Below the pieces are notes generated by a model. That model did no database searches and was not told where the DNA came from. It was given only the letters and a program-made list of their open reading frames with translations. The translations under genes were made by a program, and so were the position numbers. Shown here in pieces: positions 1-64,000 of a stretch of 64,000 nucleotides of DNA. Each line of letters opens with the position of its first letter. Within the stretch, counting starts at the first letter, position 1. Where the stretch lies: the NCBI GenBank assembly GCA_950295325.1, contig OX485807.1, positions 52,110,440-52,174,439 on the forward strand, read 5' to 3'. The DNA is from Polytrichum commune (Eukaryota > Streptophyta > Polytrichopsida > Polytrichales > Polytrichaceae).

Positions 1-545
1 GAGTGACAATCGTGGAATCTGAGGCCATGTTCTTCAACAATGGGGACGTCCGTGAAGAGTTCGCGGCGGACGACCATTATGTTGGCCCTGCTCGTAATCG
101 CCCGGCTCCATCATTTCGTGTGGCTATTGATTGCTACGAAGGTTATATGGTCCTCGTACGTCCTGGAGATGAGGAACATCCTAAACCGATTTGGTTGGTG
201 AAAGCATTGTCATCACCAAATTTTGTTCCAACTAGCCCAAATTTTCGTCAAATTGAGGTGGAATATTGCCGTCCAAGCACCAAAGATCAAAATGTGCTCC
301 GCACATATTTAGGGTGGGACACGAAAAAAGGTTTCAAATGGACAATGGACTCAGCATACGAACCAATATGGATAAACACGGATACCATACTTTGTGCTTG
401 GAAACCACGCAAAGGTTCCAAAATTGAAACAATGACCATCCCCCAAAAACATATAGATTTTGCCAAAGACAACTTGGCACGTATTGCTGCTGCAGAAAAC
501 AATGTCGAGAATGGAAATGAAGCAGAAGATGAAGATGGTGAATGA
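1..545 (+). CDS. Transposase-like protein, C-terminal part (cut by window edge)
   Basis: The frame enters from the left edge (frame of position 3) and ends at the TGA at 543-545. It encodes the last ~180 residues of the same protein that is complete at 33645-36720 on the other strand, and the two are identical where they overlap. The catalytic region lies outside the window. The C-terminus is acidic and rich in E and D. The gene belongs to the copy of the large transposon carried in arm A; the transposon end is at 1184. Confidence 0.85.
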   Translation, partial: VTIVESEAMFFNNGDVREEFAADDHYVGPARNRPAPSFRVAIDCYEGYMVLVRPGDEEHPKPIWLVKALSSPNFVPTSPNFRQIEVEYCRPSTKDQNVLRTYLGWDTKKGFKWTMDSAYEPIWINTDTILCAWKPRKGSKIETMTIPQKHIDFAKDNLARIAAAENNVENGNEAEDEDGE

Positions 546-666
546 TATTGACGTAGGTTTGGACCAAAGATATTTGAATGTGTATTGGTTTTTCATAAAA
601 TATATGACATTGGGGTCGAATACTATATTAGACACATTTTATAGCAATTTTATAGATTACAATTAT

Positions 667-945
667 ATTGCATGGATGCATTGATTTACGGATGTGGAAT
701 CCAAATGTTTTTTATGTTTGTGTTTTTACGGATGTGGATCCTAAACTATATAATTATATTGCATGGATGCGTTGATTTATGGATGTGGAATCCAAATGTT
801 TTTTATGTTTGTGTTATTACGGATGTGGACCCTAAACTATATAATTATATTGCATGGATGCATTGATTTACGGATGTGGAATCCAAATGTTTTTTATGTC
901 TGTGTTTTTACGGATGTGGACCCTAAACTATATAATTATATTGCA
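667..945 (+). repeat. 91-bp tandem repeat, three units, subterminal in the transposon
   Basis: Three consecutive units of about 91 bp start near 667, 758 and 849. Each unit carries two TTACGGATGTGG-like motifs, six in all, although one reads TTATGG. These resemble one half of the 22-bp palindrome found inside the full-length element. The block lies between the transposase stop codon and the transposon terminus, where many DNA transposons carry transposase-binding subterminal repeats. The binding role is inference. Confidence 0.85.
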
Positions 946-1188
946 GATGCTAATTTGCAATTTCGTGTCATTGGAATATTGTGTTGGCATAGTTTTGATT
1001 ATCAACTGAATAATTACTATATTTAGAAACATATATATTCATCACATATGGATCTTTAAAACATTATGTTGTCATTGTTCCCCATGTTCCCCATGTTCGC
1101 TACGTTCACAATATTCGCATCCGAAACTACGGGTCCAATTTATTTTGAGACTTTCCAAAGTCTCCAATTAACGAATATAGTGTTATGA

Positions 1189-2200
1189 GTCGATGTATAA
1201 ACTTCGGAGGCTAGCCTTTTGGGAAATGAAGAGGTTCGAGAGGAGTTTGATGTGGACGACCATTACGTCGGACCTGCTAGTAACCGCCCCCACCATCATT
1301 CCGTATTACAGTGGATTGTTATAAAGGTTATATTATGCTCATTTTGCATCCTGGAGTTGAGACATATGCAAAGCCAATGTGGGTGGCAAGAGCTTTGTCC
1401 AAACCAAATTTTGCAACTTCTAGGCCTTATTTTTGACAAATTTAGGTGGAGTACTACCGACCGATGACACAAAATGAAAATGTGATTCGGCATTACACAT
1501 AGAGGCAGGGAGACAAACCATAACTTTTGATGGAAGGTGGATTCTGAGCATAGTCCATCTTGGATAGATACAGATTCCATCTTCATAGCATGGATACCAC
1601 GAAAAAATCATAGTGGATTAGTGTCCATCCCTCAAAAGTACATAACTTTTGCAAAAGACCACCTTGCTCGGATCGCACAAGAAGCATGCCACGTTGAATG
1701 AGAAGTTGGTAGGATTATGTTATCATAATAATTATAGTTTCATATGTAACTATAGTAGATACATATTGGTCATATGTGTGCTCCTCAAAATAGGGGTAGA
1801 GTTTGGGTTGAACTTAGGAATGCTCCAATTCCATCGGGATTGGATGAATATCCATATAGAATATTTCACAACAAATGTGAACTTTATTTTATTATTTTGT
1901 TAGGGACCAAATTGTAGGGTTAAATAAATATGTTTTTTTTGCACGATGGTTTGTAGGTCGTAGTATCTATATTTTATTTAACATGCTAATAATAGCCAAC
2001 ATTGTGTATGATTTCTTTCGTGAAGTTGGTTTCAAGTGCTCTACCCAATGTGCTTATGTCAGCTAACCACTGATTTGGGGATACTAAACTGATAATATAT
2101 TTGAGATTGTTGACAATATAGTTTCAGGCCAATTCATGTTGTTGTGGTCCACATATTAATTTGAGATAAGAAAATGTCTCAAATTAGCGAATATAGTGTT
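1189..2200 (+). mobile_element. Relic of the same transposon family
   Basis: The relic starts at the target duplication of the younger element and ends at a related terminus (CGAATATAGTGTT, 2188-2200). Inside lies a decayed copy of the transposase C-terminus. The younger element is inserted in it; the other side of the break is visible right of 49428 in the A' copy. Confidence 0.75.
1219..1702 (+). pseudogene. Decayed transposase C-terminus
   Basis: The first codons read REEFDVDDHYVGPASNRP, matching REEFAADDHYVGPARNRP of the intact protein. Similarity continues through frameshifts to about 1690, where KYITFAKDHLARIA matches KHIDFAKDNLARIA. No continuous frame survives. This is a broken remnant with no expected function. 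Confidence 0.8.
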
Positions 2201-2328
2201 ATATATGTTATGTGTCTACTATACCCTTAATAACTTGCCATAGAAAGCAATGAGTGCACACTTACTTCCAAAATCACATGTACTTCTAAAGATTTGCAAA
2301 CATGATAGTTCTATAATAGTTGCAATTA

Positions 2329-2660
2329 GGGTGAGTTTCCATGTAGTCCACTCGCCCACTAGATTGTAGACAATAGTGGGCTAGAGGTGTTCACTTGTAA
2401 ATAAACAAAAAGCAAGCGACCAAGCAACCAATTTTTTGTGGCCTACTAGAAGATGGAGGGCCGTGGCCTTGGTTGTTAGACTTCCATGCACCCACTAAAC
2501 ACTTAGAATAGTAAAAATTAGTTGACACATAAGAATATTAAACTCTTGAATAGCAATAGTTGGTTGGCACATACTAACACCAACCCACTAGATTCCATCT
2601 ACATTTGTCTTTATTCCCACTAGAATTTGGTGGGCAAACAACCTACATGGAAACTCACCC
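2329..2660. mobile_element. Tourist-like (PIF/Harbinger) MITE, 332 bp
   Basis: The ends read GGGTGAGTTTCCATGTAG and its reverse complement, and the element is flanked by TTA at 2326-2328 and 2661-2663. A TTA duplication with GGG-starting ends is the signature of PIF/Harbinger-derived MITEs. There is no coding capacity. Inner sequence also pairs imperfectly (CCCACTAGA motifs on both sides). Confidence 0.85.
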
Positions 2661-2663
2661 TTA

Positions 2664-5600
2664 GAACACTTTCAATTCTCCAACATCATGATTATATTAT
2701 GAAACATTTAGTGGCAGCTTCCGTCGACCGAGTTTGAAGAAAATCACGTAAGGTAGAGAAGTCTTGCGTAGTTACTTTTTCAATTACCTAGCCCACTTCA
2801 CTTACGATATTGAACATTATTTAAACTACAATAGCAAATCCAATTTAAAGCCATAGCCATCTTCCTCATTATTCAAAGCTCATGTGAATATCCTGGTCAT
2901 AATTGACATTGAAGTATATTTGGACAAACCACTTGTCCAAAAATAATAGGGGATGTGTAGTTGTGGAAACAAAACCATCAAACTACAACAACAAAAGCAA
3001 CAACACAACAACCACAACTTTGAGTATAATTCGTATACCATGTTTGCCAACCACCATATTTGTATAGTTTTGCAGTGTGGTGTACATCATATTGACGATT
3101 GAAGTTGTCCAAAATTCATGCATAGATTCGAATATACTTAAATCTTAATTTTATTATCAAAGCAACCAAAAATACATCCTTCTCAAATGACCACATAAAT
3201 CCTCCCGAATATGTTGACTACCCAATTTTGTTGACTGTTGGACCTAGAATAATCAACAAAAGAATTTTAACACATCATCCAATTCTCTCTTAACATGTTG
3301 TGTCTGTTCTGAGATCCACCACCCTACCGCACACCACTCAAACTAAAGGTGCCGATTTAAGAGAGGCAAGCGACTTTAGGCTCGCTTCCTTTACTCGTCT
3401 CAAGAAAAGGGCTGGCTGGAAGACTTTGCATTGACGTGAATGAGTTGATGCTGAGAAGCAGCAAAACGTGTGTAATTGTTGTTCACCAAATATTATTATG
3501 CTGTGGTGGACTCCAACGGAGGCCTTTGGGTTTTGGCCTGCCCAAAATCGGGTCACGAAATTTCGCATGCACTGGTTGCTGTGCTTTTTGGACATTGTCA
3601 ATCCTTCGACATTGTGACATGGCCATGAGCACAGAGTTGGGGATCTGGGAAGGCCATTTCATACTTGAAAGAATGAATGGCCAGGTGCTAAAGCACCTCC
3701 AATGGGCTTTTTGAGGAAGGGGTTTTATGATAGGATAAGGGCCAGGGCCTGTGATCTGCAACCCCAAATTTTTCGGGGGGGGGGGGGGACTTGACCAAAA
3801 AATGATGTCCCACCTGACTTCAAAAAAAAGTTGTCCTTGCTTTTATGAAGGCCATCTAGTGCACAAACGACATAATATTGAGTGCACCTCAACTACAAGG
3901 TTCAAAATCCAACATAAATGTTCATTTCCACCTAGTAAATAAGCAAATAATTGGGTTTTCATTCCCGCAGTGAAATCGGCAATAAAGTATGTAATTAATT
4001 TGGGAGTTAATGATATAAAACATTCTTCATTCTAACAGTGAGCTAATATTTTTTGTAACTTACCATTTGAAAGGGCCTTTGCCATTTAAAACCTTAGCTC
4101 AAAATAATTTGCTAATTGTAGATAATTTGTTTCATATTGCTCATGGTTGCATCGCCATAGTAGCATGTGGTACACATCCATCCTTTCCTGGGTATTCCAT
4201 TTTGAAATGGAGTTGGCATGTCCATGCAAATCTCACTGACCTTAAGTTAGATGTTGTGGGTGACAAGCCCAAGCCTTACTCATCCATCACAAAAAGCCAA
4301 TTAGAGATTCTTGGTCTACTCTTCATGAGTGAGCACCCTAGACACGCCATGGTTTCGAGAAATTTGGACACTGTAAGTATGATCTCTCAAACTATTGTAA
4401 GGGATTCTCAATTTTTGACTTGCATGTCTCATGTTAAGTCCACGGTTCCATGCTACAAGTGCTTGCTTGAGCTCCTTGTCCATCTAGTTACCATTTTTCT
4501 ACCTTCTTTGAGTGCATGCAGTTGGTCTCCCTCTTTCTCGTTTCTTCATATTAGGCTAAAATCCACAAGTGTTTGAGATGTCTTGTAGGATGTTTTGAAT
4601 TGTACCTGAAGTTTACATTAAATCAATGGCGCGGCGGTGATGTCCTCAATGATGCCAACATTCTCCTCATGTGCATGCGATTGGAGTCTTGGATTGTGGC
4701 GTTGTGTTGCCAATGACTAATGGGGTTGGCAAGGATGTGCGTTTCTGGGGTGCAAATTAAAGCCATTGTGCATTAGCTTGCAAATGAGGGGCCATGCTTT
4801 GTAGGTGTACCCAAGCCCCCCCCCTCCGCCGCTACTACACATCACCACTCCCTCTGCTTCGGAAGTTGCCACTTTTCCCCAAATCTTGACATTGTTGTTG
4901 TGGTGAATAATCCACTAGTTGAGTCCCGATCAACGACTCTCATGTGATGTATTCTGTAATTCATGACTTACTGTATTCAAAGCCCGTACATCAAATCTGA
5001 AACTTCTCTCTTCATACATATTGTGTGCACACAAAAGCTACTTGTGTTCTCTTTGAATTTTTGTCAACTTGCCAAACCTAGCTTAAATGTTTTTCAACGT
5101 GTCGAATCTATTCTACGCATGCACGCGACACTTTTCACGTCCACTCTCGAGTCACACAACCTAATCACCTCAAAAACCTACTCAATGGACATGCTTGTTG
5201 ATCACACAATGGCCTTGCAAGTGATCACACAAATTGCTCTCCGTAACATGACACAAAGCAACCGGATTGAAGCTATGAATTAGTTGTAATCAACATGCTC
5301 AAAGTTAGATATTTGAGAGCACTTGGGTCCCTAGTTAGGATACCATTTCTTTGCAATATGTTGGTTTCAAAATGGCATGAGAAGTGGTAGTGCAGTGTCT
5401 TCGAAACCACCACATTCATTCTCCTCGAATCACAAATTGTGGTCTCAATTGCACAAATCGAATCTTGGAAAACCAATAATTCTACTCCCACTAAGCATGA
5501 TTGCTGCCTATTTCTTTTCGTGTATCGAGAGTTGATTCAAGAGAACCCTCAAAGTATGAAAGTATGAACCACTTTGAACAAAGTCCTTCTCCACACCTTC

Positions 5601-6558
5601 CTAACTTGACAACTTGAATAATTTTGGAATAATATGTTGCATGTCACCGTTTTAGGCGCAGCCTATGGCACATCTAAAGGTGTAGGCATGGTTTTTGGTA
5701 TATCTACCTTATATCACAATGCCAACAATCCCTTAAAAATGATCATGCAAACAATTAAAATGATCTCTTCCTAGTTGATAGGACATAATCTTAGGTCACG
5801 TGTTTTTAGGAAGGGAAAGAAAAGAAGGATGCCAAATTATCAAATATCACGGAATTGCCAACTTAAATGAATGTTTGGCAACATAGCAAAATGTTTGTAA
5901 GTGGTGCTTAATATTACCATTTAACATGCACTGGATTACATGCATCATGCTTAAGGTATGCAAGTGTTCTTTGGCTTGTTTTTCTTGTTCTCTGTCTCTT
6001 CTATTGATCAAATTACATTTTCAAATTTGTGTCGCATTGGAAAATCTAAGATGAAGGCATCAACAAAAACCATATTGAACATTAGACCTCCCCTTACTTA
6101 ATTATGGTTATTGGAAGTGCACCTTTGTTGATTCCTCAATTGAATACAACCAATCTCTAATCTTTGGATGACATATAGTTATAAGTTGAAAAGTGTTTAG
6201 TGGATCCATGGTCAGAGTCCTCAACATTTTGAAAGGCAAACTAGAATGTTCTTGCTTTTGTTATCTTCATGAGAACTCATCGGGCCCACTACACCCTTCC
6301 CTCTGTAATGTCACCCTCTATAATGTCACTCCCTCTCTTATATCCTCAAAACCCTGGGGAACGGACGCGCTCAATTCATTTCCCTCCTTGTTGTCACATG
6401 TCCCTCTCATATATCACAACTCTTGATATTAAAATAATCCACCAAAGAACTCAAAGCACATGCTCACACGCATCACGTTCTCATCAGTGTCATTATTGTC
6501 ATATCGCAATATTGACTTTGTGTTATTCCATAAGATCGCACATTACACTAATTCTGTA
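2664..6558. other. Unassigned spacer in arm A
   Basis: No recognisable gene. Small open frames (3436-3714, 4067-4576 of 169 codons, 4963-5283) show no known motif, and their conservation in A' only reflects the duplication. There is a 14-base G run at 3775-3788 and a C-rich tract near 4817-4828. The stretch at 6290-6335 holds short TAATGTCAC-type motifs like those in the pogo-like element that follows. Confidence 0.6.
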
Positions 6559-7902
6559 CACCCTAACCTTGATAATGTCACACCCTCCGTTTCACCAAAA
6601 AGTGTGATATAAACAAGGTGTGACATACTTGATAATGTCACATTTTGTGCATAATGTGATATTATCAAAAAATATGTAGAAAATCAAAATATAATTATAA
6701 TTAAAAAAAACAAATACGAGACTTCAATGTTTTTGAATGTAAAATCTAATTCAAAATTGTGAATAACAACAAGAGCACATCATAATGTGTCATTGAGATT
6801 AGGTAAAGACCTCTCACAAGTGACAAAGAAGCTTCTAATGTCACATTGTTTTGTTGATGTTAAATGTGCAACACCAATTCTAATGAGTTTGTCATGGATT
6901 TTTTCCATTTCTAACAACTCATGAGTGTTGAAAATCTGAGAACCTTGGCTAGCCATAAAATTCAAAACATCTTTAGCATATTTTTGTGCATCGCTTAGCT
7001 TCACTACTTTAGACTCATCATCACTGCTATCAACAATCAATGGGTCCACTTCCATGGAATCAAGAACATGTTCGCCATCTTGCACTAATTGCACAAGCTC
7101 CTTAGTAGAAAATTCCACCTCAAAATCATCTTCACCTTCCATGTTTATGTACTCCAAAGGACAAAGCTTTTCTACAGGCTTGCCTTCAACATCCAAACCC
7201 AAATTTAATGCGGCGATGAGTCTACCCAATTCCAAAGTTGCTTCCTCCATTTTGGACTTCATACGTTCATCAAGATTGTTTATATCTGCATTCCACTCTA
7301 CAGGCAATTTGGCGGACTTTCTCCAACAATTTCTAATGGTTTGATCATCTAATTCATGCCATGCCGCCACACACCATAGCATAGCTTGAAATACATCAAC
7401 ATTCAATTTCCCCAAATCTTCATTTGAGTTGTTATCAATTTGTTGCAAAGTCCAGGCAACAAGCTTGCGCTTATAACACATTTTGAATGCTGCAATCACT
7501 CCTTGATCCAAAGGCTGAACAACTGAAGTCACATTTGGTGGAAGGAACAAGATAGTGATATGGGAGAGTACAAAAGCATTAAACCCATCTATAACTTTCT
7601 TGACCTCACCATGAATATCATGCCGAAAGCATTGAATGAGAGCTCATTCAATGACCCCCAATATGCTTTGCTTTAGCCCATGCTCACCCATGAACAATAA
7701 TATCGAACCCATGCCCACACAATCCATCCATACTTGATATTATCACATTTACACTACGGATTTTGAAAAAAAATAGTGACATTATCAAGGGTGATAGGGA
7801 TAATAACGAGGGAGTTTTACACTATGAAAATCGGTTTCAAACTTTTAGGTGACAATAACAAGGTGTTCTATTAACAAGGGTGACATTATCAAGGTTAGAC
7901 TG
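6559..7902. mobile_element. Pogo/Tigger-like DNA transposon, internally reduced
   Basis: The ends share CTAACCTTGATAATGTCAC in inverted orientation (6562 onward, and its complement ending near 7900). They are flanked by TA at 6557-6558 and 7903-7904, the duplication used by Tc1/mariner-pogo elements. Extra copies of the GATAATGTCAC motif lie just inside both ends. The interior holds only the 3' part of a DDE transposase gene, so the copy is not autonomous. Confidence 0.75.
6780..7550 (-). pseudogene. Pogo/Tigger DDE transposase, C-terminal fragment
   Basis: The 256-residue open frame begins FLPPNVTSVVQPLDQGVIAA, the block following the catalytic core in CENP-B/Tigger-type transposases. Just upstream in frame the expected DN..SH catalytic loop has decayed (DGFNAFVLSHITI). 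The N-terminal DNA-binding domains are absent. The remaining C-terminus is acidic. The start at 7550 is only the first available start in the fragment. It may be a domesticated tail but most likely is a remnant. Confidence 0.75.
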
Positions 7903-8325
7903 TAGTACCATGTATCCATGACAACGCTGCAGACCTCCTTGATAGCACGTGCACTTTGGTTGGCCCCCAGGCGTGATATTAGGGAGGTGGGAGTAAATTA
8001 TGTAGAATCTAGTGGGTCGTCGACGACCATGGAAAAAAACCCACCTTCAACTTGTTACACAAGGTGCGGCCACAAGCAATCTTCATCCACGCGGCAGTCG
8101 TCAGGACCCAGCTGCTTACATCCATCGGAGAGAGCAAGAAGAGAGACGCTTTACTTTCTACAAACGCCTCCCAAGCTGCCTTTCACGAAGCCACACGTGA
8201 TGGGAATTGTCCAGGTCTACCGGTGAAGGACGGGACTTCGGAGGCGGGAACTCGACGGGATGTGAGTGCCGTAGGGCAGGCAAAACCCTGTCGAACTTCG
8301 GTCAACCGTTGCATCGATCCTCCAC

Positions 8326-8332
8326 TATAAAG
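8326..8332 (+). promoter_or_regulatory. TATA box of dirigent gene a
   Basis: TATAAAG lies 236 bp upstream of the ATG in a GC-richer promoter. The equivalent site is conserved in the diverged third copy (TATAAAT, 53902-53908), which supports a functional core promoter. Confidence 0.6.
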
Positions 8333-8567
8333 CCTCGACGGTGTCCTCTCATATTCATCCCAACATCGCCCAACTTCTAGTTACAAGCACACAGCTTCCG
8401 CCTCTCCCGCAAACTAAGCTCCCTCGTCTGATCAGTCCGTGACATCGACTCGGCAGTGCTCTCCAAAGATCCTCACTTCAAAGGCCATCAGTTTAGAAAA
8501 TTTTCAACGCTCGAGTCGGAATCTGCAGGGAGCCTGCAGTGTGAATTCCTTCGTTGCCGCCAAGACG

Positions 8568-9379
8568 ATGGCAATGGGCCAGAACTTTAACTTCCTGGCA
8601 GCATGGGGGATCCTGGTGCTTTGCATGGTCGCCAGCGGGGCGGCTGCAGGCCGACAGCTCCTCGAGCACGACCACACCCATAATGTGACGTTCTTCGTCC
8701 ACGAAGCGATCAACACAGGCTCCGATGCGACGGGTTATATCGTGGCCGGGCCTGGCGGCGAAACGAGCGAGCTGAAGCTGGGTGCGCTGGTTGTGGTGGA
8801 CAATATCATCACCGAGACGGCCAGCCCCAAATCCAAGCAGCTGGGCAAGTTCCAGGGCCTGTATGTGCTCGATGGAGGCCAGAAGTACCGCGCTCAAGTC
8901 ACCGTCATCATCGACCAGCCCGGAGATCTGATCGAAACCACCTACGAGGTAAAATATTGAATCAAATTGAGCAACAAATCCACTCAGAAAAAAAAGTACT
9001 CCCCAAGAATTTATTTCAAAATTACATATGCCATTCGTCTCATCATTGGGTCAACTATATTTGTCTCAGCTGGACTTTGAAGTGTGACGAATCTCCGCTG
9101 CAATATAATTAGGTTTGAAAATTTCATGACTTTTTGTTCTTGGTCGAGGAGTCGCTTAAGTACTTACATGTCAATGACATTTGGTGTTGTTTCCAGATTC
9201 TCGGACAACGCCCATCTTTCAATGCCACAAGTGACAGGCAGTTGGCAGTGGTGGCTGGCACTGGAGTGTTTCTTGGGCAGAAGGGATACGCCCTCGTAGA
9301 CACTGTGTACCAGAAGCTTGTTGGTACCAAGGGCGCTCGATACACCATCCAGAAGTGGACGCTCGTCGTCGGGAAGTAA
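8568..9379 (+). CDS. DIR: Dirigent protein, two exons, 187 aa
   Basis: Exon 1 is 8568-8948 and exon 2 is 9197-9379. The 248-bp intron begins GTAAAATATTG and ends TTTCCAG, phase 0. The protein starts with a hydrophobic signal peptide (about residues 1-27) ending in GAAAG, so it should be secreted to the apoplast. The dirigent fold is supported by NVTFFVHEAI, the central VVAGTGVFLGQKGYA block and the C-terminal ARYTIQKWTLVVGK. Dirigent proteins impose stereo- or regioselectivity on coupling of phenoxy radicals made by laccases or peroxidases; the substrate cannot be predicted here. The ATG at 8568 is preferred over the one at 8574. Length is normal for the family. An identical mirror gene is at 24811-25622. 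Confidence 0.93.
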
Positions 9380-10103
9380 TTTAGGGATAATTGAGAGAGC
9401 CTGCTATTCAATTATTGGATTGGTAGATTCACCTGACAATTTCACTCTGTCGAGATGCCGATTGGCACAGTTGATTGTAAATATTTAAGAAGAACATCAA
9501 TTCTTCAAGGAATCTGAAAGTTGCCTCCGAGCTCTTATCAGTAGCTAGCTATTGAGTATTTCTTGGGTCTGTTCACCGGCATTCTCTCTATCATGGATTA
9601 CACTAACCATCTACAAAGAGCGGTGTCTCTTCAACACAGATGTAGGTTGCGTCTGAACTCCGAGTCATTTGGTTCATGATGAGCTGCAGATGTAATTGGA
9701 CGTCATGCTCCAGCTAAACGCCGAGACATTGGTTGATGAACAACAAAATAACCTTCCTCTGCGTCTTGAAGCATCAAGCGAAGTTCATAGGACTCCACAT
9801 TTCCCCTGTTAAGCTTAGGGTCGCAGGGATCCTTCAGCTCGCATGAAGTGAACTAGAAAAAGCCATTTTGTTTCGAAGTTCTTTTAAACATCATTCATGA
9901 TGCTACTGAGTGCATGATCTACTTGTAGCGAGAGATGGCCATGAAAGTGGCGTCCTTCGCAAAAAAAATTAGTTCTTTGTGCTTGTGTGTGTAGTGAGAA
10001 TAACTATGTACAAAAGTGAGGAGGTGTTAATACCCAATATACTTTTGGCATTCGAAATACAAAGAAAAAAATATTTATCACCTCTAATCCTTAGGAGTGT
10101 GCT

Positions 10104-10881
10104 GAACTCTTCACATATAGACACATAATCAGTATACATCTTTTGTTTATTTGTGAAGACACACTTGTATGTATGTTTTTGGTTCATCCTTCCAGCATTT
10201 AGAAATAGTGGTGTGAGCGGTTGATAAGGATGTTTGTACGTTGGATATGACCTGTCTAAATGTGCTTTTCAGTGCTTTGAGAATAAATTTAATAGAATTG
10301 TGTTGGTTGTTGCCACAACAAGCACACGAGACCTAGGCAACTCGTCTTGTGTTGATGAAGTTTCTTGCAATCCTATGACAATGGTAGACTTCTTTTTTTA
10401 TGTTTTAGTGATGCAAGGCAATATTTCACCTACACAAGACAAGTCACTCAAGTCTCATATGCTTATAGTGATAATTTATCAATGGTGAAATCTTCTATTT
10501 CATTTGGTGGAAGGAACTCTTCACATATAGACCCATAATCAGTATACATCTTTTGTTTATTTGTGAAGACACACTTGTATATATGTTTCTGGTTCATCCT
10601 TCCAGCATTTAGAAATAGTAGTGTGAGCGGCTCATAAGGATGTTTGTACTTTAAATCTGTCTAAATGTGCTTTTCAATGCTTATAGAATAGGTTTAGTAG
10701 AATTGTGTTGGCTGTTGCCACTAGAAGCACAGGAGACCTAGGCGTCTTGCGTTGATGAAGTTTCTTGCAATCCTATGACAATGGTAGATTTTTTTATGTT
10801 TTAGTGATGCAAGATAATTTTTCACATACAGAAGACAAGTTGCTCAAGTCTGATATGCTTATAGTGATAATTTATCAATGG
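10104..10881 (+). repeat. Direct repeat of ~390 bp at the inner edge of arm A
   Basis: 10104-10490 and 10507-10881 are diverged copies, both containing CTTCACATATAGAC...ATTTAGAAATAG and the ATGACAATGGTAGA block. Only the first is near-identical to arm A'. The second continues into the older spacer. This duplication marks the joint where the near-identical arm meets the resident spacer. Confidence 0.8.
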
Positions 10882-11757
10882 TGAAAACTTCTCCTACGTC
10901 ACCGGAAGATCGGCAAACCTACCAGATAGGTAGATTTGCATTGTTCTTTCATTATTGTAGGTCGATTGCCTAGAAATTTCATGTTGATAGTGTAGAGGTG
11001 AAGGATGTGTTTGTTGTTGTAGAGGAAGTGTGTCAATTGTGAGGTCCCATTCACAATCTTCCCAAGAGTTGAAAGTTGACTTGGCATCAATATGCAAGTT
11101 AGATTTGAAGGCTCCATCATCATTTAGTTTGGATGGACTACTACAACAAGAATAAAAATAAAAAATTACAAGGAATGACAAATAATATTGGGTTAACATT
11201 CGGTGTTGGTGACACTATAATGCAGTCTACAATTAGACTTTACATTCACCTTGCATTCACTTACTGTGTTGGTCCCTCAAGCATGGTGTCAAGTGAACTT
11301 GACCGGGCTCTGCCTTTTCCACGAATGAGAGTGCTTGAAGTGCAAGGGTCACGGGCCCTCAATTGTGTGTGTGTGAAGTGGCCCTACAGGGTAACCCACC
11401 ATTATTTGTCGTTCCTGGTAAATTGTTTTGGGGATTATATATCTACGGTGTTGCATTTACTGTCACTAACAAAGTGATTTTCATCCAAATTTCAATCATC
11501 CATGACAACATTTCATCCTAATTTGTTGTAGATTATGAACTGTACACTTGACATATGACCAATGTTGCAGACATTTGAGAACAAATTTTAGTGCCATGAT
11601 CAAAGTTGCGTTTTAGTTGATGAATGATTCTCTTGAAAACCTTGCAAACAATGCTTCATATGATACTAACTCACGTAGATCTCTTTTCAGGGACGACTGT
11701 GCGTAATATTTTCAAATGAACAAACATGTCGAGGATGTTACATTTTGTGATAGATTT

Positions 11758-12295
11758 TCATTCCTTGTACAACAACGGGAGCTTAGCGACCATATCCACA
11801 AATTCTACTATTGCGCCTGGCAGATGCTTGACTGAGTGACTGAAATCTAGCCTTCTCAATTCTGATGTGAAGGAGAATAGACGCCACTCGATCTGCATCA
11901 CGTTCAGAAACAAGATTGCCCTTGGCATCGATATATAACGAGGCCTTACGTTCCACGATTCCTCAAACTTCTTCATGAATCCCTCCCTTGCAAGCCTGTA
12001 GTTCATCTGGATAGACACAATAATCCGCTGAATACTTTATACCGAACCAGAGGTGACCTTGCAAGCTTGCATTACACATTTGAGAGCACATCAACAGGAG
12101 GACAACAAGTATATTCAGTCAGCTAGAATAAATGTTTGGACATGGACTTACTGTTCGTGCCCGTCGGTTCTCATCCACTACAACACAGACTTTTAGTGTC
12201 CCTGAGAACCATAAAAACCTCCAACTTGCTGCTTCTTGTAGCTCGACTAATTGCCCATTTCCACCATCTTCTATAACTTTGCGAGAGGTCACGTC
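11758..12295 (-). pseudogene. DUF220-family (SRPBCC-like) gene relic, copy 1
   Basis: Minus-strand exon-like blocks are 12153-12295 (VTSRKVIEDGGNGQ, ASWRFLWFSGTLKVCVVVDE) and about 12006-11758 (MNYRLAREGFMKKFEESWNV). They follow the order of the plant DUF220 domain. The second block has a 2-bp slip in a TATATA tract, after which YIDAKGNLVSERDADRVAS is read in another frame, and a further shift before LPGAIVEFVDMVAKLP. The first exon ([11 protein letters not shown] type) is missing here but present in the other copies. The family assignment comes from memory of the domain pattern. Confidence 0.6.
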
Positions 12296-12906
12296 GTAAA
12301 AACCAAAAATCCTCAATTTACCCAAGAAACAGTCAGTTTACACATTGACTTCTACTCGAATTACTGTGCACTCTATCTCACGGAAGAGAAAATTCATTTA
12401 TCAATGGTGAAATCTTCTATTTCATTTCAATTACTATGGCCTAGATTAACATGACAACTTAGTGTACTTATTGTTCATTGGACATGGAACCCTAACTTTG
12501 ATCTTTAATGTGTTTTGCATGTCAACTCCAATTTTGAAACTTGAAACTTGAAACATTCTTTGTGATTTGCAATGAGATGATTCCCAATAAGAATCAACGG
12601 TCAAAATTGTATGTGGAGGAAAAAGTGCCCACATAGGTCCACATGCCTTGTACACACATATCATGATGGTACAAAATTCTTCATGATGTCATCAAACCAT
12701 GTGAGAAAATTAGATTGGGTGTTATAACAAAGTCAAACTTAGTTTGGACTGTAACAGTGAAGAGGTATACCCCACCCAACCAATGCAATGAATATAGTAA
12801 ACATTGTGGGTCACACTACAAACGAGATATCCACACCAAAAACATTGGGTGCACACTATTTATCAACGCACACTACAAAACATCGGGTTCAAAGCTGCTT
12901 CCAATA

Positions 12907-13202
12907 ATGATATCTCCTATAAATCTTGCTTTTTTTCACAAACAATTAGTCTATCTTGTAGAATTCCGTATCTTTTTTTTGGAGATTCCAAGATTGTCTC
13001 CAAAATTTTAGGCATTTGGGTTGCAATGACCATTCAAAAACTAGATGCATCTACTTGCATGAAACTCCTCTAGTTGTTTTAAGTGATGACATCTCCTTCA
13101 AATCTTACTTGTTTTTCCACAAACAATTAGTCTATCTTGTAGAAATTCTCATTCTCTAGCCAAGATCGTCTCCTACCTCTTAGCCATTTGGGTGCAATGA
13201 CT
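12907..13202 (+). repeat. Diverged tandem duplication, two ~120-150 bp units
   Basis: 12907-13029 and 13085-13202 both contain ACAAACAATTAGTCTATC followed by TTGTAGAA and an AAGATNGTCTCC...CATTTGGG block. The units are about 80% alike by eye. No coding signal. Confidence 0.7.
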
Positions 13203-14671
13203 AGTAGTCTAAGGTAAAATTCAAAGACAAGATGCTCTTCATGACAATTTTTGATGTTTTCTCCCTCCATTCTTGAACTTAAAAAATGAGTTTAATCTCT
13301 TTGGAATTGCATTCTCAATTGCTTTCAGTTGATACCTTACCCACAACTAGAAGTGAAGGACCGAGAATATCATAGACCATGGTTGAAAATTCAAGTACAA
13401 GTTACATTCCACACTATTTTCATGGGTGATGGTGTATACTGTGGAGCGCACTATAGAGATGTGAAGGGTAAGTCACAACATACATATGCCCACATGGTTT
13501 ATCATTATCAGTGTAGTAGTCAATTTGGAATCGTTCCTTTTTCCAGCTTGTCCGGCCTGTCTTGACTGTGAGTATTCTGCACATGTCGATTTCCTGGCAT
13601 CTTTTTACTAAGTATTTACAGGTGCCTTCTGCATCTAGATATTAATATTGGGTTCATGTACAATATATCAGTCATGGAAGTTGACAATCGTACATGTCAT
13701 TGGAATGTTGGAATAATTGTAGTGTCACAGTTTGACATTGGAAAAAGGCCCCTTCTCTCAATGAGCTTTCACAGATCCAAGCAAATTCCTTGATCTCAAT
13801 TACACTGCTTCGTTGTAGGTTATTTTCCCTCCTCCTGTTTCCAATGTATACTTTTCTACAACTTGGTCGCAATTGAACTTAACAAATTAGTCGTCATGAT
13901 GGGACCTTTTCTTTTGAGCTTTTCACCAATTTCAAATGTGAAGATGGAATTTCCTGAGCCTCTTGAACCTAGTTTCACTACTAGCATACAAGTCCTATGC
14001 AATCATTCCACATTGATGGAAAAATAATGTAAATCTTCCAATTATACAGGATGAGTTTTCATTGATGTAGGTCAATTGCCTAGGACTCATGCTTTTATTG
14101 ATTGCAAAAGGTTAAGTGAGTTATAGCCTTGCCAAATGAGATCAAGTTACAAATCATGTTTGCCTGAAGACTAAAGTTCACTTGTGGTCATTTGCAATCA
14201 TAAATATTAGACCACCTATTTGGTACTTTATTTAGTGTGGGTCTCCAATTAAAAAAAAGTAAGTTTTAGTAGGCATAACTTTATTCAGCCATGTGGGACA
14301 ATTCCATGACCTTGGTATATGTCAGTCATGTTCAGTGAGTCCCTGGATAAACTAAGAATGTTCATTTACTATTCATACATTCATGCTAAACTTGGAAATT
14401 TGGGTGGAGTTATACTCCCGGCACTGTGCGCAGGAACTATAACTTATCCTTGGATTAGTCACAAGAATACTATTCATCCCAACATTATTCCCTAAAAATA
14501 TTATATATAGCAACACTATCATTGTAAATACCAACACTATTCACAATATTCTTACTATTCAAACGGGCACTATTCAATACGTGTACCGACATCAATTTCT
14601 TCTTATTTTCTAAGTTTCTTCCCATGAAAGTAGGGCGCAAGGACAGTCAAGTACACAACTCCATTACAATG
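13203..14671. other. Unassigned AT-rich spacer
   Basis: No convincing gene, RNA or complete element was recognised. Short open frames (13329-13565, 13672-13872) have no known motifs. Near 14048-14100 there are short fragments similar to the dirigent-PAL spacer (GTAGGTCAATTGCCTAG), so it may contain decayed pieces of that unit. Confidence 0.5.
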
Positions 14672-15060
14672 CATGCATAACATTAAGTAGCAAGCCCAAT
14701 TTGACCTTCTTGAAAGATCATCAAACCGGCGCGTGCCGGTTTGATGCTCTTTCAAGAGCAAAGGTAACACTAAGTGTGAGTTTTACTTAGGCTATTTTAA
14801 ATCTATGTGGGTAGTTACTTTCAATGCTTAGTATTAATTATGTTGGTTTCTAGGATAAAACTAATGCCAAGTGGTGATAAAGTTTCTAATCTAGGCTAAA
14901 CTACGTTCTAAAAAAATTTAAATAGCTATAAAGCAATGGGAAAGTTGGTGAGGTCAAAAATGTAGTTGCACGTTTTGGAAAAGTCTCTTGACACCCGCAT
15001 GATTCTTGTTGAGGTAAATTTGCGGGTACTCAAAGGGCATTGCTACTTAATGTTATGTAG
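14672..15060. mobile_element. Possible MITE with ~20-bp inverted ends
   Basis: CATAACATTAAGTAGCA near 14672 recurs in inverted orientation (TGCTACTTAATGTTATG) at about 15043-15059. The enclosed ~390 bp is non-coding and includes the hairpin at 14708-14755. No clear target duplication was found. Confidence 0.45.
14708..14755. repeat. 48-nt near-perfect palindrome (hairpin)
   Basis: The core TCAAACCGGC-GCGT-GCCGGTTTGA is flanked by CTTGAAAG and CTTTCAAG, so the stem has two long paired segments with a small internal bulge. It resembles in layout (A/T ends, CG-rich middle), but not in sequence, the palindromes of the large transposon. Confidence 0.75.
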
Positions 15061-15289
15061 GTTTAAGTGAAAGTGATTCATAAAAATATACTAACTTTGT
15101 ACAAAGCCAAGCAATTCTTGTTGACAATTTTTTTTCAAGAAAAGTCTACACATTTATGAAGATGGTACAAGTAGTGTGCAAGTAGACATATTGAACACGT
15201 AATTGTATAAAAGTTTTTGAAAATATGATAAATTTACATTAAATTGATGGTTTCCTACAAAGTTTTGTGATGATGTCCCTCAAGTATAT

Positions 15290-15525
15290 AATGAATTCAA
15301 GGAACTCAAAAAAATTCAAACTTCAAAATATTTAAAGTCATGAAATTTAAGTCTAAAACCATTTTCAACCATGTTCTTTTGAGCATGATCACTTTTAAAA
15401 TAAGTTTTGAAGATCTCAACTTGATATTCTACATGCGAGTATTTAACACAATAATAAAGGTCATCATGGAAAGAATAAAATCCAATTTAATCAACAATTT
15501 GCTGCAACTTTTAGGCGTTTGACCA
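15290..15525 (+). repeat. Dispersed repeat, also at ~39225-39440
   Basis: The segment includes AAGTTTTGAAGATCTC...AACAATTTGCTGCAACTT and is similar to 39225-39440 inside the large transposon. In both places a CACTAAATAT-ended MITE follows downstream. It may belong to one longer non-autonomous element. The small open frame (60 codons) is not a gene. Confidence 0.55.
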
Positions 15526-15599
15526 AAAACATTATGGTTTTAGTATACCAAAGCGTTTTTTTGTATACTTAACAAAGAGACACCTACCTTCATCAACTA

Positions 15600-15815
15600 C
15601 ACTAAATATGGAATTTAGTTTCACTTATTATTTGGAATTACGCAATCTTATATCTATTTATTGTATATCTCACATTTGATCAAAAAATGTTAAATTGATT
15701 GTTTGGACATTATAGAACTTTAACAACCGTACTTAGTAAAAAACTACATCAATAGTAAAATATACAGCATTGTGTATATCCAAATAGTAAGTGACACTAA
15801 ATATCATATTTAGTG
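15600..15815. mobile_element. CACTAAATAT-ended MITE, 216 bp
   Basis: The two ends form ~50-bp terminal inverted repeats: CACTAAATATGGAATTTAG... at 15600, and the complement of CACTAAATATGATATTTAG... ending at 15815, both continuing TTCACTTA-TATTTGGA. Each terminus is itself almost palindromic (CACTAAATAT/ATATTTAGTG). Related ends recur at least ten times in the window. Confidence 0.75.
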
Positions 15816-16397
15816 AACATATAATAATATGAAGATTCTAAACATCACAAATGTAAGGGAATTATGAAGAATTCTAGGAAACTTAATAAAGTTTTGCTTG
15901 ACATCCTCATGTCATGATCCAATGGACTCCCACTAGATTTAACTTCAAGGTTCAACACTTTAAACCCACATTCAACTTCCAAGCATCAATACTTTAAGTG
16001 AATAGTGCCAAGTCATGAACAATGCTTCCTGGATCTTTTGGTGGCACTAAATCATAATGTGAAGAAATGTAGTATCAGCTTCAAGGCCCCAAGTCAAACT
16101 TCGATGCTCTAAAGGAGACTTGCACGTCAAACCCCAACGCTGGAAAGAGCTGACCTCCCCAATCTTCAGCTGAGAGGAGATTCCCGTCATTTCAATGATC
16201 GTAGGTTTGCGCAGTAGGGAGGACCAGCGGCCAAGCATGGCGCGTGAGCTCATTCTTTTCCTTCGTTGCCTTAACTTATCATGAAACGAAGTCAAGCCCA
16301 AGTCAAGCAAGGTCTCGCACTCGCAGATTTAATCAACTCTCCATGCCGACGTTGAACATCCCTCTCTTGATCAAGTGATCTCTCTCTCCCTCCCGGC

Positions 16398-16406
16398 CAT
16401 ATAAGC
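16398..16406 (+). promoter_or_regulatory. Possible TATA-like element of PAL gene a
   Basis: CATATAAGC lies about 410 bp before the ATG after a CT-rich tract. It is the only TATA-like site in the GC-richer leader that I noticed. The leader would be unusually long, or contain an intron, so this is tentative. Confidence 0.25.
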
Positions 16407-16812
16407 TCCGTTTCCTGGCTTGCTGGAATCATCATCTCTAACTTAGTCGGCCACATTTGCCAGGCGCCTGACCCAACAGACCGCTTCCTAGATACGAATC
16501 GATATCCGATCTCCCCATCCATCAATCAGTGCCGTCGTCCACCTTGACCGCTCCAACCTTCCAAGAAGGAATTCCACCAAGAGTGTTGGTAGGATTCTTC
16601 TGGGACATATTTCCACATTCTTCAACACAAGAATTTAGTTCGACTTGACTACAGTGAAATAGAAGTGTGGCCAGGCACTCAGGAAGACCACTTGCTAGAC
16701 TCGGTGCAGGTTAGTGTAAGTCGAATTCCAGTTCAAGGTATACGGTAAGTGTAAGTGAATTCCAGAAAGTCGCAGGTGGTGGGAGTGATCGATTTGCAGA
16801 AGAGGGACAAGC

Positions 16813-19005
16813 ATGGGTTTGCAGGTGCCCGCAGTAGCAAGTAGTGTTGAGGGTAGCAGCATGACCCACACTCCCAATGCCGTGGGGAGCTTATGTCAGC
16901 AGCACAAGGAGACGGAGGGAAATGCGGACCCCTTGAATTGGGCTCGCGCGGCGGCCGCCATGCGAGGCAGCCATTTGGAGGAGGTGAAGCAAATGGTCGC
17001 GACGTACTACCAATCCTCCCGGGTGGCCATCGAGGGGGTGAACCTCACCGTGGCTCAAGTGGCCGCCGTGGCTCGCAGGCCGGAAGTGAGCGTGGTGTTG
17101 GACGCGGAGAATGCCAAAGCCAGAGTGGACGAGAGCTCGGACTGGGTGCTCAACAAGATCATGAACGGAGGCGACATCTACGGCGTCACCACGGGCTTCG
17201 GAGCCACGTCGCATCGCCGCACCCAACAGGGAGTGCAGCTCCAAAGGGAGCTCATCAGGTTCTTGAATGCGGGGGTGGTGGGATCCAAGGGGAACTCCTT
17301 GCCCACCGCCACCACGAGAGCCGCCATGCTCGTGCGAACCAACACGCTGATGCAAGGCTACTCCGGCATCAGGTGGGAGATTTTGGAAGCCATGGAGAAG
17401 CTGCTCAACGCCCGCGTCACTCCCAAGTTGCCATTGCGCGGAACCGTGACGGCCTCCGGGGACCTCGTCCCCTTGTCCTACATCGCGGGCCTGCTGACGG
17501 CCAGACCCAATTCGAGAGCCGTCACGGAGGACGGCCGCGAAGTCTCGGCCCGGGAAGCCTTGAGCCTCGCGGGAGTCGCGGAACCGTTCGAGTTGCAGCC
17601 CAAGGAGGGGTTGGCACTCGTGAACGGGACCGCCGTGGGCTCCGCGTTGGCCTCCACCGTGTGCTTCGACGCCAACGTGTTGGTGTTGTTGGCGGAAGTG
17701 TTGTCCGCGTTGTTTTGCGAGGTCATGCAAGGGAAGCCCGAATTCGCCGACCCGCTCACCCACAAACTGAAGCACCACCCGGGCCAAATGGAGGCGGCCG
17801 CCATCATGGAGTGGGTGTTGGACGGCAGCGAGTTCATGAAGGCCGCCGCCAAGTTGAACGAGACGGACCCGTTGAAGAAGCCCAAGCAGGACAGGTACGC
17901 TCTACGAACCTCGCCCCAATGGTTGGGACCTCAAGTGGAGGCCATCCGCAATGCGACGCACGCCATCGAGAGGGAGATCAACTCCGTGAACGACAACCCC
18001 ATCATCGATGCCGCCGGCGACCGCGCCCTTCACGGAGGCAACTTCCAAGGCACCCCCATCGGCGTGTCCATGGACAACTTGCGTTTGGCGGTGGCCGCCA
18101 TCGGCAAGCTCATGTTCGCACAATTCTCCGAGCTCGTCAACGACTACTACAACAACGGGTTGCCTTCCAATCTCAGCGGAGGGCCTGACCCCAGCCTCGA
18201 CTACGGCATGAAGGGCGCGGAGATCGCCATGGCCTCCTACCTCTCGGAGCTCAACTACTTGGCCAACCCCGTCACCACCCACGTGCAAAGCGCGGAGCAA
18301 CATAACCAAGACGTGAACTCGTTGGGCTTGGTGTCCGCGAGGAAGACCGAGGAGGCCGTGGAGATCCTCAAGCTCATGAGCTCCACCTTCCTCGTGGGCT
18401 TGTGCCAAGCGGTGGACCTCCGCCATGTGGAGGACACCATGCTCGACGCAGTCAAACAAGCGGTGTCTCAAGTGGCGAGGAAGACGTTGTTCGTCGGCCG
18501 CGACGGCGTCCTGCTCCCTTCTCGATTTTGCGAGAAGGACCTCATGTTGGTGGTGGAACGCCAGCCTGTGTTCACCTACATCGACGACGCCGCCAGCCAC
18601 ACGTACCCCTTGATGCAAAAGTTGCGCGAGGTGTTGGTGGACCACGCCCTCAAGAGCTCCAAGGTCGAGAGCTCTCAAGCTATCTTGGAAACGATCCCCG
18701 TGTTCGAAGCCCGATTGAAGGAGCGTTTGGAGGCCGTGGTGCCTGCGGTGCGGGAGGCCTACGACAACAAGGGCGTCTCGTCCGTGCCCAACGTGATTCG
18801 GGATTGCAGGTCGTACCCCCTGTACCGGTTCGTCAGGGCGGAGCTCGGAACGCAGCTGCTCTCCGGCTTGAGAACCGTTTCCCCCGGGCAAGAGATCGAG
18901 AAGGTGTTTGATGCCATATCCGAGGGCAAATTGGTGGCTCCCCTCCTCGAATGCGTCCAGGGGTGGACCGGGGCACCTGGCCCATTTCCTGCGCGATCGT
19001 GCTAG
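16813..19005 (+). CDS. PAL: Phenylalanine ammonia-lyase, intronless, 730 aa
   Basis: The enzyme removes ammonia from L-phenylalanine to give trans-cinnamate, the first step of the phenylpropanoid pathway, as a cytosolic homotetramer. The Ala-Ser-Gly triad that cyclises to the MIO cofactor is at about residues 214-216 ([17 protein letters not shown]). Tyr123 in [11 protein letters not shown], the NDNP...HGGNFQG block and [14 protein letters not shown] are all present. The selectivity position is Phe150 (ELIRFLNAG), expected for Phe rather than the His of Tyr-accepting grass enzymes. Length is normal. Absence of introns is common in seed-free plants. Coding GC is far above the flanks. The first ATG (AGCATGGGT) is used; the next Met is residue 17. 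The same predicted protein is encoded at 59876-62068. Confidence 0.97.
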
Positions 19006-19779
19006 AACCCAAGTTCACGATTTGAATTCCTTTTCATGCATCCGCCGCAAAATACTGTAGAAGAGAATCAGGCATTGCTCAGTGAACCCCATTCGCAAGA
19101 AACAACATGGCCAATGGGTATCCGCACGTAGCCATGCAGCCTAAGCAAAAACGAAGCCCGTGCCAATAGCCCAATCAACTCGAGCCCACACGTACGCACA
19201 CTTTAGGACATTCTTTTGGGGAGGCCTCTTAGGATCAACCCTGCTATTTGCAGAAAATTGACCCGGTGGATGGCTATGGCCTTCACAAACTGAATCTCCA
19301 GGTTTGATTGCTAGGACTTCAAGCACTCTTCATACTACCAACCCATTCATTCATTGAGGATTGCAAAGCATCCCCACCTCGGTAGGTTGCCATTCATTTG
19401 TACATACATTCATTATTCCACATTGGAATCGAATTGAAATCACTTCCAGATATTTCAAAATGTCATACACGAATTTTGGGTCATGGTGTACTCTTCTGCA
19501 TATTGACATGCACCGAATGTCATCGATATATATTGTACCTGCATGTATTATATTTACAACATCGTTTATACAGTGTTGCCTAAATCCACTAATTGCACAC
19601 TGAAAATAACAAGATGCATCCACAAACACCAATGGCATTTTTGGTGTAATCCATGAAGTTTCTCGTTGTGTTGAAGTGTAGATCTTACATTGGAACTCAT
19701 GACAAGGATGAGAATCTTACCAGTTATTTGGAAGAGTATGATGCATTTAGCCTGTGGAGTACGACTTTAACCAATGCTA

Positions 19780-19912
19780 CACTAAATATGGTATTTAGTG
19801 TCATATGGCATTTTTTGTGACTATGGCAACTTTTCAGATGACACTGCTTATGAATAAGTGAACAAATGTGCTCATGGATGACGGATGAGTTCATCCATTG
19901 GCCAAAAACTTA
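19780..19912. repeat. ~130-bp dispersed repeat with CACTAAATAT end
   Basis: It starts with the near-palindrome CACTAAATATGGTATTTAG and runs through TATGAATAAGTGAACAAAT to GAGTTCATCCATTGGCC. Related copies are at 22830-22975, 57385-57515 and 58980-59105. Arm B identity ends inside its last bases, so the repeat may mark the recombination joint. Confidence 0.65.
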
Positions 19913-20109
19913 TGTTCTCTTGGCAGTCTCCATCCCAAGGACTCCTTGTCTACTTGAGGATTTGCACCGTGTGGTGCGATGCGATACGATACGATGCGGG
20001 TAAACTTTGAAATGCGTAGAAAGAACTTTTCGTGAAACATTGGAGTGATAGCCTGCTGTGGTATGCTTTTTGTCTTTCTTGTGTTCAATTTTAGCCATCT
20101 CATGCTATC

Positions 20110-21420
20110 TACAGGTGACAGTGACGAAAGGAAATCTTTGCCAAGTCAATTCAGAGTTTAAGATTGGCAATCCACCCGGTATGGTGTATAATATTCTCAT
20201 ACATGCTGCAAACAAACGGGTCTTTCAAGAACATTGAGGTATTCTCAATCACGGTGGTTCAATGTTTTGGTTGCTATTTTTCAAATTTCTCTGATTGCAG
20301 TCTTGGATTGACGATGCCAGAGGAACTTACAGAAGGGCGAAATTTTAAATTATCATACCAATTCTGAGTTGGAAGGTGCGGTCAATTTAAGCTGTGAACT
20401 TGCAAAAAGGCAACAGATTTGAATTACCATACCTTGGTCAAGACGAAACCCTAGGGATCTTCTAATTTAGTAATCGGAGGGCTGAATGCAACAGTTCGAA
20501 CTGCCCCGCCATGTGCTTTAGTTACACACTTGATTTGGCTTCCCTGCGTTTGAGCAAATTCAGAAGTTGTCAAGCCCGTTCAACTCTGATGTTACTACTT
20601 GCAACTTCAAAAAAATCGAAGATCTCGGTGGTTATGATCTCACTCGCACTACCAGCAGATTCCTCTTGCAGTTTGTTTATATCATTGTAGAGGATCTTAT
20701 AAATGTGAATGCAAATATTGGTATCCAGGGTACTCATCCACGTCGCTGAAAAGCAAACTTATAACTCTGACATTCTGAGCTGGTGATCACTTAGCTTAGT
20801 ACTTATCTATCAGTCCACTAACTCCTCTTCAGCTAGTTATGGGTGCTATGAAAGTGAAGATAATTCACACACACATATGTTCCAACAAACTGATGTTGCA
20901 AAATCCTTCGCTTACATAGACTGAAATAATGAATTTTCTCTTCCCTGAGATAGAGTGCACAGTAATTGGAGTAGAAGTCAATGTGTAAACTGACTGTTTC
21001 TTGGGTAAATTGAGGATTTTTGGGTTTTAAGTCCATGTCCAAACATTTCTTCCAGCTGATTGAATATACTTGTTGTCCTCCTGTTGATGTGCTTCCAAAT
21101 GTGTAATGCAAGCTTGCAAGGTCACCCCTGGTTCGGTATGAAGTATTGAGCGGATTTTTGTGTATATCCAGATGAACTACAGGCTTGCAAGGGAGGTATT
21201 CGTGAAGTTTGAGGAATCGTGGAACGTAAGACCTCGTTATATATCGATGCCAAGGGCAATCCTGTTTCTGAATGTGATGCAGATCGAGTGGCGTCTATCG
21301 TCCTTCACAGCAGAATTGAGAAGCCTAGATTTCAGTCACTCAGTCAAGCATCTGCGCGCCAGGCGCAATAGTGGAATTTGTGACCATGGTCGCTAAGCTC
21401 CTGTTGTTGTACAGGGAATG
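20110..21420 (+). pseudogene. DUF220-family gene relic, copy 2 (middle exon lost)
   Basis: The first exon-like block is 20110-20247 (GNPPGMVYNILI...NKRVFQEH then stop; a one-base slip restores FKNIE before a GT donor). The third block is about 21172-21420 (MNYRLAREVFVKFEESWNV), which also lacks bases present in copy 1. The middle exon (VTSRKVIEDGG...) is cleanly missing at about 21030, where TTTTTGGGTTTT is joined to AAGTCCATG. Between 20290 and 20750 lies intron or unrelated spacer shared with copy 3. Confidence 0.55.
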
Positions 21421-22310
21421 AAAATCTATCACAATATGTAACATCCTCGGCATGTTTGTTCATTTGGAAATATTACGCACAGTCTTCCCCGAAAAAGAGA
21501 TCTATGTGAGTTAGTATCATATGAAGGATTGTTCGCAAGGTTTTCCAAGAAAATCACTTGTCAACTAAAACGCCACTTTGATCATGGCACTAAAATTTGT
21601 TCTCAAATGTCTGCAACGTTGGTCATATGTTGAGGGTACAGTTCATAATCTACAACAAATTGGGACGAAATATTGTCATGGATGATTGAAATTTGGATGA
21701 AAAATCACTTTGTAAGTGACAGAAAATGCAACACCGTAGATTTATAATCCCCAAAACAATTTACCAGGAATGACAAATAATGGTGGGTTACCCTGTAGGG
21801 CCACTTCACACACACAAGATTGAGGGCCCATGACACTTGCACTTCAAGCACTCTCATTGGTGGAAAAGGCGGAGCCCGGTCCAAGTTCACTTCACACCAT
21901 GTTTGAGGGCCCAGCGGAGTAAGTGAATGCAAGATGGATGTAAAGTCTACATGGACTCCCGCGTGTCATCAAATGGATCATGTTTCATGGTCACTTGGAC
22001 TAATTTCATAAATTACCTCTTGGAGGTGGATCTAATACAAAATTGGGAGGCCATGGCACTCTCAACTCTCACAACTGTTGATTTATTATAACTTATCATG
22101 TGTGGGGACCCACATGACTAAAAATTCATTGAAATAGCCTTTGGTTGAGGGCCCGGTCACATATGACTTTACACTAATCTTGAGAGCTTGTAACCACACT
22201 ACATGATTTTGGAAGTGTCCCACGTGTCTTGGGACGACCTTTGGACACTTCTTTTAGGCTCTCACAACTTCATGGTCATGGCTCTTGGCTCGTGTTTTCC
22301 CTTAAGTTAG

Positions 22311-22676
22311 TGTTGGTGACACTACACCACAGTTTACAACGAGTATTGAGCAAGACAATTAGAATTGGTGACACTAAATATCATATTTATTGTACCATGC
22401 AACCTACATGGTTCATTTGCATATGATTTCTTCTATCATGAGGTGATGGAAATGATTGTCAATTGGAAACTTGACGCTATTATGTTCGGTCATGAAACAT
22501 GAATGCACAAAATAATGCTAATGATGATCACCATAATTCCTATGAATACAAACTTCACTCATTCCAGGTTACTGAAAACAGTGAAGAAATGCACTAAATA
22601 TGATAATTAGTGTCACCAATTCTAATTGTCTTGCTCAATACTAATTGTAAACCGCAGGATTTAGTGTCACCAACAC
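22311..22676. mobile_element. TIR element (~85-bp ends) carrying a sequence fragment
   Basis: The left end, 22311-22394, and right end, 22591-22676, are inverted repeats sharing GTGTTGGTGACACTA, TATTGAGCAAGACAATTAGA and the CACTAAATAT motif. The interior 22412-22560 matches 58050-58210, where the same stretch lies next to spacer homologous to 20570-20660. The element therefore appears to enclose a piece of that neighbouring sequence. No target duplication was confirmed. Confidence 0.6.
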
Positions 22677-22829
22677 CAAATGTTAATTACCCCAACTGTA
22701 ATGTTACATTATTTGTCATTCCTTGTAATTTTTTGGGCGGACTATAGATCTACACTGTTACCAAGTGATTTTTCATTGAAACTTCAATCATCCATGACAA
22801 TTTTTCATCACAAATTGCTGACAAGAGAA

Positions 22830-22975
22830 GGTAGGGTTTTGGCCAATGGATGAACTCATCCATCATCAATGACAATATTTGTTCACTTATTCATAAGAAA
22901 TGTATATGAAAAGTTACCAAAGTGACATAAAATACCATATGGCACTAAATATCATATTTAGTGTAGTATTCTCCA
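22830..22975. repeat. ~130-bp dispersed repeat with CACTAAATAT end
   Basis: This is the inverted-orientation relative of 19780-19912, from GGCCAATGGATGAACTCATC to the near-palindrome CACTAAATATCATATTTAGTG. Confidence 0.6.
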
Positions 22976-24810
22976 GTTTGAAAGTGAAGAGCAGAATTGT
23001 GATAGACATGAACAGAAAGTCAATCAGAATTTATATGCAAGCCTAACCTGGATAACTCCAATCTCCCCTATTCTTGTGGCTAGGGATTTGTGGTGTCTAC
23101 ATGAACGCATTTATTGGACCATCAGCAAGGTGAAAATGCAACGAGCTATTTTAAAGTATGAAAATAACAAATTCAAGATAATTAGACTCTGAAACCAACA
23201 TCATGGACCTCGATTAGTCTGTTAGATTTCAAGTGGAATGAACCCACCCTCAACATTGTAGGGGACTTGTTTTTACTAGAGCCCCTTCATCCATAATGGA
23301 TGAGTTTACAAAGACGACACAAGTCCCAAGCCTTTTCTTGTAGGCCTCAAGCTCATCTTCTAATTAAATTTCTTATTTTAATTATCCCCAATCCTTTGTA
23401 GATCTATCCAAAATGTTAGGCTTTTGTTTGTTACTAATCTCATTGTAGTAGTCCATCCAAACTAAATGATGATGAAGCCTACAAATCTGACTTGCATATT
23501 GATGCCAGAGCAACTTTCAACTCTTGGGAAGATTGTGAATGGGACCTCACAATTGACACACTTCCTCTACAACACCAAACACATCTTTCACCTGTACGCT
23601 ATCAACATGAAATTTTTAGGCAATCGACCTACATAGGTGAAAAAAAAATGCAAATCTACCAATCTGGTAGGTTTGCAGATATTCCAATGAAATAGAAGAT
23701 TTCACCATTGATAAATTATCACTATAAGCATATGAGACTTGAGTGACTTGTCTTGTGTAGGTGAAATATTGCCTTGCATCACTAAAACATAAAAAAAGAA
23801 GTCTACCATTGTCATAGGATTGCAAGAAACTTCATCAACACAAGACGAGTTGCCTAGGTCTCGTGTGCTTGTTGTGGCAACAACCAACACAATTCTATTA
23901 AATTTATTCTCAAAGCACTGAAAAGCACATTTAGACAGGTCATATCCAACGTACAAACATCCTTATCAACCGCTCACACCACTATTTCTAAATGCTGGAA
24001 GGATGAACCAAAAACATACATACAAGTGTGTCTTCACAAATAAACAAAAGATGTATACTGATTATGTGTCTATATGTGAAGAGTTCAGCACACTCCTAAG
24101 GATTAGAGGTGATAAATATTTTTTTCTTTGTATTTCGAATGCCAAAAGTATATTGGGTATTAACACCTCCTCACTTTTGTACATAGTTATTCTCACTACA
24201 CACACAAGCACAAAGAACTAATTTTTTTTGCGAAGGACGCCACTTTCATGGCCATCTCTCGCTACAAGTAGATCATGCACTCAGTAGCATCATGAATGAT
24301 GTTTAAAAGAACTTCGAAACAAAATGGCTTTTTCTAGTTCACTTCATGCGAGCTGAAGGATCCCTGCGACCCTAAGCTTAACAGGGGAAATGTGGAGTCC
24401 TATGAACTTCGCTTGATGCTTCAAGACGCAGAGGAAGGTTATTTTGTTGTTCATCAACCAATGTCTCGGCGTTTAGCTGGAGCATGACGTCCAATTACAT
24501 CTGCAGCTCATCATGAACCAAATGACTCGGAGTTCAGACGCAACCTACATCTGTGTTGAAGAGACACCGCTCTTTGTAGATGGTTAGTGTAATCCATGAT
24601 AGAGAGAATGCCGGTGAACAGACCCAAGAAATACTCAATAGCTAGCTACTGATAAGAGCTCGGAGGCAACTTTCAGATTCCTTGAAGAATTGATGTTCTT
24701 CTTAAATATTTACAATCAACTGTGCCAATCGGCATCTCGACAGAGTGAAATTGTCAGGTGAATCTACCAATCCAATAATTGAATAGCAGGCTCTCTCAAT
24801 TATCCCTAAA

Positions 24811-25622
24811 TTACTTCCCGACGACGAGCGTCCACTTCTGGATGGTGTATCGAGCGCCCTTGGTACCAACAAGCTTCTGGTACACAGTGTCTACGAGGGC
24901 GTATCCCTTCTGCCCAAGAAACACTCCAGTGCCAGCCACCACTGCCAACTGCCTGTCACTTGTGGCATTGAAAGATGGGCGTTGTCCGAGAATCTGGAAA
25001 CAACACCAAATGTCATTGACATGTAAGTACTTAAGCGACTCCTCGACCAAGAACAAAAAGTCATGAAATTTTCAAACCTAATTATATTGCAGCGGAGATT
25101 CGTCACACTTCAAAGTCCAGCTGAGACAAATATAGTTGACCCAATGATGAGACGAATGGCATATGTAATTTTGAAATAAATTCTTGGGGAGTACTTTTTT
25201 TTCTGAGTGGATTTGTTGCTCAATTTGATTCAATATTTTACCTCGTAGGTGGTTTCGATCAGATCTCCGGGCTGGTCGATGATGACGGTGACTTGAGCGC
25301 GGTACTTCTGGCCTCCATCGAGCACATACAGGCCCTGGAACTTGCCCAGCTGCTTGGATTTGGGGCTGGCCGTCTCGGTGATGATATTGTCCACCACAAC
25401 CAGCGCACCCAGCTTCAGCTCGCTCGTTTCGCCGCCAGGCCCGGCCACGATATAACCCGTCGCATCGGAGCCTGTGTTGATCGCTTCGTGGACGAAGAAC
25501 GTCACATTATGGGTGTGGTCGTGCTCGAGGAGCTGTCGGCCTGCAGCCGCCCCGCTGGCGACCATGCAAAGCACCAGGATCCCCCATGCTGCCAGGAAGT
25601 TAAAGTTCTGGCCCATTGCCAT
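24811..25622 (-). CDS. DIR: Dirigent protein, two exons, 187 aa (mirror copy)
   Basis: Exon 1 is 25242-25622 and exon 2 is 24811-24993 on the minus strand. Protein, intron and promoter are the same as in the gene at 8568-9379. The TATA box is at 25858-25864. It is intact with signal peptide and all dirigent blocks. Together with the PAL gene at 16813 it forms the same dirigent-PAL arrangement as 54116-62068. Confidence 0.93.
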
Positions 25623-26287
25623 CGTCTTGGCGGCAACGAAGGAATTCACACTGCAGGCTCCCTGCAGATTCCGACTCGAGCGTTGAAAATTTTCTAAACT
25701 GATGGCCTTTGAAGTGAGGATCTTTGGAGAGCACTGCCGAGTCGATGTCACGGACTGATCAGACGAGGGAGCTTAGTTTGCGGGAGAGGCGGAAGCTGTG
25801 TGCTTGTAACTAGAAGTTGGGCGATGTTGGGATGAATATGAGAGGACACCGTCGAGGCTTTATAGTGGAGGATCGATGCAACGGTTGACCGAAGTTCGAC
25901 AGGGTTTTGCCTGCCCTACGGCACTCACATCCCGTCGAGTTCCCGCCTCCGAAGTCCCGTCCTTCACCGGTAGACCTGGACAATTCCCATCACGTGTGGC
26001 TTCGTGAAAGGCAGCTTGGGAGGCGTTTGTAGAAAGTAAAGCGTCTCTCTTCTTGCTCTCTCCGATGGATGTAAGCAGCTGGGTCCTGACGACTGCCGCG
26101 TGGATGAAGATTGCTTGTGGCCGCACCTTGTGTAACAAGTTGAAGGTGGGTTTTTTTCCATGGTCGTCGACGACCCACTAGATTCTACATAATTTACTCC
26201 CACCTCCCTAATATCACGCCTGGGGGCCAACCAAAGTGCACGTGCTATCAAGGAGGTCTGCAGCGTTGTCATGGATACATGGTACTA

Positions 26288-27631
26288 CAGTCTAACCTTG
26301 ATAATGTCACCCTTGTTAATAGAACACCTTGTTATTGTCACCTAAAAGTTTGAAACCGATTTTCATAGTGTAAAACTCCCTCGTTATTATCCCTATCACC
26401 CTTGATAATGTCACTATTTTTTTTCAAAATCCGTAGTGTAAATGTGATAATATCAAGTATGGATGGATTGTGTGGGCATGGGTTCGATATTATTGTTCAT
26501 GGGTGAGCATGGGCTAAAGCAAAGCATATTGGGGGTCATTGAATGAGCTCTCATTCAATGCTTTCGGCATGATATTCATGGTGAGGTCAAGAAAGTTATA
26601 GATGGGTTTAATGCTTTTGTACTCTCCCATATCACTATCTTGTTCCTTCCACCAAATGTGACTTCAGTTGTTCAGCCTTTGGATCAAGGAGTGATTGCAG
26701 CATTCAAAATGTGTTATAAGCGCAAGCTTGTTGCCTGGACTTTGCAACAAATTGATAACAACTCAAATGAAGATTTGGGGAAATTGAATGTTGATGTATT
26801 TCAAGCTATGCTATGGTGTGTGGCGGCATGGCATGAATTAGATGATCAAACCATTAGAAATTGTTGGAGAAAGTCCGCCAAATTGCCTGTAGAGTGGAAT
26901 GCAGATATAAACAATCTTGATGAACGTATGAAGTCCAAAATGGAGGAAGCAACTTTGGAATTGGGTAGACTCATCGCCGCATTAAATTTGGGTTTGGATG
27001 TTGAAGGCAAGCCTGTAGAAAAGCTTTGTCCTTTGGAGTACATAAACATGGAAGGTGAAGATGATTTTGAGGTGGAATTTTCTACTAAGGAGCTTGTGCA
27101 ATTAGTGCAAGATGGCGAACATGTTCTTGATTCCATGGAAGTGGACCCATTGATTGTTGATAGCAGTGATGATGAGTCTAAAGTAGTGAAGCTAAGCGAT
27201 GCACAAAAATATGCTAAAGATGTTTTGAATTTTATGGCTAGCCAAGGTTCTCAGATTTTCAACACTCATGAGTTGTTAGAAATGGAAAAAATCCATGACA
27301 AACTCATTAGAATTGGTGTTGCACATTTAACATCAACAAAACAATGTGACATTAGAAGCTTCTTTGTCACTTGTGAGAGGTCTTTACCTAATCTCAATGA
27401 CACATTATGATGTGCTCTTGTTGTTATTCACAATTTTGAATTAGATTTTACATTCAAAAACATTGAAGTCTCGTATTTGTTTTTTTTAATTATAATTATA
27501 TTTTGATTTTCTACATATTTTTTGATAATATCACATTATGCACAAAATGTGACATTATCAAGTATGTCACACCTTGTTTATATCACACTTTTTGGTGAAA
27601 CGGAGGGTGTGACATTATCAAGGTTAGGGTG
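26288..27631. mobile_element. Pogo/Tigger-like transposon (mirror copy)
   Basis: Mirror of 6559-7902, with the same TA flanks and terminal CTAACCTTGATAATGTCAC repeats. Confidence 0.75.
26640..27410 (+). pseudogene. Pogo/Tigger DDE transposase, C-terminal fragment (mirror copy)
   Basis: Identical to the fragment at 6780-7550. It lacks the DNA-binding domains and most of the catalytic core. Confidence 0.75.
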
Positions 27632-30600
27632 TACAGAATTAGTGTAATGTGCGATCTTATGGAATAACACAAAGTCAATATTGCGATATGACAATAATGA
27701 CACTGATGAGAACGTGATGCGTGTGAGCATGTGCTTTGAGTTCTTTGGTGGATTATTTTAATATCAAGAGTTGTGATATATGAGAGGGACATGTGACAAC
27801 AAGGAGGGAAATGAATTGAGCGCGTCCGTTCCCCAGGGTTTTGAGGATATAAGAGAGGGAGTGACATTATAGAGGGTGACATTACAGAGGGAAGGGTGTA
27901 GTGGGCCCGATGAGTTCTCATGAAGATAACAAAAGCAAGAACATTCTAGTTTGCCTTTCAAAATGTTGAGGACTCTGACCATGGATCCACTAAACACTTT
28001 TCAACTTATAACTATATGTCATCCAAAGATTAGAGATTGGTTGTATTCAATTGAGGAATCAACAAAGGTGCACTTCCAATAACCATAATTAAGTAAGGGG
28101 AGGTCTAATGTTCAATATGGTTTTTGTTGATGCCTTCATCTTAGATTTTCCAATGCGACACAAATTTGAAAATGTAATTTGATCAATAGAAGAGACAGAG
28201 AACAAGAAAAACAAGCCAAAGAACACTTGCATACCTTAAGCATGATGCATGTAATCCAGTGCATGTTAAATGGTAATATTAAGCACCACTTACAAACATT
28301 TTGCTATGTTGCCAAACATTCATTTAAGTTGGCAATTCCGTGATATTTGATAATTTGGCATCCTTCTTTTCTTTCCCTTCCTAAAAACACGTGACCTAAG
28401 ATTATGTCCTATCAACTAGGAAGAGATCATTTTAATTGTTTGCATGATCATTTTTAAGGGATTGTTGGCATTGTGATATAAGGTAGATATACCAAAAACC
28501 ATGCCTACACCTTTAGATGTGCCATAGGCTGCGCCTAAAACGGTGACATGCAACATATTATTCCAAAATTATTCAAGTTGTCAAGTTAGGAAGGTGTGGA
28601 GAAGGACTTTGTTCAAAGTGGTTCATACTTTCATACTTTGAGGGTTCTCTTGAATCAACTCTCGATACACGAAAAGAAATAGGCAGCAATCATGCTTAGT
28701 GGGAGTAGAATTATTGGTTTTCCAAGATTCGATTTGTGCAATTGAGACCACAATTTGTGATTCGAGGAGAATGAATGTGGTGGTTTCGAAGACACTGCAC
28801 TACCACTTCTCATGCCATTTTGAAACCAACATATTGCAAAGAAATGGTATCCTAACTAGGGACCCAAGTGCTCTCAAATATCTAACTTTGAGCATGTTGA
28901 TTACAACTAATTCATAGCTTCAATCCGGTTGCTTTGTGTCATGTTACGGGGAGCAATTTGTGTGATCACTTGCAAGGCCATTGTGTGATCAACAAGCATG
29001 TCCATTGAGTAGGTTTTTGAGGTGATTAGGTTGTGTGACTCGAGAGTGGACGTGAAAAGTGTCGCGTGCATGCGTAGAATAGATTCGACACGTTGAAAAA
29101 CATTTAAGCTAGGTTTGGCAAGTTGACAAAAATTCAAAGAGAACACAAGTAGCTTTTGTGTGCACACAATATGTATGAAGAGAGAAGTTTCAGATTTGAT
29201 GTACGGGCTTTGAATACAGTAAGTCATGAATTACAGAATACATCACATGAGAGTCGTTGATCGGGACTCAACTAGTGGATTATTCACCACAACAACAATG
29301 TCAAGATTTGGGGAAAAGTGGCAACTTCCGAAGCAGAGGGAGTGGTGATGTGTAGTAGCGGCGGAGGGGGGGGGCTTGGGTACACCTACAAAGCATGGCC
29401 CCTCATTTGCAAGCTAATGCACAATGGCTTTAATTTGCACCCCAGAAACGCACATCCTTGCCAACCCCATTAGTCATTGGCAACACAACGCCACAATCCA
29501 AGACTCCAATCGCATGCACATGAGGAGAATGTTGGCATCATTGAGGACATCACCGCCGCGCCATTGATTTAATGTAAACTTCAGGTACAATTCAAAACAT
29601 CCTACAAGACATCTCAAACACTTGTGGATTTTAGCCTAATATGAAGAAACGAGAAAGAGGGAGACCAACTGCATGCACTCAAAGAAGGTAGAAAAATGGT
29701 AACTAGATGGACAAGGAGCTCAAGCAAGCACTTGTAGCATGGAACCGTGGACTTAACATGAGACATGCAAGTCAAAAATTGAGAATCCCTTACAATAGTT
29801 TGAGAGATCATACTTACAGTGTCCAAATTTCTCGAAACCATGGCGTGTCTAGGGTGCTCACTCATGAAGAGTAGACCAAGAATCTCTAATTGGCTTTTTG
29901 TGATGGATGAGTAAGGCTTGGGCTTGTCACCCACAACATCTAACTTAAGGTCAGTGAGATTTGCATGGACATGCCAACTCCATTTCAAAATGGAATACCC
30001 AGGAAAGGATGGATGTGTACCACATGCTACTATGGCGATGCAACCATGAGCAATATGAAACAAATTATCTACAATTAGCAAATTATTTTGAGCTAAGGTT
30101 TTAAATGGCAAAGGCCCTTTCAAATGGTAAGTTACAAAAAATATTAGCTCACTGTTAGAATGAAGAATGTTTTATATCATTAACTCCCAAATTAATTACA
30201 TACTTTATTGCCGATTTCACTGCGGGAATGAAAACCCAATTATTTGCTTATTTACTAGGTGGAAATGAACATTTATGTTGGATTTTGAACCTTGTAGTTG
30301 AGGTGCACTCAATATTATGTCGTTTGTGCACTAGATGGCCTTCATAAAAGCAAGGACAACTTTTTTTTGAAGTCAGGTGGGACATCATTTTTTGGTCAAG
30401 TTCCCCCCCCCCCCCGAAAAATTTGGGGTTGCAGATCACAGGCCCTGGCCCTTATCCTATCATAAAACCCCTTCCTCAAAAAGCCCATTGGAGGTGCTTT
30501 AGCACCTGGCCATTCATTCTTTCAAGTATGAAATGGCCTTCCCAGATCCCCAACTCTGTGCTCATGGCCATGTCACAATGTCGAAGGATTGACAATGTCC

Positions 30601-31529
30601 AAAAAGCACAGCAACCAGTGCATGCGAAATTTCGTGACCCGATTTTGGGCAGGCCAAAACCCAAAGGCCTCCGTTGGAGTCCACCACAGCATAATAATAT
30701 TTGGTGAACAACAATTACACACGTTTTGCTGCTTCTCAGCATCAACTCATTCACGTCAATGCAAAGTCTTCCAGCCAGCCCTTTTCTTGAGACGAGTAAA
30801 GGAAGCGAGCCTAAAGTCGCTTGCCTCTCTTAAATCGGCACCTTTAGTTTGAGTGGTGTGCGGTAGGGTGGTGGATCTCAGAACAGACACAACATGTTAA
30901 GAGAGAATTGGATGATGTGTTAAAATTCTTTTGTTGATTATTCTAGGTCCAACAGTCAACAAAATTGGGTAGTCAACATATTCGGGAGGATTTATGTGGT
31001 CATTTGAGAAGGATGTATTTTTGGTTGCTTTGATAATAAAATTAAGATTTAAGTATATTCGAATCTATGCATGAATTTTGGACAACTTCAATCGTCAATA
31101 TGATGTACACCACACTGCAAAACTATACAAATATGGTGGTTGGCAAACATGGTATACGAATTATACTCAAAGTTGTGGTTGTTGTGTTGTTGCTTTTGTT
31201 GTTGTAGTTTGATGGTTTTGTTTCCACAACTACACATCCCCTATTATTTTTGGACAAGTGGTTTGTCCAAATATACTTCAATGTCAATTATGACCAGGAT
31301 ATTCACATGAGCTTTGAATAATGAGGAAGATGGCTATGGCTTTAAATTGGATTTGCTATTGTAGTTTAAATAATGTTCAATATCGTAAGTGAAGTGGGCT
31401 AGGTAATTGAAAAAGTAACTACGCAAGACTTCTCTACCTTACGTGATTTTCTTCAAACTCGGTCGACGGAAGCTGCCACTAAATGTTTCATAATATAATC
31501 ATGATGTTGGAGAATTGAAAGTGTTCTAA
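27632..31529. other. Unassigned spacer in arm A'
   Basis: Mirror of 2661-6558. Nothing recognisable as a gene. The two substitutions I noticed between the arms fall here, at 28950 and 30402. Confidence 0.6.
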
Positions 31530-31861
31530 GGGTGAGTTTCCATGTAGGTTGTTTGCCCACCAAATTCTAGTGGGAATAAAGACAAATGTAGATGGAATCT
31601 AGTGGGTTGGTGTTAGTATGTGCCAACCAACTATTGCTATTCAAGAGTTTAATATTCTTATGTGTCAACTAATTTTTACTATTCTAAGTGTTTAGTGGGT
31701 GCATGGAAGTCTAACAACCAAGGCCACGGCCCTCCATCTTCTAGTAGGCCACAAAAAATTGGTTGCTTGGTCGCTTGCTTTTTGTTTATTTACAAGTGAA
31801 CACCTCTAGCCCACTATTGTCTACAATCTAGTGGGCGAGTGGACTACATGGAAACTCACCC
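31530..31861. mobile_element. Tourist-like MITE (mirror copy)
   Basis: Mirror of 2329-2660, with TAA on both sides and GGGTGAGTTTCCATGTAG ends. Confidence 0.85.
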
Positions 31862-31989
31862 TAATTGCAACTATTATAGAACTATCATGTTTGCAAATCT
31901 TTAGAAGTACATGTGATTTTGGAAGTAAGTGTGCACTCATTGCTTTCTATGGCAAGTTATTAAGGGTATAGTAGACACATAACATATAT

Positions 31990-33001
31990 AACACTATATT
32001 CGCTAATTTGAGACATTTTCTTATCTCAAATTAATATGTGGACCACAACAACATGAATTGGCCTGAAACTATATTGTCAACAATCTCAAATATATTATCA
32101 GTTTAGTATCCCCAAATCAGTGGTTAGCTGACATAAGCACATTGGGTAGAGCACTTGAAACCAACTTCACGAAAGAAATCATACACAATGTTGGCTATTA
32201 TTAGCATGTTAAATAAAATATAGATACTACGACCTACAAACCATCGTGCAAAAAAAACATATTTATTTAACCCTACAATTTGGTCCCTAACAAAATAATA
32301 AAATAAAGTTCACATTTGTTGTGAAATATTCTATATGGATATTCATCCAATCCCGATGGAATTGGAGCATTCCTAAGTTCAACCCAAACTCTACCCCTAT
32401 TTTGAGGAGCACACATATGACCAATATGTATCTACTATAGTTACATATGAAACTATAATTATTATGATAACATAATCCTACCAACTTCTCATTCAACGTG
32501 GCATGCTTCTTGTGCGATCCGAGCAAGGTGGTCTTTTGCAAAAGTTATGTACTTTTGAGGGATGGACACTAATCCACTATGATTTTTTCGTGGTATCCAT
32601 GCTATGAAGATGGAATCTGTATCTATCCAAGATGGACTATGCTCAGAATCCACCTTCCATCAAAAGTTATGGTTTGTCTCCCTGCCTCTATGTGTAATGC
32701 CGAATCACATTTTCATTTTGTGTCATCGGTCGGTAGTACTCCACCTAAATTTGTCAAAAATAAGGCCTAGAAGTTGCAAAATTTGGTTTGGACAAAGCTC
32801 TTGCCACCCACATTGGCTTTGCATATGTCTCAACTCCAGGATGCAAAATGAGCATAATATAACCTTTATAACAATCCACTGTAATACGGAATGATGGTGG
32901 GGGCGGTTACTAGCAGGTCCGACGTAATGGTCGTCCACATCAAACTCCTCTCGAACCTCTTCATTTCCCAAAAGGCTAGCCTCCGAAGTTTATACATCGA
33001 C
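31990..33001 (-). mobile_element. Relic of the large transposon family, left part
   Basis: It begins with the terminus AACACTATATTCGCTAATTTG at 31990 and includes the decayed transposase C-terminus at 32488-32971. It is broken at 33005 by the younger element. The other side of the break resumes at 49429. Confidence 0.75.
32488..32971 (-). pseudogene. Decayed transposase C-terminus (mirror copy)
   Basis: Mirror of 1219-1702. In A' the upstream part of the same reading region can be followed on the far side of the inserted element (49429 to about 49520), confirming that the relic was once continuous. Confidence 0.8.
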
Positions 33002-33005
33002 TCAT
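33002..33005. other. Target-site duplication TCAT, left
   Basis: TCAT directly precedes the AACACTATATTCG terminus and is repeated at 49429-49432 directly after the other terminus. Confidence 0.8.
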
Positions 33006-33244
33006 AACACTATATTCGTTAATTGGAGACTTTGGAAAGTCTCAAAATAAATTGGACCCGTAGTTTCGGATGCGAATATTGTGAACGTAGCGAACATGGG
33101 GAACATGGGGAACAATGACAACATAATGTTTTAAAGATCCATATGTGATGAATATATATGTTTCTAAATATAGTAATTATTCAGTTGATAATCAAAACTA
33201 TGCCAACACAATATTCCAATGACACGAAATTGCAAATTAGCATC

Positions 33245-33523
33245 TGCAATATAATTATATAGTTTAGGGTCCACATCCGTAAAAACACAGACATAAAAAA
33301 CATTTGGATTCCACATCCGTAAATCAATGCATCCATGCAATATAATTATATAGTTTAGGGTCCACATCCGTAATAACACAAACATAAAAAACATTTGGAT
33401 TCCACATCCATAAATCAACGCATCCATGCAATATAATTATATAGTTTAGGATCCACATCCGTAAAAACACAAACATAAAAAACATTTGGATTCCACATCC
33501 GTAAATCAATGCATCCATGCAAT
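33245..33523 (-). repeat. 91-bp subterminal tandem repeat with palindrome half-sites
   Basis: Mirror of 667-945. It contains six CCACATCCGTAA-like motifs (one reads CCATAA), each matching one arm of the 22-bp palindrome (TCCGTAAA). It lies 240 bp from the left terminus. Confidence 0.85.
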
Positions 33524-33644
33524 ATAATTGTAATCTATAAAATTGCTATAAAATGTGTCTAATATAGTATTCGACCCCAATGTCATATATTTTATGAAAA
33601 ACCAATACACATTCAAATATCTTTGGTCCAAACCTACGTCAATA

Positions 33645-36600
33645 TCATTCACCATCTTCATCTTCTGCTTCATTTCCATTCTCGACATTGTTTTCTGCAG
33701 CAGCAATACGTGCCAAGTTGTCTTTGGCAAAATCTATATGTTTTTGGGGGATGGTCATTGTTTCAATTTTGGAACCTTTGCGTGGTTTCCAAGCACAAAG
33801 TATGGTATCCGTGTTTATCCATATTGGTTCGTATGCTGAGTCCATTGTCCATTTGAAACCTTTTTTCGTGTCCCACCCTAAATATGTGCGGAGCACATTT
33901 TGATCTTTGGTGCTTGGACGGCAATATTCCACCTCAATTTGACGAAAATTTGGGCTAGTTGGAACAAAATTTGGTGATGACAATGCTTTCACCAACCAAA
34001 TCGGTTTAGGATGTTCCTCATCTCCAGGACGTACGAGGACCATATAACCTTCGTAGCAATCAATAGCCACACGAAATGATGGAGCCGGGCGATTACGAGC
34101 AGGGCCAACATAATGGTCGTCCGCCGCGAACTCTTCACGGACGTCCCCATTGTTGAAGAACATGGCCTCAGATTCCACGATTGTCACTCGGCTTAGTGGC
34201 CAAAAACCTTGTGTCAAACATGATGGTCTATCGTCTTCGGGTGCTAGCAACGCTGAGCGGATGCGATCCCAATACGCAATCAATGGTTCGTGGGTATCCC
34301 GAACACGTCTTGTGATGTCTTCCTCGTACAAATCTTTCCAGTACTCGATGAATCCAGATATACCTTTGATGATTTCTGGTCCATTCCTCATGGGGTTGGG
34401 TTTGCAAGGCTTCGGCTCCCCATCAGGTAGCATACATTTGCCATCTTCGTTTTGGCGCCATACGAGTATCCCTTCCTCTGGGCCCCAATTCGGGGAGGTA
34501 CACAAAACTTTGAATTGCATGGCCGGCAGACCATCATCACGTATATAGAATCGGAATTGTTGAGCCTTGGTATGGCCCACTAAGCGGTCACCTCCCTTAA
34601 GAATGAATGGTTTGATAAACGATTTGAAATCGGGCACTTCTTCAATCAAATGCGGGATGACTGGCACATTATCCAAATCCATGTACGATTTCATGAGAAG
34701 AGGAATTGTGGGAAAATCCTCCTCGTGCAACTTCATACTCCAACGTCCGAATGAAGCGTCAATGTCATCGTGCGTGTGGCCAACCATCAAAAAAGACACA
34801 AACACTTCTTTGAAAATGCCCTTGGCTACGAGCAATGACCAAAAACAAAATACGTATCGACATTTGTTGTCCTTGGCACAATTGTCTAGTTGCACGTGTA
34901 GAGTTGGAGGCAAAGGTTTAACAATAACGGGTTGTTCAGGCGGTTCTTGCAGTGAAGATAGGCAAACCTCCTTCCCCTCTAGCACAGCCTCATAAATCGG
35001 TGTTGTTCCACATCCAACAAAAAGAGCACGAGAGGATGATGTGGGCGGACTCTCAAGATCTCGTAGAAGTTTTGCAAAAGACCCTACGGTATGATTGGCG
35101 TCGCCAGGATAGAAATCCAAGCCATAATGTGCATATTTCACGTCCACATGACCATGTGCGATCATACCTGCATTTAGCCACACAAATCGTATATATGAAT
35201 GAAATTCAAAAATTTCCCCAAGCAAGCAAAAAAATGTACACTTACGGACGTACATCCGTAAATCTTAACAATGAGTATGTGGGCGCGCAAAAAATAAATG
35301 TGAAAACCAACAAACCTGTGACAGATATTGGAAGCTTGAAATATCCATCTGTAGCCTTTATTTTCCGCGCATAACAAGGGCACGCCGTCTTTGTATGGTC
35401 CATTTTGTCATGAATGATTGTCAAAACCTCATTCGGCCTCATTATCGATAATGCGCGATTCTTGTAGTAGTCTTGACGGTGTGCCTCCTGGTTGTTGACA
35501 TGCTCAATGTATTTCAGTTGATGTCGGTTGTGGGACTCAGTCCCAATGGGATGTGCATCTCGAAGGCCTTTATATTTCTGACAAGCAGAACACCTGGCAA
35601 ACTTATCCCCAGGTCTCTTCGTAATGTATTCTGCGAATTGTTGATTCTTGATCACACTCAATTTTGACAACGAAATCGGCCCACATCCAGCCTTTTCGCC
35701 AACTTCATTAACATCCATAAGTATGTTCTTCCATTTTGTCCCTGTAGGCAAAACCATCTGTACAACCTTTTCCCCCGACGGCAGAGTCCGCGTCTTGTGT
35801 GGCATCGCATCTGCCAATGGCATAATGATGGTTGATAGTGTTGCAGCCGCTTGGAGTGTTGCCTCCCTAGGCTTCTTTGTGCCAGAGTTGCCATGGAACC
35901 GAGAACGGCGTCCTTGCATCGAGTAGTTCCGGAACCTATAAAAATTTGCCTTTGAAACTGCATGTATAATGTACCATGCCTTGCAACATATCTCCACATT
36001 TTCCAAGGTTACAACCTTACGACCTTCGACATCAAGGTGCATGTTGCGATGGACTTCAAGTTTCTTTGCAGATCGCATACGAAAGTCCGCGAGCCACATC
36101 TCTTGTCTCAAAGATTTGATCTTGTCACGGGGAAATAGTTGGCAACATCTCTTTGCACAACAATCCTTTGTTGCTACGGACCTAATAGATGCATCTCCCA
36201 ATGTTTGATCTCGACGACGTTGCGTGGGTTCACGAGGCAAACGAAAGGAATCATATTTACGCCGACCTATTCTAGGGCGCGTTGTGGAGAACAAAGCCGA
36301 TTGCATTTGATCAAAACGGCGGGCATGATTCCACAAGCTGACACCATCATGAAGAACACTGCGCAACGACCATCGATGAAGAGAGAATCTCCAACCAGAA
36401 GGCACTTCCAACGGATGTAAGGAATTCAAAATGCACACCCCCACATCTTCTTCCCCCAGGGGATTTGCATCAATACAATCCGTAGGATTCGAGTTCCGAC
36501 AAACACCATCGGCCACGGGGACGCCACATCCATTGACTAGGACGACATCAAGATCAATCCACTGCTCCCGCGAATAACCCTCACATGGTGGAAGGAATTC

Positions 36601-36725
36601 ATCCTCTACATTGGCGACACCAATTGTAGTATCTTGTTCCACGACAACTTCAAACTCGCTATCATAGCTTGACGCTTCCGAAAAAAAATCAACCCCACTA
36701 TCACTGACGTTGGAATCCATGGCCA
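33645..36725 (-). CDS. Transposase-like protein, two coding exons, 975 aa
   Basis: Coding exons are 35316-36720 and 33645-35167; the 148-bp intron (GTTTGTTGG...ATGCAG) joins the frames exactly. The ATG at 36720 is chosen because it lies five bases after a good splice acceptor (TTTCTTGTAG), so the upstream Met at 36780 is probably intronic and the gene has a 5' leader intron. Cysteine motifs (CCAKRCC, CSACQKYK) precede a presumed RNase-H-fold core: acidic residues at about 438/441 (HDKMDH), 563 (QLDNCAKDN) and 602-605 (GHTHDDID). This pattern fits proteins with the plant/fungal DUF7869-type domain and a DDE/D transposase, an inference from motif spacing. The N-terminus and C-terminus are acidic. 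The frame is free of stops, and the last 180 codons are duplicated at 1-545. Confidence 0.8.
35242..35261. repeat. 22-bp palindrome, variant, in the transposase intron
   Basis: TTACGGACGTACATCCGTAA lies inside the 148-bp intron 35168-35315. It differs from the perfect form mainly in the centre. Confidence 0.85.
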
Positions 36726-37700
36726 CTACAAGAAAGCCCAATGAAGAGTATGTCAAAATATCCCATTCAATAAATGTCATGGATAGCCCTAACGCTTGTT
36801 ATTGTCAATGAAACACAATGTGAACAATAGTTGATATCATGGCTTGGAAACAAAGCTAGCATTGGTATACGAACGTGCGTCCGTATACCTCCATGTAACA
36901 ACATTAGCAACGCAAGCACACGCGTAGACGGATACATTTATGTGTTCATAGTCAGCGGAAAGGTGATGACAACCAAAACACCACTGTTTTATGGACGCGC
37001 ATCCGTAAATCGGCTCCTGCACACAGTGCAGTATCATGCTAAACCACAACATAGGTATACGGACACGCGTCCGTAAAAATGCAGTCCTAGACATGGAGGT
37101 TCGGGGAAGCAAGAGCTCCTGGCAACAGGGCCATGTATACGCAGGCCTGACGACTCATGAAATTTGAAGAGGTTATCATACGCACTTCCTACTATGTTCT
37201 ATCAATGTCAAATATTATACTATGACACATAGGGTGATGTAGGCTAAGGGATGCGAGCTCCCAACCCTTCATGACCGTACAACCTCTGTGCAATCCCCTA
37301 CATGGCACATGGTCTACAAAGGTTTCCAGGTTTACGGACGCGCGTCCGTAAACCTCTGTGGACCTCTTTACTAGCCTGAATACGATGTACAACGCGACAA
37401 GGGGTTCACGTTTTACGGACGCGCGTCCGTAAACTTCCATGGCAATATATTCGCATTGTGGTACTCGACACGACACGGTCTGTAGGTGACATACAGACAC
37501 GACACGACACGTGGTGTAGGTGACATACAGACTCGACACAACACGTGGTGTAGGTGACATATGGCACCAAAGGTATGGAGGTTTACGGACGCGCGTCCGT
37601 AAACCTCAACGTACATGAATATTGGATCAAACAAATAAAGGTTCAAAGAACCAATATGATTAAGGTTTACGGACGCGCGTCCGTAAACCTCCGTGATTTG
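36726..37700 (-). promoter_or_regulatory. Presumed leader intron of transposase gene with seven palindromes
   Basis: Upstream of the acceptor at 36726-36727 lie seven palindromes at 36864-36889 (GGTATACGAACG-type arms), 36987-37010, 37056-37078, 37331-37352, 37412-37433, 37582-37603 and 37666-37687. The last four are perfect 22-mers. No donor or leader exon could be fixed, so the region may instead be promoter. A telomere-like TTTAGGG tract follows near 37825. Confidence 0.6.
37331..37687. repeat. Four perfect 22-bp palindromes
   Basis: TTTACGGACGC joined to its reverse complement occurs at 37331, 37412, 37582 and 37666. In three of them the self-complementarity extends outward through the flanks (AGG/CCT, or GAGG/CCTC at 37582). 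Confidence 0.95.
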
Positions 37701-39210
37701 CGGCGTTAAAATCGGAACATTGCACCAGAAAGGATAACTGTCCGAAATAAAAATCCAGCACACTACAAGGATCCGGAGAGTGCAACCCAAATACAAATTC
37801 TCTACCCTAATGGGTTCAGGGCTTGGGGTTTAGGGTATAATAGGTCCATGCAATAGGATCTTTACCTGCACAAAATCTGTAGCAGGAGCACACTACAAGG
37901 GTCCAAGGAGTGCAACCCACAATTGAGATGCAAAAAGAGTCCCGACGGTGGGGGGGTGTCCCCTTAAGTACTGATCGCTTTCCCTTGGATCCGTTTTCCA
38001 ACATAGGATACCAGCCACCAACTATGTCCTATAAATACAAACCTAGCATTACTACATTCCGTGTGCCAGCCTTACAATGGAATGTGTATTCATGTGGACA
38101 ACATGCATAGACCATGAGTCCACATAATGACAAAGAAAAAGGCATCTATGTATTTGTGGTATACAACAAAGTAGATTGGCTAATATTATATGAGCAATAA
38201 ACATTGTTGAGAGGTGGTTTATTGGAGCAATAATATTGGAGTACCTAATATGAAGAGTACATTTTAAAAAACGTAGGCAAAAAATTATACAATCGTGTGA
38301 AAAATCAACCACAACAACAACAATAGTACATGGAGTATAAAAATATCTGATACAGAAACATTGATTACCGTAAGGCCATGATAGTAGCACATCTATTCTC
38401 CTAGGTAACATGGGTTGCATTAAATTCAATATTATCAATTTTCTCTCTAAACCTTAGGGGCCCCTTCCGTACATCAACATTTACTTCAAAAAAACTAATT
38501 ATACTAGCCTTCTTCATGCACTATACGTGAGGAAAAACATATTTTAGTACCTCATGTACATTACCTACATTAATTAATACTCAAACAATACCAATTGTTG
38601 CTCCAAGTAACATTATTACCCTCAACCCTAAACCCTATAACCACCCAAACCTAAACAAACATGTGGACATAGAGATGCAAGCATGGTTAACTGAACAACT
38701 CCTGATACATGTCAAGGCTTAAGTGGAAAGTAATTCAAAACAAGCAAGCAAACAATTATACCAATTGTTGTTCTACGTAATACTATTAACCCATAAAATA
38801 TAATGGACAAAAAGGGAGGGTAGGGTATCCAAATAGTAATAAGGCAACCAATATTAAGTCGGTGACACAAGGGGGATACCCTTAACCCTAAACCCTAAAC
38901 CCTATAAACGACTCCCGACTCATGTCAAGGCTTAAAATTCTCTAAAACAAAACCATAAAGATTTCAAAAGTCAAGCAAATTTATGTTCACAAATTATTCT
39001 TGAAGACATGGTAAGTGGTGAAAAAGTAGGTGACATAGAACAAATATTTATCAAATTGTGAATGGCAATCCGATATGTGGTCTTAATTTGGCTAAGGAAA
39101 AAGGTACTTGGGTTGCATAACCTTACCTTTCATTTTTTTAATCTTTGTTTGCCTGGGTAAAATCCACCCCTTAGAGGCAAGTACAAGATTTAGCCGAGAC
39201 TTGTTATTCT

Positions 39211-39440
39211 TTGATGGGATACAATATGAAAACAATTAAGCCTTCAAAACATTTAAGATCATCAAAGTTATGTTCTAAGTCATATTTATCCATTTGCTTT
39301 AAACCTTTACTTTTGAAGATAGGTTTTGAACATCATATATTGGTATTCTATAATCGAATACTTAACACAACCATACATGTCGCCATGGAAACAAAACTCC
39401 AATATAAACAACAATTTGCTACTACTTATAGGCGATAATA
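39211..39440 (+). repeat. Dispersed repeat shared with arm B
   Basis: It is similar to 15290-15525 (AAACATTTAAGATCAT..., AACAATTTGCT-ACTT...AGGCG). Divergence is substantial, so it is older than the arm duplications. Confidence 0.5.
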
Positions 39441-39989
39441 CAAGCTCATGCCTAGGTTTGGAAGGATTGCATGAATCCTGAAGGTTGTTTAATGGACAAG
39501 AGGGATGTAAATTCAACACCTACCCATTCCTTTTGTTCTAATACAAGCTTAGACCTATGTGCAAAGGGATTGAATTAACCCATAACGTTGTTTAAGATAT
39601 TATAAGCATTTGATCTTAACCCATATTATCTCGATGTTTGGTTTTGTTAATTGTGTTTCAAACATGCTTAATTTAAATATCATTAATAATGATATTCACA
39701 TCAAAGCATCCCAAGTGTCCAACTTCAATAAAGTCCCCAAGTTGCTATTGATAGTATAATTTAGGTTGAAAATTCCCTTTCACAAATTATTGCGATAATT
39801 GAGGGATTCATAAGGGTGTAGGGGTTTAGGGTTAATTGAATTTTTGGCCAATGGGTATATTATTGTCCCAATTGCATTTGAATCCCACCTTTGTGGAAAA
39901 AAAATTATACTTAACTTAATCAAGAAGACATACTTTATATTCAATATTATTACTATTCTCAAAATATAAAGTCCCCTCCATACCTGCTA

Positions 39990-40159
39990 CACTAGAAATG
40001 GTATAATTTAGTTTCACTCATTGTTTGGAGTTACAAAATGCTTTATCTTTTTATTGTTGATGTTATTTAATTGATGCCAATGACATAATATACAATGAAT
40101 ATTTAATATAGCATTCCATAATTCTAAATATTAAGCAATACTACTTATAATATTTAGTG
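39990..40159. mobile_element. CACTA-ended MITE, 170 bp, inside the transposon
   Basis: The left end CACTAGAAATGGTATAATTTAG, continuing TTTCACTCATTGTTTGGAG, matches the left end of the MITE at 15600. The right end is ATATTTAGTG. TA flanks both ends. Confidence 0.55.
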
Positions 40160-40919
40160 TACTAGTAATTTAAAGCCCGCTTACCTTCATATTACAACAA
40201 GTCCACAAAGAAAATCTTACACTTGAGTTACTCAACCTCAACCCATACTTCAGAATTATGTTTACTATTGGGCCTAGATGGTTATTATAATTTGAGCATT
40301 GAGATTCATTTATTTTTGGTCAACAATTGTTTTTGGTATTCGTTTTTGGACTCAAACCACATACAATCCATCCTCTATAAATGTGATGCTCTGGAATATA
40401 ATTTTCCTTACATTTATTGTGAGTTAACATTGTAACAACTATAAAGGGAGCTTTTTGAATGCTTAACAAATTTGATTCATTACAATTATGGAGGGAGAGT
40501 TTTGCAAAATTATCAAATATCAAATATGTGTATCAATCACAATATAACCCATATTAATAATTTGATCACAAAAGTCAAATTTGGTGGCTTTTGCCACTTT
40601 GAAAGGTTGTGACTCAATGTAATGGATGTCATCTCACAATATTGGATGTAGTTCGTAGGTTAACATTTATAAGTGGCAAATTAACAAAGAGGGGAATAAA
40701 TTATTCTTAACATGTAACAAAGTTTACATTCTAGTCAGCAATATGAGAGGAGTACGAATTTGTTAACAAATACAAATATGAGTTAACATGTAGAAGTGTA
40801 ACATTTATCGAGGGTGGACTCTAGCAATCACAAAAAAGACCAATAGACATATGCCACGTAAGGGTTACATGTGGCCTTTGGGTGCGGGGTGATGGGATGT
40901 CTAGGTAAGGAGTGGATGC

Positions 40920-41182
40920 GACGTTTAGGGTTTAGGGTTTCGATACACTCCCTTGCTCTTCGCTCCTTTCGCTCCTTTTTGCTCATTTCGCTCCTTTCGC
41001 TTACTCCCTTTCGCTCCTTTCCTCCTTGCCCACCATCGCTCCTTTGCTCCTCGCCCTTGTTGGTCGCCCTTGCTGCTCCTCCTTCTCCTCCTTATTGGTG
41101 TTTATCCTCTTTCTCCTCCTCCTTGCTCTTCATTTGTTGCTTAGTGTCTTAGTTCCACAAGAGCGCCAGGAGCTCTAGGAAG
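40920..41182 (+). promoter_or_regulatory. Pyrimidine-rich probable promoter/leader of the plus-strand gene
   Basis: A TTTAGGGTTTAGGGTTT tract (telo-box-like) at about 40925 is followed by TTCGCTCC-type CT-rich repeats (40965-41130). This resembles plant core-promoter Y-patches. A possible donor is GGAAG/GTGTTT at 41182. A 93-codon open frame across it is compositionally biased and not convincing. Confidence 0.35.
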
Positions 41183-41682
41183 GTGTTTTTTTCTTTCCCT
41201 CACTCCAAGATGTGTTGTTCCAGGTGCTTATTAGGTGATTTAAGTGTATGTTTTGATGCATAAGAGGAGGATTGTGAGTATTGTGTGAGCATGCAATGTT
41301 TTGTTGTACTCACAATTGCAAGTACCATCAGAAATTGAGTAGTTTTTTGCTTGGAGTCTCATTAGGACATTATTGGAGTAGTTTCAGTTGTTGCAAGGGT
41401 TTTAGGGTTGGAGTATTTTCAGTTGTTTCAGAGTGCTCCTCCCTCCAGTTTGTAATTGTCTTCACTTCACTTCAATTCACTTTGTCCAAGTTCTAAGAAA
41501 TCATATGTTTTGCTTTGTTCACTTCTATCTGATGTCAATGTTCAATCCAGTGCAATCTTTGTAGTAGGGTTTTTTGTGTAGGGTCGATGCATTTTAGGAG
41601 CAACACACAGTTTAGTTGATTCTTGAATGTGCACATTGCATTACCAGAGGTTTCTAACTTCAATTTTATTGTTAATTTGCAG

Positions 41683-41728
41683 TCTGTCCTAGCTGCAGCT
41701 GTGGTTGAGCAGCAAACATTGTACGAAG
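41683..41728 (+). other. Candidate small upstream exon of the plus-strand gene
   Basis: A 46-bp segment is bounded by TTAATTTGCAG and GTAAGTGTTT. It would pair with the acceptor TTTGTAG at 42647, creating an intron that contains the whole eight-palindrome cluster. It may be leader or code for SVLAAAVVEQQTLYE. Confidence 0.4.
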
Positions 41729-41984
41729 GTAAGTGTTTCTAGTACATTGCAAATTGAAATGGAACATTCTTCTTAGTTTGGAGTGTAGAATCTGCTATTG
41801 CAATGCAACACCTGATATATTCTAATTTGGAGTGCAAATCCATGTTGCATTCCAAGTAAAGATGAACATTGCACATGAATGGAATGCAACAAAAAACCTG
41901 TTCCGAAAATTTCGGAGCAATATCCAGAAACACAGTAATTGTGCAAAGTAATTAAATTCAGAGTAATTAAAAAATGGCCTGAAG

Positions 41985-42593
41985 TTTACGGACGCGCATC
42001 TGTAAACTTCAGGGAACCCTGGGAATATGCATCGCACTATGTGTGAACAGTTTACGGACGCACGTCCGTAAATTGTAGATATATTTAAAAAGAACTATTT
42101 AAAAACATGAATGGGAAGTTTACGGACGCACGTCCGTAAACTTGAGATATCTAAGTACACTAAATGTAATACATGATACATGTGGAGAGTTTACGGACGC
42201 GCGTCCGTAAACTAGGCAGAGAAAACTATGAAAATCTCATGTATAATACATGTCATGGGTTTTCAAAAAAAATTCTACAAAATATACAAGTTCTACAGAA
42301 CAAAAACAAACTTATTTTCCAAAAATTTACGGACGTGCGTCCGTAAATTAGGGCTACATAAAATATATTATATTCATGGAATATAAAAATAGAGACTTTT
42401 GGATGATATATGTGCAGAGTTTACGGACGCGCGTCCGTAAACTCTGCACGTATATCATGTATGAGATTTTTTTTTATAAGATATCTCAAGTTTACGGACG
42501 TGCGTCCGTAAACTTGACATGTACTATAACATAATACATAACCACATTCTATAAGAAAGGGTACGCAAAGGTTTACGACCGCGCGTTCGTAAG
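41985..42593. repeat. Cluster of eight 22-bp palindromes
   Basis: Copies start at 41985, 42051, 42119, 42190, 42326, 42420, 42491 and 42572. Several intervals are 66-71 bp or about twice that (136). The one at 42420 extends to a 36-nt perfect palindrome (42413-42448); those at 41985 and 42491 extend through GAAG/CTTC and CAAG/CTTG. The last copy (TTTACGACC...) is degenerate. The cluster ends 55 bp before the acceptor of the first large coding exon. Confidence 0.95.
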
Positions 42594-43951
42594 ATAGGCT
42601 TTGCATCCTTAGACCTTAATACTGACTTGTATATTTTACATTTGTAGATGGAATCTACAAAAAGACCCGCTATTGATATATTCGCAGAGCTTGTCCATCC
42701 TCCGCTTCCGAAAGCCATCAAAGACATAAGCCACAACGACCATTACAAGCCACGCGAAGACATTGTAGATAACTGGACAGTTATTGTAGAAAAAGACGAA
42801 AAGGATATATTTGTCCTTAGATTTGCCTATCAAATAAAAGCAGATATACATGAATCCGAGAAGTGGATGAAGGTTAAAAGCTGGACAGTAGAGTGTGCGG
42901 TAGCCCAAGGTGATTATGTTGTCATTGACCTTGAAAATAAAAATGATAGGATCACATTCATTTTGCACGAGTTGTACCATCCGTTCAACAAAAATGAATG
43001 TGAAAATGCCAGCCCAGATGCGTCTTGTTTTAATTTACAGAATGAATTCCAAGACTATGCATGCAATGCACCCTGGACGAGTAAACGGCTTGGACGTCTC
43101 TTGAACAATGTGACAAGAGTAAATGGGGCATTACTAGAAGCCAAGAAAGGAAAGGAGAAAAAACCAGTTCCTGAACGACCTAAACGTGTTCCTAAACACG
43201 TGCCGGAAGCCTCCAGACCCTCACAGAGTGGGGCATCAAGAAGGAGCAAGCAGGCCAGCAAACGCTCTCACTCACAGATGGAGTCTTCAGGGCTAACAGA
43301 GGGTCCAGATGTGAGCTCTACTCTTACTGTCGCACCACTCCTGAAGAAAGGACAACGCCCTGACGCCGAACTTTCCACAAAGATTTTCCAAGAGTTCGAC
43401 GAGAAGACAAAGGGCTGCTGGCCACTTGGAAGATATTTCACGTTTGATGTGGATGTCTACAAATGCCACAAGGGCACGGAGAGCATGAATACTCGTGCCA
43501 AAGAAGAGACCGGGGTGTGGTGGCAAATGAATAACATTATGAACAACCCCAAATTTGATAGGCAAACCATATGTGTGACACCAAAGGATCCTGTGGTTGA
43601 AGTCACAGCGCAAAACTGGCCAATTCTCAAAGATGGAGAGTTCTACATAGTCGACGGCCAACATAGTGTGATGGCTGCAAAAGCTCTCCTAGAGGACGAT
43701 GAGTGAAAGAGCCCTTTGAAAGAGACAATCCGATATTGGAAGGCATTCGTCGTCCATTTCAAAGACTCGAACCAGCTCATCGCAATATCTGCCTTCATGA
43801 ACCAAGGGAATAAAGTGAGGCAGTTCGAGGCTTCATGGGCTGCCAACATCGTGGCTGGAAGGACCTTGTGGGTGGAGCACGATTGTCCCCCAAAAGAGAG
43901 GGAGAATGCAGTCATCAAGAATCCCAAATGGCAGGTATGTCTCTGTATAAT

Positions 43952-43973
43952 TTTACGGACGCGCGTCCGTAAA
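43952..43973. repeat. 22-bp palindrome in intron 43935-44051
   Basis: Perfect TTTACGGACGC palindrome, 18 bp after the donor GTATGT in an intron of only 117 bp. Confidence 0.95.
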
Positions 43974-45417
43974 CTTCTTCCCATCTCCTTCCAATTCTTT
44001 AATTCCTTCAATTTAAACTCTGCCGATTTCTTGTAATACATGGCATTGCAGACATTCAGCAATGCCATCTTGACAAAGTTCTCCAGCATTGACTTGAAGA
44101 CAAGCGGCATGAAGACGGTGCAGGAGCTGAAGGGGGAACTTAAGCTCATCACCGCCACAGAAAAGACATGGGCAATTTGGTTGCGCCTATTCGATGCCTA
44201 CAACAACGGAGACCTTATCAATCCGGATGCAGAAAACACGTACAAGAGCGACTCGAAGGTTAAGGTGCCACCTATCCTGAGAGAGTTCTTTCGTCCCCTC
44301 CAAAGATTGCTCGACTCCGAACTGTACAGAGCGGCACAACACATCCTATTGGAGACTCCGAGGAGGACACTGCCCTACCCCAAAATCTTCCTGAAGCGGC
44401 CGAAGCACATGAAGCCTTCCACGTACCACATTAAGGAATGGTGCGAATACAGGAAGAAGAAGACCATGGCTATAAGGAAGATAAACAAGCTACTGCCCTC
44501 CCACAACCTCACTAATACAGATGGGGAGATAATGTGGGAAAACTGGAGGACGCTCAAGGAGGAGTATCACATCAATGGGGTCTCCATGCGATCATTGATA
44601 AGAGGCGCATCTCCCTTCCTAGCCCAAAGATCTAGGAGGAACGAGAAGAAAGGGTCTATCGACGAAAGAGAGACGGCGTTGTACGTCCATTTCCTTGACA
44701 AAAAAAAGAAAGAAAAATTCGGAGGGGTCGCAAGATTCTGCACTGTTACAACGGCCTTGAAGTTTGGCACATGGGACACACATGCTTCAAGAGCCTCTGT
44801 GAGAGATGACCCCCGGGGTTGTCCGTTCGCACTATTTGATTTCCGTGCATTTCCCGGATCTTGGAGACAAAACGCTAGCGGGACCGCTTTCTATGACAAC
44901 TTCTTCAAGGCCTTCAAGAGCTATCGGTCGCCTGCCCTCTTCGAGCCAAATGTGTGGCTCTGGATCGTAGATCAAGAGAGGTCTGCATCGGTCGTCCAGC
45001 TTTACACATCGACGATGAACCTCCAATACGATCTTCACCACAGCACATACATCCCCGCGAAGACGGAAGGGATCAGTGTTATTGAAGAGGCAAGAGGGGC
45101 GAAGCAGGTCGGGGCTTTGGCACTTTATTTCTTGACACACAAGTCTTCACCAAGTGGGCGGATGCCTATCAAAGCGCAGAACGTGTTCAAGAAAATATAC
45201 TCGTTGCCACCACCACACCCCAAGGAGCTTGTCGCGGAGACTATGTATGCAATCTACCCGGCGTACGAGCTCCGAATGGATTTTTATATTGGAGTCTTGA
45301 AGGCTGTGACTGTGATGAGTGAAACAGTTTACAACGTCTTCGGAGGCACCAAATTTGTTTATGCGGCATTGGTAAGTACTTGTATGCACCTCTTTCCATG
45401 GTTCATCTGAATTGAAA

Positions 45418-45487
45418 TTTACGGCCGCGCGTCCGTAACATTGGCCACACAAATATGCAGTGTAAATTTACGGCCGCGCGTCCGTAA
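45418..45487. repeat. Two palindromes in intron 45372-45568
   Basis: Copies at 45418-45439 and 45466-45487 share the variant TTTACGGCCGCGCGTCCGT; the same one-base change in both suggests local duplication. Confidence 0.92.
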
Positions 45488-46774
45488 ATTGCAGTGCTTC
45501 ATGATTATATTTGTCCTCATACTTGCTTGCAACAATGGAATGACTATAATTTCCTTGTTTTGGTGCAGATGCTTGGGTTGCAGGTAAATTCGTTTGTGGA
45601 GGCTCGCGACATGGATGAGGCGAATACTCATAGGGTTCTTGCCTCGAAAATGGATATCGAAGACATCATCGATATCCTTACCCCCCATCATGTGGTGCCT
45701 CTTGCCTCAAGAGAAGAGGAAACTCCTGCGACGGAGTGGGACAGTGACGGAGACCAAGAGCCCGTCTCCCCAAGAGAGCAGCCAGCCAGACAAGATCACG
45801 TGCCCGGCCTTGTTCGTGATCCTGTTCATCCACATTAATTTGTCTTGGGCGAAGACCGCATGGATACAGAGGGGGCGCATGAAGACTTCACTCCAATAAG
45901 GGTCCATCCTACCCCTATTTCCTCTCCCTTTGGGACTCCCACTTCTCGAGTTGGGTTTCCTTCCACTGCGGGTCCATCGCGTGCTGCTGGGCTTATGGCA
46001 GAGAAGGATGTGGACGTTGCAACAGAAGCCGGATGCACAGCCTCATCTGGAGGGGGCTCTGAACAGGCAGAGCTACCACCTGTGGAGGGTAGAGATGTGC
46101 TGGAGTTGATTTTGAGGCCGGATATCGCCTCATACCGTGAGAGTCGTCGACAGAGGAAGAAGACTCCTTACAACGAGTACCCTGAAGGCGCCGTCTTGGA
46201 ACTCTCCGATGAAGACGAGGATGAGGTTAGGATGTACAATGCCCTCTCTGCGTTGCCTTCTGAACCTGGCAAGGTGAAGAAAGAGCCGATGTCTGTGGCC
46301 GAATTGGACGAGAAATTGGAGAAGAGAATGAAGGAAGAGCTTGACCAACGGCTTCGAGAAGCTAACGAGGAGCACGCCAAAAAGATGGCCGCCATCCAAG
46401 CTGAGATGGAGGAGGCTAGGTTGGAGTCTGCTCGAAGGCACGCCGATCTCATGGCTCAAAATCAACAATTCTTGGCCCAGAGCCAACAATTTATGAGCCT
46501 CATGCAGAGCTTGCAAGCAAGACCCCCAGTAATGTATGCAGCTCCCGAAGCCGGCATGTCGATGCCTCCCACTCTCATGCGGCCTCCGTCTAGTAGCCAT
46601 ACGGTGTACATACCAGAGCATACCTATCCAGCCCCCGCCTTGTATGTCCCGCCCTCTCCCCAGGTTGCCGCCAACCCAGAGCCCTCCTCTCATACCGTAC
46701 GAGAGGAGGAGAGACCTGCACGTTATACGGCAGGTGCTCACGAGAAAGGCGTCATTGAAGACATCACAACCATT

Positions 46775-46855
46775 GGCAGCCAAGAAGATGAAGATATGCG
46801 GGGCAACCAAGAAGATGAACATATGCGGGGCAGCCAAGAAGATGAACATATGCGG
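46775..46855 (+). repeat. Three 27-bp coding repeats (GSQEDEHMR)
   Basis: Nine-residue acidic units GSQEDEDMR, GNQEDEHMR and GSQEDEHMR lie in tandem in exon 3 of the accessory gene, with a fourth unit starting and breaking off. Typical of a disordered linker. Confidence 0.85.
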
Positions 46856-46953
46856 GGCAGCCAAGACACCACAGATGAAGATCAACCTCATGTCGATACC
46901 CAGGGGTCGCAAGCGGCTGGAGGCGCCTTGGTGGTGGAGGATAGCATGCACAA

Positions 46954-46975
46954 TTTTGCGGACGCGCGTCCGGAA
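46954..46975. repeat. Palindrome inside coding sequence
   Basis: TTTTGCGGACGCGCGTCCGGAA differs from the consensus in the outer bases and is read as FADARPEP in frame. It is the only copy falling within an inferred exon. Confidence 0.85.
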
Positions 46976-47066
46976 CCTGTGCCCACGATGGGGCCTGGTG
47001 AGGGAGGCACTGCTGGCGAGGGCCTCTCCGCTGAAGAGGTAATCCACCTTTGAGCTTGCCTCCCAC

Positions 47067-47088
47067 GTTACGGACGCGCGTCCGAAAC
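47067..47088. repeat. Palindrome in intron 47039-47378
   Basis: GTTACGGACGCGCGTCCGAAAC lies 28 bp after the donor GTAATC. Confidence 0.88.
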
Positions 47089-48261
47089 TTCCTTGTCTGC
47101 CAACTTCGTGGCGTGTGCATATTGTCGAGTTCGATGCTCGACTTCGCCCGGCGGGTGGATGCAATTTTGCCAGCATAGATTCAATTAGTTTTAGGGGAGA
47201 CCTTTTGTGACAATGTAAATTATTCGCGAAATGTATTAAACCAATCACATTAATACAAATTTTTTGAACTGCGTATTCGTATTCTTTTTGCCTTATACTT
47301 GTTTGTTGAGTTTGTGCATGCTTGTCAATTGGTTTTCATGGGTAGTACCATTCACCTAGATAGTATTTTCCATCACAGGGTCCGTCGGAGATATGTCGCA
47401 ACCCCGTTGAAATACCAAGCCGGCCCATGAGGAAACCGTTCATAATATTTGACCTCAATGGGGTGCTTTGTCATTCCATGCATATCTCCAATAGTGCGTC
47501 GAAGGGTCCCTTCCGTAGTCCACAAGACATGGATTACGGCGGACAGTTCGATACTCTCATTAACAAGAAGGTTGTACGGGCCCGGCCGGGGTTGAGGTGC
47601 TTCCTTCGTGATGTCCTTGGCTTGGCCCATGTCATCATTTGGAGCTCTATGCTCATGGACAACACGAAGGCCATCGTCGGTTTCCTTTTCCGAGAACTCG
47701 CAATGCCATGCTTGCTTCTCGGTCAAGAACACTGCGATGACCTTTATGACCGTAATGGCAACATTGTACCCAAGGTCGGAGGAGGCCGAGGGCCTCAATT
47801 CCTAAAGGTACTGAGGAAGTACCTTTGGGTGGGCGTCCCTATGTTGGAGGGGGTGCCCCACGGTTGTTGGCCCACCCCGGAGAACACGCTCCTCATTGAC
47901 GACAGCCCGGCAAAGAGTATTCTCAATCCCCCGGGCAGTTGCATATTCCCGGATCCTTGGGAGAGTGATAGAAATGACAACTTTCTAGAGAATGAACTAG
48001 GACCCTACATTAGGAGGCTTGCCTATCACCCCGGAAGTGTCCCGGATTTTGTCCTCTCCAACCCCATTGGCAATAGGCCTCTAGGTCCAAGAGATGAGGA
48101 ATTTAGGAGGTTGTACGGCTATGCCAAACTCAATAAATTAATATGAGAACTGCTTTTTGGGTTTGTACTTGGACTCTCCATGTTTATATCTAACATTTCT
48201 CCCCGTATTTTGTAAATGTATTTTTGTGTCTTAGTTGCCTCACCAAGCATCCCAAAGTCTC

Positions 48262-49118
48262 GTCCATGGCATGTGTGCATCTAAACCGGGCCCCAGCTCC
48301 CCTTCCATCGGTGTGACCGACATTTCAATGCCTTCACTATTTCAATTTTCAGCCGTCGATGTTGCCTCTGCTGTTGATTACTCCAAAGACTCGGGGTTTG
48401 AAGACGGAGTTGTCGATAGCCCTCCTCCAAAGGTTGCAAAACTCAATTACGCTCCATCTCCATCTCCATCTCCCTCCGCAATGAGAAGCACGTTCGAAAC
48501 CCGCGGTCGACCAGACGCCTTTGTATGGATGAACCCCAAATTGGTGTCCCGGCGTTTACGAGCGTCCCTGTTGTGCTTGTGGCCCCCCTCGATGTCGCAG
48601 AAGCTCAAACCACCGCCCCGCAGGCCAAGGTGCCCAATTATTGGCATTCTCAAGTTTTTCCTTCATGATTTCCGTGCATTAGTGCATTTCATATTCTTGG
48701 GTTTTTCGGACTTCCATCCGTAACTTATACTAACCCACGTCATTATATGTATTTATGGTCATTGTTTCAGACCCCAATACACATGAATGTGGGCCGTTCA
48801 TCCTCGACTTCGTCATTGGATAGGCGAACACTGAAGACTGCTTCTTGCGAGTCTGATCGTTGTTTGGCCCTACGGAAGAGTGCAAGACGTTCGGTTTCCC
48901 AAACGCATTCGTATTCCACTTATTCGGAAGGGGGTCGGCAAATATGGGCAAATGGCACATATTCGGGGTCGACAAATAAACAAGGTTACAGCCGCGGACC
49001 CGAGATCTTTAGAGCCATGGAGGCCATGAAAGCAAAAGAACGTGAAACGGCCGTAAATGCTAATAATAGTATTGCAAAAGCAAAAGTAGTGAGTCGTAAT
49101 CATGATCCGAACGTATAG
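48262..49118 (+). pseudogene. Third transposon gene, unrecognised, frameshifted
   Basis: A Pro/Ser-rich frame (48262 to about 48520: DYSKDSGFEDGVVDSPPPKV) must slip one base near 48522 to continue as MDEPQIGVPAFTSVPVVLVA up to the donor AAG/GTGCCC at 48629. The next exon, 48771-49118, follows the acceptor TTGTTTCAG and encodes a Ser/Arg-rich tail ending NHDPNV. The intron contains a degenerate palindrome. No domain recognised. Confidence 0.45.
48703..48724. repeat. Degenerate palindrome in intron 48630-48770
   Basis: TTTTCGGACTTCCATCCGTAAC keeps the outer arms (CGGAC, TCCGTAA) but the centre has diverged. Confidence 0.6.
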
Positions 49119-49428
49119 GCTATATTAACATACATGTAGTTGTGGAATTATGTTTCTAGGACTTTCGCCTAATATTGGATATTCCACTTGCATTTTGTAC
49201 TTCAACCCCTATTCAATAAATATGATATTGATTTTCCATATGCAAATGTTTTCATATATCCCATTTTCTTATTTTTAATGTGTAGTTCCATGCATTTGAG
49301 TCTCTTATTTGTTTCCAAAATTGGGAACATAGCATATTTTTAGTGTTTTCCTTCCTACAAATGTGAAAGCCACGTCCTTAAATAGTCTCAAAATCAACAA
49401 AAAGTCTCCAATTACCGAATATAGTGTT

Positions 49429-49432
49429 TCAT
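49429..49432. other. Target-site duplication TCAT, right
   Basis: It matches 33002-33005. Beyond it, reading the minus strand, TTTTGGCCACAAACATGA continues the relic transposase (compare TTTTTGGCCACTAAGC of the intact gene). Confidence 0.8.
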
Positions 49433-49520
49433 GTTTGTGGCCAAAATTCATGCCTCAAAGTAAGGGGGGTATCTTGGTGAAGGTTTGCCAAGGCGCCACA
49501 AACACGTGTTCAATACTATA
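49429..49520 (-). pseudogene. Relic transposase, part upstream of the insertion
   Basis: The minus strand aligns, with gaps, to the intact gene around its FWPLSRVTIV codons. Joined to 33001 downward it restores one continuous relic. Similarity fades after about 90 bp. Confidence 0.6.
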
Positions 49521-52500
49521 TCCAACTCCCGTAACGACACCAACACAATCCACCAACATCCGCTACCCTCAAAGTCTCCCAATATAATTTTACGTAAATA
49601 CGTCATTGTGGTTACTACATCGATGCATACAAAAAGTGTTTGTAGTTTGATTTTGACACAAAATACTTTGCATGGATTTTTAGAGGCAACTTATTTGCGA
49701 AGGCAACCTAACTGCACATATCACTATGCACATTAGCCTTAATATGTTGGGGGTTGCTATTTCATGAACGCCTTGACATGAGCATGCTCATGTCAAACCC
49801 CTCCGTTATAGGGGTTATAGGGTTTTGACCCTCGATTATAAGGCCCTGAGGATCTACGTGCATAGGTGCCCACCAAAAGAAAATTAGCAACCCTAAACAA
49901 AAAATATTTATACATACAAATTTCGGTGTTCAAAAGTTGGCTTTACGAGCAGTTTGAAGCATAATAGGCAAAGTACTCATTTTAATAAGTGAAATATTTC
50001 AAAAGAAAGCTCATACTATGAGGAGCATGAATGCAAAGGCATCTATTAAACAACTCAAAAACCCAACACCTACAAAACTAAGGCATGCAAACATCCTCTA
50101 TGTCCATAATCTCCTCCACGTCTTCACTAAATTTGTGACGTTTGTGTTTACTTGGGGGAAAGCCTACTTTGACACATTGTTGTCAAATTTTCAATCAAGT
50201 CTAGCTCATGCTCATACTCATGCTCATGTCCTAGCTTCACTTATATCTTAGCCTCGTATTTGTAATTTATATGCACATATGCCATGGGCAGGCCACACTG
50301 CAAGGGATCAAGCTAATACTCTACTCTAACCCAGTGTGAATAGGGGCCAAGGTGTCGGCCAAGGTGTGGATAGAGCCCAGGACCTGTGGATGCCACGCCG
50401 GGTACACCCGCGCTCTTTTCCGAAACCCGCGATAGAGCTTTTCGGCTATGGCGAAGGAGGAGCTGCTTTGCAGCTCACGACGTTGGCATCGCATGTATCA
50501 GAGGTTTGTATTGAAAAAAATAGGAAAATTTTGATAAAATATTGGTTTCTTAAAGGTTAAAAAAGTGTCTGGGGTGTAAATTGTGCTGGATTCTGGGGAA
50601 ATTTGAAGGTTTCTTTGTGTGATAGCTTGGGAGGTTTTTGAGTGGAGTACGGAGTCTGTCTGTACCAGAGGTGTGAATTCAAAAATTATTGAACTTTTGT
50701 TGAACTTTTTGATGGTCCCGGTGCAAAATTTTTCTGTTACTGTATGATATTGAGCAATTTTCTTCGTATGATAACTCTGCAGGTTTTTGTGTGGACTACA
50801 GAGATGTGCATTTAAGAAGTGGTTGAAATTTTTGATAAAGTTTTGGATGTTTCAAGATGTAAATTGCAGTTGGATTGTGAGTTGTGCTGAATTCTAAGAA
50901 ATTTTGAGGATACCTTCGTGTGAATTCTTCGGAGGGTTTTCCTGTGTGGACCAATGACCGGGGAGATCCGGCAGCTAGTTGTAAGTTAGCTGAGTGAAAT
51001 TGCAAAATTACCGATTTTTTTTGGGAGATTTCGGCCGTATAACTGAGTTAAATATGAAGAGTATAGGAAATCAACCGACCAATATGAGATAATGTAGGAA
51101 ATTTAGCCCCTCAGGCTCAGAAAATGGCTGAAATGAGTTGGGTCTCCTATGGGTATGGGCGGATATTGAATGAGGGAGGTTCTCAACCGTGTAGGTCACA
51201 AGAAACTTAATGATGCTTTTGCTTCATTATTGCATTTCATTGTTGATGGCTAGCGTTTAGAATGTATTATGAGTGTGTCTATGGAAGATCTTTGTGGTGA
51301 TCTTGATAATGTACTAATGGAAGCCATAGCTTTATGAAGGAACTCTACAAAGTTTAGGTGGTTGTTTTCACATCCACAAAGATACCTTTCAGGGCGTTTT
51401 CCTCTTAAAGGTGAAGATGATATTGTTGATTTTGACTCTAACAGTTGGTGAATTTCATTTTTGTATATAGTATGGTATGTTAGGTTACTCTTTTATCATG
51501 TTGTGGCCTCAAATCTAATATGAGGTTTTAAGATCTAGGTATGATAGAAGAGTTTATCCATGGCCATCAACCGGTTGAAGGCTTATTTTAGGTTCAAATC
51601 CTGCTACAGATAAATTGTTGATCATTCTTGTTGGATGTTGATATCATTACATATTATTGTTGTATGTTGATATGTTCTTTGGACATTGTTGTTGAATGGT
51701 GTATGTTGTTTGTAGATATAATTGGAAAACCAACTTACTTATCAATGCCCGAGTTTTTGGCCGGTTGTCATTACAATGAAGAAGAAATTAACCGGCACTT
51801 GAAAAAAAATATAGGATATTGGCCGATCCAAATTTATGACAACAAGTTTGCAACCGATCAAATCCTAAAAAAACCGGTAGAAATTATGAAGGGACTGATT
51901 TTAGCTGGTTGAGCTCAAAAATCTCCCGAACCCTGGTGTGGACTACAGAGGCTGTTCAAGTGAGGAAGAGTGGCCATGGCTACTCTCTCTCTCACAACTT
52001 CGGTTGTAGTAGGGAGAGTTGTTGAGCGGTCAGGTATGGCGTCACCTTACCCCTCGGAATTTCGTAGTGGTGAATGTGCATGAGATGGGTCGTGAAATTT
52101 GTGAAGTAAAACAAATTGCAATGTAGCACTGGCCCGACGATGTCAAATAGCTCAATGTGGAGCCAGGGAGTGAGAGAATATCAAATAGTTTCGGAAGTCT
52201 GAGGGATGATGTTGCATAATTTCCAAACCATTGAAATTTGAGATAAGCTCCTGTTGTGAGAGTTGGTAATTCATGCTCCCAATGAGAGCTCTTACACTAA
52301 AATTGTCTTTGCCTTGTGGAGCTTGTTGAAGGTTGATCCACCTTGAATTTTAGGTTTTAGATTTTATTTTATTTGACTCAAGTAGAAGAAGGAGGTGGGG
52401 CACTGAGAAGTGGGGGATGGGGAAGGCATGGAGCAGGCCAAACTGTGGATTGGGTGCTTGTGGTTTTGGGCGACGATTTCTGGTCCCAATCTCTGGTGTC

Positions 52501-52746
52501 TCTATCTCCAGGTTTGGTGGCATTCTATGATTGTTGTCTCACTTAACTGGGCAATCTACTCATTGTGAATTTGAGAACAAGAATCCTTGCATTCATGCAT
52601 TTTTTGTTTACCATCAAAGCCTTCTATATGAAAGATTACCATCACAAATCTGGCATAACTTTCTCAATCTGGCATATGTGTTGTCAACTAATTATCTGGT
52701 GTTAATTCTTAATTGAATACGGGGATGGTTTCTGGGGGTTTAGCAG
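49521..52746. other. Unassigned spacer
   Basis: It contains a 24-bp perfect palindrome at 49773-49796 (TTGACATGAGCA and its complement) and CATGCTCATACT-type microsatellite at 50203-50230. A GC-richer island at 50370-50510 has a possible first exon (ATG 50454, MAKEELLCSSRRWHRMYQR before GTTTGT). The stretch 51715-51912 has an open frame (KPTYLSMPEFLAGCHYNEEE) after an acceptor-like TTTGTAG. None could be identified. Confidence 0.45.
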
Positions 52747-53285
52747 GAAGCCAATGTTGCACATTGCAGCAAGTTTTGGCGCTGAAACCGAGATAGCATT
52801 CAGAAAGGCTATAGAGATCGATCGCCTTATTGACAACCTGCGAGAAACTGAATTTGAAAATGTGAGTGCCACACACGAACCCTGGGATTGCACATTGCCT
52901 TTGGCAGGTTTAACAGCGAAGAACTGTGCCCATCAAGAAGCAGTAGGAAGACATGTTGCACCATCCTTTAGGCCAAATCTCTGTTTTATGTGTTGTTTTG
53001 GGGTCACAGATGGCACAGGTAGTGGCTGAGAACGTCTTAGCTTTCAATGCTCCATTTTGGCTGCGTCTTGCTGCGAGGGCAGACCAATGCTCTTCGGATG
53101 AGGAGAGAGTGAGTTCACCTTTTGATCATACTGTATTGAACTTGACACTAAAGAAAAAAAATTATGAAAGAAAGACAACTCCAATGTTGCCACCGGCGTG
53201 AATTGTCGCTATTTCTGACAGCCCTTATGGCATGCTTTGATGCAGAAAGAGTACGAGGAGCTTGCTAATATATCAAATTATGACA
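52747..53285 (+). pseudogene. Three-exon fragment of an unidentified plant gene
   Basis: Exon-like blocks are 52747-52861 (AFRKAIEIDRLIDNLRETEF), 53010-53108 (MAQVVAENVLAFNAPFWLRL, ADQCSSDEER) and 53246-53285 onward (KEYEELANIS). All have AG/GT borders and phase-0 joints. Block 3 needs a one-base shift to continue IMTLVDLIVNKTK. The pattern vaguely recalls the conserved chloroplast protein of the At4g37920 type, from memory only. Flanking exons are missing. Confidence 0.4.
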
Positions 53286-53901
53286 CTCGTTGATCTTATA
53301 GTAAATAAGACCAAGGTACGGTCTTTCAGAGCGTTCGTAGATTAAGATTAGATCCATTAATGTTCTTTATAGGACATCTATAGCCGTATTTGATCTCAAA
53401 TTTCATAAATATGGTTTCCTTTGCGTTGATTTTCAGGAGCATTCAACATAAAGGGCATATTACAGGCGGCTGCTTACACACATTTACGTTACGGTCGAAG
53501 GAATTTGCACCACAGTTGACGGACTCAGTTTAATCGAGAGAGTCTTGGGTAGTTTGAGTTTTTAAAAATGTACAAAGAAGTTGACTTAAATGCTGATGCA
53601 ACCCGAGATGTAGCTGCTGTCAGAGGGCTAAGACACGCAATGTGCGGCGGGGAAAAGTCTACCACGCGGCAGTCATCAGGACCTAACCTACATCCATCGG
53701 AGAGAGCAAGAAGAGACATGCTTTACTTTCTACAAACACCTCCCAAGGTGCCTTTTCACAAAACAACTCGTGTTGATGGAATTTGTCCAGGTCCACCGGT
53801 GCCGGATGCGACTGCGAAGCCGGGACTTGACGGGATGTGAGTACTGCAGGACAGGCCGAAAACGCCGGTCCAGTTTCTGTCACTCGTTTTTGCTCCTCCA
53901 C

Positions 53902-53908
53902 TATAAAT
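53902..53908 (+). promoter_or_regulatory. TATA box of dirigent gene b
   Basis: TATAAAT lies 214 bp before the ATG, aligned with the TATA boxes of the other two copies. Confidence 0.6.
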
Positions 53909-54115
53909 GCTCGGCGGCATCATCTCTATATTCAATACAACACAGCACAACTACACAGTTAAGATCGCAGTCTCTTCATCTCCCAGATCTGATCAATCTG
54001 TGACATCGACTTGGCAGTGTCCTCCAAAGATCCTCTCTTGCAAGGAAATCGGTTTACATAATTTCAACGCTCGAGTCGGGATCTGTAAGCAGCCTGCAGT
54101 GTGAAATCCTGCGCT

Positions 54116-54940
54116 ATGGCCAAGGCGATGGCAATGGGCCAGAACTTCAGCTTCCTGGCAGCATGGGGGATGCTGGTGCTTTGTATGGCCGGCAGCGGGG
54201 TGGCCGCAGGCCGACAGCTCCTCGAGCACAAGCACACCCATAACGTGACGTTCTTCGTCCACGAAGCGATCAACACAGGCTCCGATGCGACGGGTTACAT
54301 CGTGGCCGGGCGTGGCGGAGAAACGAGCGAGCTGAAGCCGGGTGCGTTGGTTGTGGTGGACAATATCATCACCGAGACGGCCAACCCCAAATCTAAGCAG
54401 CTGGGCAAGTTCCAGGGCCTGTATGTGCTCGATGGAGGCCAGAAGTACCGCGCTGAGGTCACCGTCATCATCGACCAGCCCGGAGATCTGATCGAGACCA
54501 CCTACGAGGTAAAATGTTGAATCAAATTGAGCAACAAATCCACCCAGAAAAAAAAGTACTCCCCAAGCATTTATTTCAAAATTGCATATGCCATTCGTCT
54601 CATCATTGGGTCCACTATATCTGTCTCAGCTGGACTTTGAAGTGTAACGAGGCTCCGCTGCAATATAATTAGGTATGAAAATTTCATGACGTTTTGGTTC
54701 TTGGTGGAGGAGTTGCTTAATTACTTACATGTCGATGACATTTGGTGTTGTTTCCAGATTCTCGGACAACGCCCATCTTTCAACGCCACAAGTGACAGGC
54801 AGTTGGCAGTGGTGGCTGGCACTGGAGTGTTTCTTGGGCAGAAGGGATACGCCCTCGTAGACACTGTGTACCAGAAGCTTGTTGGTACCAAGGGCGCTCG
54901 ATACAACATCCAGAAGTGGACGCTCGTCGTCGGGAAGTAA
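54116..54940 (+). CDS. DIR: Dirigent protein, two exons, 191 aa (diverged paralogue)
   Basis: Exon 1 is 54116-54508 and exon 2 is 54758-54940, with a 249-bp intron at the same position as in the other copies. The ATG at 54116 adds four residues (MAKA) before MAMGQN. Amino-acid changes against copy a are few and mostly in the signal peptide and N-terminus (D37 region HDH to HKH; P to R in GPGGE; L to P in ELKLG; Q to E in YRAQV). It keeps the secretion signal, the VVAGTGVFLGQKGYA block and the C-terminal YNIQKWTLVVGK. The intact frame after this much divergence suggests selection. Confidence 0.92.
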
Positions 54941-55554
54941 TTTAGGGATAATTGAGAGAGCCTGCTATTCAGTTATTGGATTGATAGATTCACCTGAAAA
55001 TTTCACTCTGTCAAGATGCCGATTGACACAGTTGATTGTAACCACTTAGAAAGAACACCAATTCTTCAAGGAATCTATAGGTTGCCTCAGAGCTCTTACC
55101 ATTACCTATTGAGTACTTCTTGATTCTGTTCAGCGGCATTCTCTCTGTAATGGATTGTAGTAACCATTTACAAAGAGCGGTGTCTCTTCAACACAGATGT
55201 AGAGGCCGTCTGAACTCCGAGTCATTTGGTTCATGATGAGCTGCAGACGTAATTGGACGTCATGCTCCAGCTACACGCTGAGGCATTGGCTGAAGAACGG
55301 CAAAATAAATCTCCTGTGCGTCTTGAAGCATCGAGCAAAGACTTTAGGATTCAACATTTCACCTGTTAAGCTTGGAGTCAAAGGGATCCTTTCAGCTCGC
55401 ATGAACTGACCCATAAAAAACCATCTTGTTTCGAAGTTCTTTTCAACATCAATCATGATGCACTACTGAGTGCATGATCTACTTGTAGCGAGAGATGACC
55501 ATGAAAGTGGTGTCCTCCGCAAAAATGAGTTTCTTAGTGTTTATGTGTGGAGTG

Positions 55555-56003
55555 AGAGGTGGTGGATTATTATGGATGCGGATGGTGGAGAAAGTGTATG
55601 AACTTCTGGTTTGGTTTTTGAGTCAGACCGGCTTGATTGTGAGAGGTCTCAAATTGGGAAGTTGAGATTGGGAGGTGAAGGTTAATACGTTCAATTGGAT
55701 CAGGAGACGATGAGCATGGTTTTTCTGCCTGATTCTTCGACGGGAGGAATTAGTGGAAAATTGGTAATGATTTGACCAGAAGTTGGTGTAGAGATTCCTA
55801 AGGTAAGTTTGAGTTGGTGGTACTTCAGTGGAGTTCCTGAAGCGCTGAGTGGTATTGTGAAATTGCAGGGTCCCTAGTTATCAAGGCAGTCATTTAGGTT
55901 TGAGTAGCTATGTTTGAATTGACTTCGTTGCGTGCAAATTCTCAAAGCACTTAAAACTACGGTATGCTAAATCTGTGATCCGTTGAATTTGAATCAAAAC
56001 GTG
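55555..56003. other. ~450-bp insertion relative to the other dirigent copies
   Basis: The dirigent downstream region follows copy a up to GTGTGGAGTGAGA, then has ~450 bp absent from arm A, and resumes at GTGAGAATAA. The short GTGAGA repeat at both edges could be a target duplication. No coding or structural signature recognised. Confidence 0.5.
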
Positions 56004-57384
56004 GTGAGAATAATTATCAACACAAATAAGGAGGCGTTATTACCCGATATACTTTTGGCATTCTTGGAAAAGTTGAAAATTTATATCACCTCTGATCCTT
56101 AGAAGTGTGCTCAACTCTTCACATATAGATCCATAATCGGTATACATCTTTTGTTTATTTGTGAAGACACACTTGTATGTTTCTGGTTCATCCTTCCAGC
56201 ATTATTTAGAAATGGTAGTATGAGCAGCTGACAACAATATTTGTACTTTGGATCTGTCTAAATGTGCTTTTCAATGCTTTGAGAATAAATCTAATAGAAT
56301 TGTGTTGGTTGCTGCCACTAGAAGCACAGGAGACCTAGGCAACTTGCCTTGCGTTGATGAAGTTTCTTTCAATCCTATGATAATGGTAGAGTTTTTCATG
56401 TTTTAGTGATGCAAGACAATTTTTCACATACACAAGACAAGTCACTCAAGTCTCATCTGCTTATAGTGTGCCATCAATGGATATTTGTGGAAATTAAATT
56501 TATTATGACTTTCCCCTTTTAATAAGGAATGGGTTCTTCTTTGCGGTCTGCATTGTTTGAAATTTCCAGCATTATTCTTAATGAAGCATGTTTTTGTGTT
56601 GTATCATTACAAGCATATGAGCCTTGGGCATTTGTCTGGCATGGATGAAAACTTCTCCTATGTCACTGCAAGATCTACAAACCTACCCGATAGGTAGATT
56701 TGCATTGTTCTTTCACCGTTGCCAGTCGATTGCCTAGGAATGTCATCTTGATAGTGTATTGGTGAAGGATGTGTTTGTTGTTGTAGAGGAAGTCTGTGAA
56801 TTGCGAGATGTCATTCACAGTCTTTCCAAGAGTTGAGCTGCCCAGGCATCAATATGCAAGTCAGCTTTGTAGGCTTCATCATCATCTATTTTGGATGGAC
56901 TACTACAAAAGATTAGTAAGAAGCAGAAGCCTAACATTTTGGATAGATCTATAAAGGATTGGGGATATTTAAGAGGAGAAATTTAATTAGAAGATGAGCT
57001 TGAGGCCTACAAGAAAAAGTTTTGAGTTTGTGGCGTCTTTGTAAACTCTTCCATAGTGGATGAAGGGGTTCTAGTAATAAGAAGTTCCCTACAATGTTGA
57101 GGGTGGATTCATTCCACTTGAAATTTAGGTGACTAACTCGAGGTCCTTGATTGTTAATTTCAAAGTCTAATTATCTTAAATTTGTTATTTTCATACCGTA
57201 AAATAGCTCGTTGCATTTTGACCTTGCTGATGGTCCAATGGATGAGTTTACAGTATGGAGACACCACAAATCCCTAGCCACAAGAAAAGTGGAGATTGGA
57301 GTTATTTGGGTTAGGCTTGCATATAATTTCCAATTGAATTTTTGCTCATTTCTATCACAAAATTGATCTTGACTTTCAGACTGG

Positions 57385-57515
57385 AGAGTACTATACTAAA
57401 TATGATATTTAGTGCCATATGGTACTTTATGTCGCTTTGGTAACTTTTCGGGTGACACTTCTTTTGAATAAGTGAACAAATATTGTCATCGCTGATGAGT
57501 AGTTCATCCATTGGC
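57385..57515. repeat. ~130-bp dispersed repeat with CACTAAATAT-type end
   Basis: Relative of 19780-19912: TACTAAATATGATATTTAGTG, then AATAAGTGAACAAATATTG and GTTCATCCATTGGC. Confidence 0.6.
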
Positions 57516-57796
57516 TAATACCCTACCTTCTCATGTCAGCAACTTGTGATGAAATATTGTCATGGAGGATTGCAATTTGGATGAAAATTCACTTGGTAAG
57601 TGAGAATAATTGCAACACTGTAAATCTATAATCCCCCAAAAAATTACAAGGAATGACAAATAATGTTGGGTTAACATTCGGTGTTAATGACACTAATATG
57701 CCGCAATTTACTTTTAGTATTGAGCAAGACAAGTAGAATTGGTGACACTAAATATCATGTTTAGGGTATTTCTTTAGTGTTCTCATTAAATGGCCT

Positions 57797-58042
57797 TATC
57801 AACTAAAATGAGCCAATTGGTCCGCTGAATTTAATGTAGGGAACGTGCTGGGAACGTAATGATTGCTAGTTGGTATGAGAGAATACCCGTTGAGGGTTCT
57901 CAAAATACAACTCAACCATTCCAATACACTCACACATGTTTATAAAACCATGCAATTAATCAATTGTAATATGGAAGATCTCATCAACTGTGACAAAAGG
58001 ATTGTCTCATAATGGCCCAATTGGCTCATTTTAGTTGATAAT
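57797..58042. mobile_element. MITE, ~245 bp, with 25-bp inverted ends
   Basis: TTATCAACTAAAATGAGCC followed by AATTGG at the left, and its exact complement at the right (ending GTTGATAA). It interrupts the link between a TIR-element end (57690-57775) and the sequence at 58050-58210. No coding capacity. Confidence 0.75.
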
Positions 58043-58049
58043 CCCATTT

Positions 58050-58970
58050 AACCTAAAATCCGTGAAGTGTCTATTAATAGGAAGGGTGATCATTCTTGGG
58101 ATTGTTTTGTGCATTGATGTTTCATGACCAAACAGAACCATGTTAGGTTTCCCATTGATAATCTTTTCTGTCACCCCATGATAGAAGAAATCATCAGCTG
58201 GTAGTGCGAGTGAGATCATAACCACCGAGATCTTTGAATTCTTTGAAGTTGCAAGTAGTAAGGTCAAAGTTGAACAGCTTGACAACTTCTGAATCTGCTC
58301 AAACGCAGGGAAGCCAAATCAAGTGTGTAACTAAACCACATGGCAGGGCAGTTCGAATTGTTGCATTCAGCCCTCCGATTAATAAATAAGAAGATCCCTA
58401 GGGTTTCGTCTTGACCAAGGTATGGTGATTCAAATCTTTGGCCTTTCTGCAAGTTCACAGCTTAAAAGTACCGAACCTCCGAACCTAGATTGGGTATGAA
58501 TGTTTAAATTTGTTGTCCTTCTGTAAGTTCCTCTGGCATCATCAATCCAAGACGTACTGCAATCAGAAAAGTTCAAAAAATATCAACCAAAAAATTGAAC
58601 CTCCATGATAGAGAATACCTCAATGTTCCTGAAAGACCCGTTTGTTTGCAGGATCGATGAGAATATTATACACCATATCGGGTGGATTGCCATTCATAAA
58701 CTCTGAATTGACTTGGCAAAGATTTCCTTTCGGCACTGTCACCTGAAGACAGCATGAGATGGCAAAAACTCAACAGAAGAGAGACAAAAAGCAAACGACA
58801 GCAGGCTATCACTCCAATGTTTCACGAGGTCTTACGTTCGACGATTCCTCAAACTTCTTCATGAATCCCTCCCTTGCAAGCCTGTAGTTCATCTAGATAG
58901 ACACAAAAAACCGCTCAATACTTTATACCGAACCACAGGTGACCTTGCAAGCTTGCATTACACATGGATA
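58050..58970 (-). pseudogene. DUF220-family gene relic, copy 3 (rearranged)
   Basis: On the minus strand, 58826-58970 carries the MNYRLAREGFMKKFEES exon piece. It is followed by 58620-58760 with [20 protein letters not shown], which should come first. The stretch 58050-58260 encodes DDFFYHGVTEKIINGKP of unknown origin, shared with 22412-22560. The order shows a rearrangement right at the edge of arm B'. Confidence 0.55.
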
Positions 58971-59875
58971 AGTTTTTGGCCACTGGATGAACTCATCTGT
59001 CATCCATGAGCACATTTGTTCACTTATTCATAAGCAGTGTCATCTGAAAAGTTGCCATAGTCACAAAAAATGCCATATGACACTAAATACCATATTTAGT
59101 GTAGCATTGGTTAAAGTCGTACTCCACAGGCTAAATGCATCATACTCTTCCAAATAACTGGTAAGATTCTCATCCTTGTCATGAGTTCCAATGTAAGATC
59201 TACACTTCAACACAACGAGAAACTTCATGGATTACACCAAAAATGCCATTGGTGTTTGTGGATGCATCTTGTTATTTTCAGTGTGCAATTAGTGGATTTA
59301 GGCAACACTGTATAAACGATGTTGTAAATATAATACATGCAGGTACAATATATATCGATGACATTCGGTGCATGTCAATATGCAGAAGAGTACACCATGA
59401 CCCAAAATTCGTGTATGACATTTTGAAATATCTGGAAGTGATTTCAATTCGATTCCAATGTGGAATAATGAATGTATGTACAAATGAATGGCAACCTACC
59501 GAGGTGGGGATGCTTTGCAATCCTCAATGAATGAATGGGTTGGTAGTATGAAGAGTGCTTGAAGTCCTAGCAATCAAACCTGGAGATTCAGTTTGTGAAG
59601 GCCATAGCCATCCACCGGGTCAATTTTCTGCAAATAGCAGGGTTGATCCTAAGAGGCCTCCCCAAAAGAATGTCCTAAAGTGTGCGTACGTGTGGGCTCG
59701 AGTTGATTGGGCTATTGGCACGGGCTTCGTTTTTGCTTAGGCTGCATGGCTACGTGCGGATACCCATTGGCCATGTTGTTTCTTGCGAATGGGGTTCACT
59801 GAGCAATGCCTGATTCTCTTCTACAGTATTTTGCGGCGGATGCATGAAAAGGAATTCAAATCGTGAACTTGGGTT

Positions 59876-62068
59876 CTAGCACGATCGCGCAGGAAATGGG
59901 CCAGGTGCCCCGGTCCACCCCTGGACGCATTCGAGGAGGGGAGCCACCAATTTGCCCTCGGATATGGCATCAAACACCTTCTCGATCTCTTGCCCGGGGG
60001 AAACGGTTCTCAAGCCGGAGAGCAGCTGCGTTCCGAGCTCCGCCCTGACGAACCGGTACAGGGGGTACGACCTGCAATCCCGAATCACGTTGGGCACGGA
60101 CGAGACGCCCTTGTTGTCGTAGGCCTCCCGCACCGCAGGCACCACGGCCTCCAAACGCTCCTTCAATCGGGCTTCGAACACGGGGATCGTTTCCAAGATA
60201 GCTTGAGAGCTCTCGACCTTGGAGCTCTTGAGGGCGTGGTCCACCAACACCTCGCGCAACTTTTGCATCAAGGGGTACGTGTGGCTGGCGGCGTCGTCGA
60301 TGTAGGTGAACACAGGCTGGCGTTCCACCACCAACATGAGGTCCTTCTCGCAAAATCGAGAAGGGAGCAGGACGCCGTCGCGGCCGACGAACAACGTCTT
60401 CCTCGCCACTTGAGACACCGCTTGTTTGACTGCGTCGAGCATGGTGTCCTCCACATGGCGGAGGTCCACCGCTTGGCACAAGCCCACGAGGAAGGTGGAG
60501 CTCATGAGCTTGAGGATCTCCACGGCCTCCTCGGTCTTCCTCGCGGACACCAAGCCCAACGAGTTCACGTCTTGGTTATGTTGCTCCGCGCTTTGCACGT
60601 GGGTGGTGACGGGGTTGGCCAAGTAGTTGAGCTCCGAGAGGTAGGAGGCCATGGCGATCTCCGCGCCCTTCATGCCGTAGTCGAGGCTGGGGTCAGGCCC
60701 TCCGCTGAGATTGGAAGGCAACCCGTTGTTGTAGTAGTCGTTGACGAGCTCGGAGAATTGTGCGAACATGAGCTTGCCGATGGCGGCCACCGCCAAACGC
60801 AAGTTGTCCATGGACACGCCGATGGGGGTGCCTTGGAAGTTGCCTCCGTGAAGGGCGCGGTCGCCGGCGGCATCGATGATGGGGTTGTCGTTCACGGAGT
60901 TGATCTCCCTCTCGATGGCGTGCGTCGCATTGCGGATGGCCTCCACTTGAGGTCCCAACCATTGGGGCGAGGTTCGTAGAGCGTACCTGTCCTGCTTGGG
61001 CTTCTTCAACGGGTCCGTCTCGTTCAACTTGGCGGCGGCCTTCATGAACTCGCTGCCGTCCAACACCCACTCCATGATGGCGGCCGCCTCCATTTGGCCC
61101 GGGTGGTGCTTCAGTTTGTGGGTGAGCGGGTCGGCGAATTCGGGCTTCCCTTGCATGACCTCGCAAAACAACGCGGACAACACTTCCGCCAACAACACCA
61201 ACACGTTGGCGTCGAAGCACACGGTGGAGGCCAACGCGGAGCCCACGGCGGTCCCGTTCACGAGTGCCAACCCCTCCTTGGGCTGCAACTCGAACGGTTC
61301 CGCGACTCCCGCGAGGCTCAAGGCTTCCCGGGCCGAGACTTCGCGGCCGTCCTCCGTGACGGCTCTCGAATTGGGTCTGGCCGTCAGCAGGCCCGCGATG
61401 TAGGACAAGGGGACGAGGTCCCCGGAGGCCGTCACGGTTCCGCGCAATGGCAACTTGGGAGTGACGCGGGCGTTGAGCAGCTTCTCCATGGCTTCCAAAA
61501 TCTCCCACCTGATGCCGGAGTAGCCTTGCATCAGCGTGTTGGTTCGCACGAGCATGGCGGCTCTCGTGGTGGCGGTGGGCAAGGAGTTCCCCTTGGATCC
61601 CACCACCCCCGCATTCAAGAACCTGATGAGCTCCCTTTGGAGCTGCACTCCCTGTTGGGTGCGGCGATGCGACGTGGCTCCGAAGCCCGTGGTGACGCCG
61701 TAGATGTCGCCTCCGTTCATGATCTTGTTGAGCACCCAGTCCGAGCTCTCGTCCACTCTGGCTTTGGCATTCTCCGCGTCCAACACCACGCTCACTTCCG
61801 GCCTGCGAGCCACGGCGGCCACTTGAGCCACGGTGAGGTTCACCCCCTCGATGGCCACCCGGGAGGATTGGTAGTACGTCGCGACCATTTGCTTCACCTC
61901 CTCCAAATGGCTGCCTCGCATGGCGGCCGCCGCGCGAGCCCAATTCAAGGGGTCCGCATTTCCCTCCGTCTCCTTGTGCTGCTGACATAAGCTCCCCACG
62001 GCATTGGGAGTGTGGGTCATGCTGCTACCCTCAACACTACTTGCTACTGCGGGCACCTGCAAACCCAT
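59876..62068 (-). CDS. PAL: Phenylalanine ammonia-lyase, intronless, 730 aa (mirror copy)
   Basis: Same predicted protein as 16813-19005, including the Ala-Ser-Gly MIO triad (about 214-216), Tyr123 and Phe150. It is oriented tail-to-tail with the dirigent gene at 54116-54940, 4.9 kb apart. Because leader and trailer are also near-identical, the two PAL genes should share regulation, and short reads could not tell them apart. Confidence 0.97.
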
Positions 62069-63065
62069 GCTTGTCCCTCTTCTGCAAATCGATCACTCCC
62101 ACCACCTGCGACTTTCTGGAATTCACTTACACTTACCGTATACCTTGAACTGGAATTCGACTTACACTAACCTGCACCGAGTCTAGCAAGTGGTCTTCCT
62201 GAGTGCCTGGCCACACTTCTATTTCACTGTAGTCAAGTCGAACTAAATTCTTGTGTTGAAGAATGTGGAAATATGTCCCAGAAGAATCCTACCAACACTC
62301 TTGGTGGAATTCCTTCTTGGAAGGTTGGAGCGGTCAAGGTGGACGACGGCACTGATTGATGGATGGGGAGATCGGATATCGATTCGTATCTAGGAAGCGG
62401 TCTGTTGGGTCAGGCGCCTGGCAAATGTGGCCGACTAAGTTAGAGATGATGATTCCAGCAAGCCAGGAAACGGAGCTTATATGGCCGGGAGGGAGAGAGA
62501 GATCACTTGATCAAGAGAGGGATGTTCAACGTCGGCATGGAGAGTTGATTAAATCTGCGAGTGCGAGACCTTGCTTGACTTGGGCTTGACTTCGTTTCAT
62601 GATAAGTTAAGGCAACGAAGGAAAAGAATGAGCTCACGCGCCATGCTTGGCCGCTGGTCCTCCCTACTGCGCAAACCTACGATCATTGAAATGACGGGAA
62701 TCTCCTCTCAGCTGAAGATTGGGGAGGTCAGCTCTTTCCAGCGTTGGGGTTTGACGTGCAAGTCTCCTTTAGAGCATCGAAGTTTGACTTGGGGCCTTGA
62801 AGCTGATACTACATTTCTTCACATTATGATTTAGTGCCACCAAAAGATCCAGGAAGCATTGTTCATGACTTGGCACTATTCACTTAAAGTATTGATGCTT
62901 GGAAGTTGAATGTGGGTTTAAAGTGTTGAACCTTGAAGTTAAATCTAGTGGGAGTCCATTGGATCATGACATGAGGATGTCAAGCAAAACTTTATTAAGT
63001 TTCCTAGAATTCTTCATAATTCCCTTACATTTGTGATGTTTAGAATCTTCATATTATTATATGTT

Positions 63066-63281
63066 CACTAAATATGATATTTAGTGTCACTTACTATTTG
63101 GATATACACAATGCTGTATATTTTACTATTGATGTAGTTTTTTACTAAGTACGGTTGTTAAAGTTCTATAATGTCCAAACAATCAATTTAACATTTTTTG
63201 ATCAAATGTGAGATATACAATAAATAGATATAAGATTGCGTAATTCCAAATAATAAGTGAAACTAAATTCCATATTTAGTG
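63066..63281. mobile_element. CACTAAATAT-ended MITE (mirror copy)
   Basis: Mirror of 15600-15815 in arm B', with the same ~50-bp inverted ends. Confidence 0.75.
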
Positions 63282-63355
63282 TAGTTGATGAAGGTAGGTG
63301 TCTCTTTGTTAAGTATACAAAAAAACGCTTTGGTATACTAAAACCATAATGTTTT

Positions 63356-63591
63356 TGGTCAAACGCCTAAAAGTTGCAGCAAATTGTTGATTAAATTGGA
63401 TTTTATTCTTTCCATGATGACCTTTATTATTGTGTTAAATACTCGCATGTAGAATATCAAGTTGAGATCTTCAAAACTTATTTTAAAAGTGATCATGCTC
63501 AAAAGAACATGGTTGAAAATGGTTTTAGACTTAAATTTCATGACTTTAAATATTTTGAAGTTTGAATTTTTTTGAGTTCCTTGAATTCATT
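63356..63591 (-). repeat. Dispersed repeat (mirror copy)
   Basis: Mirror of 15290-15525; related to 39211-39440. Confidence 0.55.
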
Positions 63592-64000
63592 ATATACTTG
63601 AGGGACATCATCACAAAACTTTGTAGGAAACCATCAATTTAATGTAAATTTATCATATTTTCAAAAACTTTTATACAATTACGTGTTCAATATGTCTACT
63701 TGCACACTACTTGTACCATCTTCATAAATGTGTAGACTTTTCTTGAAAAAAAATTGTCAACAAGAATTGCTTGGCTTTGTACAAAGTTAGTATATTTTTA
63801 TGAATCACTTTCACTTAAACCTACATAACATTAAGTAGCAATGCCCTTTGAGTACCCGCAAATTTACCTCAACAAGAATCATGCGGGTGTCAAGAGACTT
63901 TTCCAAAACGTGCAACTACATTTTTGACCTCACCAACTTTCCCATTGCTTTATAGCTATTTAAATTTTTTTAGAACGTAGTTTAGCCTAGATTAGAAACT

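Follow-up and report, generated by a model that had tools for sequence, protein, structure and literature searches.

How a transposon can evade silencing by its host and yet not activate everything else is a question of current interest. Maize En/Spm, of the CACTA type, encodes an accessory protein, TnpA, and has short binding sites repeated inside it, close to its ends. In the portion of the literature on which we draw, the plant case is VANC, an accessory protein that binds a short word and takes away DNA methylation, from the Mutator-like elements of Arabidopsis, and the element described here lies outside Mutator. According to the relevant sections of two reports, these VANDAL elements carry a dense short word in their upstream regions and introns, partly in tandem, and the word differs between related families along with the element-encoded protein (PMC5735166, PMC10398659). 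VANDALs are non-TIR MULEs in the corresponding part of a third (PMC13317346), and the VANC21 word, YAGTATTAY, is described in the excerpted sources as non-palindromic and arrayed in a single orientation.

Among transposon superfamilies, Sola is characterized in the pertinent sections of one source by a DDD transposase, 4-bp target-site duplications (TSDs), terminal inverted repeats (TIRs) of 11-1124 bp, occurrence in the moss Physcomitrella, and sizes mostly of 2-9 kb with some above 15 kb, and CACTA elements by 3-bp TSDs and CACTA/CACTG ends (PMC10741241). Sola2 elements have 4-bp TSDs, and accessory genes (Fanzor1) are known from them, as given in an excerpt of another (PMC3627910).

Extent, insertion site, and family of the element

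The window, meaning the whole stretch of 64,000 nucleotides of Polytrichum commune DNA that was analyzed, contains an element of 16,423 bp (33006-49428) with 28-bp TIRs that are 96% complementary, the left one at the transposase end (33006-33033, plus strand) and the right one at 49401-49428 (minus strand), both nearly unchanged across 11 aligned elements. TCAT stands on either side as a TSD (33002-33005 and 49429-49432). Inverted ends of about 28 bp and a 4-bp TCAT duplication had been proposed in the original prediction, and both the ends and the 4-bp length hold in other copies; the element is present, but the claimed end, 49520, lies about 90 bp beyond 49428.

The element had also been described as inserted into the transposase gene of its own family. 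The interrupted gene is indeed a decayed transposase relative: residues 275-325 of the database protein P0004 align (75%) to 49584-49432 and residues 327-494 (75-79%) to 33001-32492, the alignment spans the insertion junction without a gap, and the one codon missing between the segments is supplied exactly by one copy of the TSD. Since the second segment is split over three pieces and two frames, the host remnant is frame-shifted. On the left side, the decayed host element (31990-33005) comprises a terminus at 31990 and the transposase remnant at 33001-32492 on the minus strand, and the right part of the remnant occupies 49429-49584, also on the minus strand; the P0004 match ends at 49584, and a scan of the window allowing 3 mismatches revealed no right terminus of the host element. 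The self-nesting is thus right, but the words "own family" put the two too close: across about 461 aligned bases the host is 68% like the insert, which places it in another subfamily.

The terminus is matched five times in the window and not at all in shuffled windows, and two of the five matches fall within a duplicated arm (1160-2199). The left 1,183 bp of the element recur at 1-1183, within a 10.5-kb inverted duplication, at 100% identity; this repeat is part of the duplication and not an independent insertion. A family with the same ends and the same duplication length extends well beyond this locus, the terminus being found genome-wide 1063 times in forward and 1064 times in reverse orientation (reversed control, none in either). 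Among 14 facing terminus pairs that were read, 12 have perfect 4-bp TSDs, all of different sequence, one matches at three of four bases, and one shows no match. Full elements (n = 11) measure 14.6-20.1 kb and have a constant gene order, with the transposase gene T and the accessory genes AB and D matched in all 11 and the NIF-domain gene in 10.

Genes and superfamily assignment

T (33645-36780, minus strand) encodes 995 amino acids in two exons, 36780-35316 and 35167-33645, around an intron at 35168-35315. Its exon 2 matched DUF7869 as the sole Pfam family at E values up to 0.1, and at E values up to 10 its relatives P0010 and P0057 matched the same family, P0057 with an additional chance-level YAF2_RYBP match and neither with a CACTA family in Pfam. 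Those of the 120 listed relatives that carry a species name come from Physcomitrium and Ceratodon. In an alignment of 67 sequences (P0010 numbering), D425, D465, and D467 are invariant and D302, E451, and E507 nearly so, which means that the third residue of the triad may be an aspartate or a glutamate; from these conserved acidic residues, and from its presence in every full copy, we infer that T is the transposase of what is probably a large, Sola-like cut-and-paste transposon. A profile of the transposase (A2) gave no convincing match in the PDB, and none of 54 stretches with the T peptide pattern in viral contigs encodes a T relative.

The plus strand carries AB (42648-47053; exons 42648-43934, 44052-45371, and 45569-47053, modeled from the relatives P0121-P0131), an open frame with a NIF/FCP1-type phosphatase domain (47364-48146), and D (48271-49119, with exons 48271-48543 and 48771-49119 in a tentative model). 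AB has about 1,363 codons and, in the window copy, two in-frame stops; stops were counted in the AB matches of all 11 elements, some of these counts being intron read-through. A model in which AB ended at 45838 and its coiled-coil part was spliced to the NIF gene was dropped, as relatives show one AB gene running to 47053. Searches with AB and its relatives gave no significant domain match, and AB had no convincing match in the PDB and none among phages and plasmids. The weak matches of its relatives were to DUF6551 (E 0.03), DUF1015 (E 0.043), and the ParB-like phrog_1033 (E 0.096) for P0121 and to HAUS-augmin3 (E 0.003, below the family cut-off) for P0131. DUF6551 is ParB-like, and a stretch of AB near its exon 2/3 junction looks, by eye, like motif I of DNA methyltransferases.

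The view that no nameable superfamily fits this element is probably wrong, and the element is probably Sola-like, matched to Sola by description. As far as the sampled parts of the sources describe that superfamily, the 4-bp TSDs, a TIR length within range (28 bp), the large size of some members, and occurrence in mosses are shared, and the conserved aspartates of T are compatible with a DDD enzyme; AB, the NIF-domain gene, D, and the dense palindromic word presented below fall outside the description. That no profile connects T to a named transposase would suit another DDE/D superfamily, or an undescribed one, but with TSDs, size, TIR length, and Physcomitrium relatives all as described for Sola, we regard this alternative as doubtful. 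CACTA was ruled out by the 4-bp TSD and the ends, the letters CACTA sitting 2 bp inside the end. The element resembles En/Spm with TnpA in having an accessory protein and repeated short sites but differs in its 4-bp TSDs and in carrying sites throughout.

A palindromic word in two forms

A 22-bp palindrome occurs 21-30 times (at most 4 mismatches) in each of the 11 full copies, almost always in noncoding sequence, namely in two upstream regions and both AB introns. At the same threshold, the window element has seven upstream of T (36866-37687) and eight upstream of AB (41985-42593); others lie in AB intron 1 (43952-43973), in AB intron 2 (two, 45418-45488), and, with 4 mismatches, in the transposase intron (35241-35262). 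Two sites with 3 mismatches are found within the AB coding sequence (46955-46976), where AB relatives read FTDARP, VTDARP, or VTNARS, and directly past the AB stop codon (47067-47088), and a degenerate one with 6 mismatches lies in the presumed intron of D (48703-48724). Of the 274 palindromes in the 11 elements, 14 fall under tblastn matches, which cover 42-53% of each element, and 7 of these 14 lie, by position, in AB intron 1. All 11 elements have sites in both AB introns; the transposase intron of lineage 2 has none.

The word is TTTACGGACG-NN-CGTCCGTAAA in lineage 1 and TTTACGAACG-NN-CGTTCGTAAA in lineage 2. Positions 7 and 16 are A/T at 85 of 85 lineage-2 sites; in lineage 1 they are G/C at 156 of 189 sites, A/T at 11, and mixed at 22, and this lineage retains a few sites of the lineage-2 type. 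Across the genome the two words were located at 1641 and 2909 positions, against 0 for reversed controls, and viral contigs yielded no exact palindrome. When two loci were picked solely for the word, both contained parts of the element, T and AB included, and the likeness of their AB to that of the window is as expected for the word.

The switch of word between the lineages is essentially one evolutionary event. Comparing the window element with element e, dN between lineages is 0.14 for T, 0.31 for NIF, 0.34 for D, and 0.52 for AB; T is thus the least changed and AB the most, the termini are nearly alike, and divergence extends to NIF, to D, and to some stretches in the N-terminal half of T (locally 62-75%). 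P0131 has the lineage-2 type of AB (70-73%) and reads VTNARS where lineage-1-like relatives have DARP or GARP. P0129 and P0130 are 33-38% like lineage-1 AB over the compared part yet have the lineage-1 word, indicating that divergence of AB need not bring a new word with it.

Mean identity was lower in the cores than in the flanks in 3 of 10 comparisons, those of the window element with elements c (0.825 against 0.841), g (0.841 against 0.848), and h (0.673 against 0.852); with elements a, c, g, or h, no more than 9-12 of the 22 sites in the window element aligned. When sites were aligned by their flanks only, those with cores more alike than their flanks outnumbered the reverse in all 10 comparisons. 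Pairing runs on past the core by at least 2 bases in 12 of the 34 distinct sites of lineage 1 and in 6 of the 24 sites of lineage 2.

A putative protein-word pair and its alternatives

Our joint reading, to which we give an even chance, is that AB acts as a symmetrical dimer that would recognize the 22-bp palindrome in the upstream regions and introns of a Sola-like element and keep the element's own genes active, most likely by opposing silencing by the host, as VANC does, or possibly by simple transcriptional activation. The symmetrical difference between the words at nearly every site, together with AB being the most divergent protein, suggests an element-encoded dimer and its site that co-evolve, and hence a protein-word pair that the transposon may use for self-recognition. 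Counting against this reading are P0129 and P0130, with a diverged AB and an unchanged word, the single switch of word and the accompanying divergence of the other proteins, the lineage-2-type sites kept in lineage 1, the pairing past the core, the three comparisons with less conserved cores, the stops in AB and its lack of a significant domain match, and the transposase intron of lineage 2 without a site.

The palindrome could instead be an accessory binding site of the transposase itself, like subterminal sites, serving the transposition complex with no regulatory word. The single half-sites that recur close to the left end of all 8 lineage-1 elements (in the window, within a 91-bp tandem repeat at 33245-33529), the palindromes upstream of T, and the differences in the N-terminal half of T would all agree with this. 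We nevertheless consider it unlikely: the word differs almost throughout between lineages in which T is the least changed of four genes and the termini are nearly constant, the sites lie kilobases inside the element and in introns, and lineage 2 is without single half-sites of the two forms scanned.

Equally unlikely, in our estimate, are hairpins in RNA or extruded DNA, with a role in splicing or structure, in which the symmetry would arise through base pairing with no protein involved. Here the difference at positions 7 and 16 is compensatory, the flanks in each lineage pair more than in any of 4000 permutations, RNA folding reaches z values of -10.8 (42400-42462), -4.9 (41969-42022), and -2.2 (AB intron 1), and the pairing beyond the core is something that a hairpin needs and that a dimer site does not. 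Hairpins sit poorly, however, with two fixed words around a free 2-bp center instead of many covarying stems, with a transposase intron that folds like its shuffles (z -0.02), and with the clustering of sites upstream of genes. Less probable still are functionless passive repeats that multiplied through tandem duplication and gene conversion, for although regular spacings of 95-97 bp and 135 bp in some lineage-1 elements point to tandem expansion, one word is common to sites dispersed over upstream regions and different introns, CpG-rich cores are kept in a CpG-poor spacer (observed/expected 0.44 in the window element), the flank-aligned comparisons uniformly favor the cores, and peptides encodable by the word in two frames recur among AB relatives.

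An AB dimer acting on the palindrome would resemble VANC of the Arabidopsis VANDALs, which suggests a similar pairing of protein and word in an unrelated transposon. Within the sections of the VANDAL sources considered, a dense short noncoding word that extends into introns is common to both, and word and accessory protein differ together between lineages 1 and 2 as well, but P0129 and P0130 combine a diverged AB with the lineage-1 word; this element, moreover, has TIRs and a palindromic word, whereas VANDALs are non-TIR and the VANC21 word is non-palindromic. VANDALs also have a Mutator-type transposase, whereas T leads to DUF7869 only (E up to 0.1), and AB is without a match to a known family. 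It is tempting to go further and see here a second sequence-specific anti-silencing system of plant transposons that arose independently, in which AB, possibly ParB-like, would act on parS-like palindromes, protecting its own lineage and excluding the sister lineage; judged from sequence comparisons, this wider proposal is tentative and more apt to fail than to hold. One genome contains two lineages whose words differ, whose AB proteins diverge, and whose ends are nearly identical, which amounts to a natural swap experiment for self-recognition.

The palindromic word and the accessory genes, absent from the original prediction, are the more unusual feature of this locus.

Boundaries, copies and classification of the element

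The element (33006-49428; 16,423 bp) is bounded by 28-bp inverted repeats that start AACACTATATTCG, has TCAT on either side and is inserted in the transposase gene of a related element. P0004, a database relative of the element's transposase T with 65% identity to the inner protein, matches the right flank at 75% up to residue 325, stopping at 49432, and resumes on the left flank at residue 327, from 33001; the codon missing between them is exactly accounted for by one copy of the target-site duplication (TSD). An independent protein thus fixes both the ends and the 4-bp duplication, and the nested transposon of the original prediction, with its inverted ends of about 28 bp, its TCAT duplication and its flanks aligned to an intact gene, stands. 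The host transposase remnant has frame changes and in-frame stops, and the host element has its own terminus at 31990; no right end of it was found within the window.

In the 407.8-Mb, 64-contig assembly that contains the window, the terminus pattern was matched with at most two mismatches 1063 times forward and 1064 times reverse, which as repeat counts may be lower bounds, and the reversed control gave 0 and 0. Among the matches listed, we examined the 13 facing pairs 7-21 kb apart and, together with that of the window, perfect 4-bp duplications flank 12 of the 14, every one different (TCAT, CACT, TTGT, TAAA, CCTT, ATCT, CGAT, GTAT, TTAT, ATGT, AGAA and AAGG), so that other copies share the predicted termini and duplication length. 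In one of the 14, a 7.6-kb deletion derivative, the TSD agrees at three of four bases, and one has flanks without a matching TSD and may represent the ends of two different copies. Eleven elements, that of the window (win) and ten other full copies (a-j), were available from end to end for comparison and are 14.6-20.1 kb long, element d being complete except for a 474-bp gap.

Where no superfamily could be named at the outset, the element fits what PMC10741241 and PMC3627910 say of Sola and is a candidate member of that superfamily; the available parts of PMC11071193, PMC9587614, PMC10294476 and PMC4455052 hold nothing that decides it. CACTA is excluded by the TSD length and the ends.

Genes of the element

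T (33645-36780, minus strand) encodes 995 amino acids, has one 148-bp intron and is open in the window copy; its exon 2 matches Pfam DUF7869 (E 4e-39), for which our literature search found no paper. Ahead of the first conserved Asp motif in T, the alignment shows a conserved CxxC followed by a His, residues that could form a zinc-binding site. A 5.9-kb spacer separates T from the accessory gene AB (plus strand), which was modelled from its relatives P0121-P0131 and has two in-frame stops in the window copy. AB is followed by an open frame whose product has a phosphatase domain of NIF/FCP1 type (NIF) and then by the small gene D. This order is constant: all 11 elements gave matches to T, AB and D, and 10 of them to NIF. 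In 8 of the 10 NIF copies the motif is DLNGVL; the third residue is generally Asp in active enzymes of this kind.

Within lineages, six pairs were compared for each gene, giving dN/dS ratios of 0.23-0.63 (T), 0.15-0.49 (AB), 0.19-0.59 (NIF) and 0.45-1.08 (D); the more divergent pairs, win-a, win-g and b-h, gave 0.23-0.27 (T), 0.15-0.17 (AB) and 0.19-0.21 (NIF). By these ratios T, AB and NIF appear to be under constraint, and D hardly so within lineages; between lineages, D gave 0.19-0.20 with dS near saturation. Within matched stretches, stops were absent from NIF in 10 of 10 copies and from T in 4 of 11, and at least one was scored in every AB (11 of 11), counts that are inflated by intron read-through, as the window's T scored one although it is open.

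AB and the palindromic word in two lineages

A 22-bp palindrome, TTTACGGACGCGCGTCCGTAAA (the word), occurs 18 times in the window with at most three mismatches (shuffles 0), and its half-site TTACGGA[CT]G has 36 occurrences in the element and five in the duplicated fragment at 1-1183, with none in the rest of the window. With at most four mismatches from either of two words allowed and the centre ignored, 274 sites were counted across the 11 elements, 21-30 per element. Every element has sites in the upstream regions of both T and AB and in each of the two AB introns. Fourteen of the 274 lie under tblastn matches, by position seven in AB intron 1 and seven in coding sequence. In some elements the palindromes are in tandem, spaced 95-97 bp and 135 bp apart.

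The elements fall into lineage 1 (win, a, b, c, d, g, h and j) and lineage 2 (e, f and i), and the T intron has a site in all eight of the former and none of the latter three. Positions 7 and 16 are G/C at 156 of 189 lineage-1 sites (11 A/T, 22 mixed) and A/T at 85 of 85 lineage-2 sites, the lineage-2 word being TTTACGAACG-NN-CGTTCGTAAA. Between lineages both half-sites change jointly, the central two bases are variable and the termini are nearly identical. AB, not the transposase, is the protein most changed along with the word (dN for win-e: T 0.14, NIF 0.31, D 0.34, AB 0.52); between lineages, T is 62-75% identical in parts of its N-terminal half and 84-87% in its C-terminal half. Four further loci either agree with this split or are silent: L036 and L037, with the lineage-2 relative P0131 as best match, have A/T at 7 of 7 and 6 of 6 sites; L034 (the 7.6-kb derivative, G000:C1:21542704-21550561) retains matches to T and to D, a portion of NIF and nine palindromes, all nine A/T, with no AB match found; and in L035 neither palindrome site nor AB was found. 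In lineage-1 elements, a few sites close to where T or AB begins carry lineage-2-type words (for example a 10445, c 10567 and g 3908) and may be relics.

Since the word is symmetrical and both halves change together, we suggest from these comparisons that a dimer reads it. The proposed dimer, AB, would counter silencing as VANC does in the VANDAL elements of Arabidopsis, where, according to PMC5735166 and PMC10398659, binding of a 9-base noncoding word accompanies methylation loss; this role would hold by analogy, as the element's word is likewise dense in upstream regions and introns, tandem in some elements and co-diverges with an accessory protein. The palindromes might instead act as hairpins, with pairing extending at least two bases beyond the core at 12 of 34 lineage-1 and 6 of 24 lineage-2 distinct sites (at most two mismatches, near-identical flanks dropped). 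That the word is the end-binding site of the transposase is unlikely, since AB and not the transposase changed most and the ends changed little. A literature search on anti-silencing returned VANDAL work, reviews and unrelated papers, one on Sola and mosses had no such word in the titles or displayed abstract openings, and to that extent the system is apparently not in print.

The proposed pairing of AB with the word was followed beyond these elements. Genome-wide, the lineage-1 word has 1641 places (at most one mismatch) and the lineage-2 word 2909 (exact), with reversed controls of 0; as the matches listed are a subset of these, some places may lie outside any element. A dense lineage-2 array at G000:C1:640864-646099, with short regular spacings and a centre of mostly GG or CC, differs from the elements examined. 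Two 10-kb stretches chosen by word alone, away from listed termini, both carry T and an AB consistent with their word: in L038 (lineage 2) AB is 42-52% like that of the window, as against 43-51% for e, f and i over the same parts, and in L039 (lineage 1) 72-77%. In each of them, sites occur in AB intron 1 and in both upstream regions, and neither stretch contained a terminus.

Scanning 131 proteins for peptides that the three frames of the word would encode (at most one mismatch; relatives from other sources seen as protein only) gave eight matches (four FTDARP-type, four LRTRVR, third frame 0; shuffles 0.03, 0.03 and 0.02), all in AB relatives P0122-P0131; because these proteins are related, the eight do not count as independent. 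Where other AB relatives have DARP or GARP, P0131, a protein of the lineage-2 type (70-73%), has VTNARS, as the lineage-2 word would encode. P0129 and P0130, judged on their protein sequences, count against co-divergence, having the lineage-1 peptide form yet being only 33-38% like lineage-1 AB.

With sites aligned on their flanks alone, those with core above flank identity outnumbered those below in 10 of 10 comparisons, and mean identity was higher in cores in 7 of 10; in the comparisons with a, c, g and h, alignment succeeded for only 9-12 of the 22 sites in the window, and in the two of these that we inspected a register shift of one or two bases affected some cores. The CpG-rich cores persist despite a CpG-depleted spacer (observed/expected with palindromes removed: win 0.44, a 0.45, g 0.45, f 0.63).

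Surroundings in the window

Two inverted duplications, each 100% identical, lie in the window, one of 10.5 kb (1-10504 and 23686-34189) and one of at least 5.0 kb (14881-19913 and 58968-64000); in both, identity falls abruptly to about 90% at the inner edges, and they may have arisen by recent duplication or by gene conversion, or be a fault of the assembly. Genes of dirigent-like and phenylalanine ammonia-lyase-like (PAL) type form a cluster in inverted copies (8418-8960, 25230-25772, 16789-19005 and 59876-62092), with Pfam Dirigent and Lyase_aromatic each matched for one gene copy. Both arms of the 10.5-kb duplication carry a DDE_1 transposase fragment, which we take to be of pogo/Tigger type (6780-7643, minus strand; 26547-27410, plus strand).

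Follow-up and report, generated by a model that had tools for sequence, protein, structure and literature searches.

A family-specific palindrome in introns and upstream regions of DUF7869 transposons of Polytrichum commune

Why does a moss transposon carry the same short palindrome over and over in its non-coding parts? The question is raised by a 64 kb stretch of the Polytrichum commune genome (the window), in which we identified 22 matches to the palindrome TTTACGGACGCGCGTCCGTAAA at up to 6 mismatches in 22 positions. All lie within 35241-48724, inside one DNA transposon of a family that we term F1. According to a preliminary description of this DNA, the sites are confined to the element, where they occupy introns and the stretch upstream of the transposase; both claims hold, with a single exonic site (46955) and no match elsewhere in the 64 kb. 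Seven of the 22 palindromes are exact, and 11 are exact across both 10-bp arms. By place, they comprise one in intron A, seven upstream of the transposase, eight in intron C, one in intron D, two in intron E, one in an exon, one in intron G and a weak one in the putative intron 48630-48770. The parts of the element are as follows (features given without a strand are unstranded).

33002-33005, left target-site duplication TCAT, 4 bp
33006-49428, whole F1 DNA transposon, defined by terminal inverted repeats and target-site duplication at both ends
33006-33033, plus strand, left terminal inverted repeat, 28 bp
33245-33529, subterminal array, 91 bp x 3.1, with direct single half-sites CCACATCCGTAAA
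33645-35167, minus strand, transposase exon 2, DUF7869 (PF25273, E 5.4e-38)
35168-35315, minus strand, transposase intron A
35316-36720, minus strand, transposase exon 1
41729-42647, plus strand, intron C, immediately 5' of the gene 2 ATG, donor in 4/7 copies
42648-43934, plus strand, gene 2 exon, predicted ParB/Srx-like domain
43935-44051, plus strand, intron D
44052-45371, plus strand, gene 2 second exon, no known domain found
45372-45568, plus strand, intron E
45569-45838, plus strand, gene 2 last exon, start uncertain by 16 bp
45860-47038, plus strand, gene 3 first exon, coiled-coil-like by eye
47039-47378, plus strand, intron G, or intergenic stretch
47379-48146, plus strand, NIF/FCP1-type phosphatase exon (PF03031, E 2.1e-12)
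48235-49118, plus strand, gene 4, with putative intron H (48630-48770) inside
49401-49428, minus strand, right terminal inverted repeat, 28 bp
49429-49432, right target-site duplication TCAT, 4 bp

The palindromes, all unstranded, are:

35241-35262, 4 mismatches, intron A
36866-36887, 4 mismatches, upstream of transposase
36988-37009, 2 mismatches, upstream of transposase
37056-37077, 2 mismatches, upstream of transposase
37331-37352, exact, upstream of transposase
37412-37433, exact, upstream of transposase
37582-37603, exact, upstream of transposase
37666-37687, exact, upstream of transposase
41985-42006, 2 mismatches, intron C
42051-42072, 1 mismatch (spacer), intron C
42119-42140, 1 mismatch (spacer), intron C
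42190-42211, exact, intron C
42326-42347, 1 mismatch (spacer), intron C
42420-42441, exact, arms extending to 56 nt, intron C
42491-42512, 1 mismatch (spacer), intron C
42572-42593, 4 mismatches, intron C
43952-43973, exact, intron D
45418-45439, 2 mismatches, intron E
45467-45488, 1 mismatch, intron E
46955-46976, 3 mismatches, exon, site at this place in 7/7 F1 copies
47067-47088, 3 mismatches, intron G
48703-48724, weak, 6 mismatches, putative intron H

The 4-bp target-site duplication is perfect in five of five F1 copies checked, and the terminus reads AACACTA. Introns were assigned from splice signals and conserved exons. All seven F1 copies show GT..AG boundaries at introns D, E and G; the intron C donor was identified in the 4/7 copies in which mapping succeeded, and the intron at 48630-48770 was found in 2/7, the sequences of the other copies not reaching that far. 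The gene 2 exon at 42648-43934 has an in-frame stop in the window copy, and other copies have no stop at that place. Single half-sites at the left end occur in all seven F1 copies (2-4 per copy); as a trait general to the families they are ruled out, F2, F3, F4 and F6 not sharing them.

The F1 palindrome occurs 878 times exactly, and 1147 times with any spacer, in 408 Mb, and its reversed control is absent; given 878 exact copies against 0, it is not a chance sequence. Five motifs searched genome-wide, including those of related families described below, occur 1147, 644, 9231, 2909 and 23 times, with no occurrence of the reversed control in each case. Among the matches listed on one contig (C1), we assessed by eye eight site clusters comprising 50 sites. 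For six, a DUF7869 match lies no more than 20 kb from the closest site, and a seventh coincides with a DNA match; the eighth, at 25.98 Mb, is unassigned.

Scanning other copies of the family, a check proposed in the preliminary description, revealed sites in six further F1 copies. With the window copy, palindromes are thus found at the same places in 7/7, with 21-26 sites per copy within 5 mismatches. The most diverged copy (L005) retains its sites in introns D and E, where identity away from the sites drops to 0.27-0.44 and the intron is unalignable around them. Intron A of another copy (L003) contains only a 6-mismatch site.

Related DUF7869 transposon families in the same genome carry other words in an identical geometry, namely a 10-bp half-site, a 2-bp spacer and the inverted half-site. 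We identified six half-sites in all: TTTACGGACG (F1), TTTACGAACG (F4), GTTTGGGTCG (F3), CCCACGGGTG (F2/F5), CCCACGGGCG (F6) and GGGTGAGGCA (F7/F8). The F4 half-site differs from that of F1 at one of ten bases, and F4 is matched by the F1 palindrome scan. At up to 6 mismatches, the F1 palindrome has no match in one copy each of F2 (16 kb), F3 (16 kb), F5 (10 kb) and F6 (10 kb); as far as seen, then, it is not common outside its family, as the preliminary description had allowed it might be. A cross-scan likewise found that each family's word recurs in a near relative only (F1-F4, F2-F6).

The places of the sites are largely shared between families. In the single copy examined of each of F1, F2, F3 and F4, introns D, E and G contain sites, as does the region upstream of the transposase; the transposase intron of F3 and F4 has none. 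Sites occur in 5/5 introns of F1, 4/4 of F2, 3/4 of F3 and 3/4 of F4, and exonic sites are few (1/22, 1/22, 2/31 and 1/31, respectively). With clusters collapsed, intron enrichment has P values of 0.0003 (F1), 0.0004 (F2), 0.049 (F3) and 0.020 (F4), and with clusters uncollapsed 0.016, 0.003, 0.59 and 0.29, the exon limits of F2-F4 being approximate in this test. F7/F8 have one site cluster upstream of the transposase and a second before the next long open frame. F2 is ruled out as a family with a transposase alone, as its next 9 kb contain homologues of gene 2 and the phosphatase.

Half-site identity follows transposase identity (Spearman 0.76 over 15 family pairs, a value reached by 9/720 permutations), with the F3-F7 pair contrary to the trend (transposase identity 0.23, 5/10 half-site bases). 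Such tracking is expected of any inherited sequence and alone is no proof of binding. That sister families have another word, the same layout and largely the same places nonetheless suggests that each makes a protein recognising its own copies. The proposal in the preliminary description of a site for an element-encoded, VANC-like factor accordingly gains from shared addresses, retained geometry and letters that change with the transposase, all of which point to such a factor at the level of sequence. CpG methylation, which it raised because each site is rich in CpG, is not a principle common to the families: the consensus half-site contains two CpG in F1, F4 and F6, one in F2 and F3, and none in F7.

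We propose that the palindromes are probably DNA-level sites for an element-encoded homodimeric protein that co-diverges with them. A homodimer, formed either by the ParB-like product of gene 2 or by the DUF7869 transposase, would bind the two inverted 10-bp half-sites. Sites would be placed where coding allows, namely in the transposase upstream region, ahead of the start codon of gene 2 and within most introns, and in such places they would cover the element along its whole length. Joint divergence of site and binder would let each family mark its own copies, and the likely outcome is that the whole element would regulate itself or escape silencing, as VANC achieves for VANDAL. Protein binding, the identity of the binder and its effect are the parts of this proposal that we infer.

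The base-level pattern bears on this proposal in both directions. The innermost half-site base is conserved at 0.94-1.00 in six of six half-sites. The 2-bp spacer is less constrained than the half-sites, yet not free in every family: it is CG in 88/121 distinct F1 sites and AA/TT in 20/22 F2 sites. Beyond the site, bases -1 to -3 co-vary between arms (0.66, 0.71 and 0.59, versus 0.35, 0.44 and 0.39 when shuffled; 56 de-duplicated out of 159 sites), which is more than a plain dimer site needs and leans against our proposal. This co-variation, the paired double changes inside the site and the many intronic sites would suit palindromes that fold as RNA hairpins in the transcript and act in splicing, as the preliminary description had also suggested, or in RNA stability. 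We consider this reading improbable. Hairpins do not account well for the big clusters upstream of start codons, and conservation extends to the innermost pair, whose bases a tight loop would leave free. Arm mismatches on the sense strand, counted over distinct sites of all classes, show no clear bias (52 G-T versus 44 A-C). The ratio is 20:14 upstream of the transposase, 15:18 in cluster C and 12:11 in classes D-F; the 5:1 of the transposase intron favours hairpins and comes from four distinct sites.

Functionless hairpin repeats that spread or expand in tandem, with arms kept perfect by template switching, would also explain arm co-variation, and dispersed palindromic repeats are known from organelle genomes. 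Tandem sites are indeed regularly spaced in F3 (36-40 bp), F7/F8 (about 59-61 bp) and some F1 copies (53, 95, 97 or 135 bp). Such repeats would not be expected to occupy largely the same addresses with differing words, to occur singly in small introns, to hold a 10+2+10 geometry over six half-sites or to have words confined to near relatives, and we regard this origin as quite improbable. It seems very improbable that the sites serve a host protein, for instance a silencing factor that detects these elements: high copy number and the several CpG of some motifs are compatible with one, but the words differ between families and track their own transposases, and elements keep the sites rather than lose them.

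If an element-encoded protein binds the palindromes, as we favour, the gene 2 product and the transposase are the candidate binders. DUF7869 is the sole Pfam match of the transposase exons; on the question of a KDZ/Zisupton relationship, a scan of Pfam profiles at E up to 0.5 returned DUF7869 alone. The transposase model is poor (mean pLDDT 54; best Foldseek match E 0.12; VIA Z at most 6.7, with matches over residues about 395-670 mostly to Argonaute chains), and given these scores we claim no fold assignment.

The gene 2 product is predicted to have a ParB/Srx N-terminal-like fold. Among the best 14 matches listed, its model matches ParB, Noc, PadC and KorB over residues about 262-392 with VIA Z 8.2-11.0, on a scale where Z 7-8 is common among models lacking a clear match; Foldseek alone gave E 0.022. 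Model pLDDT is 58-87 across residues 261-380 and lower beyond. For the first exon, profile searches of PDB and Pfam yielded no convincing match. ParB proteins have a GxRR nucleotide motif and a helix-turn-helix DNA-binding domain that follows the N domain. The position of the nucleotide motif reads DGQHS in F1, F3 and F4 and NGQHT in F2, so that the motif arginines are missing. The second exon had no Pfam match over threshold, and its matches among PDB sequences were judged spurious. A methyltransferase, sought there because algal ParB-methyltransferase proteins suggested one, found no support in Pfam or PDB sequence searches; a single PDB match (E 4.4e-5), to a designed cytochrome trimer of which none of the stretches passes alone, was judged spurious. 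It is possible, though doubtful, that the gene 2 protein, given its modelled fold, loads at the family's 22-bp palindromes across introns and promoters and coats its own element, keeping it open or controlled through a private co-evolving code per family. By analogy, and just as tentatively, this would be a eukaryotic counterpart of a ParB-parS or KorB-operator system.

Among the matches listed in literature on transposons, bryophytes, ParB/KorB, VANDAL and Spm, we found no report of these elements, and the literature searched contained no paper on DUF7869 or Polytrichum. Several known systems offer comparisons. En/Spm (CACTA) elements have a 3-bp target-site duplication and encode TnpA, which recognises repeated short subterminal motifs of its own element. 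The present sites are instead internal and intronic, and the element has AACACTA ends and a 4-bp duplication (5/5 copies). A CACTA element with subterminal repeats is ruled out by this duplication and by the lack of excess of the CACTA end (23 matches in the window versus 18.8 expected).

The OB operator of KorB is an inverted repeat. RK2 is a mobile element that encodes the ParB-fold KorB and carries its own short OB sites (PMC11790492). F1 similarly carries short sites and encodes a protein with a predicted ParB fold; it differs as a eukaryotic cut-and-paste transposon whose putative binder, gene 2, has not kept the ParB nucleotide-binding residues. Giant algal transposons (Sola1-1_Ec32) encode ParB-like plus DNA-methyltransferase accessory proteins, with a ParB-like domain proposed to bind its own transposon (PMC12477816), and the word stem 'palindrom' is absent from the main text of that paper. 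A ParB-like domain in a large eukaryotic transposon is the common feature; the transposase superfamily is another one, and the second exon of gene 2 has no methyltransferase match.

Sequence-specific self-recognition by a plant transposon is already known from VANDAL/VANC of Arabidopsis, in which an element-encoded anti-silencing protein recognises the motif and clears silencing marks. VANDAL transposases are Mutator-like (MULE), whereas the only Pfam match in F1 is DUF7869, and the candidate accessory protein here is predicted to be ParB-like in fold. The motif also differs: 9 bases and directional in VANDAL, 22 bp and palindromic here. VANDAL motifs form tandem repeats of one orientation; tandem arrays occur here in F3, F7/F8 and some F1 copies, of a motif that is palindromic and has no orientation. 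Motif repeats of VANDAL21 lie within VANC21 and VANB21 introns and upstream of VANA21 (PMC5735166). The F1 sites share this arrangement: both systems have a family-specific short motif that differs among related families and is spread in many copies, as tandem repeats, through non-coding sequence that includes introns and the transposase upstream region (PMC5735166, PMC10398659). Recurrence of this logic as a clean symmetric code in an unrelated group of transposons, many of whose copies have open frames, would suggest repeated origin. Six related half-sites in one genome form a natural series for co-change of a DNA-binding protein and its site, and the ParB-like protein provides a direct molecular hypothesis.

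A DNA transposon of family F1 occupies 33006–49428 of the window. Its ends carry a 28-bp inverted repeat that starts AACACTATATTCG, and its 4-bp target duplication is TCAT. All five F1 copies with both ends read have a perfect 4-bp duplication (ATGG, ATGT, AATA and CCAT in the other four), and in these four the two terminal repeats agree at 27 of 28 bases (three copies) or at 20 of 28 (one copy). Transposase exon 2 is present in at least 85 copies at 92–100% identity in the 408-Mb genome, at least 67 of them stop-free.

Genes of the transposon
Transposase with DUF7869, minus strand
Gene 2, plus strand
Gene 3, including a NIF-type phosphatase part, plus strand
Gene 4, plus strand

The gene 2 exon at 42648–43934 contains an in-frame stop in the window copy, and the other F1 copies have no stop at that codon. 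The NIF/FCP1-type phosphatase (47379–48146) is transposon-borne, with homologues in the related DUF7869 families F2, F3 and F4. At the left flank (32514–32989) lies a coding remnant of a DUF7869 element with ~68% DNA identity; judged from this sequence, the transposon seems to have inserted in a decayed relative. Very large inverted duplications pair 1–10504 with 23686–34189 (99.98% identical) and 14881–19913 with 58968–64000 (99.96%). Another F1 copy, inverted and with a 100% identical transposase exon, is located on contig C5 at 52109464. Because the first duplication takes in the transposon's left end and continues beyond it, this second copy probably arose by segmental duplication, not transposition. 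The genome also contains light-harvesting protein arrays; the best match of one such protein among solved structures is a 620-residue fused chain (9vfj), followed by the moss structures 8htu and 7xqp. These matches point to a plant host, probably a bryophyte.

The 22-bp palindrome TTTACGGACGCGCGTCCGTAAA has 22 copies in the window at up to six mismatches, seven of them exact. All lie at 35241–48724 inside the transposon. The set noticed in the preliminary description is real and strongly non-random, and the pattern is more general than could be seen there. We compared the window copy with six more F1 copies from the genome (n = 7). Each contains 21–26 sites within five mismatches (159 in total) at identical addresses: 7–11 upstream of the transposase, 6–10 in a cluster preceding the gene 2 ATG, 1–2 in intron D and 2–3 in intron E of gene 2, and a single site each in the gene 3 exon and in intron G (47039–47378). 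The site in the transposase intron (A) is within five mismatches in six of the seven copies and at six mismatches in the seventh. Limits of intron C, before the gene 2 ATG, were determined in four of the seven. Distances from splice donor to site are almost constant (D 18–19, first site of E 43–48, G 29).

Mean identity inside and outside sites across all F1 pairs is 0.88 and 0.75 for intron A, 0.71 and 0.59 for D, 0.76 and 0.54 for E, and 0.94 and 0.87 for G, where the contrast tells little because the intron is conserved throughout. The most diverged F1 copy retains its palindromes in introns D and E at an outside-site identity to other copies of only 0.27–0.44; identity inside its sites is 0.55–0.86, with second sites absent from others scored as gaps.

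A DUF7869 search of the genome identified several further families. We examined one copy each of F2, F3, F4, F5 and F6; a more distant family was represented by two copies, F7 and F8. No F1 site within six mismatches occurs in the first stretches of F2, F3, F5 and F6 (16, 16, 10 and 10 kb), and each of the four carries a palindrome of its own.

Half-site of the palindrome in each family
F1: TTTACGGACG
F4: TTTACGAACG
F3: GTTTGGGTCG
F2 and F5: CCCACGGGTG
F6: CCCACGGGCG
F7 and F8: GGGTGAGGCA

The geometry, a 2-bp spacer flanked by 10-bp half-sites, is common to all families. F1 and F4 differ by one base and cross-match, as do F2 and F6; no other family pair cross-matches. Conservation of the tenth, innermost half-site base is 0.94–1.00 in every family and the least conserved positions are at 0.58 (F7, position 1) and then 0.71–0.73, absolute values that are inflated because sites were picked by similarity to the consensus. 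Among 121 distinct F1 sites, 88 have CG as the spacer; in F2 the spacer is AA/TT at 20 of 22 sites, in F7/F8 it is only TA or CA, and within F3 and F4 it is variable. Exact matches to two half-sites around any two bases number 1147 (F1), 644 (F2), 9231 (F3), 2909 (F4) and 23 (F7) in the whole genome, and reversed-motif controls gave 0 for each of these five motifs. With 6–12 exact sites per F1 copy (mean 9.6, seven copies), the F1 count corresponds to ~120 copies. Among the F1 clusters in the matches listed for part of contig C1, six of eight by eye lie near a DUF7869 match, one lies on a matching stretch and one is unassigned.

F1, F2, F3 and F4 (one copy each) share site addresses ahead of the transposase and within introns D, E and G. 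For F2–F4 the exon and intron limits are approximate, being derived from homology and open frames, and we let F4 intron G start at a site. Introns with a site number 5/5 in F1 (counting C and leaving out a putative intron at 48630–48770), 4/4 in F2, and 3/4 in both F3 and F4, where the site-less intron is that of the transposase. Coding regions make up 35–53% of each of these elements and contain 5 of 106 sites. Random placement in non-coding DNA gave P values of 0.0003 (F1), 0.0004 (F2), 0.049 (F3) and 0.020 (F4) with clusters counted once, and 0.016, 0.003, 0.59 and 0.29, respectively, with each site separate. The transposase intron of F2, F5 and F6 is positioned differently from that of F1, and all three contain a site. 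F7 and F8 have one cluster upstream of the transposase and another before the next long open frame. In F4, a palindrome at joined position 14509 (stretch L018) apparently overlaps the site presumed to be the intron G splice donor. A half-site-like single word also occurs in the transposase coding sequence (window 34134–34143; F4 stretch L017, position 895) and differs between F1 and F4 as their palindromes do, which may be coincidence.

Half-site identity rises with transposase identity across 15 family pairs (Spearman 0.76, a value reached in 9 of 720 label permutations). The pairs come from six families, with F2 and F7 also standing for their near-copies F5 and F8. Transposase identities of 0.88 and 0.81 correspond to 9 of 10 shared half-site bases, 0.62–0.63 to 5–6, 0.42–0.44 to 3–6 and 0.23–0.27 to 1–5. 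This sequence-level correlation fits co-divergence by descent, as for any inherited sequence, and is no proof of binding. Nor does it single out a binder, because gene 2 diverges too (0.20–0.41).

The preliminary description had proposed that the palindromes are sites for an element-encoded factor or RNA hairpins acting in splicing. The former is the best reading, and the palindromes are probably binding sites of an element-encoded dimer; such binding could serve anti-silencing, self-regulation or a transposition step. RNA structure is a less likely explanation. Sense-strand mismatched pairs over distinct sites, transposase intron included, are G-T in 52 cases and A-C in 44 (5:1 in the transposase intron, 20:14 upstream, 15:18 in cluster C and 12:11 in classes D–F), so that RNA pairing is not clearly spared, and the half-site letters themselves are conserved beyond pairing, up to the innermost base. 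A hairpin is favored by compensating double changes inside the site and by inter-arm complementarity at positions outside the 22-mer (0.66, 0.71 and 0.59, versus 0.35, 0.44 and 0.39 when shuffled; 56 of 159 sites retained once near-identical flanks were removed). Both features could be explained by template copying between arms or by an extended contact.

The gene 2 product and the transposase are equal candidates for the putative binder. A gene 2 exon model built from ten aligned exon pieces has low mean confidence (47.6), with blocks over residues 261–380 at 58–87. Its best Foldseek match is ParB (7bnr, probability 0.99, E 0.022), and no Foldseek match passes 0.001. ParB, Noc, PadC and KorB chains fill VIA-align entries 1–14 (Z 8.2–11.0, alignments of 90–105 residues), with SbnI (7.6) and sulfiredoxins (6.3–7.3) next; the modeled fold is thus ParB/sulfiredoxin-like. 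At the position of the ParB motif GxRR, the aligned exon pieces have DGQHS or NGQHT, and a CTP clamp is therefore not implied.

According to PMC12477816, a giant brown-algal transposon encodes a protein in which a ParB-like part is joined to a DNA methyltransferase, and similar proteins occur in green and red algae. In VANDAL21, as described in PMC5735166 and PMC10398659, VANC21 binds a nine-base motif whose copies are mostly non-coding; tandem repeats occupy introns of VANC21 and VANB21 as well as sequence upstream of VANA21, and other motifs serve related VANDAL families. Compared with the VANDAL system, the logic of family-specific motifs in non-coding parts is the same, whereas the moss elements belong to an unrelated transposase group and their motifs are palindromes.
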